From: Chloroflexota bacterium
GTDB taxonomy: Bacteria > Chloroflexota > UBA11872 > VXOZ01
NCBI GenBank assembly: GCA_022824225.1
Contig: JAJEAH010000011.1
Span: 1 to 49,472 of the forward strand
Direction of reading: 5' to 3'
DNA: 49,472 nt
Shown here: piece by piece, positions 1 to 49,472 of the stretch
Layout of the letters: each line of letters starts with the position of its first letter
How positions within the stretch are numbered: the stretch's first letter is position 1
Translations under genes and position numbers: made by a program
Notes under the pieces: generated by a model
Told to the model about the DNA's origin: nothing
The model's database searches: none
Seen by the model: the letters and a program-made list of their open reading frames with translations, nothing else

Positions 1-496
1 CTGTTCCGCTGTCATCGGGGCACGCCGCACACCCGCAGTGGGGCGACGCCGTGGACTTGCTCTGTTCCGCTGTCGTCGGGGCACGACATGTCGTGCCCCT
101 ACGACAGCTTGACAAACCAAGTGGCGGCTGTCTATCGGTCGCTTTCGGCTTGAATGCGACACCATTGGGTACAAGCCTCCGCGCTACAGCAAAACAATGG
201 GTGTGGCGGGAGACGAGCCCCAATGCTGTCTTTTAAAACTGCTGAGCACCGTACTACCCGTTCGTGCTGAGCTTGTCGAAGTATGAACGGGTAGTACGGT
301 GCGCCACAACCAACCCGCCGTTCACCGTTCGACCCTTCGGCAAGCTCGGGGTCCGGGATAGGCGGGCTCAAAGCTTGCCCCGTACGTGATACGGGGGCAA
401 ACGGCTGTGCGCGATCCCAGCGCACTGCCCTTGCTCTACGAATTGGGATTCACGTCCTTTCGTACGTTTTGCCGCACGGCCGGCCGGTTTCGCTTG
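1..496. repeat. Gene-free start of window with direct repeat and two palindromes
   Basis: No convincing gene is seen here. A 25-bp sequence at 1-25 recurs with one change at 62-86. The second copy runs into a perfect 22-bp palindrome at 78-99, which extends to 70-107 with one mismatched pair. A second inverted repeat has 17-bp arms at 247-263 and 285-301 around a 21-nt loop. That loop holds the reverse complement of the CTTCGACAAGCTCAGCAC type motif, which returns in related form at 9590-9612 and 9712-9734. The short ORFs here are composed of repeat sequence and are not credible genes. Confidence 0.75.
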
Positions 497-1912
497 CTAG
501 GCGAGCGGCAGCCATTTCGCCGCCCAGTGCCGCCAGGGGTCGGTGGTCTCGTTCATCCAAAGCAGCAAGCGGCGTTGCAGGTCATGCCGGATCTCCGCGT
601 ATGCCGGGTCGTTGCACCGGTTCTCCAGCTCATGGGGATCGCGTTCCAGGTCGTAGAGTTCGTCTGAAGCATGGGGATTGTACACGAATTTATAGTGCTT
701 GTGGCGAATCATGCGCGACAGGAACAGCCCGCACTCGTCCCCATGGAACTCACAGCCCAGCACGTCGCGCCAGTCCGCGCTTTGCGAATCGCGCCACAAC
801 GGCTGGAGCGCCTTGCCGTCAAGATTGTCCGGCACGGGCAGGTCCGTAGCCGCCAGGATGGTGGGCATGATGTCGATGAGGCTGGTGAAGTGCGTGGTGG
901 TTGTGCCGGCGGGAATCTGCCCGGGCCAACGCATGATGAATGGAATGTGGTAGACCTCTTGATAGAGCAATGGGCCTTTGTTGAACTGGCCGTGGCTGCC
1001 GGTAAAGTCGCCATGGTCGGTATTGAAGATGACGAGCGTCTCGTCGCTAATGCCCAGGTCGTCCAGCGTTTGCAGGAGCTTGGCGAAGAGCGCATCCAGG
1101 AAGCTAACGTAGCCGAAATACTTGGCGACGGCCGGCTGCCAATCTTCCCAGGTTAAGTCCTGCACGCCCCGGAGGTACTTGTGCCTGGTGTGCACTTCCG
1201 GCTTGTTTTCCAGGCTGTCGTGAAAGTTCGGCCACGGCGGGATCTCCCGCGGGTCGTACATGGACGCCCAGGGCTCCGGCACCACGTACGGATGGTGCGG
1301 GCCGTTGAAGTCAACGCGCAGGTAGAACGGCTGTTTGTCGTGGTACTCCCGCAGCAGGCGCATGCCTTCTTTCGCGAAGTAATACATCAGGTTCCCCTCC
1401 TCCGGCAACTGCTCCGTGCCGGAAATGAGGAATTGCTCGTTGGGATAGGTGGCGTAGACGGCGTCCGGCGGGGTGGGCGGACGCAAGGGCAGGCCGAGCG
1501 CACGCCGGTGGCCGGCGATGCCCTGCGCCCCAACATCGTGGAAACCGCGTGTCGTGGGACCGTTTTCGCGGCCTATGTGCCACTTGCCCACGTGGCCGAG
1601 CCGGTAGCCGGCGTCATGCAGCAGTTCGCTGTAGGTCAGTTCCTCCGGGGGCAGTTCCACCAGGATGGAGTCGTCCATGTGGCAGTTGTTGTAGATGCCG
1701 TGATTGTGCGGGTAGCGCCCGGTCACCATGGAGGCGCGGGCGGGTGAACAAATGCCGGACGGGGTGTATGCCTCTGCGTAGTTGATGCCTTCCTGGGCAA
1801 GCCGGTCCAGGGTGGGCGTGCGGCATATGGGGCTGCCGTTCACGCCCAGCACGTCGTAGCGCATCTGGTCGACCATGATGTGCAGGATGTTTGGGCGGTC
1901 GGTGGGAGTCAT
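497..1912 (-). CDS. Sulfatase (arylsulfatase / choline-sulfatase-like), Cys type
   Basis: A 471-residue sulfatase of the alkaline phosphatase superfamily, which hydrolyses sulfate esters using a formylglycine residue. The N-terminus (PNILHIMVDQMRYD) gives the usual first metal-binding strand. The modification site is C55-S-P-A-R59 followed by ASMVTGRYPH, so this is the Cys type matured by an FGE or anSME enzyme. A second metal-site motif, NTDHGDFTGSHGQF, lies near residue 300. Length is normal for the family. No signal peptide is evident, which suggests a cytoplasmic enzyme acting on an imported substrate. It lies downstream of a MocA-type dehydrogenase on the same strand, 335 bp away, so both could serve sugar-sulfate use. 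The exact substrate cannot be read from sequence. Confidence 0.93.
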   Translation of the reverse strand: MTPTDRPNILHIMVDQMRYDVLGVNGSPICRTPTLDRLAQEGINYAEAYTPSGICSPARASMVTGRYPHNHGIYNNCHMDDSILVELPPEELTYSELLHDAGYRLGHVGKWHIGRENGPTTRGFHDVGAQGIAGHRRALGLPLRPPTPPDAVYATYPNEQFLISGTEQLPEEGNLMYYFAKEGMRLLREYHDKQPFYLRVDFNGPHHPYVVPEPWASMYDPREIPPWPNFHDSLENKPEVHTRHKYLRGVQDLTWEDWQPAVAKYFGYVSFLDALFAKLLQTLDDLGISDETLVIFNTDHGDFTGSHGQFNKGPLLYQEVYHIPFIMRWPGQIPAGTTTTHFTSLIDIMPTILAATDLPVPDNLDGKALQPLWRDSQSADWRDVLGCEFHGDECGLFLSRMIRHKHYKFVYNPHASDELYDLERDPHELENRCNDPAYAEIRHDLQRRLLLWMNETTDPWRHWAAKWLPLA

Positions 1913-2247
1913 TGGTTACCTTTCATTTTTCGCCTGCTCGTGCGTGCGCGGGCTGCGCCCACGGCCTGTCGAAAGCGGCAGCGCGGCGCCCGGCCATTGA
2001 TTGTCCAATAGTTGGGCTAGCGGAGTATTCAGTGACGGCGGGCGAATGCAGGTTACAAACCTGCGCTACCGGACCGGAGTGCCTGCGCTACCGGGCCGGA
2101 CTGGGCGGCGAAGTTCTCGCCGCACATCCAGTATCTCGCCGTGTGTCCAGTGTCTCGCCGTGTGTCCAGTGTCTCGCCGAGCGTCCAGCGTCTCGCCGAG
2201 CGTCAAGAATCTCGCTGTGGGTCGAGTATCTCGCCTACCCAAGAAAC
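1913..2247. repeat. Intergenic 19-bp tandem repeat array
   Basis: The stretch between the sulfatase and the MocA-type gene holds no gene. The heptamer TCTCGCC (sixth copy TCTCGCT) starts at 2115, 2134, 2153, 2172, 2191, 2210 and 2229, so there are seven copies with an exact 19-bp period over about 2112-2236. The consensus unit is TCTCGCCGTGTGTCCAGTG and the outer copies are more diverged. There are no unique spacers, so it is a minisatellite and not a CRISPR array. Confidence 0.9.
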
Positions 2248-3336
2248 CTACCGAAACTGCGGCACGTCCAGCCACACGCCGCCCTGCATGGCCGCATCGT
2301 GGGCGACGATGCCGGGCGCGGTGAACTCCACGGCCCGCACAGCGTCGATGGGCGCTTTGGTCTTGTTGTCAATGGCGGCGATGAAGTCCTGCACCATGAA
2401 GTACTCGGAAGTCCCGTGGCCGCCGTGAAGCGCTTCCGGCGGCGCATCAGGGTCGATGGTCGGACACTCGATTTCCTGAGCCCCCGCTTGCTTGGTCATG
2501 GTATCGACGTTGAAGTAGCGGCCGGTGGAGGCGCGGTCCTCGATGTGGCGGCCGTTTTCGATGAAGCCCTTGGTGCCGTAGAGCGTGTAATAGACCGAGT
2601 GCGGGTGCCGGTGCGCCACCTGGCTACGCAGGATCTTGACGATATTGCCCTTTTGCGTGTGGAATAGCCCGACTTCCATGTCCAGGTGCCCCAGGCCGTC
2701 TTCTTCCGGGTGCATGTGCCGTCCGGCTGAGGCGCCGGTGGCCTTGACGATGCGGTCGTCCATGAGCGTGAGCACGGGCCCCAGCGTGTGGGCGCAATAC
2801 CAGATGGGCGCGCGGGGCAGCCGCCACTTGGGCGTGCCGGTCTCGGGGTCCCGCAGCAGGTCGGCGATCTCGTGCACGTATTCGGCTTCCGCGTAGAAGA
2901 GCGTGCCGAGCGTGCCCTCCGCCACGAGATTGCGCCACTCGCGCATGTAATGGAAGTAGCAGTAGTTCTCCGCCATCATGTACACCTTGCCGGTGCGTTC
3001 CTGGGCGGCGATTACGGCCGCGCACTCATCCAGCGTATATGCCACCGTCTGCTCGCAGAGCACGTGCTTACCGCTTTCCAGCGCGGCGATGGCTTGCTGG
3101 GCGTGGAATTCGATGGGCGTCGCGATCACGATCACGTCCAGCGCGGCGTTCACGAAGTCGTCGAAGGCGGTGAAGAGCCGGTCGTCGCCCAGACCGAAGT
3201 CGGGCGCCATCGCGGTGAGCGTCGCCTGGTCCAGGTCGCAGAGCGCGGCCACGGCCACGCGCGGGTGCGCCGCCAAGGCGCGCACCAGGCCGCCGCCGCG
3301 GCGCAGCCCGACAAATCCTACCTGAAGTTCTTCCAT
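2248..3336 (-). CDS. Gfo/Idh/MocA family oxidoreductase
   Basis: A 362-residue NAD(P)-dependent dehydrogenase of the glucose-fructose oxidoreductase / inositol dehydrogenase family. The Rossmann fold starts at residue 6 (VGFVGLRRGGGLVRAL), and the acidic end of strand 2 is CDLD. The family signature E-K-P at the end of the nucleotide domain reads C94-E-Q-T97 here, so the usual lysine is glutamine. The block MMAENYCYFHYMREW that follows is typical of a sugar-modifying subgroup. The C-terminal alpha/beta domain is complete. The start ATG at 3336 gives a normal N-terminus. It is probably a carbohydrate dehydrogenase or lyase-like enzyme, possibly co-transcribed with the sulfatase. Substrate unknown. 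Confidence 0.9.
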   Translation of the reverse strand: MEELQVGFVGLRRGGGLVRALAAHPRVAVAALCDLDQATLTAMAPDFGLGDDRLFTAFDDFVNAALDVIVIATPIEFHAQQAIAALESGKHVLCEQTVAYTLDECAAVIAAQERTGKVYMMAENYCYFHYMREWRNLVAEGTLGTLFYAEAEYVHEIADLLRDPETGTPKWRLPRAPIWYCAHTLGPVLTLMDDRIVKATGASAGRHMHPEEDGLGHLDMEVGLFHTQKGNIVKILRSQVAHRHPHSVYYTLYGTKGFIENGRHIEDRASTGRYFNVDTMTKQAGAQEIECPTIDPDAPPEALHGGHGTSEYFMVQDFIAAIDNKTKAPIDAVRAVEFTAPGIVAHDAAMQGGVWLDVPQFR

Positions 3337-3387
3337 GGGGTTCCCTTTCGTTACTCTTGGTTGGATGGTCGCGACGGCGGCGCTCTC

Positions 3388-3576
3388 CTACTCGCGGTTC
3401 CGATTCCTTGCTCGCTTGCCCGCAGCTTCATCTGTGGGGTCAACGCGTATGCTCACCGGCCCGCGGCCTCGCCAGGCTTCTAGCAGTGGCGCCAGGCTCA
3501 GTCCTCCTAAGGATACCGCGTCGCCTGCGCGGAGGTCAGCCAATAGGGTCTGCCGATAAAAGGAAAGGAGCGTCAT
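3388..3576 (-). pseudogene. Possible fragment of an ARPP-1/DUF6569-like protein
   Basis: A short minus-strand reading frame encodes LADLRAGDAVSLGGLSLAPL near its start. This resembles, from memory, the N-terminal phrase of ARPP-1/DUF6569 proteins (a leader, a glycine-containing turn, then FPLL or similar). The similarity stops soon afterwards, and the ATG at 3576 lies inside a terminator stem. At 62 residues it would be a remnant at best. It could equally be chance coding in GC-rich DNA. Confidence 0.2.
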
Positions 3577-3591
3577 GTTAGCTGACGCTCC
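3554..3591 (-). terminator. Intrinsic terminator after the molybdenum hydroxylase operon
   Basis: Nine-base-pair arms at 3567-3575 and 3583-3591 (GGAGCGTCA and its complement) enclose a 7-nt loop. On the minus strand the stem is followed directly by TTTCCTTTTAT. It lies 32 bp past the stop codon of the molybdopterin-binding subunit, as expected for a rho-independent terminator. Confidence 0.85.
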
Positions 3592-3622
3592 TCTCTCGCT
3601 GTCGCAGCAGTGTCTGCTCGTC

Positions 3623-5944
3623 CTAGGCGGTCGGCTCGCCATTGGTGCGCGCGGCCCGGAGGGCCATGACGATCCGCTCCGGTGTCATGGGCATATCGTG
3701 CAGCGGAATGCCCAAGGCGTCGCTGATGGCGCTCGTAATGGCGGCGCCCGGCGGCACGATGCTCGGCTCACCCACGATGCGGGTGCCTTTCCAGCCGTAG
3801 GGATTGTGCTTCTCCACGATGACGGCATCCACGTTCGGCACGTCGGCGGCCGTGGGCAGGCGGTAGTCGAGCAGGCCCGGATTGCGGACCCGCCCCTCGT
3901 CGTCATAGACGATCTCTTCCAGGAGCGCGTAGCCCACGCCCTGGATAGTGCCGCCTTGGATTTGGCCCTTTACCGAGAGCGGGTTGATAGCGAAACCGGC
4001 GTCCTGCACACCCACCAGGTTGAGGATGGTGACCAGGCCCGTTTCCGTATCCACTTCCACGTCGGCGATTGTGCCGGCGAAACCGGGATTGCCGCGTTCC
4101 GGCTTGCCGTGGCCGGTGCCGATGATAGGACCGTTCTCCGAGCCCATAGCCTCGTTCGAGATGCGCCGGTAGGTGATGTACCGGTCCGGGTCCCCGTTTG
4201 CCCACATCTTGCCGTCGCCGAACTCCACGTCATCGGCCGTTACCCCGAGGCGCTGGGCCGCAACCGCTTTCATTTGGCCGAGCACCGCATGTGCGGCTTT
4301 GGCCGTCGAAAGGCTCATGGTATACGTGACCTGGCTGCCGCCGGCCACCGGGCCGTACGGCGCTTCGTTGGTATCGCCCTGGGAGACGCTGACGAATTCG
4401 AGCGGAATCCGCAGTTCCTCAGCCGCTACCTGGGCAATGGAGGTCGTGGAGCCGGTGAGGTTGATAGTGCCCACCAGAACGCGGAACGTGCCGTCGGCCT
4501 CGAGCTTGATCGTCGCCGCCGAGCCGCCCGCGCCGCCCGACCAACAGCCGATTGCCATGCCGCGTCCGCGCGGATTGCCGTTGGCGCCTTGGGCCAGCGG
4601 CGTACCCCAGACCGGATGGTCCTTGATGGCTCCCAGCACTTCTGTTGCGCCCACGTCCGGCAAGGGCTGTCCGTTCGGCCAGCGGTCGCCTTCCTTGATG
4701 GCGTTCTTCAAGCGGAAGTCCACCGGGTCCATGCCAAGCTCTTGCGCCACCCAGTTCATGACGTTTTCCACGGCATGGGCCGAATTCGGCGCGCCCGGCG
4801 CGCGGTACGCGCCCACGCTCACCTTGTTGGTGAGCACCTCCATGCCTTCCAGTTCCATGTTGGGGAACACGTAGCAGCTTCCCAGCAGCATGGTGGCGGT
4901 GGACATGGGCGAACCGGGATACGCGCCCGTATCCATGATTACGCGGCCCTGCAGGGCGGTAAGCGTGCCGTCCTGCTTAGCGCCGATCTTCACGTCTATG
5001 ATGGACTGCGGGGCCGGATTGGCCGCGGTCAGTTCTTCGCTGCGGCTCCAGACCACCTTGACCGGTCGGCGGGCTTTCTTGGAAAGAATGGCGGGAATGG
5101 GGGCCAGCAGCGTCATCTTGCCGCCGAACCCGCCGCCGATGGCGGTGCCTTGCACGATCACCTTATGGGTAGGCAGCTTCAGCAGGCGCGCCACCGTATC
5201 GCGCACGTAGAATTGGCCCTGCGAGGTCACCCACAGCCGCATTTCTCCGGACGGCATGTAGTGGGCAAGCGCCGCATGGGGCTCCAGATAGGCCTGATGC
5301 ACCATCGCCGCCTTGAAGGTGCCTTCCTTAATGACGTCCGCTTCGGCAAACCCGGCTTCGAGATCGCCCCGGGAAAACTGGACTTGCGAGGACACGTTGC
5401 CGGACTCGTCCAAGTCCTCCGCACTGGACGCCACGGAAGAGTGGAAGGACATCTCCGTGCGGTCGATTGCGCCGCCGTCTCCGTGGCGGATGACGGGAGC
5501 GCCGGGGTCCATGGACTCCAGCGGATCGATTACGTGCGGCAGGGGTTCGTAATCAACCTCGATGAGGTCCAGCGCCGCTTCCGCATCCTCTTGGGTCACG
5601 GCGGCTACCGCGGCCACCGCCTCGCCGAGGAAGAGGGCAAAGTCACCGGCAAAGACGTTATGCGGTCGGGACGTCGGTTCCACCACGTCGTCGTCGAAAT
5701 CGGCGGCCGTGGCCACGGTCACGACGCCGGGCGCTGCCAGCGCTTTCGAATAATCTATGTTCCTAATGCGGGCATGGGCGTGCGGGCTGCGCAAGATCGC
5801 GCCCCACAACATGCCGGGCAGGGAGAAGTCCGCGCCAAACTTCGTCGCGCCGGTCACGTTCTCAACGCCGTCCACCCGGCTCACCGGCTGGTTGGCGATG
5901 CGCAGCGCCGTCTTCTCTTGTGGGCGTTCCACCACTTTTGCCAT
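3623..5944 (-). CDS. Xanthine dehydrogenase family protein, molybdopterin-binding (CoxL-like) subunit
   Basis: A 773-residue large subunit of a molybdenum hydroxylase, which inserts water-derived oxygen into a substrate C-H or aldehyde bond. The small Ald_Xan_dh_C domain comes first, followed by the molybdopterin-binding region. Visible motifs are IGGGFGGK near residue 271, GAYRAPGAPNSAHAVENVMN near 379 and the GEPSIVPPGAAI block near 723 carrying the catalytic glutamate. The active-site loop AYRAPG differs from AYRCSFR of form I CO dehydrogenase, so this is not a classical CO oxidiser. Gene order FAD, 2Fe-2S, Mo matches coxMSL. The long plus-strand ORF covering this region is a GC-driven shadow. 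The substrate is unknown; aldehydes, purines or N-heterocycles are possible. Confidence 0.93.
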   Translation of the reverse strand: MAKVVERPQEKTALRIANQPVSRVDGVENVTGATKFGADFSLPGMLWGAILRSPHAHARIRNIDYSKALAAPGVVTVATAADFDDDVVEPTSRPHNVFAGDFALFLGEAVAAVAAVTQEDAEAALDLIEVDYEPLPHVIDPLESMDPGAPVIRHGDGGAIDRTEMSFHSSVASSAEDLDESGNVSSQVQFSRGDLEAGFAEADVIKEGTFKAAMVHQAYLEPHAALAHYMPSGEMRLWVTSQGQFYVRDTVARLLKLPTHKVIVQGTAIGGGFGGKMTLLAPIPAILSKKARRPVKVVWSRSEELTAANPAPQSIIDVKIGAKQDGTLTALQGRVIMDTGAYPGSPMSTATMLLGSCYVFPNMELEGMEVLTNKVSVGAYRAPGAPNSAHAVENVMNWVAQELGMDPVDFRLKNAIKEGDRWPNGQPLPDVGATEVLGAIKDHPVWGTPLAQGANGNPRGRGMAIGCWSGGAGGSAATIKLEADGTFRVLVGTINLTGSTTSIAQVAAEELRIPLEFVSVSQGDTNEAPYGPVAGGSQVTYTMSLSTAKAAHAVLGQMKAVAAQRLGVTADDVEFGDGKMWANGDPDRYITYRRISNEAMGSENGPIIGTGHGKPERGNPGFAGTIADVEVDTETGLVTILNLVGVQDAGFAINPLSVKGQIQGGTIQGVGYALLEEIVYDDEGRVRNPGLLDYRLPTAADVPNVDAVIVEKHNPYGWKGTRIVGEPSIVPPGAAITSAISDALGIPLHDMPMTPERIVMALRAARTNGEPTA

Positions 5945-6001
5945 TGTTGCTCCTCCTCGGTACCTAACGTAATGTCGAGAGTAGGGAAGGCACGAGTACC
6001 G

Positions 6002-6547
6002 TTACAGTTCGCCTTCGGGTTCCGGCGCCAATTCCTGGGGCTCCGGGGCCACGTCGATCAGTTCCACCTTGCCGTCAATTACGGAATGGAGCGCGGTAAC
6101 AATAGTCTCGTAGCCGGTGCAGCGGCAGAGGTTCCCCGCGATGCCCATGCGCAATTCATGGTCGGTGGGAGTGGGATTGTCGCGCAGGTAGGCACTGGCC
6201 ATGACCACGAAACCCGGCGTGCAAATGCCGCACTGGGTTGCGCCGGCGGCGACGAATGCCGACTGTACCGCATTGAGTTTCTCGTCGCTCGCCAGGCCCT
6301 CGACGGTTGTTACCGCCGCGCCTTCGGCTTCCACGGCCAAGGTCAAACAAGAGTGCTGCGGCGAGCCGTCTATGAGTACCGTGCACGCGCCGCAGTCACC
6401 GGTGCCGCAGCCTTCTTTGGCGCCGGTGAGTCCCAGGTCTTCGCGGAGCAAGTCGAGCAGCCGCACCTGCGGTTCGATTATGCGCTTGACGCCTACGCCG
6501 TTCACCGTTAGTTGCAACGGATAGTCCATCGCTAGTGCTGCCTCCAA
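6002..6547 (-). CDS. 2Fe-2S iron-sulfur (CoxS-like) subunit of molybdenum hydroxylase
   Basis: This subunit carries electrons between the Mo and FAD subunits. It has two iron-sulfur sites: a plant-type ferredoxin site with C47, C52, C55 and C67 (EGCGTGDCGACTVLIDG), and a helical domain site with C106, C109, C141 and C143 (QCGICTPG and NLCRCTGY). All eight ligands are present. Length 181 residues is slightly long; a start at the internal ATG at 6529 (MDYPLQLTVNG) would give the usual 175. It lies 57 bp upstream of the Mo subunit and 25 bp downstream of the FAD subunit, so the three form one operon. Confidence 0.95.
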   Translation of the reverse strand: MEAALAMDYPLQLTVNGVGVKRIIEPQVRLLDLLREDLGLTGAKEGCGTGDCGACTVLIDGSPQHSCLTLAVEAEGAAVTTVEGLASDEKLNAVQSAFVAAGATQCGICTPGFVVMASAYLRDNPTPTDHELRMGIAGNLCRCTGYETIVTALHSVIDGKVELIDVAPEPQELAPEPEGEL

Positions 6548-6572
6548 AGATGTCGTTTGTTGGTACGTGTCG

Positions 6573-7451
6573 TTAGCTCGCCGCTTTGGCGCGTTCGATC
6601 GCGGTAGCCGCGGCGCGCCGGGTGTATACGTCCACCATCATGCGGCGGTAACCGGCGGACGCGCGAACATCGGAAATCGGCCGCGAGTCTTCGGCGGCGG
6701 CCTCACCGGCATGAGCCAGCAGTTTTTCCGAAACCGGCTGACCTTTAAGCACTTCCTCCGCGGTTCTCGCGTGGGGCCAGGTGGGCGCCACGGCGGAGAG
6801 CACGACGCTGGCATCCTTAATCGTCTCCAAGTCGTCTTCCAGCGTTATCAGCGCGGCGATGCCGACCACGGCAATGTCCATTTCCAGCCGCGGCACGTGC
6901 CGCACGTAGCGAGTGCCGGTGTGCGCTGGCAGCGCCGGCACGGTGAATGACTGGATCAATTCACCGGGCCCCAGGGCCAGTTGGCCGGGGCCGGTCATGA
7001 GATCGCCCACCGCCGCTTCGCGGGTGCCCTTGGCGCCCACGATGCTGGCACAGGCGCCGGCGGCAACCAGCGGCGGGGCCGCGTCGGCGCTGGGCGCCGC
7101 GTTGCCCACGTTGCCGCCCAGCGTGCCGCGATTGCGAATCTGTATCGAGCCGAGCAATTCAGCGCCTTCACTAATGAAGAGCGCGTGGTCTCTAACCAGG
7201 CAACTGTCCGTAACTTCACCGCCGGTCGCCATGGCCCCGATGGTGAGGGAGCCGTCATCGTTTTGGGAAATACCCTTGAGGTCGGCAAGGTTGCGCAAGC
7301 TCACGACGAGCGGCACTGCGCGCCCTCGTTCCCTCATTTGTATGATGAGGTCCGTGCCCCCGGCGAGGGCGCACGCTTCCTCGCCTCGGTCTGCGAGCAG
7401 CGCGCAGGCCTCGAAGGTCTGTGTTGGCGCGGCATAGTCAAATCGTCTCAC
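6573..7451 (-). CDS. FAD-binding (CoxM-like) subunit of molybdenum hydroxylase
   Basis: A 292-residue flavoprotein subunit and the first gene of the operon. The PCMH-type FAD domain shows AGGTDLIIQMRERGR near residue 30 and IRNRGTLGGNVGNAAPSADA near residue 105, the pyrophosphate- and flavin-contact motifs of this family. The C-terminal CO_deh_flav_C domain is complete. The start MRRFDYAAP is typical. The 283-bp gap to the divergent glutamine synthetase gene is the likely promoter region for both directions; no clear minus-strand -35/-10 pair was seen. Confidence 0.94.
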   Translation of the reverse strand: MRRFDYAAPTQTFEACALLADRGEEACALAGGTDLIIQMRERGRAVPLVVSLRNLADLKGISQNDDGSLTIGAMATGGEVTDSCLVRDHALFISEGAELLGSIQIRNRGTLGGNVGNAAPSADAAPPLVAAGACASIVGAKGTREAAVGDLMTGPGQLALGPGELIQSFTVPALPAHTGTRYVRHVPRLEMDIAVVGIAALITLEDDLETIKDASVVLSAVAPTWPHARTAEEVLKGQPVSEKLLAHAGEAAAEDSRPISDVRASAGYRRMMVDVYTRRAAATAIERAKAAS

Positions 7452-7734
7452 GCGTCGAATTTCCTCCAGGTATTAAGCCTGCCAGACAAACGGAATTTAC
7501 GCGATACGTTGTCACGCAAATGCACGTAGCTACCATACCATAGTGCGCAAACAGTGCGAAACAAGCCGCGCCCTGCTGCTGCCGGGGGCTGGCAGGGCGG
7601 CAAGGCGGGAGAAAGCGGCAGTGCTAGCGCAATCTTCCAGGGCACTGTATTATAGGCTATTGGTGAAGAAGAGCCGCAGCAAGGAAGGTGTGGCAGCCTC
7701 TTTGCTTGGGCACACATAATTCCGGGAGGCCAGG

Positions 7735-8736
7735 ATGGAGTTTTATAAGGCGGAGTACATCTGGGTGGACGGAGCGGAGCCTACTGCCAAACTGCGTTCC
7801 AAGGGCAAGGTGGTGCCGATGGGTGAAGAACCGCCAATTTGGGGCTTCGACGGTTCTAGCACGAATCAGGCAACCGGCGATAATTCGGACTGTGTCCTGC
7901 GTCCGGTCTATTCGATTCCGGATCCAATCCGCGGCGGCCACAATAAGCTGGTCATGTGCGACGTGCGCTTGACCGACCTTTCGCCGCATCCGACGAATAC
8001 CAGGGCCGCGTGCGAGGAAGCTGCCGAAAAGTATGCGGACTTCGATATGTGGTTCGGCATCGAGCAGGAATACACGTTCTTCGATGGCGTGACGCCGCTG
8101 GGCTGGCCGGAAAACGGATTCCCCGCGCCGCAAGGCGGCTACTACTGCGGCGTCGGCGCGGACGAAGTATTTGGCCGGCCCATCGTCGAAGAACATCTGG
8201 ACGCTTGCCTGCAAGCAGGCCTGGCCATTTCCGGCATCAACGCCGAGGTCATGCCGGCCCAATGGGAGTTTCAGATCGGCCCGGTAGGCGCGCCTGAAGT
8301 TGCCGACCAGGTGTGGCTCGCCCGCTGGCTGCTCTATCGCATTGGCGAGAAGTATGACGTGAATGCGCGTCTTGACCCCAAGCCCGTGCTCGGCGACTGG
8401 AACGGCGCCGGCGCACATACAAACTTCTCTACCAGCCGCATGCGCGAAGACTATGACGCGTGCATCGAAGCGGCGGAAGCTCTGGGCCGCAACCACGACG
8501 CGCACATTGCCAACTACGGCGATCGCATCGAATTGCGTTTGACGGGCCTGCACGAGACGTGCTCCTACAAGGAATTCCGCTACGGCGTTTCCGATAGAGG
8601 CGCCTCGGTGCGCATACCGTGGCAGGTTGACGTGGATAAGAAGGGCTATATCGAGGACCGGCGGCCCAATGCCAACATGGACCCGTACAAGGTCACGGGC
8701 ATGATCCTGGACACCGTGTGCGGCGCTGCGTCGTAA
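7735..8736 (+). CDS. glnII: Glutamine synthetase, type II (eukaryote-type)
   Basis: ATP-dependent ligation of ammonia to glutamate. At 333 residues it matches the short GSII form, not the roughly 470-residue GSI. Motifs in order: WGFDGSSTNQATGDNSDC near residue 36, the metal-binding EQEY near 110, NAEVMPAQWEFQIGP near 170, NGAGAHTNFS near 225, and VDVDKKGYIEDRRPNANMDP at the C-terminus. The start follows a GGGAGG-type ribosome site about 5-10 nt upstream. No GlnB, transporter or second GS gene is adjacent, so it appears to be a stand-alone assimilation gene. A TATTAT -10-like box lies at 7648-7653 without a good -35 partner. Confidence 0.96.
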   Translation: MEFYKAEYIWVDGAEPTAKLRSKGKVVPMGEEPPIWGFDGSSTNQATGDNSDCVLRPVYSIPDPIRGGHNKLVMCDVRLTDLSPHPTNTRAACEEAAEKYADFDMWFGIEQEYTFFDGVTPLGWPENGFPAPQGGYYCGVGADEVFGRPIVEEHLDACLQAGLAISGINAEVMPAQWEFQIGPVGAPEVADQVWLARWLLYRIGEKYDVNARLDPKPVLGDWNGAGAHTNFSTSRMREDYDACIEAAEALGRNHDAHIANYGDRIELRLTGLHETCSYKEFRYGVSDRGASVRIPWQVDVDKKGYIEDRRPNANMDPYKVTGMILDTVCGAAS

Positions 8737-9195
8737 GTCTGGTTGGGGGCGGGTCGGTTCCGCATTGTCTGCAGGCAGCGGCTTTGGCGCTTGACGCGGG
8801 CGGCCCGTCCACAAACCCGGCATCTGAGTTTCCCCGCCGGTAGGGGCGATGGTGGCGCTTCGTCTAGACGGTTTCGTCGGCAGGACGACCCAACATTGGC
8901 CGACCGCGCCGGGATGCTGCACGGTAACATGCACTGAAGGGCGCGCTTGCTGGTTGCCGGCCCGCGGTGAGCGGCTAGGGAGCGGACCATGCCGAATTAT
9001 GCGTGCCTTGTCCGGTAGAGGTTTTGCTAACCTGTCCGGCGAGGTCCGCGCAACCGGCCGGCGGGGCACAGTCCATTGGCGTCCGTCACGGCCCGTCGCA
9101 AGGCATTTGGGTCCCCAGCGGGGCATCGTTCCCGCCGGGGAATAGCTTTCTTGCCCGCAGGAAACGCGGAGTTCGCGCGGGAGCGAGCAAGCCGT
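8737..9195. other. 459-bp gap with no gene seen
   Basis: No ORF here has a ribosome site or recognisable motif. A small GC hairpin (CCCC, GCCGGTA, GGGG) sits near 8832-8847. Nothing else stands out. Confidence 0.6.
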
Positions 9196-9555
9196 ATGCC
9201 TACCTATGAATATCAGTGCCGAAACTGCAAGAAGGCGTCTACCCACTTCTTTCGCAGCTTTTCCCTCGTGCAGGATCCCGTCTGTCCACACTGCGCCTCG
9301 TCGGAGATGGAACGACTGATTTCCCGGGTTGCCGTGCATCGCGGCAGCATGTCCGTGGATGATCCTGCGTTTGCCGATAGTTTCGACGAGAACGATCCCC
9401 GCGCGCTGGGTCGTCTGGCGCGCACCATGGGGGAAGAGTCGGGCGAAGAGTTGCCTGGCGAGTATGAAGAAATGGTACGCGAACTGGAATCGGGCAAGAT
9501 TCCTGATGACGACGACATTGGCGGAATGGACCCCGGTGACGAACCGCCGCTGTGA
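9196..9555 (+). CDS. FmdB-family zinc-ribbon protein
   Basis: The start at 9196 gives MPTYEYQCRNCKKASTHFF, the classic FmdB N-terminus. The zinc knuckle is C-x2-C near residues 8-11 and C-x2-C (VCPHCAS) near 31-34, followed by MERLISR. The remaining C-terminal part to residue 119 is acidic and low in complexity, ending DDDDIGGMDPGDEPPL. An upstream extension of 40 codons in the same frame is rejected because it is basic and lacks the family start. Function is uncertain; FmdB proteins are usually called putative regulators. Confidence 0.88.
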   Translation: MPTYEYQCRNCKKASTHFFRSFSLVQDPVCPHCASSEMERLISRVAVHRGSMSVDDPAFADSFDENDPRALGRLARTMGEESGEELPGEYEEMVRELESGKIPDDDDIGGMDPGDEPPL

Positions 9556-9584
9556 CGCCGGGAGGCGAGTGGGGGCTGAGGTGT

Positions 9585-9786
9585 AGCGCTTCGACAGGCT
9601 CAGCGCGAACGGAATGGGCGGTTGGTGTGTGGGCGGCGAAGGCAACCACAAGGGTTGCCCCTACGGAGGTGGCGTATGGTGGTGAGTGGGTGAGGGTCGT
9701 ATTGTAAGCGCTTCGACAGGCTCAGCGCGAACGGATTGGGTGGTGGGTGCGTGGGTGGCGAAGGCAACCACGAGGGTTGCCCCTAC
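9585..9786. repeat. Two 80-bp direct repeats, offset 122 bp
   Basis: The segment 9585-9664 recurs at 9707-9786 with only a few substitutions. Each copy starts with AGCGCTTCGACAGGCTCAGC and ends with a GCAACC/GGTTGC mini-hairpin followed by CCCTAC. The GGTTGCCCCTACC motif is then repeated in shorter form at about 9795-9812. This fills most of the 374-bp gap between the FmdB-type gene and the HAD gene. No coding potential is seen. Confidence 0.9.
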
Positions 9787-9929
9787 CGTGGAGAAGTTGC
9801 CCCTACCGGGGAGAAATTCGGCGGTGGGTGTGCGCTGGCGGTTGGGTGCCCTGTGCGGGGCGTGGCGGGTTCTGACAAAAAGCCATATTTGCGGCAACAT
9901 GCAATAGCATATAAGGGAGCGACGGCACG

Positions 9930-10796
9930 ATTTCTTCACCATATCGACTCATAGCGTTGGACGTAGACGGCACCTTGCTGGATGGCCAAGGCGGGGTGAC
10001 GGCGGGCACCAAAGCCACGCTCCAGCACCTGGCGGCTCAGGGGGTCCAGGTGGCCTTGGCGACGGGTCGGCGGCACATCATCGCGAATTTCTTGCCGCCG
10101 TTGCTTGAAATCCCCCTCTACCTGATCCTCAGCAACGGCGCCGTAATCCGCGACCACACCGGCAGGATCGTCTATGAAAGCTACTTGCCCAGCGACTGGG
10201 CGTGGCGCGCGGTGGCGGAGGCCCGGCGCTTGGACCTGCAGGCGACCATCTACGAAAATGCGGCGGTGGGCGACCGTATGTTGTTCGACGGCGACTGGCG
10301 CACCCATAGAAGCCCGCAAGCTCAACTCAAGCGGCGGCCCGATCTCGAATCGCTCTTCGTTGACCTCAGGACCGTGACCGATTTGCCTGACCCCATCGAG
10401 ATTGTCCTGTGGGGTGAAGAAGATCAGCTCCAGGAACTGGCGAATACGCTCGCGGCCACCGGTTTCGCGTACAGCTTGGTTTTCTGGCGCGGCCGGGAAT
10501 CCAGCTCGTTCGTTCGCGACGGTCAGAGCGCGCTGGAGATTCTGGGCCCAGGCACGTCCAAGGCCACGGCCCTGCGCTGGCTCTGTGCGCACTTGGAAAT
10601 AGGGCCCGCGGACGTCATCGCCTTCGGCGATGACGTTAATGACCTGGAAATGCTGGAATTTGCCGGGCTGGGTGTGGCCGTGGGCAGCGCCACCCAGGCG
10701 GCACGCGACGCCGCGGATGAGTACACGCCCAATGATGACCACGAAGGCGTGGCCCGGACGTTGCGGCGCCTGTTTGCCGCAAAACCGCACGTGTGA
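9930..10796 (+). CDS. Cof-type HAD-superfamily hydrolase (IIB)
   Basis: A phosphatase of the Cof/YidA group that acts on small phosphorylated metabolites. From a start at 9930, motif I is D11-V-D-G-T-L-L-D with nucleophile D11 and acid/base D13. The substrate-cap domain fills the middle. GTSKATALRWL provides the motif II/III lysine region, and VIAFGDDVNDLEMLE is motif III. No ATG fits the family N-terminus. Starting at the TTG at 9957 would leave one residue before the catalytic Asp and delete strand beta-1. An ATT at 9930 (ISSPYRLIALDVDG) lies 10 nt past an AGGGAG ribosome site, so a non-standard start is likely. A TATAAG -10-like box overlaps that site at 9910-9915. Confidence 0.88.
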   Translation: MSSPYRLIALDVDGTLLDGQGGVTAGTKATLQHLAAQGVQVALATGRRHIIANFLPPLLEIPLYLILSNGAVIRDHTGRIVYESYLPSDWAWRAVAEARRLDLQATIYENAAVGDRMLFDGDWRTHRSPQAQLKRRPDLESLFVDLRTVTDLPDPIEIVLWGEEDQLQELANTLAATGFAYSLVFWRGRESSSFVRDGQSALEILGPGTSKATALRWLCAHLEIGPADVIAFGDDVNDLEMLEFAGLGVAVGSATQAARDAADEYTPNDDHEGVARTLRRLFAAKPHV

Positions 10797-11048
10797 CCGT
10801 GCAGAAGCGGGTCGCGTCCACTACGTCGGCGCGGCATGTGGCTGTAGACGGTAGGAATGCGATCCGGGCAATTATCGGCGTGAGAAGACGGCGTGGGCCG
10901 GCGCGACGCCCGCGAGTGAATGGTGTCCACAACTTGCGTCCGTGCGCGGCCACTGCGCGCCGGTGCTCGGACGCATCGTTCACGGGCCTGCCAAGGCGGA
11001 AAGTCCGGCCGGGAAAAACAAGAATTTGCGCAAAAGGAGTGCAAGAAC

Positions 11049-12044
11049 GTGGAGCCAGTTCGCGTCGTTCAGATGGGTCTGGGCGCAGTGGGGTGCGGCA
11101 TTGCGCGCACTGCCCTGGCATGTCCCCAATTGCGGGTGGTAGGCGCGATCGACGTGGATCCGGACAAGGTCGGCAGAGACTTGGGCGAAATCCTGGATGC
11201 GCCCGACTCGCTGGGTATTCCGGTGCGCGATTCTTTGGCGCAGGCATTGGACGCGCAACCGGCGGACGTGGTCTTGCAGGCAACCGGATCGCACGTCCCG
11301 GCGGTGGCGGGTCAACTGGAGGAAATCGCGGCGGCCGGCTGCCACGTGGTGAGTACGTGCGAAGAGTTGGCCTATCCTTGGGTGCGCCATGCCGCACTGG
11401 CGCGCGAAATCGACGCCGCCGCCCGGGCGCACGGTGTGTCCATACTTGGCACCGGCGTAAACCCCGGATTCATCATGGATTCCCTCGTATTGATGGCTAC
11501 GGCAGTGTGCAGCGACGTGCGGCGCATCGTCTCCACCCGTGTGGTCGCGGCCCGGGAGCGGCGGCTCGCGCTGCAACAGAAGATCGGCTCGGGCATGGAG
11601 GAGGCTGCCTTTCGCGATCTGGCCGCGCGAGGCGAAATCGGCCACGTGGGACTGAGAGAGTCCTTCTTGCTCGTGGCAGCCGGTCTGGGATGGGAACTCG
11701 ATGGCTTCGATGAGGCAATCGAACCGGTGCTGGCCGAGCAGCCCATCACCACCGACCATTTCGAGATCGCGGCCGGCCAGGTCGCCGGCAACCATCAGAC
11801 CATCCGGGGCGCCAGCGCGGGGCGCGAACTCGTGCTGGACCTGACGATGAGCATGGCGGTGACGCAAGGCCGTGACACCATCGAAGTAGACGCGAATCCC
11901 CCCATGCGCGTGGAAATTTTGGGGGGTACCCACGGCGACCAGGCGACGTGGTCCATCATTGCCAATATGGCGCCGCGCGTTGTGGAAGCTCCCGCCGGCT
12001 TGCTGACCATGCTCGACGTGGGCTTGCCCCGCGCTTTGGGCTAG
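11049..12044 (+). CDS. 2,4-diaminopentanoate dehydrogenase-like / DapB-type NAD(P)-dependent oxidoreductase
   Basis: A 331-residue dehydrogenase with a DapB-like Rossmann N-terminus (VVQMGLGAVGCGIART, G10-x-G12-x-x-G15). A C-terminal domain matches, as I recall it, the DAP_DH family, including GTGVNPGFIMDSLVLMATA near residue 136. Family members reduce or oxidise amine or imino-acid substrates such as 2,4-diaminopentanoate. The GTG at 11049 is chosen because AAAGGAG ends 9-10 nt upstream and the earlier in-frame extension is basic and family-foreign. No ornithine-fermentation genes are adjacent, so the substrate remains open. Confidence 0.82.
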   Translation: MEPVRVVQMGLGAVGCGIARTALACPQLRVVGAIDVDPDKVGRDLGEILDAPDSLGIPVRDSLAQALDAQPADVVLQATGSHVPAVAGQLEEIAAAGCHVVSTCEELAYPWVRHAALAREIDAAARAHGVSILGTGVNPGFIMDSLVLMATAVCSDVRRIVSTRVVAARERRLALQQKIGSGMEEAAFRDLAARGEIGHVGLRESFLLVAAGLGWELDGFDEAIEPVLAEQPITTDHFEIAAGQVAGNHQTIRGASAGRELVLDLTMSMAVTQGRDTIEVDANPPMRVEILGGTHGDQATWSIIANMAPRVVEAPAGLLTMLDVGLPRALG

Positions 12045-12120
12045 CCCAGCGGCTTGGTAGGGCAACGATGACAGCAGGAACAGCCCCGCGTGGCAGCAGG
12101 CCGGCTGCGCGCGAGGTGAG

Positions 12121-13005
12121 ATGAAGGTTGACCCGATGGCTCCACCATTGAAACGACTTTCGCCGAGCAGCATGCGCGCCTATGAGCGCTGCCCGTATAT
12201 GTACCATTTGCGCTATACGGAACGCATTCGGACGCCCAGCACGGCGGCCCAACTCTTGGGACGGGCAGTGCATACCGTCATCGAGGACTACTACAAGCAG
12301 AAGCGGAGCGGCGGCGCTGCCATGGGTACCGAGACGGCCTTCGACGTGCTCGACGATGCGTTGGACGCCATGCTCCACGAACTGGACGATGCGGGCCGTG
12401 AGGAAGCCGAAGAAATGCGGGAACTGGGCTACGACCTGGTGGAGTACTACGTTGAGGAAGTGGCTCCCCACATCCGCCCGCACCTTATCGAAAAGCGCTT
12501 TTCCTTTAATGTTCCCGGTGTGGACGTGCCCATCGTCGGCTACGTCGACCTGGTCGACCAGGAAGGCACTGTCATCGATCACAAGACGTCGGCGTCACCG
12601 TTTCCCGAAGATTACCTGGCGCAGGACGTGCAGTTGCTGACCTATAGCCTCGGCTACAATGCGCTCCGCTCGGGCGCGCGGCAGCGGCCGGGGCAACTCC
12701 CCCTCATCCACATGCTGCCGCCGGTCCGGCTGGACATCTTGATCAAGGGTGACGAGATCACGTATCAGCGGCTCGACTTTCGCTATGCGCAGGAGCACGT
12801 GGATCGTTACGTGGAGCGCGTGAACGCCGTGGCCGCGGGCATTCGCGCGGCGGACTTTCGACCGTTCTGGCAGATTCGTGAACCCGATCCCGCCGTATGC
12901 AACTACTGCGACTTTAACAGCGTGTGCGAATACCGCCTGCCGCCGGCTGCGGAACCGGAAGACGATTCGGGGGAGGCGAACGCAGACGTCCCGGAATTGA
13001 AATAG
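12121..13005 (+). CDS. RecB/AddB-type PD-(D/E)XK nuclease with Fe-S cysteines
   Basis: A stand-alone 294-residue nuclease of the PDDEXK_1 group. The catalytic set is visible: GRAVH51, E124 in LIEKRF, D143 in VGYVDLVD, D153-H-K155 in VIDHKTS, and the QDVQLLTY motif near residue 170. Four cysteines, C24 (YERCPYMYHLRY), C260, C263 and C269 (CNYCDFNSVC), have the spacing of an AddB/Cas4-type 4Fe-4S cluster that staples the fold. There is no helicase domain and no CRISPR or AddA gene nearby, so it may be a free exonuclease. The start may be 12121 or the ATG at 12136. Confidence 0.88.
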   Translation: MKVDPMAPPLKRLSPSSMRAYERCPYMYHLRYTERIRTPSTAAQLLGRAVHTVIEDYYKQKRSGGAAMGTETAFDVLDDALDAMLHELDDAGREEAEEMRELGYDLVEYYVEEVAPHIRPHLIEKRFSFNVPGVDVPIVGYVDLVDQEGTVIDHKTSASPFPEDYLAQDVQLLTYSLGYNALRSGARQRPGQLPLIHMLPPVRLDILIKGDEITYQRLDFRYAQEHVDRYVERVNAVAAGIRAADFRPFWQIREPDPAVCNYCDFNSVCEYRLPPAAEPEDDSGEANADVPELK

Positions 13006-14241
13006 GCGTGGGCGTGCGCAGCACGCGCACAGAGTCGGCTGGGACTCTCTATGGCTAAAGGCGCGTTCGCCGTTGCGTGCGCTGTGCCCGGGGAGACGGC
13101 GCGATTGGCCGGTTGGACGCAGTGGGCGGCAGACCGGCGCTTCCAGTCTCCACTTACCCCCTAGCTTGTTCGCGATAGCGCGCGGCGCGTGTTGCCGTCC
13201 GCCGCCATCCCGCGCTCATCATGCTCGACCTGGGATTTCCGTCAGGGAACCTGGGTAGTTTTCGTCGGTTCAGCATTGGCCTATACGGCCCAAGAGCTGG
13301 CGTCGTGCCATTGGTCAATGTAAGAGCTAGATAAGAATCCCCTAGCTGGATATTGCTATCGGCGTATGCCGTGCGTACTATGTGCCTAGGGTGCGGACGG
13401 CGTGCCGGGCAGTATTTTGACGGGTTTGGCGGCGCGCCCGCAAAGGGGGACCAAGCGCGTGAAGCGGGTTCGACGCTGCTATTTCGCTGCTAATTGAGCT
13501 GTGGGCGGGTGGCTCTGCTTGGGCCGGGCGCGCGCAAGGCGCTGACATTTCTCTAGCTCATCCCATCCACACAAGGCGAAATCCAACCAGGGCGACATTT
13601 GCGCGCGGCGGCCCCCGAGGGTTGCGACGGCCATGCAAGCGGCACTCCTGCACCCTCGGCGCGAACCCGTAGTCGGCGCTTAGCCGGGCGAATAATCGAG
13701 AGGCCTTTACGATGAGACTAGTGGGTCTAGGGCCGCGAGAAGGAATGGCGTTCCGGCGACTGCTGCGCACACGGCGGTGGGGCGTGAACATGCGTTTGCC
13801 CGCATTCGTGCTGCCTGTGAGCCGCACGCTCATGCGCCGAAACAGGCGGTCCGACCTCGTGCAGGTATTCGCGGCGGCGGCCGGATTTGGTCGCCTGCCC
13901 CTGCGTGTGCCGGGAGCGGGACGGATGTTGCCGGGATTTCGCCACCTTGGCGCCGTAGCGCTGCTTGGGGTGGCGCTGCACTATGCCCTGTGGCAGACGG
14001 GCCTGCGCGCTCGCCGGACCGGCCCGCGCCAAGCGGGACCTGCGGCAGCCGGGCGGGTCCACCGCCAAGGCGACGGTACTCTGCCATATTGGCTGCGGGC
14101 GGGCGCGAACCGCAAGCTGCCGCGGCCGGACTCCAGCGCCTGAACCGGCGCCGCAAGCCGCATGCGCAGGGCTCAAGTTGTGTATACTTCTGTGAAACGT
14201 ACGTGCGGACCGCATAGTCTGGTAAGTGGGAGTTGCGAGCG
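13006..14241. other. 1.2-kb gap, no convincing gene
   Basis: The stretch holds only GC-driven ORFs. The longest (13712-14143) has an arginine-rich composition, no ribosome site and no recognisable motif. A short GCGTGC/GCACGC hairpin at 13012-13026 follows the nuclease gene but lacks a T-tract. A TATACT -10-like hexamer is at about 14182-14187, upstream of the SUMF1-like gene, without a good -35. Confidence 0.6.
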
Positions 14242-15228
14242 GTGGCCATTGCGGAAGAACGACTCGGCCAGGAAATCTGGGCAGACTTGCAGAGCAATGT
14301 GCGGGAGCGCATACACGGCGCGCTCCTCATGCTCAGCGAGCGGGAAAAGCACATCGCCCTCGTCGACCTTGCGCGCATGGTTGCTACGCCCAACCAATAC
14401 AGCGCGGCGCAGAGGATTTCGGTAGGAAAAGCGCTTTCCTACCTGGGCGACCCGCGCATCCGCACACTGGCGCCGCAGATGAACCGTGTCCCGGCAGGCG
14501 CATTCACCATGGGCACCGACGAAGCTGCGGTGCAAGAAATGTTCAGCGTCGATGGCGGCACAGACGACCGCGCGGCGCAAGCGGCAGCGCTCATGGAAAC
14601 GCCGGCGCGTACGGTGGAACTGCCGCGCTATGCCATTGGCAGATACCCGGTGACCAACGGCGAGTTCCGCTCGTGTGTGCTCGCGGGCCGGGCGCCGCCC
14701 CGCGGCTACTGGGACGGCACGGACGTTGACCCCTGGCTGCAAAATCAGCCGGTGCGGGACGTTTCGTGGGAAGAAGCCGTAGGCTACTGCGATTGGCTGG
14801 CGGACGAGACCGGCTTGCCCTATCGTTTGCCCACGGAAGAGGAATGGGAAAAGGCGGCGCGGGGCGCCGACGGCAGGCGCTATCCCTGGGGAGACGAATA
14901 CGGTTACACCTGCGCCAACCTCTGGGAAGGCGCGGTGAATGAGCCAACGCCGGTTGGCGTCTATCCGGACGGTATCAGCCCCTACGGGGTCTTGGATATG
15001 TCCGGCAACGTCGCCGAATGGACGGCGTCGTTCATAGGCGCGTATCCGGACTCGGCGGGCAGTGCGGCGGTATCGGCGCAGATCGACGATTTCGGTCGGT
15101 ACCGGGTTGTGCGGGGCGGCTGTTGGCGCGACCCGCAGCGGCACGCGCGTTGCGCGACTCGGGGCAATCCGGCCGCTGTGGGCGGGGAAGCAATTGGGTT
15201 TCGCCTTGCCGTAGATGTAGCCGATTAA
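14242..15228 (+). CDS. SUMF1 / formylglycine-generating-enzyme-like domain protein
   Basis: The first 75 residues are a helical segment. The rest is an FGE-sulfatase (SUMF1) fold: VPAGAFTMGTDE, YPVTNGEF, VRDVSWEEAVGYCDWL, YRLPTEEEWEKAARGADGR, YPWGDE, VLDMSGNVAEWT and VVRGGCWRD. In true FGE the catalytic pair follows the GGSW motif at W+2 and W+7. Here the cysteines are just before W and ten residues after it, so the canonical pair is absent. The protein may be a SUMF1-fold relative (sensor, EgtB-like or sugar-binding) and not the sulfatase activator. The GTG at 14242 is 9 nt after GGGAG. It lies upstream of the ABC operon but has its own gap of 247 bp. Confidence 0.85.
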   Translation: MAIAEERLGQEIWADLQSNVRERIHGALLMLSEREKHIALVDLARMVATPNQYSAAQRISVGKALSYLGDPRIRTLAPQMNRVPAGAFTMGTDEAAVQEMFSVDGGTDDRAAQAAALMETPARTVELPRYAIGRYPVTNGEFRSCVLAGRAPPRGYWDGTDVDPWLQNQPVRDVSWEEAVGYCDWLADETGLPYRLPTEEEWEKAARGADGRRYPWGDEYGYTCANLWEGAVNEPTPVGVYPDGISPYGVLDMSGNVAEWTASFIGAYPDSAGSAAVSAQIDDFGRYRVVRGGCWRDPQRHARCATRGNPAAVGGEAIGFRLAVDVAD

Positions 15229-15320
15229 GGTGAAGTTTTGCAGCTTGCATTGCGTGCATTGGGCCCTGGTTTGCGGCTCTGAAGAGTGCGGCGGGGCCTT
15301 GGAAACGTAACCGGGATTAC

Positions 15321-15350
15321 TTGACGCTGGCGAAAACCGTATGCTAAGGT
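15321..15350 (+). promoter_or_regulatory. Candidate promoter of the ABC/YIP1/DUF5696 operon
   Basis: TTGACG at 15321-15326 and TAAGGT at 15345-15350 with an 18-bp spacer. The -35 is good and the -10 weak. It lies about 125 bp before the start of the solute-binding protein in an otherwise gene-free stretch. Confidence 0.4.
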
Positions 15351-15475
15351 ACGCTGTAATATAGCGCGGAGGGCGCCTCCGCTGCTTGGGTTTAATTGAG
15401 TATTCGAGTGAATTCGGCAAGCCGCAAGGCTTTTGGTGTCTTGATACATCGCTCTTAGCGTAAGGGTGGAAATAG

Positions 15476-18400
15476 ATGAAGAACCTGGAAAAGGTAGTCA
15501 CGAGGTTGCAGGCGGCTATGAAGCAGTCTGCCACGGTGCGTGGGCTGCGCTCGTGGTCTGCTTGGGTCAACCTGTGCCTGGCTGTGATGCTGGTCACTAT
15601 TTCCATTCCCACCGCGGCCTCCGCGGCCGTATATGCCCAGCAAGGCAACCAGCAAGACCAGCAAGCGGATGATGCCGAGGATGAGAAGGAAGGCACTTTC
15701 ATCACCCACGCGACCGGTGTTATCGAGGTGAAACTCGAGCCCAGCTATGCCGAGTTGCAGGAAGAATACGCGAAGAATGCGTATGAGTGGGTGGAGGATG
15801 CCGAAGTAGTCATCAATCCTGCGGATTTCATTCGCCACCGCGGCGTAGAGCCGGAATTCTTGGATGAACTCGGCGGCAAGACCGGTGACATCCTGAACTG
15901 GCAGGAAGAGACTGAGTGGTTAGAGTGGCGCGTGAACGTGCCCAAGACCGGTCTCTACAACATTGAGCTCGAGTATTTCCCAGTGGCGGGCAAGCGCGCA
16001 TCCATCCAGCGGCGCATTCAAATCGATGGCGAGTTCCCATTCCAAGAGGCGCGGCGGCTCGTCTTTGTGCGTTTCTGGCAGGATAAGGGACTGCCGACCA
16101 CCGACAATCAGGGCAACGACCGGCGTCCCGGCCAGTTTGAGCAACCCCGCTGGGAAACGGTCCGCATTATCGACGGCGACGGCATGTATCCCTGGCCGTT
16201 CGACTTCTACCTAACGGAAGGCGAGCACGTCATTCGCCTGGTCACGGTGCGCGAACCCATCGCGATTCGCAGCATCCGGCTCGTGCCGCCTTCCCGGCCG
16301 CCGACGTATGCCGAGGTGCTCCAGACCTATGAGGAGCAAGGGTACAAGAACGCCAGCGAGGTGCTTATCCGGCACCAGGCGGAACTGCCCGTAGAGCGCA
16401 CCGAAGCCACTATCCGCATGGAATACACGTCCGGACCGTTGGTAGACCCGTTCTCATCCGGCTACGTGCGGTTGAACGCCTATGGTTCGTACCGTTGGCG
16501 GCGGGCGCTCCAGGCGGCTACGTGGGAATTCGAAGTGCCTGAGGACGGCCTCTATAAGATTGCGTGGCGGCGTTGGCAAGCGTATGCAAGCTTCTTGCCT
16601 TCCGCGCGGCGCATCTTGATCGATGGGAAGGTGCCGTTCCAGGAACTCAATAGCTTCCTCTTTACGCCCGACAATGACCGCGATTGGCGCATCGTCCACT
16701 TTGGGGAGCGCGCCGGCGAGGGCGAGCCGTATCTCTTCTATCTGACCAAGGGTAAACACACCCTGACGATGGAGGTAACGGTCGGCCCCTCCGCGGATAC
16801 TATCCGCGCCATCAACAAGGTTGTAACCGACCTTTCCATTATGGTGCGCGAGATTACCATGATTACGGGCGTCAATCCTGACCCGTACATGGAGTTCGAC
16901 CTTACTTCGCGTATCCCCACGCTGGTGCCGCGCTTGGTGACCAACTATGAGTTGCTCGAAGCGCAGGTCGGCCACATGACGATGGTGAACAATGGCGTGC
17001 GGCCGAACGTGGCGAACGTGCTGGGCGAGGTGGCATTCCAATTGCGGGACATGGCCCGGGACCCAGAGAGTATGTCCCGCCGCCTGAGCGACCTGAGCGC
17101 CAGCCAGGGACGCCTATCCCAGTGGCTGCTCTACTTGCGAGAGCACCCGTTGTGGTTGGACTACTTGCTGATCAGCAACCCGGAGATGGACCTGGGCGTC
17201 GGTAAAGCCAACATCTTCCTCAAGGGTTGGGTCGGCTTCATGAACTTCCTGAGTTCATTCGTGCGCAACTACTACGGCGTGGGCTCCATCTACGGTGACG
17301 ACGATAACACCATCACCGTGTGGGTGGCGCGTGGCCGTGAGTGGGGCATGATCATGAAGGACATGACCGAGGACGATTTCACCCCGGCTACCGGCATCGC
17401 CGTCAATCTCCAGGTGTTCCCACCGGCGCAGTTGAGCGCGGGTTCCGTGAACGTGCTGCTGCTCTCTGTGGCGAGCGGCGTGACACCGGACGTGGCAACC
17501 GGTGTTCTTCCCGACGTGCCGGTGGAATTCGCCATACGTAACGGCGTGGCGAACGTAAACAAGTTCGTGGACTATCAGGAGGTGGCGACGCGGTTCCGTC
17601 CAGGTGCGCTCCTGCCCTTCCGTTGGGAGGGCGGCGACTACGCCTTGCCGGAAACGCAAGACTTCCTGATGATGTTCTACCGTACCGACATCTTCAATGA
17701 ACTGGGGCTGACTCCGCCCGACACGTGGGATGACCTCTACAACATGATCTGGCTGCTTCAGCAGCGAGGCATGGACTTCTTCTTCCCGCCGGTGGGTGTG
17801 TCGGCAGGCGGTGGCTTGTACGGTTTGGCAGAGGCGCTTGTGCCGGGGTTCTTGCCGTTCTTGTATCAGAATGGTGGAGACTTCTATACCGATAGCGGCT
17901 TGAGCGCCTTGGATTCGCCGGAAGCCCTGGCGGGTTTCCGCGAGTGGACCGAGTTGTACACGAACTACAAGATTACCCAGCAGGCGGACTTCTACAACCG
18001 CATGCGCACGGGCGAAATGCCCATCGGCGTATCCGGCTTCTTCACCTACATCTTGCTTTCCGTGGCGGCGCCTGAGCTTGAAGGTCGTTGGGAAATGCGC
18101 CCGCTGCCGGGCAAGCGACGGCCGGACGGTCAGGTGGACCGCACTTCCGGCGGTTACGGACAAGCCGTGGTCATCATGGACAACTCCGAAAAGCAAGATA
18201 TGGCTTGGGAGTGGGTGAAGTGGTGGACGTCTGAAGGCGCGCAGGCCCGGTTTGGCGAAGAACTCGAGGCATTGATTGGGACGGAGGCCCGTTGGAATAC
18301 GGCCAACGTGAAGGCCCTCAATCAGCTTCCTTTCCCGCAGAAGGATATTGAGTCTATCCAGGAGCAGTGGCGTTGGTTCAAGGAGCAACCCGTAACGCTG

Positions 18401-18580
18401 GGCGGATACTTCACCCCGCGTCACATCATCAACGCCTGGAACAGAGTGGTGCTCCAGGGCTGGAATGCACGTGAAGCCCTGGAAGAAGCAGTCAAGCAGA
18501 TCGACCGCGAGCTCATTCGCAAGCGCGAAGAGTTCGGCCTGGAGGTCGATCTCACGAAGACGAAAGGGGGTCTTGAATAA
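15476..18580 (+). CDS. Large extracellular solute-binding protein with tandem beta-sandwich modules
   Basis: At 1034 residues this is more than twice a normal sugar-binding protein. A signal sequence occupies about residues 1-50 (hydrophobic stretch VNLCLAVMLVTISIP, then AASA). Two beta-sandwich, carbohydrate-binding-module-like repeats lie near 145-275 and 335-440; each has a W-x-(V/F)-x-V-P-x-x-G-L-Y phrase and an I-D-G-x-x-P-F-Q-E phrase. A helical linker covers about 440-600. From about 610 (NTITVWVARGREW) there is a type 1 solute-binding domain with YRTDIFNELGLTPPDTWDD and GYGQAVVIMD. It should capture glycans outside the membrane for the permeases that follow. ATG follows AGGGTGGA. Its stop overlaps the next start. 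Confidence 0.88.
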   Translation: MKNLEKVVTRLQAAMKQSATVRGLRSWSAWVNLCLAVMLVTISIPTAASAAVYAQQGNQQDQQADDAEDEKEGTFITHATGVIEVKLEPSYAELQEEYAKNAYEWVEDAEVVINPADFIRHRGVEPEFLDELGGKTGDILNWQEETEWLEWRVNVPKTGLYNIELEYFPVAGKRASIQRRIQIDGEFPFQEARRLVFVRFWQDKGLPTTDNQGNDRRPGQFEQPRWETVRIIDGDGMYPWPFDFYLTEGEHVIRLVTVREPIAIRSIRLVPPSRPPTYAEVLQTYEEQGYKNASEVLIRHQAELPVERTEATIRMEYTSGPLVDPFSSGYVRLNAYGSYRWRRALQAATWEFEVPEDGLYKIAWRRWQAYASFLPSARRILIDGKVPFQELNSFLFTPDNDRDWRIVHFGERAGEGEPYLFYLTKGKHTLTMEVTVGPSADTIRAINKVVTDLSIMVREITMITGVNPDPYMEFDLTSRIPTLVPRLVTNYELLEAQVGHMTMVNNGVRPNVANVLGEVAFQLRDMARDPESMSRRLSDLSASQGRLSQWLLYLREHPLWLDYLLISNPEMDLGVGKANIFLKGWVGFMNFLSSFVRNYYGVGSIYGDDDNTITVWVARGREWGMIMKDMTEDDFTPATGIAVNLQVFPPAQLSAGSVNVLLLSVASGVTPDVATGVLPDVPVEFAIRNGVANVNKFVDYQEVATRFRPGALLPFRWEGGDYALPETQDFLMMFYRTDIFNELGLTPPDTWDDLYNMIWLLQQRGMDFFFPPVGVSAGGGLYGLAEALVPGFLPFLYQNGGDFYTDSGLSALDSPEALAGFREWTELYTNYKITQQADFYNRMRTGEMPIGVSGFFTYILLSVAAPELEGRWEMRPLPGKRRPDGQVDRTSGGYGQAVVIMDNSEKQDMAWEWVKWWTSEGAQARFGEELEALIGTEARWNTANVKALNQLPFPQKDIESIQEQWRWFKEQPVTLGGYFTPRHIINAWNRVVLQGWNAREALEEAVKQIDRELIRKREEFGLEVDLTKTKGGLE

Positions 18581-19545
18581 TGGCCGAGGTTAAGAGCGGC
18601 AGTTCGGGCGCAGGAGCCGCGACACAACCGCAGGCGGTGGCGAAGCCGAAGTCCGGCTTGCAGCGCCTTCTCGCGCAGTACGGCGTGTCGTACGCCTTCT
18701 TGCTGCCCTACATGATCTTCTTCTTCGCCTTCCTGATCATTCCGGTGGGCGTGGCGGTCTGGCTGAGCTTTACGTACTTCAACATGCTGGAACCGCCGCG
18801 GGTGATTGGCTGGTCAAATTACCGCCTATTATTCTTGGAGGATGACATCTTCGTCCTCTCCATCCGCAATACGCTATTCTTCGCGTTTATTACGGGTCCG
18901 GTGAGCCTTACCGCCTCGTTCCTGTTGGCGTGGTTCATCAACCAGATCCGCGTGCGCACAATCTACGCGTTGGCGTTCTATGCGCCTTCCCTGACCAGCG
19001 CAATCGCGATGGCGGTCGTGTGGCGGATCGTCTTTTCCGGCGACCGCTACGGTTACATGAACTACTTCTTCATGCGCATGGGCTTTATCCAAGAACCCTT
19101 CCTGTGGCTCATCGACCAGCGCACGATGTTGCCGGTGATCATGTTCGTCATGCTCTGGATGAGCATGGGGAACAATTTCCTGGTCTTCTTGGCCGGTCTG
19201 CAGACGGTGAATACCGAACTCTATGAAGCGGGCAAGGTGGACGGAATTTCACATCCGCTGCAAGAGATGTGGTACATTACCCTGCCTTCCATGAAACCGC
19301 AGGTCTTGTTCGGCGTTATCAACGCCGTGGTCCTCATGTTCTCCGCAGGCTTCGAGATTTCACTCTCCTTGGCTGGGCTGCCCAGTCCGTTGTATGCGGC
19401 GCACATGATTCTGTCGCACTTGTATGACTATGCCTTTATCCGATTCGAGATGGGGTATGCGGCGGCCATTGCCGTGATCCTCTTCATCATCACCTTTGGT
19501 GTGGGGCAGGGCGCGTTGCGCATGCTCTCCACCAAAGACGAATAG
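18580..19545 (+). CDS. ABC sugar transporter permease, MalF type (first pair)
   Basis: A 321-residue inner-membrane permease. The TAATG overlap couples it to the solute-binding protein gene. After a short polar N-terminus there are about six membrane segments, beginning YAFLLPYMIFFFAFLIIPVG. The EAA loop that docks the ATPase reads EAGKVDGISHPLQEMWYITLP near residue 212. No ATP-binding gene is in this operon, so a shared MsmX/UgpC-type ATPase encoded elsewhere is inferred. Confidence 0.94.
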   Translation: MAEVKSGSSGAGAATQPQAVAKPKSGLQRLLAQYGVSYAFLLPYMIFFFAFLIIPVGVAVWLSFTYFNMLEPPRVIGWSNYRLLFLEDDIFVLSIRNTLFFAFITGPVSLTASFLLAWFINQIRVRTIYALAFYAPSLTSAIAMAVVWRIVFSGDRYGYMNYFFMRMGFIQEPFLWLIDQRTMLPVIMFVMLWMSMGNNFLVFLAGLQTVNTELYEAGKVDGISHPLQEMWYITLPSMKPQVLFGVINAVVLMFSAGFEISLSLAGLPSPLYAAHMILSHLYDYAFIRFEMGYAAAIAVILFIITFGVGQGALRMLSTKDE

Positions 19546-19566
19546 CCTAGGAAGGGGAATCGTCAC

Positions 19567-20427
19567 ATGATTATCAAAGTCGGCAGATTTAGGATGACCA
19601 GCGGTGAGTTTACGACCATCGCAGCATTGACTATCCTTGCTGCCTTCATGTCCCTGCCGCTGATTTTCGTCGTCTCGCACGCGCTAAAGCCGATCGATGA
19701 GTTGTTCCTGTTCCCGCCGCGCTTCATTGTGCGGAACCCAACGCTGCGGAACTTCCAGGACCTGCTCATCGCAACGTACTCCCTCAACGTGCCCTTCATC
19801 CGGTACATCTTCAATAGTGTCTTCGTGGCCTTTTGTACGGTAATCGGCGGTGTGCTCCTGGCGAGCTTGGCCGCGTATCCGCTGGCGAAGCACAACTTCC
19901 CAGGTCGAAACACGATTTTCTTGGTCGTGATTGCCGCGCTCATGTTCACGCCGCAGGTTACCGCCATTCCGCGGTACCTGGTGGTGTATCAACTCGGCAT
20001 CATCGATACCTACTTTGCCCTGGTGCTTCCCAACTTGGCCATCCCGTATGCGCTCTTCCTCATGAAGCAGTTCATGGAGCAAATCCCGGGTGCATTGATT
20101 GAATCGGCGAAGATCGACGGGGCGTCAGAGTGGACTGTTTTCTGGCGCGTTGTCATGCCGCTGGTTACTCCGGCGTGGGCGACCCTCGTGATCATTATCT
20201 TCGTGGGCACGTGGAATGACATTTGGGCGCCGCTGGTGTTTACGCGCACGGAGTCGATGCGGACGCTGCCTATCGCGTTGCAGACCTTGATTAGCCAGGG
20301 CTCTGTGGCTCGGCAGGGAGCGTATGCGGCGGCAACATTCATCATGATTACTCCGCCGGTTGTGTTGTTTACTCTGGTGCAACGGCGCGTGATCGCTACC
20401 ATGGCGCATTCGGGAATCAAGGCGTAA
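19567..20427 (+). CDS. ABC sugar transporter permease, MalG type (first pair)
   Basis: A 286-residue partner permease starting 21 bp after the previous stop behind a GGAAGGGG ribosome site. It has six membrane segments and the EAA motif ESAKIDGASEWTVFWRVVMP near residue 178. The N-terminal FVVSHALKPIDELFLFPPRF phrase is typical of the MalG/CUT1 family. It should form a heterodimer with the preceding MalF-type protein. Confidence 0.94.
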   Translation: MIIKVGRFRMTSGEFTTIAALTILAAFMSLPLIFVVSHALKPIDELFLFPPRFIVRNPTLRNFQDLLIATYSLNVPFIRYIFNSVFVAFCTVIGGVLLASLAAYPLAKHNFPGRNTIFLVVIAALMFTPQVTAIPRYLVVYQLGIIDTYFALVLPNLAIPYALFLMKQFMEQIPGALIESAKIDGASEWTVFWRVVMPLVTPAWATLVIIIFVGTWNDIWAPLVFTRTESMRTLPIALQTLISQGSVARQGAYAAATFIMITPPVVLFTLVQRRVIATMAHSGIKA

Positions 20428-20484
20428 CCTTCTAGGCGGCAGCCGGATGCGGCTACCGGAGAAGCGGGCAAGGGATAGACCACT

Positions 20485-22593
20485 ATGTTTGGACGGAGAG
20501 GATCAAGATTGAAGGCCGGGCTGGCGCTCTTGGCGGCGCTTTGGCTCATCCTGACGTCGGCCGGCACGGCGTTTGCTTTGGAACTTGATCCAAAGCTGTC
20601 CTATACCATCGATCCCCGTAATCAACGGGTGCCGTCGCCCTTGCCCTACATCTTCGAGAAGGAAATCAATGGCATCCACCTCCCAACCGGAGCGTTCAAG
20701 GAGCCGTCCGACCTATTCCTGGACCATGAGGAGAACTTGTGGTTGGCGGATACCGGCAACGACCGGGTGCTTAAGTTCTCCCGCGAAGGTGAATACTTGC
20801 TTGAAATCAGCAATTTGAGCAAGCCTGAAGGCGTCTATGTGGACCCGGACGGCAACATCTTCGTGGCCGATACGGGAAATAACCGCATCTTGCGCTTGGA
20901 TCCCGAAGGCAACTTCGTCGATGAATTCTTCAAGCCCGAAACGACCCTGATCCCCGTTGACCATACGTTTGCGCCGAGCAAGTTGGTGGTTGACCGGAGC
21001 GGTCGCATCTACACGCTGGAGGCGGGAAGCAATCTCGGCATCATCGTGTTGGACGGCGAAGGCAGCTTCCGCGGCTTCTTTGGCGCAACGCGCTTGGACT
21101 TTAGCCTGCGGCGATTGATCGTCAGCATGTTCGCTACACAGGATCAGCGCCGTAAGATTTTCTTGCCGCAGCCGACCCCACACTCCAACCTCTTCCTCTC
21201 TGAGGACGGTTTCCTGTATACGGTCGTGGCGACTGCGGTGAAGGACCAATTGCAGAAGCTCAGCCCGGTGGGTGTGAATGTCTATCCCCATTCCACCTCC
21301 GTGGCCATCTACATGCGGTTCTTCAAGGAAGACTCCCTCAAGTTCTACGGCGAGCGGGAGGGCGCCGGCCGGCGCACCCAATTCCCGCGCTTCTCAGACG
21401 TAAACGTGAACGAGGCCGGCATCATTACGGTGGTGGACGCGAATTCGGCGAAAGTCTACCAGTACGACCAGGATGGCGAGCCGTTGCTGGCCTTTGGCGG
21501 CCGCGGCGTGCAACAGGGCCAGCTTGGGTATCCAACCAGCGTGGTAACGGATTCCGAAGGCCAGCTATTTATCCTGGATGCCATCCGAAACAACATCCAG
21601 GTGTACCGGCCGACGTTGTTCGCCCGTCTGGTGCATTCTGCCAGCAAGTTCTATTGGGATGGCAGGTACGATGAGGCGGCGAACCTTTGGCAGCAAGTGC
21701 TGAAGCTCGATGCCAACATGTATCTGGCCCATAGCGCGCTGGGCAAGGCGCTCTATCGACAGGAGCGCTATCAGGACGCGATGGTCGAGTACTTCCGGGG
21801 CTATGACAAGGATGAGTACGCCAAGGCGTATTCGGAAGCGCGCTATCTGTGGATGCGCGCGAACTTCGGCCTGTTCATGCTCTATCTCTTCCTTGGCATC
21901 GGCGCCATCATCGTCATCCCGCGCGGGACCCGGCGCGTGTTCGAGTTTGGCTTCCAGCGCGGTATCCTGAACCGGGAGAGTACGTGGTACAAGATCTACC
22001 GGCAAGGCGTAGGGGTGCTCCGCGATCCCATGGAGACTTTCTGGGCCTTGCGGGAAGACTCAACCTGGTGGACCGTGTGGACGATGCTGATATTGGCCAT
22101 CATCGTGCGCATGCTCACGCTCAATACCGTGAGTTTCCACTACTCCAGCATCGATCCTGAGGACATCAACTTCGTTCTGGAAGTGTCGCGCATTCTCGTG
22201 CCGTTCGCGGTCTGGGTGATCGCCAACTACGGTGTGAGCGCTATTTTCTATGGTGAGGGTTCGCCCAAGGTGGTGGCGGCGACGACGGCCTACTGTCTGC
22301 AGCCGTACATCTTGATCGCTCTGCCGCTGGCGCTCGTCTCTAACGTGCTGACCACCGACGAGAGTGCGCTCTATGGCTTTGCGCAGACGGCTATGTATTG
22401 GTGGATGGGCGTTCTCATCTACCTGCAGGTGAAGGTCGTCCATGACTTCGAATTCAAGCGCGCCGCAGGCGTTGCGTTCCTAAACATTTGGGGCATGGTG
22501 GCGATTTTCGGCATCTCAGCCCTCAGCTATTTCATGTCTTCGCGGGTGATCCGCTTCCTCTGGGAGGTCGTCTATGAAGTTGTCACTCGCTAA
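20485..22593 (+). CDS. NHL beta-propeller - TPR - YIP1 multi-domain membrane protein
   Basis: A 702-residue protein. A signal or anchor segment (residues 10-31) precedes an extracytoplasmic six-bladed NHL-like propeller (about 60-370) with repeated phrases such as LWLADTGNDRVLKFSREGEY and NIFVADTGNNRILRLDPEGN. A TPR-like pair follows (about 385-450, YDEAANLWQQVLKLDANMY and RYQDAMVEYFRGYDKDEY). Then come one membrane segment near 461-479 and a C-terminal YIP1-type domain with about five more segments. Its position between permease pairs suggests an assembly, scaffold or sensing role in the import machine. From memory, YIP1 and DUF5696 genes co-occur with such permeases in other bacteria. No enzyme activity is evident. 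Confidence 0.85.
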   Translation: MFGRRGSRLKAGLALLAALWLILTSAGTAFALELDPKLSYTIDPRNQRVPSPLPYIFEKEINGIHLPTGAFKEPSDLFLDHEENLWLADTGNDRVLKFSREGEYLLEISNLSKPEGVYVDPDGNIFVADTGNNRILRLDPEGNFVDEFFKPETTLIPVDHTFAPSKLVVDRSGRIYTLEAGSNLGIIVLDGEGSFRGFFGATRLDFSLRRLIVSMFATQDQRRKIFLPQPTPHSNLFLSEDGFLYTVVATAVKDQLQKLSPVGVNVYPHSTSVAIYMRFFKEDSLKFYGEREGAGRRTQFPRFSDVNVNEAGIITVVDANSAKVYQYDQDGEPLLAFGGRGVQQGQLGYPTSVVTDSEGQLFILDAIRNNIQVYRPTLFARLVHSASKFYWDGRYDEAANLWQQVLKLDANMYLAHSALGKALYRQERYQDAMVEYFRGYDKDEYAKAYSEARYLWMRANFGLFMLYLFLGIGAIIVIPRGTRRVFEFGFQRGILNRESTWYKIYRQGVGVLRDPMETFWALREDSTWWTVWTMLILAIIVRMLTLNTVSFHYSSIDPEDINFVLEVSRILVPFAVWVIANYGVSAIFYGEGSPKVVAATTAYCLQPYILIALPLALVSNVLTTDESALYGFAQTAMYWWMGVLIYLQVKVVHDFEFKRAAGVAFLNIWGMVAIFGISALSYFMSSRVIRFLWEVVYEVVTR

Positions 22594-25024
22594 GGGGTGG
22601 CGCGTCGCACGGTTCTTCGTGCCACTGGTCCTGCTCCTGACCATATTGCCGATTGCGCCGGTTACGGCCGCGCCGGCACTGAATCCTGAGCAGGAGTTAG
22701 GGCCGACTTTTGAGAAGGTCAGTCAGGTAGAGCACCTTTCGCTCTACTTGAATAAAGAGAATTCGCAGTTGGCGGTGTTCGACGATCGGGAGAATGGGCG
22801 ACTGTGGCGTAGTTCCCCAATTCTGGAGAACCCCGAGGCGGTCTCGGACTCCATCAAGGCTCGCCTGAACTCCGTAGTCATTGTCGAGTATACGGACAAG
22901 GTGCGGACCCAGACTCGTGTGGCCGACATTATCTCGGATGTGCCGAAGTTGACCTTTACCCCGATAGACGGGGGTATTGAGGTTGACTACTTGTTCGAAG
23001 AGCTGAACATTGGCTTCACAATCGACTACTGGCTGGAAGACGACCGGCTGGTGGTGGGGGTGGACGACGATAGTGTGCGCGAGACCGAAGAGCGCCTGCT
23101 CGTCACCCTGGACATTCTGCCCTTCCTCGGCGCTGCGACCAATGAGGAAAAGGGTTACCTCTTCGTGCCCGACGGCCCGGGCGCTATTGTCCATTTCCGT
23201 CCGGAGCAGCCGGAATACCGGCACAATTTCTTGGCCGAGGTGTACGGTCCGGCCCTCTTCTCGTTCGAGCCCGAACAGCAGCAAGGCCCGATTCCAGTGC
23301 CGGTTTTTGGCCTGGTGCGGGGCGAGTCCGCATTTACGGGCATCGTTACGAAAGGGGATATGGATGTCAACATCAGCGCGGCGCTGAGCTATACGGCGCT
23401 GGGCTATAACCGAATCTCCGGTCAGTTCATCTTCCGGCGCAAGGCGCCGTTCCCGCTGCGCCGCGCGTCGTTTGTGACCCGGTTCGAACAGGAGCGGGTG
23501 GAAGGCGATCGGGAGCTAAAGTACGCGTTTCTCCGCGGCTATGATGCCAGCTATGTCGGCATGGCCAAGGTGTATCGCGAGCATTTGATGGTCGATCGCG
23601 GCCTCGAACGGCTGGCGGAAGCAAATCCCTTCCTGCATCTGCGCATCTTCATGGCCATGCAACGCCAGGCGTTTCCGCGTGACCAGTTCATTGCCATGAC
23701 GACGTTCGATGATGCGCTGGCGATGCTCAAGACTCTGAAGGAAGACCGGGGCCTGGATAACCTGCGCGTGACCCTGGTCGGCTGGAGCCAAGACGGGTAC
23801 GATTGGTCGTTGCCCAAACGCTTGCCGCCGGAAGGCAGGCTTGGCGGCGAGGAGGGGCTGCGTTCGATCTCGAACTACGCCAATGCCAACGGTATACCAA
23901 TCTACCTGGAGGACAACTATCTGTTCGGCTTCAGGAATATCGACTCATTCTTCCGCTTCAACCCGCTGACGGACGTGATCCGCGGGGCGAACCGCCTGCC
24001 TATCACGACGAACTACGTTGGGTTCAAGCGCCGGGAGGACGAGCCGCACACAGAGGTACAACTCTTACGGCCGGAGATTGCCCGTGACCGCTACGCGACT
24101 GACGATATTGCCAAGATGAGTGAGCTTGGCGTTGACGGCGTCGAGTTCCGTTTCTTTGGCAAGGTTGCGCTCAACCACTATCCGATTGTCTTCACCGGCA
24201 GATCGGGCTTTACATCCGGCTTGCGGCTATTGGGAATCGCTGCATTCGCTCTCATTGGCCTCTACGTCGTGCTGATAGGCACAAAGCGGCCGAGCGACGC
24301 AATCCTGGGCCAGCTTGTTGGCGGTCCGCTGTGGCGGCCGATCGCTAGCGGGGTGCTGCTCGTGGTCTTGATTGGCGGCTATTTCATCGAGATTCGCAAC
24401 ATGCAGCAACCGGTGGATACTGAGCAAGGCGGCACGAAGCTAAGTCGCCAAGAGTTTGTCGATGTCTGGAGAGACATCGTCGAAATCAGCAAGGATGAGA
24501 CGGGGACCGCGGTAATCCAGGGCGCGAATGCCTACATGTTGGATAGCACTGATTTCTTTACCAGAGTGCCTCTGGACCGCTACAACTACGTGTTCAGCGA
24601 AGAGACCGTGCCCTTCTTCCCATTGGCGGTACACGGGCTCGTCCGCTATACCGGCGATGAGAGCAATCTGCGCAGCGACCGTGACGAGTTCTTGCGCGCT
24701 ATCGAATACGGCGCATTGCCCACGTTCGAGCTGACAGAGAACCCAAGCGTTTTGCTCACGCGCACACAGTACAACCGGCTCTATTCTTCGCGATTTGCCG
24801 ACTGGGAGCCCCAGATTGTCGACGAGTATGAACTATTCGTGCGGCAGTTGGGCTACACCGTAAACTTGCTCATGGACGACCACCGCCAGATTGCGGACGG
24901 CGTCTATGAGACGGTCTACGAGGACGGCACACGCGTGATCGTGAATTACAAGACGCGTCGCTATACGGATGGCGAAAACGCGGTTGAGGGCCAGAACTAT
25001 CTCATCATACCGCCGCGGAGGTAA
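22574..25024 (+). CDS. DUF5696-like exported protein with internal membrane hairpin
   Basis: An 816-residue protein whose ATG lies inside the end of the YIP1 gene (20-bp overlap). It has a signal peptide (1-35), a beta-rich N-terminal half (VEHLSLYLNKENSQLAVFDD, FVPDGPGAIVHF), then a TIM-barrel-like part (VTLVGWSQDGYDWSLPKRLP near residue 400). The C-terminal part from about 620 contains LSRQEFVDVWRDIVE, LRAIEYGALPTFEL and VYEDGTRVIVNYKTRRY, which I recognise as DUF5696 style. Unusually, two hydrophobic segments at about 548-568 and 590-607 interrupt this domain. It may be a glycan-active or glycan-binding protein linked to the transporter. Enzymatic residues are not established. Confidence 0.8.
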   Translation: MKLSLAKGWRVARFFVPLVLLLTILPIAPVTAAPALNPEQELGPTFEKVSQVEHLSLYLNKENSQLAVFDDRENGRLWRSSPILENPEAVSDSIKARLNSVVIVEYTDKVRTQTRVADIISDVPKLTFTPIDGGIEVDYLFEELNIGFTIDYWLEDDRLVVGVDDDSVRETEERLLVTLDILPFLGAATNEEKGYLFVPDGPGAIVHFRPEQPEYRHNFLAEVYGPALFSFEPEQQQGPIPVPVFGLVRGESAFTGIVTKGDMDVNISAALSYTALGYNRISGQFIFRRKAPFPLRRASFVTRFEQERVEGDRELKYAFLRGYDASYVGMAKVYREHLMVDRGLERLAEANPFLHLRIFMAMQRQAFPRDQFIAMTTFDDALAMLKTLKEDRGLDNLRVTLVGWSQDGYDWSLPKRLPPEGRLGGEEGLRSISNYANANGIPIYLEDNYLFGFRNIDSFFRFNPLTDVIRGANRLPITTNYVGFKRREDEPHTEVQLLRPEIARDRYATDDIAKMSELGVDGVEFRFFGKVALNHYPIVFTGRSGFTSGLRLLGIAAFALIGLYVVLIGTKRPSDAILGQLVGGPLWRPIASGVLLVVLIGGYFIEIRNMQQPVDTEQGGTKLSRQEFVDVWRDIVEISKDETGTAVIQGANAYMLDSTDFFTRVPLDRYNYVFSEETVPFFPLAVHGLVRYTGDESNLRSDRDEFLRAIEYGALPTFELTENPSVLLTRTQYNRLYSSRFADWEPQIVDEYELFVRQLGYTVNLLMDDHRQIADGVYETVYEDGTRVIVNYKTRRYTDGENAVEGQNYLIIPPRR

Positions 25025-25030
25025 GGGGCC

Positions 25031-26005
25031 ATGCAATTTGAGGATAATTTTTTCTGGGTAGCTGTTCTCACTGGGCTGGCCTTGGTCGTCCCGGCGTGTA
25101 TTCTGTCGCTTCGCGTTGCCCTGTCGGCGGTCGGCGTGCGGTTGACCTACCGGTTCCAACGCGCGATGGATGGCTATTTCTACATCAGCACGTGGATCGT
25201 GGGTTTCCTGATCTTCCTGGCATGGCCGTTGTTCCAATCACTCTACGTGAGCTTCCACAACGTGAAGATCACCAGTTCCGAGTTGAAGTTGACGTTCATT
25301 GGGTGGGAGAACTACGCGGAGCCCTTCCTCGAGGATATTCACTTTCTGCCGCTCTTTACGAAGACGGTAGCAAATCTGCTATCGGACTTGCCGATCATTT
25401 TGGTGTTCTCTCTGTTCGTGTCCATCTTGGTCGTGCAGGAAATGCCGGGTCGGGGCGTGTTCCGCATGCTCCTCTTCATGCCGGTGGTGATTGGTTCGGC
25501 CATCGTCATCCGGCGCCTCTTCGGCGAAGGCGTGAGCACAGAGGCTATCGGCGTGAGTGTCCAGACCCTGAGCGAGGTGGTGTTTACGTACCTGCAAGGC
25601 ACGATCGCTGACTGGGTCTTGGACCTGGTAAATCGGGTGACGTTGGTGCTGTGGCGGACCGGCGTCCAGATTCTCATCTTCGTCGCGGGTCTCCATAGCG
25701 TGCCGATTACGATGCGCGAGGCGGCAAAGACGGACGGCGCTTCCGGCTGGCAGATCTTCTGGCGTATCACCCTGCCGATGCTGTCCCCCGTGATCCTGGT
25801 CAATGTGGTCTACACCATCGTCGATTCGTTCACCGACCCCTTCAATGAAGTACTCACCTACATTCAGACCGTGGGCCTGACCCGAGACTTCCGGCTTGGC
25901 TATGCGGCGGCTTTGGGCTGGATGTACTTTGCGTCAATTTTCTTGTTCATGGCGCTTGCTCTCCTGATCTCAAGCCGCTTTGTCTTCTACGCAGGTGAAC
26001 GGTAG
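25031..26005 (+). CDS. ABC sugar transporter permease, MalF type (second pair)
   Basis: A 324-residue permease starting 6 bp after the DUF5696 gene behind AAGGGG. It carries an extra N-terminal hydrophobic segment (WVAVLTGLALVVPACILSL) before the usual STWIVGFLIFLAWPLFQSLY. The EAA loop is REAAKTDGASGWQIFWRITL near residue 232. With the next gene it forms a second heterodimer, so the operon encodes two distinct channels or one composite. Confidence 0.93.
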   Translation: MQFEDNFFWVAVLTGLALVVPACILSLRVALSAVGVRLTYRFQRAMDGYFYISTWIVGFLIFLAWPLFQSLYVSFHNVKITSSELKLTFIGWENYAEPFLEDIHFLPLFTKTVANLLSDLPIILVFSLFVSILVVQEMPGRGVFRMLLFMPVVIGSAIVIRRLFGEGVSTEAIGVSVQTLSEVVFTYLQGTIADWVLDLVNRVTLVLWRTGVQILIFVAGLHSVPITMREAAKTDGASGWQIFWRITLPMLSPVILVNVVYTIVDSFTDPFNEVLTYIQTVGLTRDFRLGYAAALGWMYFASIFLFMALALLISSRFVFYAGER

Positions 26006-26016
26006 GGAGTACCAGC

Positions 26017-26955
26017 ATGGCTGATTCCGTATTCGTCATACGCCAGCGCACAGGTGTACTTGGTGCGCTGACGTCCCGAAAGTGGTGGGAGCTGCTCTTC
26101 CTGCGCATCGCCACGTACATAATCTTGATAAACGTCTGCTTTGTGTTCCTGTTCCCGGTAATCTACATGTTCTCCACGTCGCTCAAGACGGTGGCGGACT
26201 TAGCGGACTTGACAGTCCTGTGGATACCGCGGACCTTCTTCTGGCGGAACTATGAGCTCGCGATCAGCGGCATGCTCTACTGGCAGGCGGCGAGGAACAG
26301 CATCATCATCTCGGTGGGTTCCGCGGTGTTGCAGACAGTGGCATGTTCGTTTGTGGCTTATGGGTTTGCGCGTATTCCGTTCCCGGGCCGGGACGTCTTG
26401 TTCCTGCTGGTGCTCTTCACGTTCCTGGTGCCGCCGCAGACTATCATTGTCCCGCTCTTCATTCTCTACCGTAACCTGGGTTTCATGGATACGTACTTCC
26501 CGTTCCTGATCCCCTCCCTGTTCGGTCATGGTCTGCGGGGTGCGCTGTTCATCCTGGTGTTCCGACAGTTTTTCAGGAACTTACCGTACGAATTAGAGGA
26601 CGCGGCGAGAATAGACGGAGCCGGGCCGTTCAGTGTGTATTGGCGAATCATGTTGCCGCTGGCAACCCCGGCCATCATCGTGGTGTTCCTCTTTTCGCTG
26701 GTGTGGCACTGGAACGACTTCTTCGAACCCACCATCTACCTGTTCGATCAAAACAACTTTACCTTGCCGTTGCGGCTTTCGATTTTGAGCGCGGCATTGC
26801 TGCAAATGCTAGCCGGGCAAGGCGCGGGGGATGAGTTCAATGAGGCTGTGATTATGGCCGCGTCATTCCTTGTGATTATGCCGCCCCTCATAATCTACTT
26901 ATTCACTCAGCGCTACTTTGTGGAGAGCGTCGACCGCACCGGCCTGGTGGAATAG
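26017..26955 (+). CDS. ABC sugar transporter permease, MalG type (second pair)
   Basis: A 312-residue permease and the last gene of the operon, 11 bp after its partner. Membrane segments start at IATYIILINVCFVFLFPVIY, and the EAA loop is EDAARIDGAGPFSVYWRIML near residue 193. FLVPPQTIIVPLFILYRNLG is typical for CUT1 MalG proteins. A terminator-like hairpin follows 33 bp downstream. Confidence 0.94.
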   Translation: MADSVFVIRQRTGVLGALTSRKWWELLFLRIATYIILINVCFVFLFPVIYMFSTSLKTVADLADLTVLWIPRTFFWRNYELAISGMLYWQAARNSIIISVGSAVLQTVACSFVAYGFARIPFPGRDVLFLLVLFTFLVPPQTIIVPLFILYRNLGFMDTYFPFLIPSLFGHGLRGALFILVFRQFFRNLPYELEDAARIDGAGPFSVYWRIMLPLATPAIIVVFLFSLVWHWNDFFEPTIYLFDQNNFTLPLRLSILSAALLQMLAGQGAGDEFNEAVIMAASFLVIMPPLIIYLFTQRYFVESVDRTGLVE

Positions 26956-26988
26956 GTCGCGCGCTTGGGGCACTGTTTGTGGTAAGAA

Positions 26989-27020
26989 AAGGGCTGGGCT
27001 CGTTCTTGGGCCCGGCCCTT
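26989..27020 (+). terminator. Terminator-like hairpin after the ABC operon
   Basis: Arms AAGGGCTGGGC (26989-26999) and GCCCGGCCCTT (27010-27020) pair over 11 bp with one G-U wobble around a 10-nt loop. There is no long T-tract after it, so efficiency is uncertain. Confidence 0.65.
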
Positions 27021-27474
27021 GGTGCGTCCTATAGGTGGTGCGGCTATGACTACAGGGGCAGGAGCGCGGCAACGCATTCAGAAACTGTCGCTCGGCGGGT
27101 TCCGGCCGACCGTGGGGCACGCCGCTCACTGCCTTTAGGTTTTTGGTGCGGGTAAATTCCCATGCAGGCCGTTGCCGATCCGGTAAGGCCCAGCAAACGT
27201 CACGTTGGTTGGGGTCAAGCCCGCGGATCGGCGGATGCCGGGACGCAGTGGTTCTGCATCTGCCTCCTGGCATCGGACCGCTGCTATGGTTAGTGCGGCT
27301 TAACTGAGCCACAAGTTTCGTGCACGAATGTGGCTGGGAGCAGCGTAGGGACACTGTGGGGCGCCCCGGTGTACTTCCGGTTTCCCCGTCCAGACTAGGG
27401 GATTCAAAGGGTTGGCGCGTTATTCTAGCCGTGTGTCGGTTTCGAGATTGGTGATGATGGAGTTCTCAGAATAG
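27021..27474. other. 454-bp gap with a small composite hairpin
   Basis: No gene is supported. At 27307-27335 a 7-bp stem (AGCCACA/TGTGGCT) encloses a self-complementary TTCGTGCACGAA at 27317-27328. It may be a regulatory or transcript-processing structure; nothing else is clear. Confidence 0.5.
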
Positions 27475-28470
27475 ATGGAGCCGTACCGGTATCAGCCCCC
27501 CCGGCGGCGGTCGCGCGGAAACAGGCCGGCGTTTCGGGTTTGGCTCCTGGCGATGGTGTTGGCTTTGAGCGGCGTTATGTTGCTCTTGCGCTATGCTTCC
27601 GCGCCTACGGCCCCGGTGATAGTAGTGGCCGAAAACACGCCGGTGGTGGCGGAAGAGATTGTGGCCACGGTTTCCCCGCCGCGCGTCCATTTTTCGTATG
27701 CGTGGTTGGAGCAAAATCCAGCGCCGCCGCTTGACAGTTTTACGGCTAAGTCGGCGTTCCTGGTGGATCTAGGCACCAAGTCTGTGCTCTATGCCAGCAA
27801 TGAGCACACACAGCGCGCCCCCGCGAGCACGACGAAAATTCTTACAGCCGTGATTGCACTGGAAATTGCGGAAATCGAGCAAGAGATCGTGGTCTCGCAA
27901 CGGGCCGCGGAAACCGAACCCAATGTCATGGGCCTGAAAGCCGGCGAGGTCGTGCCGTTGAATATCTTGCTCTACGGCCTGATGTTGGACTCAGGCAATG
28001 ACGCCGCAATCGCGATTGCCGAAGGCACGCTTGGCTATGAGGCCTTCGTCCAGGCCATGAATGCTAAGGTGGAACAGCTTGAACTCCAGAATACGGAGTT
28101 CAGCAATCCCTCCGGCTATGACGAGGATGTGCTGCCTCACTACTCGTCGGCTCACGATTTGGCCGTACTGGCGGATTACGCGTTGGAGTGGGTGCCGGGC
28201 ATTGTCGAGTATGCGAGCACTACGCATATCTCGTTCACCGCCACCGATAGGCACGGTTGGTATGGGCCGCGGAACCTGAATAGCCTCTTGGTGACATATG
28301 AGGGCGTCTACGGATTGAAGCCCGGCTGGACGCCCGATGCGGAGTATTGTCTTGTGGCGGTAGCGGAGCGGGACGGGCGGCACCTGCTTGCCGTAGTGCT
28401 TGGCTCGACCCAACACTTTACCGATGCGGCCCTGTTACTGGACTATGGCTTTGCTCTGCCGCCGGTGTGA
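27475..28470 (+). CDS. D-alanyl-D-alanine carboxypeptidase (peptidase S11)
   Basis: A penicillin-binding-protein-type enzyme that trims peptidoglycan stem peptides. A basic N-terminus and one membrane segment (21-40) act as an anchor. The catalytic motifs are S118-T-T-K121 in RAPASTTKILTA, S173-G-N175 in LMLDSGNDAA, and K282-P-G284 in GLKPGWTPDAEY, where the more usual form is K-T-G. It ends at residue 331 without the long C-terminal domain of DacA. The start ATG has a weak GGAG site 12 nt upstream. Confidence 0.92.
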   Translation: MEPYRYQPPRRRSRGNRPAFRVWLLAMVLALSGVMLLLRYASAPTAPVIVVAENTPVVAEEIVATVSPPRVHFSYAWLEQNPAPPLDSFTAKSAFLVDLGTKSVLYASNEHTQRAPASTTKILTAVIALEIAEIEQEIVVSQRAAETEPNVMGLKAGEVVPLNILLYGLMLDSGNDAAIAIAEGTLGYEAFVQAMNAKVEQLELQNTEFSNPSGYDEDVLPHYSSAHDLAVLADYALEWVPGIVEYASTTHISFTATDRHGWYGPRNLNSLLVTYEGVYGLKPGWTPDAEYCLVAVAERDGRHLLAVVLGSTQHFTDAALLLDYGFALPPV

Positions 28471-28517
28471 GGCGTGGCCGCTGGCGCTGGTTCCCGGGCG
28501 GCGCGCCCCTTATCAAA

Positions 28518-28572
28518 GGCGGGGAGCCGGACATGTGGGGTCCGGCCGCCCAAGGGGACGTGCTTCCCCGCC
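28518..28572. other. Two-helix inverted repeat between convergent genes
   Basis: Outer arms at 28518-28525 and 28564-28572 (GGCGGGGA, TTCCCCGCC) enclose an inner hairpin GCCGGAC (28526-28532) / GTCCGGC (28540-28546). It lies between the ends of the carboxypeptidase (plus) and the DUF4097-like gene (minus), where it could act as a bidirectional transcription barrier. No T-tract is seen. Confidence 0.5.
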
Positions 28573-28688
28573 TCCGCTTACCGCTACCGGGCACCCCAAA
28601 GCGCTGCCACCGGCTACACGACGCGCTCCATGCGCTCTTTCCACCAGCGCACTTGTGGGTCTGCGATCGTCTCCCTAGAGAACTGGAG

Positions 28689-29771
28689 CTATTCGGTCGT
28701 CTGACCGGCAGGCGCTTCGCTCTCCTGGGCGTGGATGCGGATGCTGCCGCCGCTGCTGCGTAGTTGCAGGGCCGCAGTGCCGGCGCCGAGAGTGCCGGTG
28801 TATTGGCCGGTTCCATAACGGTTGCGGGCCTCGCCGACAGCGCCGGGCAGATTGACGTCCACGCCGCCACCGGAGGCAGCGGCATCGATGGTCACCGTGG
28901 ATGCCAAGTCCAAGACCAGCACCACACCGCCGCCGGCGCTCTCAACCCGGTGTTCTCCCGCGCTGAGCAGCGCGTGATCCAAACTGACGCTCCCACCGGC
29001 AGTCTTGATGTCAAGCGCTTCGGTGGCGCCCTGAAACGAGATTGGCCCCCCGGCGCTCACTGCGGTCAGAGACGGACCGGCGCCGTGAACGCCAATGCCG
29101 CCGCCGGCGGACTTGAGATTCAGTGCCCCGGTCACGTCGGTGAGTTGCAGCGAACCGCCTTCCACCGCAATGTCCAGCGACGACGACAGTTTCAGGCCAG
29201 ACATGCTCCCTCCCGATACGCGGCAAGTCAAGGAACGTACCGGCGGCAAACTCAGGGCGACATTTGGCACTCCGGCCCAAACGGCGCTGGCGTAGACACA
29301 GATCACGTAGGTGTCGCCCAGCGCCTGCACCGCCCACTCCCAATCGTGGCCTTCCCGGTCAAAACTCACGTGCGCGGGACCGGGAGCTTCTTCCACCCGC
29401 AGCGCGCCGCCTTCAACGTCCACCTCCACCCGGGCGTTGGCGGGAATCTCAAAGGTCCCGTCGTCCAATGCAACGGGTTCAAAGCCTTGGGCTTCGCGTT
29501 GTCGCTTGCGCTTTACGCCGCGCAAGGGCATGCGCAAACTGCTTCTGGGCAAGTCTGTTACAACCCGGGCGATGCGGTCCTCGACTTTGGAAAGAGTCTC
29601 TCCCAGCGAACGTTCCACTTCTTCCCACCAGCCCGAATCAAGCAGCGATGCACTCCTGCGGCGAGACTGTTCACCGCCGGTCCGCACCGCATTGAGCAGG
29701 CGCTCGGCGTCTTCCACGGATACCTTGCCTTCGCGCAGCATCTCGAGGATCATGCGTTCTTCTGCGCTCAT
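28689..29771 (-). CDS. SHOCT-like plus DUF4097/YvlB-type adhesin-like protein
   Basis: A 360-residue protein starting MSAEERMILEMLREGKVSVE, a SHOCT/YvlB N-terminal helical module that often pairs with DUF2089. A basic linker follows. From about residue 110 there is a right-handed beta-helix-like DUF4097 domain with repeated phrases (SGGSMSGLKLSS, EGGSLQLTDV, AGGGIGVHG, AGGSVSLDH, SGGGVDVNLPG, SGGSIRIHA). No signal peptide or membrane segment is seen. The start at 29771 is preferred over 29837 because AGGGAG lies just upstream and the DUF2089 stop is 4 nt away. It is likely part of an envelope or membrane stress response, by analogy with LiaX/YvlB. Confidence 0.82.
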   Translation of the reverse strand: MSAEERMILEMLREGKVSVEDAERLLNAVRTGGEQSRRRSASLLDSGWWEEVERSLGETLSKVEDRIARVVTDLPRSSLRMPLRGVKRKRQREAQGFEPVALDDGTFEIPANARVEVDVEGGALRVEEAPGPAHVSFDREGHDWEWAVQALGDTYVICVYASAVWAGVPNVALSLPPVRSLTCRVSGGSMSGLKLSSSLDIAVEGGSLQLTDVTGALNLKSAGGGIGVHGAGPSLTAVSAGGPISFQGATEALDIKTAGGSVSLDHALLSAGEHRVESAGGGVVLVLDLASTVTIDAAASGGGVDVNLPGAVGEARNRYGTGQYTGTLGAGTAALQLRSSGGSIRIHAQESEAPAGQTTE

Positions 29772-29775
29772 CGTC

Positions 29776-30177
29776 CTACTCCCTGTCTGCCAGGCGGCGT
29801 AGCGCTTCTTCAACACTGAGCGAGCCGCTTTCCACATCCTGGAGTGTGCTCAAGCGCTCAGCTTGTTGAGTAGCATCATCCGAAGCCGGCTTGTGACCGA
29901 GTTGGCCTATTATCTCCTCCAAGCGAGTGCGTACAGTGGGGTACGAAACACCCAACTCTTTCTGAACCTCGCTCATGTTGCCGCGCGCAACTAAGAAGAT
30001 CTCCACGAAGCGTTGCTGCTCCGCAGTGAGACGGTTGAATGGATTGAGTAGGAATTCGCCTTCCAAGGCGACACCGCAGTCCGCGCAGCTCAGACGCTGT
30101 ACCGTGAGTTCGCTTGAGCATACGGGACAGCGCCCAAGTACTTCCGGCGAACGGGAGTTTCCCATGATATTCCGCAT
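29776..30177 (-). CDS. DUF2089 family zinc-ribbon / HTH regulator
   Basis: A 133-residue protein. It has a zinc ribbon (CPVCSSELTVQRLSCADCG) and then a helix-turn-helix-like segment (LTAEQQRFVEIFLVARGNMS, then EVQKELGVSYPTVRTRLEEI). The C-terminus repeats the SHOCT-like SLSVEEALRRLADRE found in its partner. It sits 4 nt upstream of the DUF4097 gene, so the pair is translationally linked. A strong promoter precedes it. It is probably a transcription regulator; ligand unknown. The alternative start is the ATG at 30165. Confidence 0.88.
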   Translation of the reverse strand: MRNIMGNSRSPEVLGRCPVCSSELTVQRLSCADCGVALEGEFLLNPFNRLTAEQQRFVEIFLVARGNMSEVQKELGVSYPTVRTRLEEIIGQLGHKPASDDATQQAERLSTLQDVESGSLSVEEALRRLADRE

Positions 30178-30229
30178 TGCGTGCCCCCAAGAGTGGACTA
30201 TTGCAGTATTCTAATCTTCATCTTGAGAA

Positions 30230-30258
30230 ATTATATCAGAATATGCAGAAGCTGGCAA
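30230..30258 (-). promoter_or_regulatory. Sigma-70-type promoter of the DUF2089 operon
   Basis: On the minus strand, TTGCCA (30258-30253), a 17-bp spacer and a perfect TATAAT (30235-30230). It lies in the most AT-rich patch of the region, about 50 bp before the DUF2089 start. Confidence 0.85.
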
Positions 30259-30299
30259 TGATTTGGGAGAAATGGTGATAAAACGTAGTATTCGGTTGA

Positions 30300-30829
30300 T
30301 ATGGGCTACAAGCACGCAAACTGTACGCGCCACTCTACGCGGAGCGGCCTCAGCGGCCGGGCGCCAATCACGGCAAAGAGGACACTGTGTTTGAGTACGT
30401 GCGCCTGCTCCGCGATGGCGTGGCGACCAGCAGTTCCATGGCGTGCGAAGATGCTGAGACTATGGTTAGGGGCCGAGTGCGCGGCGACTTGCGCTAACAC
30501 ATGTGTCCTAGAACCTGTGCCATCCGCTGCCATCTGCTCCGCGGCCCAAGTAAGCCGGGTTGGCAGTATGAGGACGTGAGCAGTAGCCGCGTGGGGGTGC
30601 GCTGACGTTTGGGACAGGTCAGGCCGGATGGAAGCCTGATCGGAACCGTCCCAAGTGTGAGGGAAGCCCCGTGGACGATTCGGCGCTTCACTGTCGATCG
30701 GGCTAGAGGAGGGAAAGCCGGTGTGCGGCAATCAGAGAGGACGAGGGACAAACCGGTGAGGGCTGAAAGTCCACTGCACTTCCCAGCGGGCTATGGGATT
30801 TCGCGGGGACGAACGAGCGGGCGGTGCGC
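30300..30829. other. 530-bp gap with nested RNA-like helices
   Basis: No gene is supported. TTGGGAC (30609-30615) pairs with GTCCCAA (30648-30654) around an inner 8-bp helix, 30617-30624 with 30634-30641. Further on, GTGGAC (30671-30676) can pair with GTCCAC (30769-30774), and CCGGT (30718-30722) with ACCGG (30752-30756). A structured RNA on either strand is possible. It matches no class I can name. Confidence 0.45.
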
Positions 30830-31828
30830 CTAGCCGCCGATCTGGGACATGGTGCGGTTGGCGCGTTGGAAGAACTCGCCCTCATTGATGCGGTGCTTGA
30901 GTTCTTTCTGCCAGACCGCGGCGCGGATTATCTTCTCAAGCTCCGCGTCGCTGGCCCCATCGCGCAGTGGGCTCCGCAAATCCGTCTCTCGCACAGAGAA
31001 GAGGCACGTTCGGAACATACCCTCAGCCGTCAGGCGTATACGGTTGCACGAGGCGCAGAACGGCTCACTTACGGGGTTGATGAACCCAATTTCACCATTG
31101 CCGTCAGCAAAGCGATAGACTCGCGACGTGGAGGAAGGCTCGGTGGGGACGGGCGCCAATGGCACGGGCATGGCATTATTGACCATCTCCAGGATTTCCT
31201 TGCCGGTGAGCACGTTCTCTTCGCGCCAAATGCCGTCGGCATCCAGGGGCATGAACTCAATGAAACGCACCACGTAGGGTTTGCGGCGGGCAAGCTCGGC
31301 AAAGGCAACGACTTCGCGTTCGGTAAAGCCGCGAATCGCGACGGCATTGAGCTTGATTGGGCTGATAGTTGGGTACTTCTCCAACTCTTCCAGACCCTCG
31401 AGCACGGCATTGAGCGCGTTGCGCCGCGTAATGTAGGCAAAGTGCTCGGGGACAAGGCTATCAAGACTCACATTGATGCGGGTCAGCCCGGCCTCTGCCA
31501 GCGGCTTGGCCAGCGCCGTAAGCCGAAAGCCGTTGGTGGTGAGCGATAGGCTCTCCAGTTCGTCGATCAAGCGCAAGCGGCGAATCAGGTGCGGCAAGTC
31601 TTTGCGCACGGTCGGTTCGCCGCCGGTAATGCGGATATCCCGTACGCCCAGGCCTACGAACAGGCGGGCCAGCCGCTCGATTTCTTCATAGGTGAGGATT
31701 TCCTCGCGCGGCACCCACTGCATCATCTCTTCCGGCATGCAGTAGCGACAGCGAAAATTGCAGCGGTCCGTAATCGAGATGCGCAGGTTCTCGATCTGCC
31801 GACCGAAACTGTCTATCAACGGCTGCAT
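30830..31828 (-). CDS. moaA: GTP 3',8-cyclase MoaA (molybdenum cofactor biosynthesis)
   Basis: A radical SAM enzyme for the first step of molybdopterin synthesis. From the ATG at 31828 the protein has 332 residues. The SAM cluster is C23-NFR-C27-RY-C30, and the second cluster uses C258, C261 and C275 (FCASCNRIRLTAEGMFRTC). IRITGGEPTVRKDL is the usual SAM-contact motif. The C-terminal diglycine (SQIGG), needed for activity in the family, is intact. The start is chosen because GGAGA lies 7 nt upstream; the upstream in-frame extension to 31939 lacks a ribosome site. It fits with mobB in this window and with the molybdenum hydroxylase operon. Confidence 0.95.
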   Translation of the reverse strand: MQPLIDSFGRQIENLRISITDRCNFRCRYCMPEEMMQWVPREEILTYEEIERLARLFVGLGVRDIRITGGEPTVRKDLPHLIRRLRLIDELESLSLTTNGFRLTALAKPLAEAGLTRINVSLDSLVPEHFAYITRRNALNAVLEGLEELEKYPTISPIKLNAVAIRGFTEREVVAFAELARRKPYVVRFIEFMPLDADGIWREENVLTGKEILEMVNNAMPVPLAPVPTEPSSTSRVYRFADGNGEIGFINPVSEPFCASCNRIRLTAEGMFRTCLFSVRETDLRSPLRDGASDAELEKIIRAAVWQKELKHRINEGEFFQRANRTMSQIGG

Positions 31829-32024
31829 CGCGGTCTCCACATGGCTCAGCTTTCGCGCCGGCAATTGTCCGCTGGAACTATCGGACTTTCGCGGGGTGGA
31901 TTGTTGCATCCGCATCACAATTAGCCCCGCCGTGCCCATCTGCCAAGCGGGCGCCTGGTCCGGTGCGAACGCTTACCTGCTATTGCCCGGCCCGTCTAGT
32001 CCCATTATAGCGCACAGCCGTGAT
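31829..32024 (-). promoter_or_regulatory. Promoter and long leader of moaA
   Basis: A perfect TATAAT lies on the minus strand at 32009-32004, but no good -35 and no TGn extension is seen. It would give a leader of about 170 nt before moaA, long enough for a regulatory RNA such as a Moco-sensing element. I do not see a recognisable Moco riboswitch core. Confidence 0.4.
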
Positions 32025-33431
32025 TCAGCGTATAAGGGCTTGCAGGGCGCGCAGGACGGCCTCGTCATCCGCCGGCAGCACGGTACGGGGATCCAACACG
32101 ACGGCATCCCGTTCGATGCGCACCACGAGCGGCGGGTTGCCGGAGCGGAGCTTGCCTGCCAGCGCGTCCGGCGTCTGATCGGGAGAACTGAGGCGTAGCG
32201 CCCGCGTCGGCAACGTCTCGCCCGGCAACGAGCCGCCGCCGACTGCGGACTCTGCCGGCGCTACGCTGGCGGTGAACGCCGCCGCGTTTGCCGACCGGAG
32301 CGCCTGTTGCCAGCGGCGGGCGCGGTCCGCCAGTTCGCTCGGTTGCGCGGCAATCATCTGCCATACCGGTATGTGAGACAGGGCCTCAGCCTTTTGATAG
32401 TGGGAAAGCGTGGCTTCCAAGCCGGCGATGGTGGTCTTATCGAGGCGGAGCGCGCGGGTGAGGGGATGCCGTTGCATGGCGGCGATATAGTCGCTCTTGC
32501 CGGCAATCAATCCGCTCTGCGGACCGCCCAGCAGCTTGTCGCCCGAAAACGTCACTACCGCGCAGCCGGCAGCTAGCGCCTCTTGCACGGTCGGTTCCGG
32601 ATGGAGCCCAAAGTCCGCCGTATCCAGCAGGGAGCCGCTACCCAGATCGTAGATCACCGGGATGCCACGGCTGCCGGCCGCTGTTGCCAATTCAGCCAGA
32701 TTGGGTTCGTGCGTGAATCCCATTACCCGAAAGTTGCTCGAGTGCACCCGCAAAATGACCGCGGTTGCCGGGGTGATGGCGTCGCAAAAGTCAGCGACAT
32801 ACGTGCGATTTGTGGTGCCGACTTCCACCAACCGGGCGCCGCTCTGCGCCAGAACGTCGGGAATGCGAAAACCGCCGCCGATTTCAACGGCTTCGCCCCG
32901 GGAGACGATGACCTCTTTGCCGGCTGCCAGCGCGCTCAGGGCGAGCAGGATTGCGGCGGCGTTATTGTTCACCGCCAGCGCGTCCTCGGCGCCGGTGAGC
33001 GCCGATAGCGCCGCCGTTAGGTGGGTGTAGCGGGAGCCGCGCGTGCCGCCGGCCAGGTCGAACTCCAGATTGCTGTAACCGGCGCCAACGGCCGCCATGG
33101 CCTGCAAGGCGGCGGCGCTCAGCGGGGCGCGCCCCAAGTTGGTGTGCAGTATGACGCCGGTGGCATTGATAACCGGTTGCAGCGAGGGCTGAAAGCGTTG
33201 TGCCGCGGCCTGTTGCAGGCGGCGGGCCAACTCGTCGAGGGTGGGCGCGGCCGCGCCCTTGACGACTGCGGCGCGCGCCGCAGCCAAAACTTCGCGGGCC
33301 AAGTCTACCCGGACGTGATGGGGAAAGTCGAGGTCTAGAGTGGTGACGGCAGGCGCAAGCAGCAGCCGGTCGACGCTTGGGAGCCGCCGCAGGCTGTCTC
33401 TATGCTCCGTACTTGGCGAGTTTTTGCGCAT
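32025..33431 (-). CDS. selA: L-seryl-tRNA(Sec) selenium transferase SelA
   Basis: A PLP enzyme that converts Ser-tRNA(Sec) to selenocysteyl-tRNA(Sec). From the ATG at 33431 it has 468 residues, the normal length. The N-terminal LRRLPSVDRLL, the VINATGVILHTNLGRAPLS block and the PLP lysine K299 in FSGDKLLGGPQSGL are intact. The start lies inside the 3' end of apgM (32-bp overlap), which points to co-transcription. selB, selD and tRNA(Sec) are not in the window. Its presence implies that in-frame UGA can encode Sec in this genome. Confidence 0.95.
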   Translation of the reverse strand: MRKNSPSTEHRDSLRRLPSVDRLLLAPAVTTLDLDFPHHVRVDLAREVLAAARAAVVKGAAAPTLDELARRLQQAAAQRFQPSLQPVINATGVILHTNLGRAPLSAAALQAMAAVGAGYSNLEFDLAGGTRGSRYTHLTAALSALTGAEDALAVNNNAAAILLALSALAAGKEVIVSRGEAVEIGGGFRIPDVLAQSGARLVEVGTTNRTYVADFCDAITPATAVILRVHSSNFRVMGFTHEPNLAELATAAGSRGIPVIYDLGSGSLLDTADFGLHPEPTVQEALAAGCAVVTFSGDKLLGGPQSGLIAGKSDYIAAMQRHPLTRALRLDKTTIAGLEATLSHYQKAEALSHIPVWQMIAAQPSELADRARRWQQALRSANAAAFTASVAPAESAVGGGSLPGETLPTRALRLSSPDQTPDALAGKLRSGNPPLVVRIERDAVVLDPRTVLPADDEAVLRALQALIR

Positions 33432-34647
33432 GGCCCATGGCAAGCAGCATCGCTTCTTGCGCCGGAAAGCGGCCCAGGCTCCCCCGCACGAGCGCGCGTT
33501 CGGTGAATTCGCTAATGTCGTCGCTGATGCACGTCTTGCTAAAGAGGGCAAAGGGCACGGGATGCCACGAGTGGCCGCTCAACGCGGCAGGCGAGGAGTG
33601 GTCGCCCGTGATCACGAATACATCCGGTTGCAGGCGCTGCAAGGCGGGTATCAGGCTATCGACGTCTTCCAGCACCTGGACCTTCTGATTGAAGTCCCCG
33701 TCTTCACCCGCTGAATCCGTGGCCTTGACGTGGAAATAGAAGAAGTCGTGCGCGTCCCAGTGTTCCTGGAGAGTCTCAAACTCGTCCCAGACCGTAGCGC
33801 CGGTTTCCAGCACTTCCATGCCCACGAGTTTTGCCAGGCCGCGATACATGGGGTAGGCGGCAATTGCGCCGGGCGAAAGGCTGAAGATCTGCGGCATGGT
33901 GGGTATGTTCGGCATGCCGGCGGCGCCGCGCAACAAGAGCGCGTTGGCGGGCTCCTGCCCCTGCAGCACCATTGCGGCCTCGGCCAGAAAACTGTTGACG
34001 ATCTGCGCCATGGGGGCGGCGTCTTCGTTGGTGGGCTCGGCGGGCAAGGGCGGCACGCCGGTGCGCTGCGGGTCCGTGTCGGTCACGAAGTCGGACAGGC
34101 CTTCACCGCGGAACACCACCAGGGCACGGTGCCCGGACTCCGTTTCCACGAAGACCTCTACTTCCGGCAAATGAATGTGCCGCAGCAGAGCGCAGAGCTC
34201 GCGGTTCAACTCCGTGGCCAGGCGGCCGGCGCGCCGGTCCGTAATGACGCCATCCGCGTCCACAGTGGCGAAGTTCGCGCGAAAGCAAATGTCGTTGGGT
34301 CCGATGGGAAAGTCAATGCCCAGGGCGGAGAGCACGCCGCGGCCAATATCGAACCGGATCGGGTCGTAGCCAAAGAGCGCGAGGTGCGACGGCCCGCTGC
34401 CCGGGGTGATACCGGGCGCTATCGGATCGGTGACACCGCAGATCGAGAGCGCCGCAAAGCGGTCCAGATTTGGTATCCGAGCGACCTCGAGTTCAGACTT
34501 GCCGACATCCGGGTGGGGCATTCCACCCAGCCCATCGAGCACGAAGAACAGAATTTTCGAGGAGGTCTTTTCAGAGAGGTCCTGGATGAGGGCGAGGGGT
34601 ATCACGGGGAAAACCTGCCAAGATGTGTGCGCTATTTCAACGGTCAT
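33400..34647 (-). CDS. apgM: 2,3-bisphosphoglycerate-independent phosphoglycerate mutase, archaeal type
   Basis: Interconverts 3- and 2-phosphoglycerate. 415 residues, matching the ApgM family and not the longer GpmI. Visible are the metal-site FFVLDGLGGMPHPD near residue 36, GSGPSHLALFGYDP near 83, FRANFATVD near 123, FHVKATDSAGEDGD near 317 and the C-terminal VITGDHSSPAALSGHSWHPV. The N-terminal 29 residues before KILFFVLDG are longer than usual; a GTG at codon 15 or another start cannot be excluded, and no strong ribosome site precedes the ATG. Confidence 0.93.
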   Translation of the reverse strand: MTVEIAHTSWQVFPVIPLALIQDLSEKTSSKILFFVLDGLGGMPHPDVGKSELEVARIPNLDRFAALSICGVTDPIAPGITPGSGPSHLALFGYDPIRFDIGRGVLSALGIDFPIGPNDICFRANFATVDADGVITDRRAGRLATELNRELCALLRHIHLPEVEVFVETESGHRALVVFRGEGLSDFVTDTDPQRTGVPPLPAEPTNEDAAPMAQIVNSFLAEAAMVLQGQEPANALLLRGAAGMPNIPTMPQIFSLSPGAIAAYPMYRGLAKLVGMEVLETGATVWDEFETLQEHWDAHDFFYFHVKATDSAGEDGDFNQKVQVLEDVDSLIPALQRLQPDVFVITGDHSSPAALSGHSWHPVPFALFSKTCISDDISEFTERALVRGSLGRFPAQEAMLLAMGHAQKLAKYGA

Positions 34648-35000
34648 GCTAGCAGGTAACCAAGTCGTTGTCTATCGGCGCGGCGGTAGACGAGCGAATG
34701 TCACCACGGAGCGACAACTGCTTGCCTGGGCAAATGTGAGAAATCAGGCATGGTCGAGCGCGAGGACGTCAGGGAGTGCGGCATGCCGGAGACGCCGGAG
34801 AGGAAGGTCGTCTTGCCCGTTGCACTGGGCGGAGGCGCTCCTGGATTTGGGCCGCCGTGAACGCCCAAAGCCCGCGGCCTAACGCCGTGCCGCGGCTGCG
34901 TTGCGGGGGAACCTGCCTTAGGCATCTGGGCCGCAGGCACAGCCAGGAAGAAGCAGCAAGCGATTAGTCCACGGGAATCAACAGACTTGGGCTTGATCAC
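34648..35000. other. Gap upstream of apgM with no gene seen
   Basis: About 350 bp with only GC-driven short ORFs. No promoter pair was recognised for the divergent minus-strand apgM. Confidence 0.5.
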
Positions 35001-35189
35001 CTTGTTGGGCTATAGCTCATGTCATTCCGAGCGCAGCGTCGAACAGGGTTCGCTGACTTCGTCAAAGACGCGGAATCTAAAACGCTCCCGACTCTAGATT
35101 CTTCGTCGCTGCACTCCTCAGAATGACATTTCGGGGAGCAGCCGTCTACGTTGACACCCAAACCTGTGCAGCCGAAGTCAATACCCACT
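35001..35189. repeat. Dispersed ~190-bp palindromic (MITE-like) element, copy 1
   Basis: Near-identical to sequence at 46233-46258 joined to 46702-46871. The core runs from GTCATTCCGAGCG (35021-35033) to CAGAATGACAT (35119-35129) with partly complementary arms. A conserved right flank continues to about 35189. It carries no ORF of its own, so it is a non-autonomous repeat. Confidence 0.88.
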
Positions 35190-35468
35190 AGTCGCGTAGT
35201 CCACTGCGGCTCATTCACCACGTTCCCGGCTTGTTGGCACAGCCAGGAAGGCAAGCCCTGGACGCAAGACGTCGTGCCTAGTCTGCGCAGGTGGGAGCAC
35301 AAGCTCTTCGCACTGCCTGGGTCGCATTGACCTCAGTAGCGCGAAGAACCCGTGGTAGTCGATTCACACGGCAAGGACGAAGATTCAGGAGGCGGACGGA
35401 ATGGCCGGGGCTATGCTCGATGGTGTCGCGTTACAGCCAGCGCCTGAGCCGTTCACCCTTCGACGTTG

Positions 35469-35531
35469 CTCAGGGCGAACGGCTCAGGGCGGACGGCTGA
35501 GGGCGAACGGCTGAGGACGAACGGCTCAGGC
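35469..35531. repeat. 14-bp tandem repeat array
   Basis: Four and a half copies of a 14-bp unit (CTCAGGGCGAACGG) start at 35469, 35483, 35497, 35511 and 35525. They are flanked by CTTCGAC and TGTCGAAG motifs of the same repeat family seen near 260 and 9590. Confidence 0.9.
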
Positions 35532-35748
35532 GCGAGATCGTCGGTTTTGCGCATTCCACGCTCCGCGTGCGCTTGGACAGAGCCTGTCTTGAGTCTGCCT
35601 GCGTTGAGCTTGACTGCGCTGAGCCTGCCTGCCCTGAGCATGTCGAAGGGTCGAAGCGCTTAGCGTGAACGGAGAAAACTGAAGCCATCCACTCTAATGC
35701 GACAGCATTAGGGGCTATGTCCTTCGTTACCCCTGACCGGAATTCGCG

Positions 35749-36219
35749 CTATGAGCACTGTTGCAAGGCAGCAAAGTAGTCGTCCTCGTTGCGCGCGTCC
35801 AGCGGCTCGTTTACGACCTTGCCCTGAATGATGCCGTTCTTGTCGATGATGAAGGTGCCACGCTTTGCGAATCCAAAATCATCTACGAACACGCCGTACT
35901 GGCGGGAGACTGCGCCGTGGGGCCAGAAGTCGGCGAGAAAAGTGGCCGGAAACCCATTGTCATCCTTGTACTTCTTCAGCGTCCACTTGGTATCGGTGGA
36001 AATGCCGATGACTGCCGCGCCGCTGGCGTCGTAGCGGTCCGCGTTCCCGGCCAAGCCCCGAAACTCGCCGTCGCAGATACTGGAGAACGCGCCCACGTAG
36101 AAGACCAGCACGACGTTCTGCTTGCCGCGATAGTCGGAGAGGCTGACCTCCTCGTCGTCCTGGTTAACCAGCGTGAAATCCGGCGCTTCCTGTCCGACTT
36201 CCGTTCCAACGTTTGCCAC
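35749..36219 (-). CDS. Peroxiredoxin (AhpC/TSA, Bcp/AhpE-like)
   Basis: A 156-residue thiol peroxidase that reduces hydroperoxides. The thioredoxin-like fold begins APDFTLVNQDDEEVSLSDYR. The peroxidatic cysteine is C49 in FYVGAFSSICDGEF, with S46 replacing the more common Thr of the TxxC motif. A second cysteine is the penultimate residue (LQQCS), where it could act as a C-terminal resolving thiol. FWPHGAVSRQYGVF and FIIDKNGIIQ are standard. No reductase gene is adjacent. Confidence 0.93.
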   Translation of the reverse strand: MANVGTEVGQEAPDFTLVNQDDEEVSLSDYRGKQNVVLVFYVGAFSSICDGEFRGLAGNADRYDASGAAVIGISTDTKWTLKKYKDDNGFPATFLADFWPHGAVSRQYGVFVDDFGFAKRGTFIIDKNGIIQGKVVNEPLDARNEDDYFAALQQCS

Positions 36220-36344
36220 GGTGTGTTCTCCTCTGTGGTGGCCGGGCGCTCCTCTGCGCGGGTGTGACGCTCCGGCGGTGGCTCCAGGCGATGCTACTGT
36301 CTACGCATTCCATTCTACGAGAATCCGCGCGTGCGGAAAAGCGC

Positions 36345-36539
36345 TCAGTCGCGTCTGCCAGCAGATTCGTCGTCTTTGGCGGCAACCGCCCAGACTATGG
36401 CGGCGACCTGCGCCAACACCGTCCAACTCAATTGGGTGATTAGCAGCAAGATGGTCCGGGCGCCTGGGAGTCCGCACGCATAGGCGAGCAAGGCAGGCAG
36501 GAAGTATAGGGCAAGCCCTAGCGCCGCCAGCACGGGCAT
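36345..36539 (-). CDS. Small membrane protein, superinfection-immunity-like
   Basis: A 64-residue protein with two membrane segments: MPVLAALGLALYFLPALLAY, then after a short turn (CGLPGARTI) LLLITQLSWTVLAQVAAIVW, ending in a charged tail (KDDESAGRRD). The pattern Y-F-L-P-A-L-x-A-Y ... I-x-x-L-x-x-x-x-W-x-x-x-x-x-x-x-x-W-A resembles Imm_superinfect (phage T4 Imm-like) proteins, which in chromosomes are common small proteins of unknown role. An in-frame TAG lies nine codons before the ATG. The gap to the peroxiredoxin is 125 bp. Confidence 0.6.
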   Translation of the reverse strand: MPVLAALGLALYFLPALLAYACGLPGARTILLLITQLSWTVLAQVAAIVWAVAAKDDESAGRRD

Positions 36540-36595
36540 GCCGAAGGCAATGCCGGTGCCGGCCTAGCCTATGGCCACGTGCAGCGCCCTCCAGT

Positions 36596-38827
36596 CTACG
36601 TGCCGTGATAGTCAACGTACACGGGACTAGACCACGCCATTTCCATGTCTGTCTGAATCACGCGCACCCAGTAGGAATTGACGCCCGGCTGCGGGGTGGG
36701 GTCGCTAAACGTGAACGCAGCGCTCTCCGGTGCGCCGCGGGTCGCGAGCGAGACCGTGACCGTGCGGCCCAAGGGCCCGATGGCGTACTCCCGGGGCCCG
36801 ATGCGCAACCCGGCCAATGGCACACGCGCGGTGAAAGACTCGGCGGGCGCATAGGCCAGAATCTGGGGTCCGGCCGCGCCGTATGCGCCGAACCGCGGCC
36901 GGCTGATGAGGCTGGTGCTTGCGGCTACGTTGAGATCGGCAGTTTCGGCTTCCTCAATCGTTAGAACAACACCGCTGCGGTAGCCGCACGTCACGCTGTG
37001 CCACCTCAGGCTGCGGTCGGTAACGTCGGCCAAATGGGAGCGGGGGCTGTCGAAGCGAATAGTGTCCACTGCTGACAGCGTGCCATGCGAAATGGCCGCG
37101 GTTCCTTCCCACACGACGCCGGAGTAGCTCGACTTGCGGCTGGCGCCATCCCAGAGGATGCGCACCTGCTGCGGGTCCGGTTCGACCTGAATCGGGTGCG
37201 TGTAGATGAGATCGAGGCCGCGATACAACTCCAGGCGCTCCAGTGGAGCGGTACCCGTAACAGAGACCGTTACGGTGGGCGGCGCCGTCGTGCGGTAGGC
37301 GGCGCCCATGGGCTGCCCGTCGGCTTGGACGTCCACGATGATCCTGGCCCCGGTGGTCGCGTAGCAGCGACGGGCCTGCAGCGCCTCGTAGAACCCCTCC
37401 AGCGTAAGCGCAGACGCATAGATGCCGGTGAGGCCCGCTTGGGCATAGCGGCGCGGTTGGTAGCCCGGCCGGTCTGAGCCCGGACGACCGGTGTGGCTGT
37501 CGCTCCCGCCGAGAAAACCCACCGTATAGCGGCGCTCCAGCGCCTCCTCCAGAAACCACTCGAACGTGCCGTGGGTTGACGTAATCTCAAGGGCCGGTTC
37601 AAGCGTTGGCTCGTGATAGGCCAGGTCCGCGTGCGCTCCGCCGACGTGGGGCGTGATGAGCACGTCACGGTGGCGATAGGCGGCGTAGAGGTCCAGCACG
37701 TGGGGCAGATCGGTGTCAATGTCGGATTTGTCCGCGACTTGGGCGTGGCTATTGCGGCGGATGGGCTGGTTGTAGCGCCGAAAGTAGACGTTATGGTGGC
37801 CGCCGCGGCCCGTATCTGGCGACCACTCGAAGCCGGGCAGAGGCACGAAACGGCCGGGCTCGGCAAAGTCGGCCTCGGCTTCCTGCTGCAGCCGCCAGTC
37901 ATCGGCGGAGACCATGTGGTCGTTGCGCTGGTAGCCGACGAAGTCCAGCGCGGCAACGTCACGGGCAAAGCGAAAGAAGTCGGGGATTTTTTCCGCCAGC
38001 GCAACCTGGCCGCCGTGGGGATCGGCCCAAAAGAGCCGGTGTGCCGGCCGGTTCTCTGTGCAGGCGAGCGGGTTGCTCCGGGTAGTCAAACCGCACTGTT
38101 GGTCTTCCGCCTGGACGTAGTATGTGCCTGGATTCGGCGCCACGCAGTCCGCGAGTACCCGCACGCCATGGTCGGCGGGCTGAAACGCGAAAGTCCGCGC
38201 GGCTTCGGGCAGACGCAGGCCCTCCGCCCGCAACGTAAGGTCGCCGGTATATGCATGGGAGGGATTGCCCCAGGCGTCTTCCGCTCGCAACAGGAGGCTG
38301 AACGGCTCGCCCGCGGCAACGGTAGAGGGCGCGACAGCGACGAGGCGCGCGGCCTCGCCGCCGACGATAGTCAGATAGGGAGAATCCGGGAGTGTGAGAA
38401 AAGCGCCGTCGGCGGCGGCAGCGACATCGACCCAGAAATAGCGTTTGGTCTCCAGAAACGTCTGGGCCCGCGACCCCGGCCCACCGCCGCTACGATCGCC
38501 GTAGGTCACCGCAACCGTCTCTCCGGGCCGCAGAGCGCGGCCGGCCACGCGCACAAGCACCGACTTGATATCCTCGACCAAGAGGTCGACGAGGACTCCT
38601 GGGGGCGCCTGCGCCGTCATGTATTCCGCCTGGGACGGCTCCGTGCATTGGGGCACGCCCCAATCGGTGTCGGACTCCGTGTGGACTCTGATCGCGCCGC
38701 CCACGTCGATGCCGCGAGCGCCCGCAGTATAGCGAATCTGCCACGTGCCGTACGCGCCGGCAACGGCAACGCCGGCCGGCTCGAGGGTTGCGGCGCCAAG
38801 GTCATGCGGGTGCGGGGTGGGAGACAT
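36596..38827 (-). CDS. PHP/DUF3604-like metal-dependent hydrolase with beta-sandwich domains
   Basis: A 743-residue protein. The N-terminal third is beta-rich and of unknown role (DWGVPQCTEPSQAEYMTAQA). Around residue 290 begins a PHP-type barrel resembling DUF3604/CehA-McbA proteins: FWADPHGG, DFFRFARDVAALDFVGYQRN with DHMVSADDW after it, VPLPGFEWSPDTGRGGHHNV, LITPHVGGAHADL, EITSTHGTFEW and FLGGSDSHTGRPG. The histidines and aspartates fit a metal centre. The C-terminal part is again beta-sandwich. No signal peptide is seen. It may cleave an ester or phosphoester, possibly on a glycan; the substrate is unknown. The start at 38827 (MSPTPHPHDLG) follows AGGA; the longer ORF start at 38935 looks unlikely. 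Confidence 0.8.
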   Translation of the reverse strand: MSPTPHPHDLGAATLEPAGVAVAGAYGTWQIRYTAGARGIDVGGAIRVHTESDTDWGVPQCTEPSQAEYMTAQAPPGVLVDLLVEDIKSVLVRVAGRALRPGETVAVTYGDRSGGGPGSRAQTFLETKRYFWVDVAAAADGAFLTLPDSPYLTIVGGEAARLVAVAPSTVAAGEPFSLLLRAEDAWGNPSHAYTGDLTLRAEGLRLPEAARTFAFQPADHGVRVLADCVAPNPGTYYVQAEDQQCGLTTRSNPLACTENRPAHRLFWADPHGGQVALAEKIPDFFRFARDVAALDFVGYQRNDHMVSADDWRLQQEAEADFAEPGRFVPLPGFEWSPDTGRGGHHNVYFRRYNQPIRRNSHAQVADKSDIDTDLPHVLDLYAAYRHRDVLITPHVGGAHADLAYHEPTLEPALEITSTHGTFEWFLEEALERRYTVGFLGGSDSHTGRPGSDRPGYQPRRYAQAGLTGIYASALTLEGFYEALQARRCYATTGARIIVDVQADGQPMGAAYRTTAPPTVTVSVTGTAPLERLELYRGLDLIYTHPIQVEPDPQQVRILWDGASRKSSYSGVVWEGTAAISHGTLSAVDTIRFDSPRSHLADVTDRSLRWHSVTCGYRSGVVLTIEEAETADLNVAASTSLISRPRFGAYGAAGPQILAYAPAESFTARVPLAGLRIGPREYAIGPLGRTVTVSLATRGAPESAAFTFSDPTPQPGVNSYWVRVIQTDMEMAWSSPVYVDYHGT

Positions 38828-39230
38828 TGGTGTCAATCCTGGTTCTGTGGGTGTGTGCAGTCTCGCGGGGATGCCGGCGCACGTCACGCCGCGACATAGG
38901 CGGCAAGAGCGGTTTATCCCCTCGCAGACCTTCATGAGAGACCGCGTGGGTGTCGCCGCTCGTAGTGTACAACGAAACGGACTACCCTGTCAGAGGTCTA
39001 TACCCCACTCGTGCGGCGGGCGCCCGCCGCACGAGTGCCAGCCGCGCTGCACCGTGGATCTTGAGGGTCTTTCGGCCAACCAACCCCAGGGCCTCCGATG
39101 GCCCCAGATTCCGCGCCATTTGAAGAATCGATGGGTGTTGGCTAGACTGAGAAATAGGCAGAGAATTCACAAGTGCGCGAGTTTGCGCGGCAAGCCGTAG
39201 CGTCGCACTGCAGCGGTGAAGGGAGCCAGT
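38828..39230. repeat. Divergent intergenic region with a perfect 32-bp palindrome
   Basis: The 403 bp between the divergent PHP-like and glycosidase-like genes hold no gene. At 39006-39037 there is a perfect palindrome with 16-bp arms and no loop (left arm CACTCGTGCGGCGGGC at 39006-39021). It could be an operator, a cruciform site or a repetitive extragenic element. Confidence 0.9.
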
Positions 39231-41297
39231 ATGGCCCGGGAGATGCCGTGGTACGATCAGTTCATTCGCTTCGGACAGGTGGTGCTCCGTGAATCTGATC
39301 CACCGCACGTGGACGTAGACTGGTGGCAGGAGCGCTGGCGGGAAAGCGGTATAGGCGGGGTGGCCCTCAGCGCCGGCGGTGTGCTGGCCTTCTATCCGAC
39401 GGAGGTGCCTTTCCATCGCAAGAGCAACTCGCTGGGCGACCGTGACGTCTTTGGCGAACTGGCCGCAGCGGCAAAGAACCAAGACCTGGTTGTGCTGGCT
39501 CGCATCGATCCGAGTATTGCCCACGAAGACCTCTATTACGCTCACGCCGACTGGTTCATGGTGGACCACAAGGGGCGGCCCCGCCGCACGAACGGTCTTT
39601 ACCATACGTGCGTAAATTCGCCCTACTACCGGGAGTATCTGCCCGCAATCGTGCGGGAGATTGCCGGGCGCTATCCTGTGGATGGCTTTCTGGGCCACCG
39701 GTGGCAGGGCAACCGGGAGATTTGCTACTGCACGTATTGTGAGAAGCGGTACGCCCGGGAAGCGGAGATGCGGCTCCCGCCGCCTCGCGGGAGCGACAGC
39801 AAGGCTGCGGCGGAGCGGGCGCACCGCGGCTGGCAGCGCTGGCGCCGCGAGGTTGATGAAGAGCTGTGGAGCTTCCTGGACCGGGTGACCAAGGACGCGC
39901 GGGAAAACGCGCTGTGGGTAGGTGACGCCACCCAAGGGCGCGTGGCATCGCTGGCGGAATTCGTAATCGCCGAGCACGAGAGCAACGACGGCGGCCCGCT
40001 GTGGACGGCGGGTCTCATAGGGCGCAAGGCGCGTGGCATCGCCGGCAGAGGCAAAGCCGCCTACGTGACCGTGGACATGGGCAGCGGCGCAACGAACGCG
40101 GCATCCCCCGCAACCGTTCACGCCACCCTGGCCGGCATACTGGCCCATGGCGCCTGGCCTTGGGCAACCATGGCTGCCGTGCCGCGAGACCGGCGCGCGC
40201 TCAAGGATATGGCCGGCACGTTCGCCTGGCTGGCGGAGAATGAGCGCGTGCTTGGCGGGCGCATACCCGGCGCAACCGTGGGTGTGCTCTTTGGGCCGAG
40301 CGAGGCGGACGACGCCATCGTCGGCTTGGACAGCCACGTGATGGGCGCTTGCCTGGCCTTGCTGCGGGCGCGCATTCCCTTTGACCTGGTGGGACTGGAT
40401 CGCATCCAGGCCGGCGCTCTGCAGGACTACCAGTTGATCGTGGTGCCGAACATCAGCGAGCTTTCCGATAGCCACTCCCAACAGATTCGGAGTTTTGTAA
40501 GCAGCGGCCGCAGCCTGGTGGCGACGTTCGAGTCTTCCCGGCGAGACCCTTCCGGGGAATACCGCCCCGACTTTGGCCTGGCAGACGTGTTTGGTGTCAC
40601 CGCCACCGGCAACGCGCCCCTGCAGGACTTGGAAACCGGCCAGTACCAGATTGGCGGCGACCACCCAATTGTGCAGGACTTTGCCGACACTATTGTATTG
40701 CCTGCCGCTGGGCGGCTCACGCTCGTCCAACCACTGGCAAAGACGGAGACTCCCCTCGTGATGGTGCCGCCGGCCGCGGCGGAACCGGCGGAGTACGCCC
40801 TGGCGGACTTGCCGCAAATCTCCCGCCCTGTGCTCTTCGCGCGGGAGCAGGAGCAAAGCCGGATAGTCTACTTCCCAGGCGATATCGACCGCGCCGTGTG
40901 GGAACAGAATCAGGCCGACCTGGGCGAATTGCTGGCTCAGGCCGTACGCTGGGCCCACGGCAGTGAAGTGCCGGTTACGGTGACGGGGCCGGGTCTCGTG
41001 GACATCGGCGTGCACGTCGTAGGCAACGCGCTGCAGGTGCACGTGGTCAATCTCAGCAGCCCCGACGCCTGGCGCGGCTCGGTGGCAGAGGTGGTACCCT
41101 TGGGCCCGCAGGAGGTCCAGGTTGTATTGCAGCCCGGCAGCGCCGTGCAGGGCGCGCAGTTGCTGGTCAGCGGCGAAAGCGCGGACTACACTATCGACGG
41201 CAATGTGCTCCGTGTCACCATACCTCAGCTCGGGGCCCACGAACTGGTGATGGTCCGTTTTGTGGCGGATACTCCCGACCAGGCGTCAACCCCGTAG
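39231..41297 (+). CDS. Glycoside-hydrolase-like protein with beta-galactosidase trimerisation-type domain
   Basis: A 688-residue protein. The N-terminal part (1-330) looks like a TIM barrel of the hypothetical glycosidase type: MPWYDQFIRFGQVVLRESDP, IGGVALSAGGVLAFYP, VDGFLGHRWQGNREICYCTY and an AEHESNDGG acidic stretch near residue 245. Residues 350-530 form a Rossmann-like domain as in GH42 trimerisation domains (YQLIVVPNISELSDSHSQQI, SGRSLVATFESSRRDPSGEY). The end is beta-rich. No signal peptide is seen, so it is probably cytoplasmic. The start at 39231 lies after GGGAG. The catalytic pair was not assigned with certainty and the substrate is unknown. Confidence 0.75.
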   Translation: MAREMPWYDQFIRFGQVVLRESDPPHVDVDWWQERWRESGIGGVALSAGGVLAFYPTEVPFHRKSNSLGDRDVFGELAAAAKNQDLVVLARIDPSIAHEDLYYAHADWFMVDHKGRPRRTNGLYHTCVNSPYYREYLPAIVREIAGRYPVDGFLGHRWQGNREICYCTYCEKRYAREAEMRLPPPRGSDSKAAAERAHRGWQRWRREVDEELWSFLDRVTKDARENALWVGDATQGRVASLAEFVIAEHESNDGGPLWTAGLIGRKARGIAGRGKAAYVTVDMGSGATNAASPATVHATLAGILAHGAWPWATMAAVPRDRRALKDMAGTFAWLAENERVLGGRIPGATVGVLFGPSEADDAIVGLDSHVMGACLALLRARIPFDLVGLDRIQAGALQDYQLIVVPNISELSDSHSQQIRSFVSSGRSLVATFESSRRDPSGEYRPDFGLADVFGVTATGNAPLQDLETGQYQIGGDHPIVQDFADTIVLPAAGRLTLVQPLAKTETPLVMVPPAAAEPAEYALADLPQISRPVLFAREQEQSRIVYFPGDIDRAVWEQNQADLGELLAQAVRWAHGSEVPVTVTGPGLVDIGVHVVGNALQVHVVNLSSPDAWRGSVAEVVPLGPQEVQVVLQPGSAVQGAQLLVSGESADYTIDGNVLRVTIPQLGAHELVMVRFVADTPDQASTP

Positions 41298-41374
41298 CTC
41301 CAAGGACATCAACCATGTGCGACGATACCGGTTCCCTGCTCAGGTAGGAGGGTAAGGCAATCAGTTCCTCGCAC

Positions 41375-42802
41375 GTGGGGTCTTCAGATGAGAGCGACGG
41401 CGCGCCGCAAAACCGAGGCAAGCCGCTGTCGCGTGTTGTGCGCGTGCAGGCGCCTGTCGATCGCGGGAAAGTAGAGCGGCGCGGGAGATTCGGGTCTTCA
41501 CTGGTCTTGGCGGCTGGATTCGCGGCTCTGATTGCCTTGGGCACGCTGTGCCTCATGCTGCCCGCCGCCACCAAGCCCGGCAACACCACCACACTCATAG
41601 ACGCCCTCTTTACCGCTACGTCGGCTGTGTGTGTCACCGGCCTCGTCGTCGTCGATACCGGCGATCATTGGTCCACATTCGGCCAGGTCGTCATCCTCAT
41701 CCTGTTTCAGCTCGGCGGCTTCGGTTTCATGGCCAGTTCCATCCTGCTGTTCCTGCTCCTTGGACAGCGCATACGGCTGCGCCAGCGCGTCCTCATGCGC
41801 GAAGCCCTGAATATCTCCGGCTTGGGTGACATCGTCCGCATAACCCGTAACATCGCCATCTGGACGCTGACGTTGGAAGCGATTGGCGTTCTGGCGCTTT
41901 CGCTCTACTTTACCCAGCGGTGGGAGCCGGGCCACGCCTTCTGGATGGGCTTGTTCCACGGTGTGTCCGCTTTCAACAATGCCGGCTTCGATCTGATGGG
42001 CGGGTTTGGCAGTCTTACGGGCTTTCGCAGGGAGGGCTTCTTCCTGCTGGTCATCGGGATACTCGTGGTGTTTGGCAGCACCGGCTATATGGCATTCGAG
42101 GACATGGCTCGGGCGCGGCGCTGGTGGCGCCTGAGGCTGGAAACGAAACTCGTCCTGATCGTGACCGGCGCACTGTGGCTAATCGGTGGTCTGGCCTTCT
42201 TCTGGCGCGAGCGCAGCAATCCGCTGACCCTGGCCGGCGAGGTGTGGCACGTGCAGCTCATAGACACATTCTTCCACAGCATCGCGGCGCGCACTGCCGG
42301 CTTTGTTTCGCTGCCTGTCGCCAACATGACCGAGGACACGACGTTTCTGACCATGGTGCTCATGTTCATCGGCGGCGCGCCGGCCTCCACCGCGGGAGGG
42401 ATCAAAGTCACAACGTTTGCGGTACTGGCGGTGACGATTCTGACGGTGATGAGCGGGCGCACCAGCGCCAGCATCCTGCAGCGCAGGATTCCCGAGCAGG
42501 TGGTGCGGCGATCGCTGGCCATAGTTTCGCTCGCGTCGGTGCTCCTCATAGCCGTGAGTTGGCTGCTCGCGGACTTCGAAGCATTCAGCTTCATTTCCGT
42601 GTTGTTCGAAGCGGCGTCGGCGCTGGGCACGGTTGGTATGTCCTATGGCATCACGTCGCAGTTGCACGATGCGAGCCGCCTGGTCCTGATTTTCGCCATG
42701 TTCGTGGGTCGGTTAGGCCCGCTCACGCTTGTGCTGCTGCTCGCGCAGAAGAGCCAGCGGCGCTTCTTAGATTATCCGAGTGAGACTGTGCGAGTGGGTT
42801 AG
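41375..42802 (+). CDS. ktrB: KtrB/TrkH-type potassium (or sodium-potassium) uptake channel subunit
   Basis: A membrane protein with four pore-loop repeats: CVTGLVVVDTG near residue 85, FNNAGFDLMGG near 200, ARTAGFVSLPVAN near 306 and LGTVGMSYG near 418. Each carries the glycine of the K+ filter. At 475 residues it matches KtrB in length, and it is followed directly by the KtrA-type RCK subunit. The start is uncertain: the GTG at 41375 has its GGAGGG site 22 nt away, while an in-frame ATC at 41360 is 7 nt after GGAGGG, giving ISSSHVGSSDES. Function: K+ uptake for osmotic and membrane-potential control. Confidence 0.93.
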   Translation: MGSSDESDGAPQNRGKPLSRVVRVQAPVDRGKVERRGRFGSSLVLAAGFAALIALGTLCLMLPAATKPGNTTTLIDALFTATSAVCVTGLVVVDTGDHWSTFGQVVILILFQLGGFGFMASSILLFLLLGQRIRLRQRVLMREALNISGLGDIVRITRNIAIWTLTLEAIGVLALSLYFTQRWEPGHAFWMGLFHGVSAFNNAGFDLMGGFGSLTGFRREGFFLLVIGILVVFGSTGYMAFEDMARARRWWRLRLETKLVLIVTGALWLIGGLAFFWRERSNPLTLAGEVWHVQLIDTFFHSIAARTAGFVSLPVANMTEDTTFLTMVLMFIGGAPASTAGGIKVTTFAVLAVTILTVMSGRTSASILQRRIPEQVVRRSLAIVSLASVLLIAVSWLLADFEAFSFISVLFEAASALGTVGMSYGITSQLHDASRLVLIFAMFVGRLGPLTLVLLLAQKSQRRFLDYPSETVRVG

Positions 42803-42812
42803 GAGTCGCTCT

Positions 42813-43463
42813 ATGCCCAAACAGCAGATAGCCGTCATTGGCCTCGGCCGCTTTGGCTCGAGCGCCGCTATGCAACTCGTCCGGTTAGGCTACGACGTGC
42901 TGGGTGTCGACAGGAACGAGGACCTGGTGGAAAACCTGTCCGACGAACTCACCCACGTCGTGCGGGCCGACACGTCCAATGAAGGCGCGTTGGAAGAGCT
43001 CGGAATTCGCAATTTCGACGTGGTGGTCGTGGGCATCAGCTCCGAAGTCCAGAGCAGCATTGTGACAACTCTCATCCATAAGCACCTCAACGTGCCCTAC
43101 GTGATTGCAAAGGCGCGCGATGAACTCCACGGTGAAATCCTGGACAGAATTGGCGCCGATAAAGTGATCTATCCTGAACGCGAAGCCGGCCTGCGTATCT
43201 CGCATACGTTCATTTCCCGCGAACTGCTGGACTATGTGGAAGTAGTGCCGGGGTATGGGGTTAGCAAGATCCGTGTGCCCGATCGCTTTGTTGGGCGGTC
43301 ACTGCAGGTGCTGGGATTTGGCGAAGACAGCGGTCTGCGGATTCTAATGATTGGGCGCGGCGATAGCGTCGTGCACGATCCACAGCCCGGCGAGCGCATT
43401 CAGGACGGTGACGTGCTGATGGTGGTGGGCGAAGACCGCTACTTGAGCGAGATGGAACTCTAG
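42813..43463 (+). CDS. ktrA: KtrA/TrkA-type RCK regulatory subunit
   Basis: A 216-residue cytoplasmic ring subunit gating KtrB. The N-terminal RCK_N Rossmann domain has IAVIGLGRFGSSAAMQLVRL (G-x-G-x-x-G) and the acidic VDRNED for nucleotide binding. The C-terminal RCK_C domain runs from about 135 (VSKIRVPDRFVGRSLQVLGF). The ATG at 42813 is 7 nt after AGGAG, which overlaps the ktrB stop, so the pair is translationally coupled. Confidence 0.95.
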   Translation: MPKQQIAVIGLGRFGSSAAMQLVRLGYDVLGVDRNEDLVENLSDELTHVVRADTSNEGALEELGIRNFDVVVVGISSEVQSSIVTTLIHKHLNVPYVIAKARDELHGEILDRIGADKVIYPEREAGLRISHTFISRELLDYVEVVPGYGVSKIRVPDRFVGRSLQVLGFGEDSGLRILMIGRGDSVVHDPQPGERIQDGDVLMVVGEDRYLSEMEL

Positions 43464-43783
43464 ACCGGTCACTCCCGGCCGCTACATAGTCTTGCGGGGG
43501 CCCGTCGGCTCTTTCTCACGCCAGTGGACGCCGGTGTGAGCGGCCCATTTCGGCACATTGCTTGAGCCGCCGACGGAACGTGCGCCTGCCGAAGGGGCAC
43601 GCGCGGGCAGCACGGCAGTTGCAAGCCTGGGCCTTGACTGGGGGGAGTGTCATCATGCTGAGCTGTTCCCGGTTTCTCGCTTTGAGGAGAGGCGAAGGCG
43701 CGGTGGATCCCCGTCGTCAACATGGTATTCCAATCGGAGCACAGCGGTTAACTCGTGTGCCGGTGCCTGCGCTACACGGCAAC
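43464..43783. other. 320-bp gap before repeats, no gene seen
   Basis: No supported ORF, promoter or terminator is recognised between ktrA and the palindromic element that follows. Confidence 0.5.
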
Positions 43784-43888
43784 ATGTCATTCCGAACGAA
43801 GCGGAGCGGAGTGAGGAATCTAGGGCGCCTAGCCTATCGGGCCGGTTGGCGAACGTACTCTAGATTCCTCGCTCCGCTCGGAATGACA
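43784..43888. repeat. Palindromic MITE-like element
   Basis: Terminal arms ATGTCATTCCGAAC at 43784-43797 and TCGGAATGACAT at 43878-43889. Inner inverted copies of GAATCTAG and TCTAGATTC lie at 43815-43822 and 43859-43867. It belongs to the same family as the elements at 35001, 46323, 46502 and 46702. No coding capacity. Confidence 0.88.
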
Positions 43889-44030
43889 TGGCCTCGCTCG
43901 GAATGACGTGACCTTGCTCGGAATGACGTTGCCTCGCACGGAATGACACTTCTCCGCCTGGCATTACTCTTCTCCGCGCAGAATGACATGCCAACGCACG
44001 GCAAGACGTGCCAGCGCGCAGAGTGACATA
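43869..44030. repeat. 20-bp tandem array extending from the palindromic element
   Basis: GAATGAC, exact or with one to three changes, starts at 43881, 43901, 43921, 43941, 43961, 43981, 44001 and 44021, an exact 20-bp period for eight copies. The unit (GAATGACGTGCCTCGCTCG type) is the right terminus of the adjacent element. Later copies diverge. Confidence 0.92.
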
Positions 44031-44086
44031 AACACTGCCTGCAACGGCTACAAGCGTTCGACCACCAATTCCGGCGCGGAAAACAG

Positions 44087-44115
44087 TTGACAGCATGGGC
44101 GGAATCTGGTTTGAT
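44087..44115 (+). promoter_or_regulatory. Sigma-70-type promoter
   Basis: Perfect TTGACA at 44087-44092, a 17-bp spacer and TTTGAT at 44110-44115. It drives rightward toward the small ORF at 44170 and the structured region ending in a terminator at 44454. Confidence 0.75.
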
Positions 44116-44169
44116 TTAAGTGTGGAGGGCGAGAGCTCTCAATTCAGCACCAAAGGAAGGAGGTGGGCC

Positions 44170-44238
44170 ATGAAGACCATGCGCTTGCCACTTGACAACC
44201 CGAGAGTGCTGTACGGAGTCTGGCAAGTGGACTGTTGA
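44170..44238 (+). CDS. Possible 22-codon leader peptide or small protein
   Basis: The ATG at 44170 follows a very strong Shine-Dalgarno (GGAAGGAGGTGGGCC). The peptide begins MKTMRLPLDNPRVLYGVW and ends QVDC at TGA 44236-44238. A 9-bp stem starts 4 nt after the stop. The strength of the ribosome site and the fit to the promoter are the only evidence. It could be a regulatory leader, a small protein, or (less likely) the start of a UGA-read-through product. Confidence 0.5.
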   Translation: MKTMRLPLDNPRVLYGVWQVDC

Positions 44239-44242
44239 GCCT

Positions 44243-44363
44243 CCATCCGCAAGCAGGATGTTAGACCATCTGCGGATGGGGGGTCAGAAACAGGGTGACG
44301 GGTTTCGCCTATTTTGTGCAGTCTTGGCCCAGCTACAGCAACGCCTGAGCCAAACTGAAACCC
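44243..44363 (+). ncRNA. Candidate structured RNA or leader with nested helices
   Basis: Hairpin A: CCATCCGCA (44243-44251) pairs with TGCGGATGG (44271-44279), with an inner GATG/CATC helix (44257-44260, 44267-44270). Helix B: GGGTTT (44300-44305) pairs with AAACCC (44358-44363), enclosing CAGT-c-TTGGC (44319-44328) against GCCAA-ACTG (44349-44357). The segment lies between a promoter and an intrinsic terminator. I do not recognise a known riboswitch or small RNA. Confidence 0.5.

Positions 44364-49472: not shown

What the first reader, a model, noticed from the sequence alone, without database searches (positions are those of the whole stretch)
15476..26955. Seven-gene glycan import system with two permease pairs, one giant binding protein and no ATPase
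Order: solute-binding protein (1034 aa), MalF, MalG, NHL-TPR-YIP1 protein, DUF5696-like protein, MalF, MalG. Starts and stops overlap or are closely spaced, so it is one operon. Two different permease pairs with a single binding protein and no ATPase are unusual. The YIP1 and DUF5696 proteins may form an uncharacterised capture, processing or scaffold complex. From memory, YIP1 and DUF5696 genes co-occur with sugar permeases elsewhere, so the gene set is conserved, but its biology is, to my knowledge, undescribed.
Basis: partly seen in the sequence, partly recalled or inferred. Interest (0 to 1): 0.75.

Follow-up and report, generated by a model that had tools for sequence, protein, structure and literature searches.

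The report
Shared sugar-uptake hub with dead glycosidase
A Chloroflexota bacterium carries a seven-gene sugar-import operon that is conserved across two phyla; it holds the genome's only sugar-type ABC channels while about 70 separate binding proteins are scattered elsewhere, so it probably works as a shared import hub, with a catalytically dead sugar-cutting-enzyme fold as one of its parts.

Summary
The gene order is identical in Chloroflexota and Bacillota, so it is a real cassette. Three things were added. (1) DUF5696 is a GH129-fold protein (VIA Z 26.9; profile match E 6e-28), but none of 19 members keeps both GH129 catalytic residues; best read as a membrane-anchored glycan-binding pseudo-glycosidase. 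In this genus a two-helix membrane hairpin is inserted in its barrel. (2) The four permeases are the only MalF/MalG-type ones in the genome (likewise in a 9-contig congener), yet the genome has 77 SBP_bac_1 matches, about 70 apparently without a permease beside them; 34 of 35 examined are twin-arginine lipoproteins. Two unlinked MalK-type ATPases exist; in Paenibacillus a MalK gene directly precedes the cassette. (3) In other Chloroflexota the cassette sits among GH94, GH3, GH35 and PF10091 genes, the published beta-1,2-glucan gene set. Best reading: a dual-permease sugar importer, in this lineage a shared hub for many dispersed binding proteins. That is inference from gene counts; no transport was measured. 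Excess binding proteins occur mainly in cassette-bearing families, with exceptions.

The parts
15476..18580 (+). Giant solute-binding protein, 1034 aa: N-terminal hydrophobic segment, two beta-sandwich domains (about 111-270, 297-434; CBM35-like, weak), helical bundle 439-555, MalE-type SBP domain 610-1021
   Evidence: Pfam SBP_bac_1; AlphaFold pLDDT 79.9; VIA Z 36.8 to MalE 3uor, 36.5 to the beta-1,2-glucooligosaccharide-binding protein 5ysb
18580..19545 (+). MalF-type permease 1, EAA-like loop 'EAGKVDGISHPLQEMWYITLP'
   Evidence: BPD_transp_1; sequence
19567..20427 (+). MalG-type permease 1, EAA-like loop 'ESAKIDGASEWTVFWRVVMP'
   Evidence: BPD_transp_1; GlcU E 4e-34
20485..22593 (+). NHL propeller - TPR - Yip1 membrane protein, 702 aa; split into two genes in some Chloroflexota
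   Evidence: NHL, TPR, Yip1 hits; split copies; 5 membrane segments after residue 460
22574..25024 (+). DUF5696: GH129-fold ectodomain with N-terminal anchor, predicted pseudo-glycosidase
   Evidence: DUF5696 501 bits; model pTM 0.79; GH129 VIA Z 26.9, 539 residues; catalytic pair not kept
24221..24394 (+). Genus-specific two-helix membrane hairpin inserted in the DUF5696 barrel (about residues 550-607)
   Evidence: Hydrophobicity peaks; absent from non-genus rows of A1; splits the Pfam hit in all congeners with the gene
25031..26005 (+). MalF-type permease 2, EAA-like loop 'EAAKTDGASGWQIFWRITLP'
   Evidence: BPD_transp_1; sequence
26017..26955 (+). MalG-type permease 2, EAA-like loop 'DAARIDGAGPFSVYWRIMLP'
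   Evidence: BPD_transp_1; GlcU E 3e-29

Best explanation
The cassette encodes a dual-permease CUT1 ABC importer for oligosaccharides or related sugars. Two MalF/MalG channels are driven by MalK-type ATPases encoded elsewhere. Cargo is delivered by the giant SBP of the operon and, in this lineage, by about 70 dispersed, mostly twin-arginine lipoprotein SBPs that have no permease of their own, so the cassette acts as a shared import hub. DUF5696, a membrane-anchored GH129-fold protein without the catalytic pair, and the CBM-like domains of the giant SBP would hold glycans near the channels; the NHL-TPR-YIP1 protein would be the membrane scaffold. Shown: gene order and conservation, predicted folds, missing catalytic pair, permease/SBP/ATPase counts, lipoprotein signals. 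Inferred: that the dispersed SBPs dock on these permeases, that DUF5696 binds glycan, the scaffold role, and which ATPase drives which pair.
For: Order SBP-MalF-MalG-NHL/YIP1-DUF5696-MalF-MalG is the same in Chloroflexota and Bacillota. Own genome: 17 BPD_transp_1 matches, of which only the four here are MalF/MalG-like; representatives of the rest are Opp, Pst, ProW, ModB, Tau, amino acid and iron types; the 9-contig congener G117 gives the same set. 77 SBP_bac_1 matches stand against these; in G117, 43 of 47 listed SBP matches lie at least 20 kb from any permease match and the other four belong to Mod, iron, amino acid and the cassette. 34 of 35 examined SBPs carry RR plus lipobox. Exactly two OB_MalK ATPases in each of the five genus members that are 95% or more complete; the Paenibacillus cassette-linked MalK is 51-52% identical to MalK1 here and groups with that type. 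SBP:permease ratios of 2-11 in f1, f5 and two f4 genera with the cassette, 0.08-0.83 in cassette-less f2 and f3. SBP domain resembles oligosaccharide binders. DUF5696 has the GH129 fold without the catalytic pair.
Against: No interaction or transport was measured. The ratio is not perfect: G294 (243 first-look SBP candidates, fragmented) and G304 (69% complete) show the excess without a full DUF5696 match, and f4 g6/g7 have the cassette without excess. G221 has two more CUT1-like pairs. Genomes of one family are not independent, so the p value overstates. The permease count relies on one Pfam model. The dispersed SBPs are only distantly similar to the giant SBP (3 of 35 hit it).
Confidence: 0.5

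Rival explanations
1. A dedicated importer for one glycan class (for example beta-1,2-glucan or a related oligosaccharide), with two channels for two chain lengths; the dispersed SBPs have other roles or use other permeases.
For: In L042-L048 the cassette lies with two PF10091 proteins and GH35, and in those with room to show it an ordinary SBP, GH94 and GH3, the gene set published for beta-1,2-glucan in Ignavibacterium album (PMC8861115). In Paenibacillus it lies with GH2 or a GH106-like enzyme and an ordinary SBP.
Against: In the window genus no such enzymes flank it; its neighbours elsewhere differ by lineage; about 70 SBPs then lack any CUT1 permease.
Confidence: 0.27
2. DUF5696 is an active glycosidase that trims the glycan at the membrane before import (capture and processing complex).
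For: GH129 fold over the whole ectodomain; six rows keep the Asp position and three the Glu position.
Against: No row of 19 keeps both; the Asp position is Arg in the window genus and the Glu position Gln. Alignment around the second site is gapped, so an alternative acid is not excluded.
Confidence: 0.1
3. Not mainly an importer: an envelope complex for glycan sensing or surface polymer handling, with permease-like proteins as anchors.
For: YIP1 and NHL proteins are unusual for importers; a D,D-carboxypeptidase gene follows in the four congeners examined.
Against: All four permeases keep EAA-type ATPase-coupling loops; a MalK gene precedes the cassette in Paenibacillus; sugar catabolic genes flank it in several lineages.
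Confidence: 0.08
4. The SBP excess is an assembly artefact: permease genes were lost from the draft genomes.
For: The own genome is an 87-contig draft, 95% complete.
Against: Same pattern in the congeners, one of 9 contigs, and SBP loci sit on long contigs with other genes beside them.
Confidence: 0.03

Closest known systems
CUT1 ABC importers with an unlinked shared ATPase (MsmX/MsmK/MsiK type, e.g. Anaerocellum bescii, PMC12838199)
   Same: MalF/MalG permeases, MalE-fold SBP, ATPase gene elsewhere; A. bescii delivers from two SBPs to one pair
   Different: Two permease pairs in one cassette with NHL-TPR-YIP1 and a GH129-fold protein; tens of SBPs instead of two
SBP-sharing systems: Cbc transporter (Thomas 2010 and Chen 2010, cited in PMC12838199) and the large Bug SBP family of Bordetella (PMC11452294)
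   Same: Several or many SBPs; for Cbc, several SBPs on one transporter; the few membrane components of Bug systems are from memory
   Different: Those serve quaternary amines or are TTT-type (from memory); here sugar-type ABC permeases, and docking is not shown
GH129 (NagBb 5wzn; ZgGH129 5opq)
   Same: Whole-length fold, Z 26-27; profile match E 6e-28
   Different: Catalytic Asp/Glu pair not kept; membrane-anchored; encoded with permeases
SLC3 heavy chains (4F2hc/rBAT), from memory
   Same: Works like: barrel fold of a glycosidase, non-enzymatic, single anchor, partner of a transporter
   Different: Animal proteins of another GH family; analogy only, not tested
Beta-1,2-glucan gene cluster of Ignavibacterium album (PMC8861115)
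   Same: Enzyme set matches that beside the cassette in L042-L048
   Different: Absent around the window; cassette not mentioned in the passages read

Membership tests
CUT1 ABC importer | Paired MalF/MalG-type permeases with EAA-type loop | tested here: met
   Four BPD_transp_1 proteins over cut-off; loops read in the translations
CUT1 ABC importer | MalE-fold solute-binding protein | tested here: met
   SBP_bac_1; VIA Z 36.8 to 3uor, 381 residues
CUT1 ABC importer | MalK-type ATPase with OB/TOBE domain | tested here: met
   Two in the genome, unlinked; linked in Paenibacillus
CUT1 ABC importer | ATP-driven sugar uptake | not testable with these tools
   Needs transport assay
GH129 | GH129 fold | tested here: met
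   Foldseek E 1e-28, TMt 0.70; VIA Z 26.9; hhalign prob 99.8
GH129 | Catalytic Asp and Glu (NagBb D435 and E478 by alignment; catalytic roles from memory) | tested here: not met
   0 of 19 rows keep both; R and Q in the window; pair invariant in three GH129-like proteins of the phylum
DUF5696 (PF18952) | Match over curated cut-off | tested here: met
   501 bits, cut-off 25.6
Yip1 (PF04893) | Match over curated cut-off | tested here: met
   39.4 bits, cut-off 28.6
SBP-sharing ABC system | More cognate-type SBPs than permease pairs | tested here: met
   About 70 SBPs, two CUT1 pairs
SBP-sharing ABC system | Several SBPs physically served by one permease | not testable with these tools
   Needs binding or transport assay
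Beta-1,2-glucan utilisation locus | GH144-type (PF10091), GH94 and GH3 genes beside the transporter | tested here: not met
   None in the window ORFs scanned; present beside the cassette in L042-L048

The most novel reading that the evidence does not exclude
In several Chloroflexota families sugar import has been rebuilt as hub and spokes: one dual-permease complex with a pseudo-glycosidase receptor serves from about 35 to more than 200 separately encoded SBPs, so new sugars are gained by adding an SBP and an enzyme, not a transporter.
Probability: 0.4. Interest if true: 0.85.

Novelty: new variant of a known kind. Interest (0 to 1): 0.68.

Why it matters
If right, transporter counts in such genomes cannot be read from SBP counts: annotation would report some 70 sugar transporters where there is one shared channel set. 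It would explain how these Chloroflexota take up diverse organic matter with few permeases. It gives a first structural and mechanistic reading to DUF5696, a family with no paper in the library searched, as a dead glycosidase partnered with a transporter, and it gives a defined cassette that can be tested in culturable Paenibacillus.

Tried and rejected
The 19-row DUF5696 alignment was too diverse for the contig scan, so a 7-row subset was used. Rfam and tRNA searches of the window were empty. Considered and set aside: that a normal GH129 enzyme is encoded (catalytic pair not kept); that the ATPase is missing from the genome (two found); that the SBP excess is a binning gap (9-contig congener agrees); that MalK2 with the DUF624-like gene is the dedicated ATPase (the Paenibacillus cassette ATPase groups with MalK1 instead, and f2 genomes without the cassette also have further MalK genes). 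The promoter scan is uninformative here. The N-terminal beta-sandwich domains of the giant SBP were not folded alone, so their family is open. A paper on sponge Chloroflexi reports many sugar ABC transporters but, in the passages searched, no permease/SBP imbalance (PMC6306507).
Full report
What is there. Pfam confirms the SBP, four BPD_transp_1 permeases, an NHL-TPR-Yip1 protein and DUF5696. No ATPase was found in the window ORFs scanned. The window is a whole 49.5 kb contig of a 3.37 Mb draft genome; the nearest named records are Chloroflexota MAGs. A sponge origin is my inference from isolate names, not tested.

Conservation. I fetched about 20 kb around DUF5696 in 20 phylum genomes and 20 named contigs. 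The order SBP, MalF, MalG, NHL-TPR-YIP1, DUF5696, MalF, MalG is the same in nearly all with room to show it, including Paenibacillus and two Bacillota MAGs. In several Chloroflexota the NHL-TPR part and the YIP1 part are two neighbouring genes, so the fusion is secondary or reversible. In two Caldilineaceae (L065, L066) only the second half, NHL-YIP1 to MalG2, is present at the site, next to a different SBP; the halves are therefore separable modules.

DUF5696. An alignment-based model (pLDDT 76, pTM 0.79) matches GH129 enzymes over the whole ectodomain: Foldseek E 1e-28, TM 0.70 by target length; VIA Z 26.9 with 539 residues and 26.6 with 565. A profile comparison with three GH129-like proteins of the phylum gives probability 99.8 and E 5.7e-28 over 599 columns. 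Those three keep an Asp and a Glu that align with D435 and E478 of NagBb (the catalytic roles are from memory). In the joint alignment no DUF5696 row keeps both: the Asp column is Arg in the window genus and Asp only in L043-L048; the Glu column is Gln here and Glu only in L039-L041. The alignment around the second site is gapped, so this is a strong hint, not proof. In this genus only, two membrane helices are inserted at about residues 550-607, close to the would-be active site.

Giant SBP. The model (pLDDT 79.9) has an N-terminal hydrophobic helix, two beta-sandwiches, a helical bundle and a MalE-type domain. The latter is closest to oligosaccharide binders, among them MalE 3uor (Z 36.8) and the beta-1,2-glucooligosaccharide-binding protein 5ysb (Z 36.5, 22% identity); many rows are tied. 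The beta-sandwiches were barely tested by that search.

The rest of the machine. Own genome: 17 BPD_transp_1 matches in all. Classification of representatives shows Opp, Pst, ProW, ModB, Tau, amino acid and iron permeases; the only MalF/MalG-like ones are the four here. A congener assembled in 9 contigs gives the same result. Yet the genome has 77 SBP_bac_1 matches. In the 9-contig congener 43 of the 47 listed SBP matches are at least 20 kb from any permease match; the four close ones belong to molybdate, iron, amino acid and cassette systems. Of 35 SBPs examined in their surroundings, 34 carry twin arginines followed by a lipobox; they sit singly or in small groups, with MocA-type oxidoreductases the commonest neighbours, then DegT, sugar-isomerase-like and sulfatase genes; median best-paralogue identity is 42%. 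The five genus members of 95% completeness or more each have exactly two MalK-type ATPases; in the own genome neither lies beside a permease, and one follows a DUF624-like gene. In both Paenibacillus loci a MalK gene directly precedes the cassette and is of the MalK1 type.

Across the class (41 genomes) the SBP:permease ratio is 4.5-7 in this genus, 2.0-2.2 in f5 and 3.7-11 in two cassette-bearing f4 genera, and 0.08-0.83 in f2 and f3, which lack the cassette. Counts over 42 in the joint search are first-look candidates except for G000, G117 and G221. Exceptions: f4 g6/g7 have the cassette with ordinary ratios; G294 and G304 have the excess without a full DUF5696 match, both in incomplete assemblies. 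So the cassette accompanies the excess but does not require it. The genomes are not independent and the p value should not be leaned on.

Substrate hints. In L042-L048 the cassette is flanked by two PF10091 proteins, LacI and GH35, and where the stretch reaches far enough by an ordinary SBP, GH94 and GH3; the same enzyme set is published as a beta-1,2-glucan cluster in Ignavibacterium album (PMC8861115). Paenibacillus copies lie with GH2 or a GH106-like gene. In the window genus the constant neighbours seen are an FGE-like gene upstream and a D,D-carboxypeptidase downstream. Substrate therefore probably varies, and ordinary SBPs near the cassette in other lineages fit the idea that it accepts more than one SBP.

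Mechanism. Best supported is a dual-permease CUT1 importer driven by unlinked MalK, fed by the giant SBP and, here, by many dispersed lipoprotein SBPs. DUF5696 as glycan-holding pseudo-glycosidase and NHL-TPR-YIP1 as scaffold are inference. Precedents exist for two SBPs on one permease pair with an unlinked ATPase (PMC12838199) and for very large SBP families in Bordetella (PMC11452294, listed), not, in what I could search, for sugar ABC transporters on this scale. No paper in the library names DUF5696.

Noticed in passing
24221-24394 (window): A two-helix membrane hairpin is inserted into the GH129-like barrel of DUF5696, in this genus only, near the position of the lost catalytic residue.
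   Followed up: partly
L092:4633-6566: A DUF624-like gene directly precedes the second MalK-type ATPase; the pair is also present in f5 (L165) and the congener G117 (L167).
   Followed up: partly
L065, L066: Caldilineaceae carry only the second half of the cassette, with a different SBP upstream and a GH127-like gene downstream.
   Followed up: partly
L049:18590-18847 (same gene L058:2186-2443): An 85-aa truncated ABC ATPase gene lies divergently beside the cassette SBP, perhaps a remnant of a linked MalK.
   Followed up: no
14233-15228 and 27475-28470: An FGE-sulfatase-type gene upstream and a D,D-carboxypeptidase gene downstream flank the cassette in the four congeners examined.
   Followed up: no
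3623-7451 (- strand): Three-subunit molybdo-hydroxylase (xanthine/CO dehydrogenase type) gene set; a MoaA-type radical SAM gene at 30830-31939 and mobB at 48673-49344 lie in the same window.
   Followed up: no
497-1912, 36596-38935, 39216-41297: A sulfatase, a DUF3604 protein and a GHL6-type hypothetical glycosyl hydrolase.
   Followed up: no
32025-33551: SelA gene (L-seryl-tRNA selenium transferase family, E 8e-138); two SBP neighbours elsewhere also hit SelA, more weakly, so those may be other PLP enzymes.
   Followed up: no
G294, G302: Class relatives with 243 and 232 first-look SBP_bac_1 candidates against 32 and 21 permease matches, an even larger imbalance.
   Followed up: partly
L152, L028, L029: Chloroflexota proteins that match both DUF5696 and GH129 weakly and keep the catalytic pair; likely true GH129 enzymes.
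   Followed up: yes
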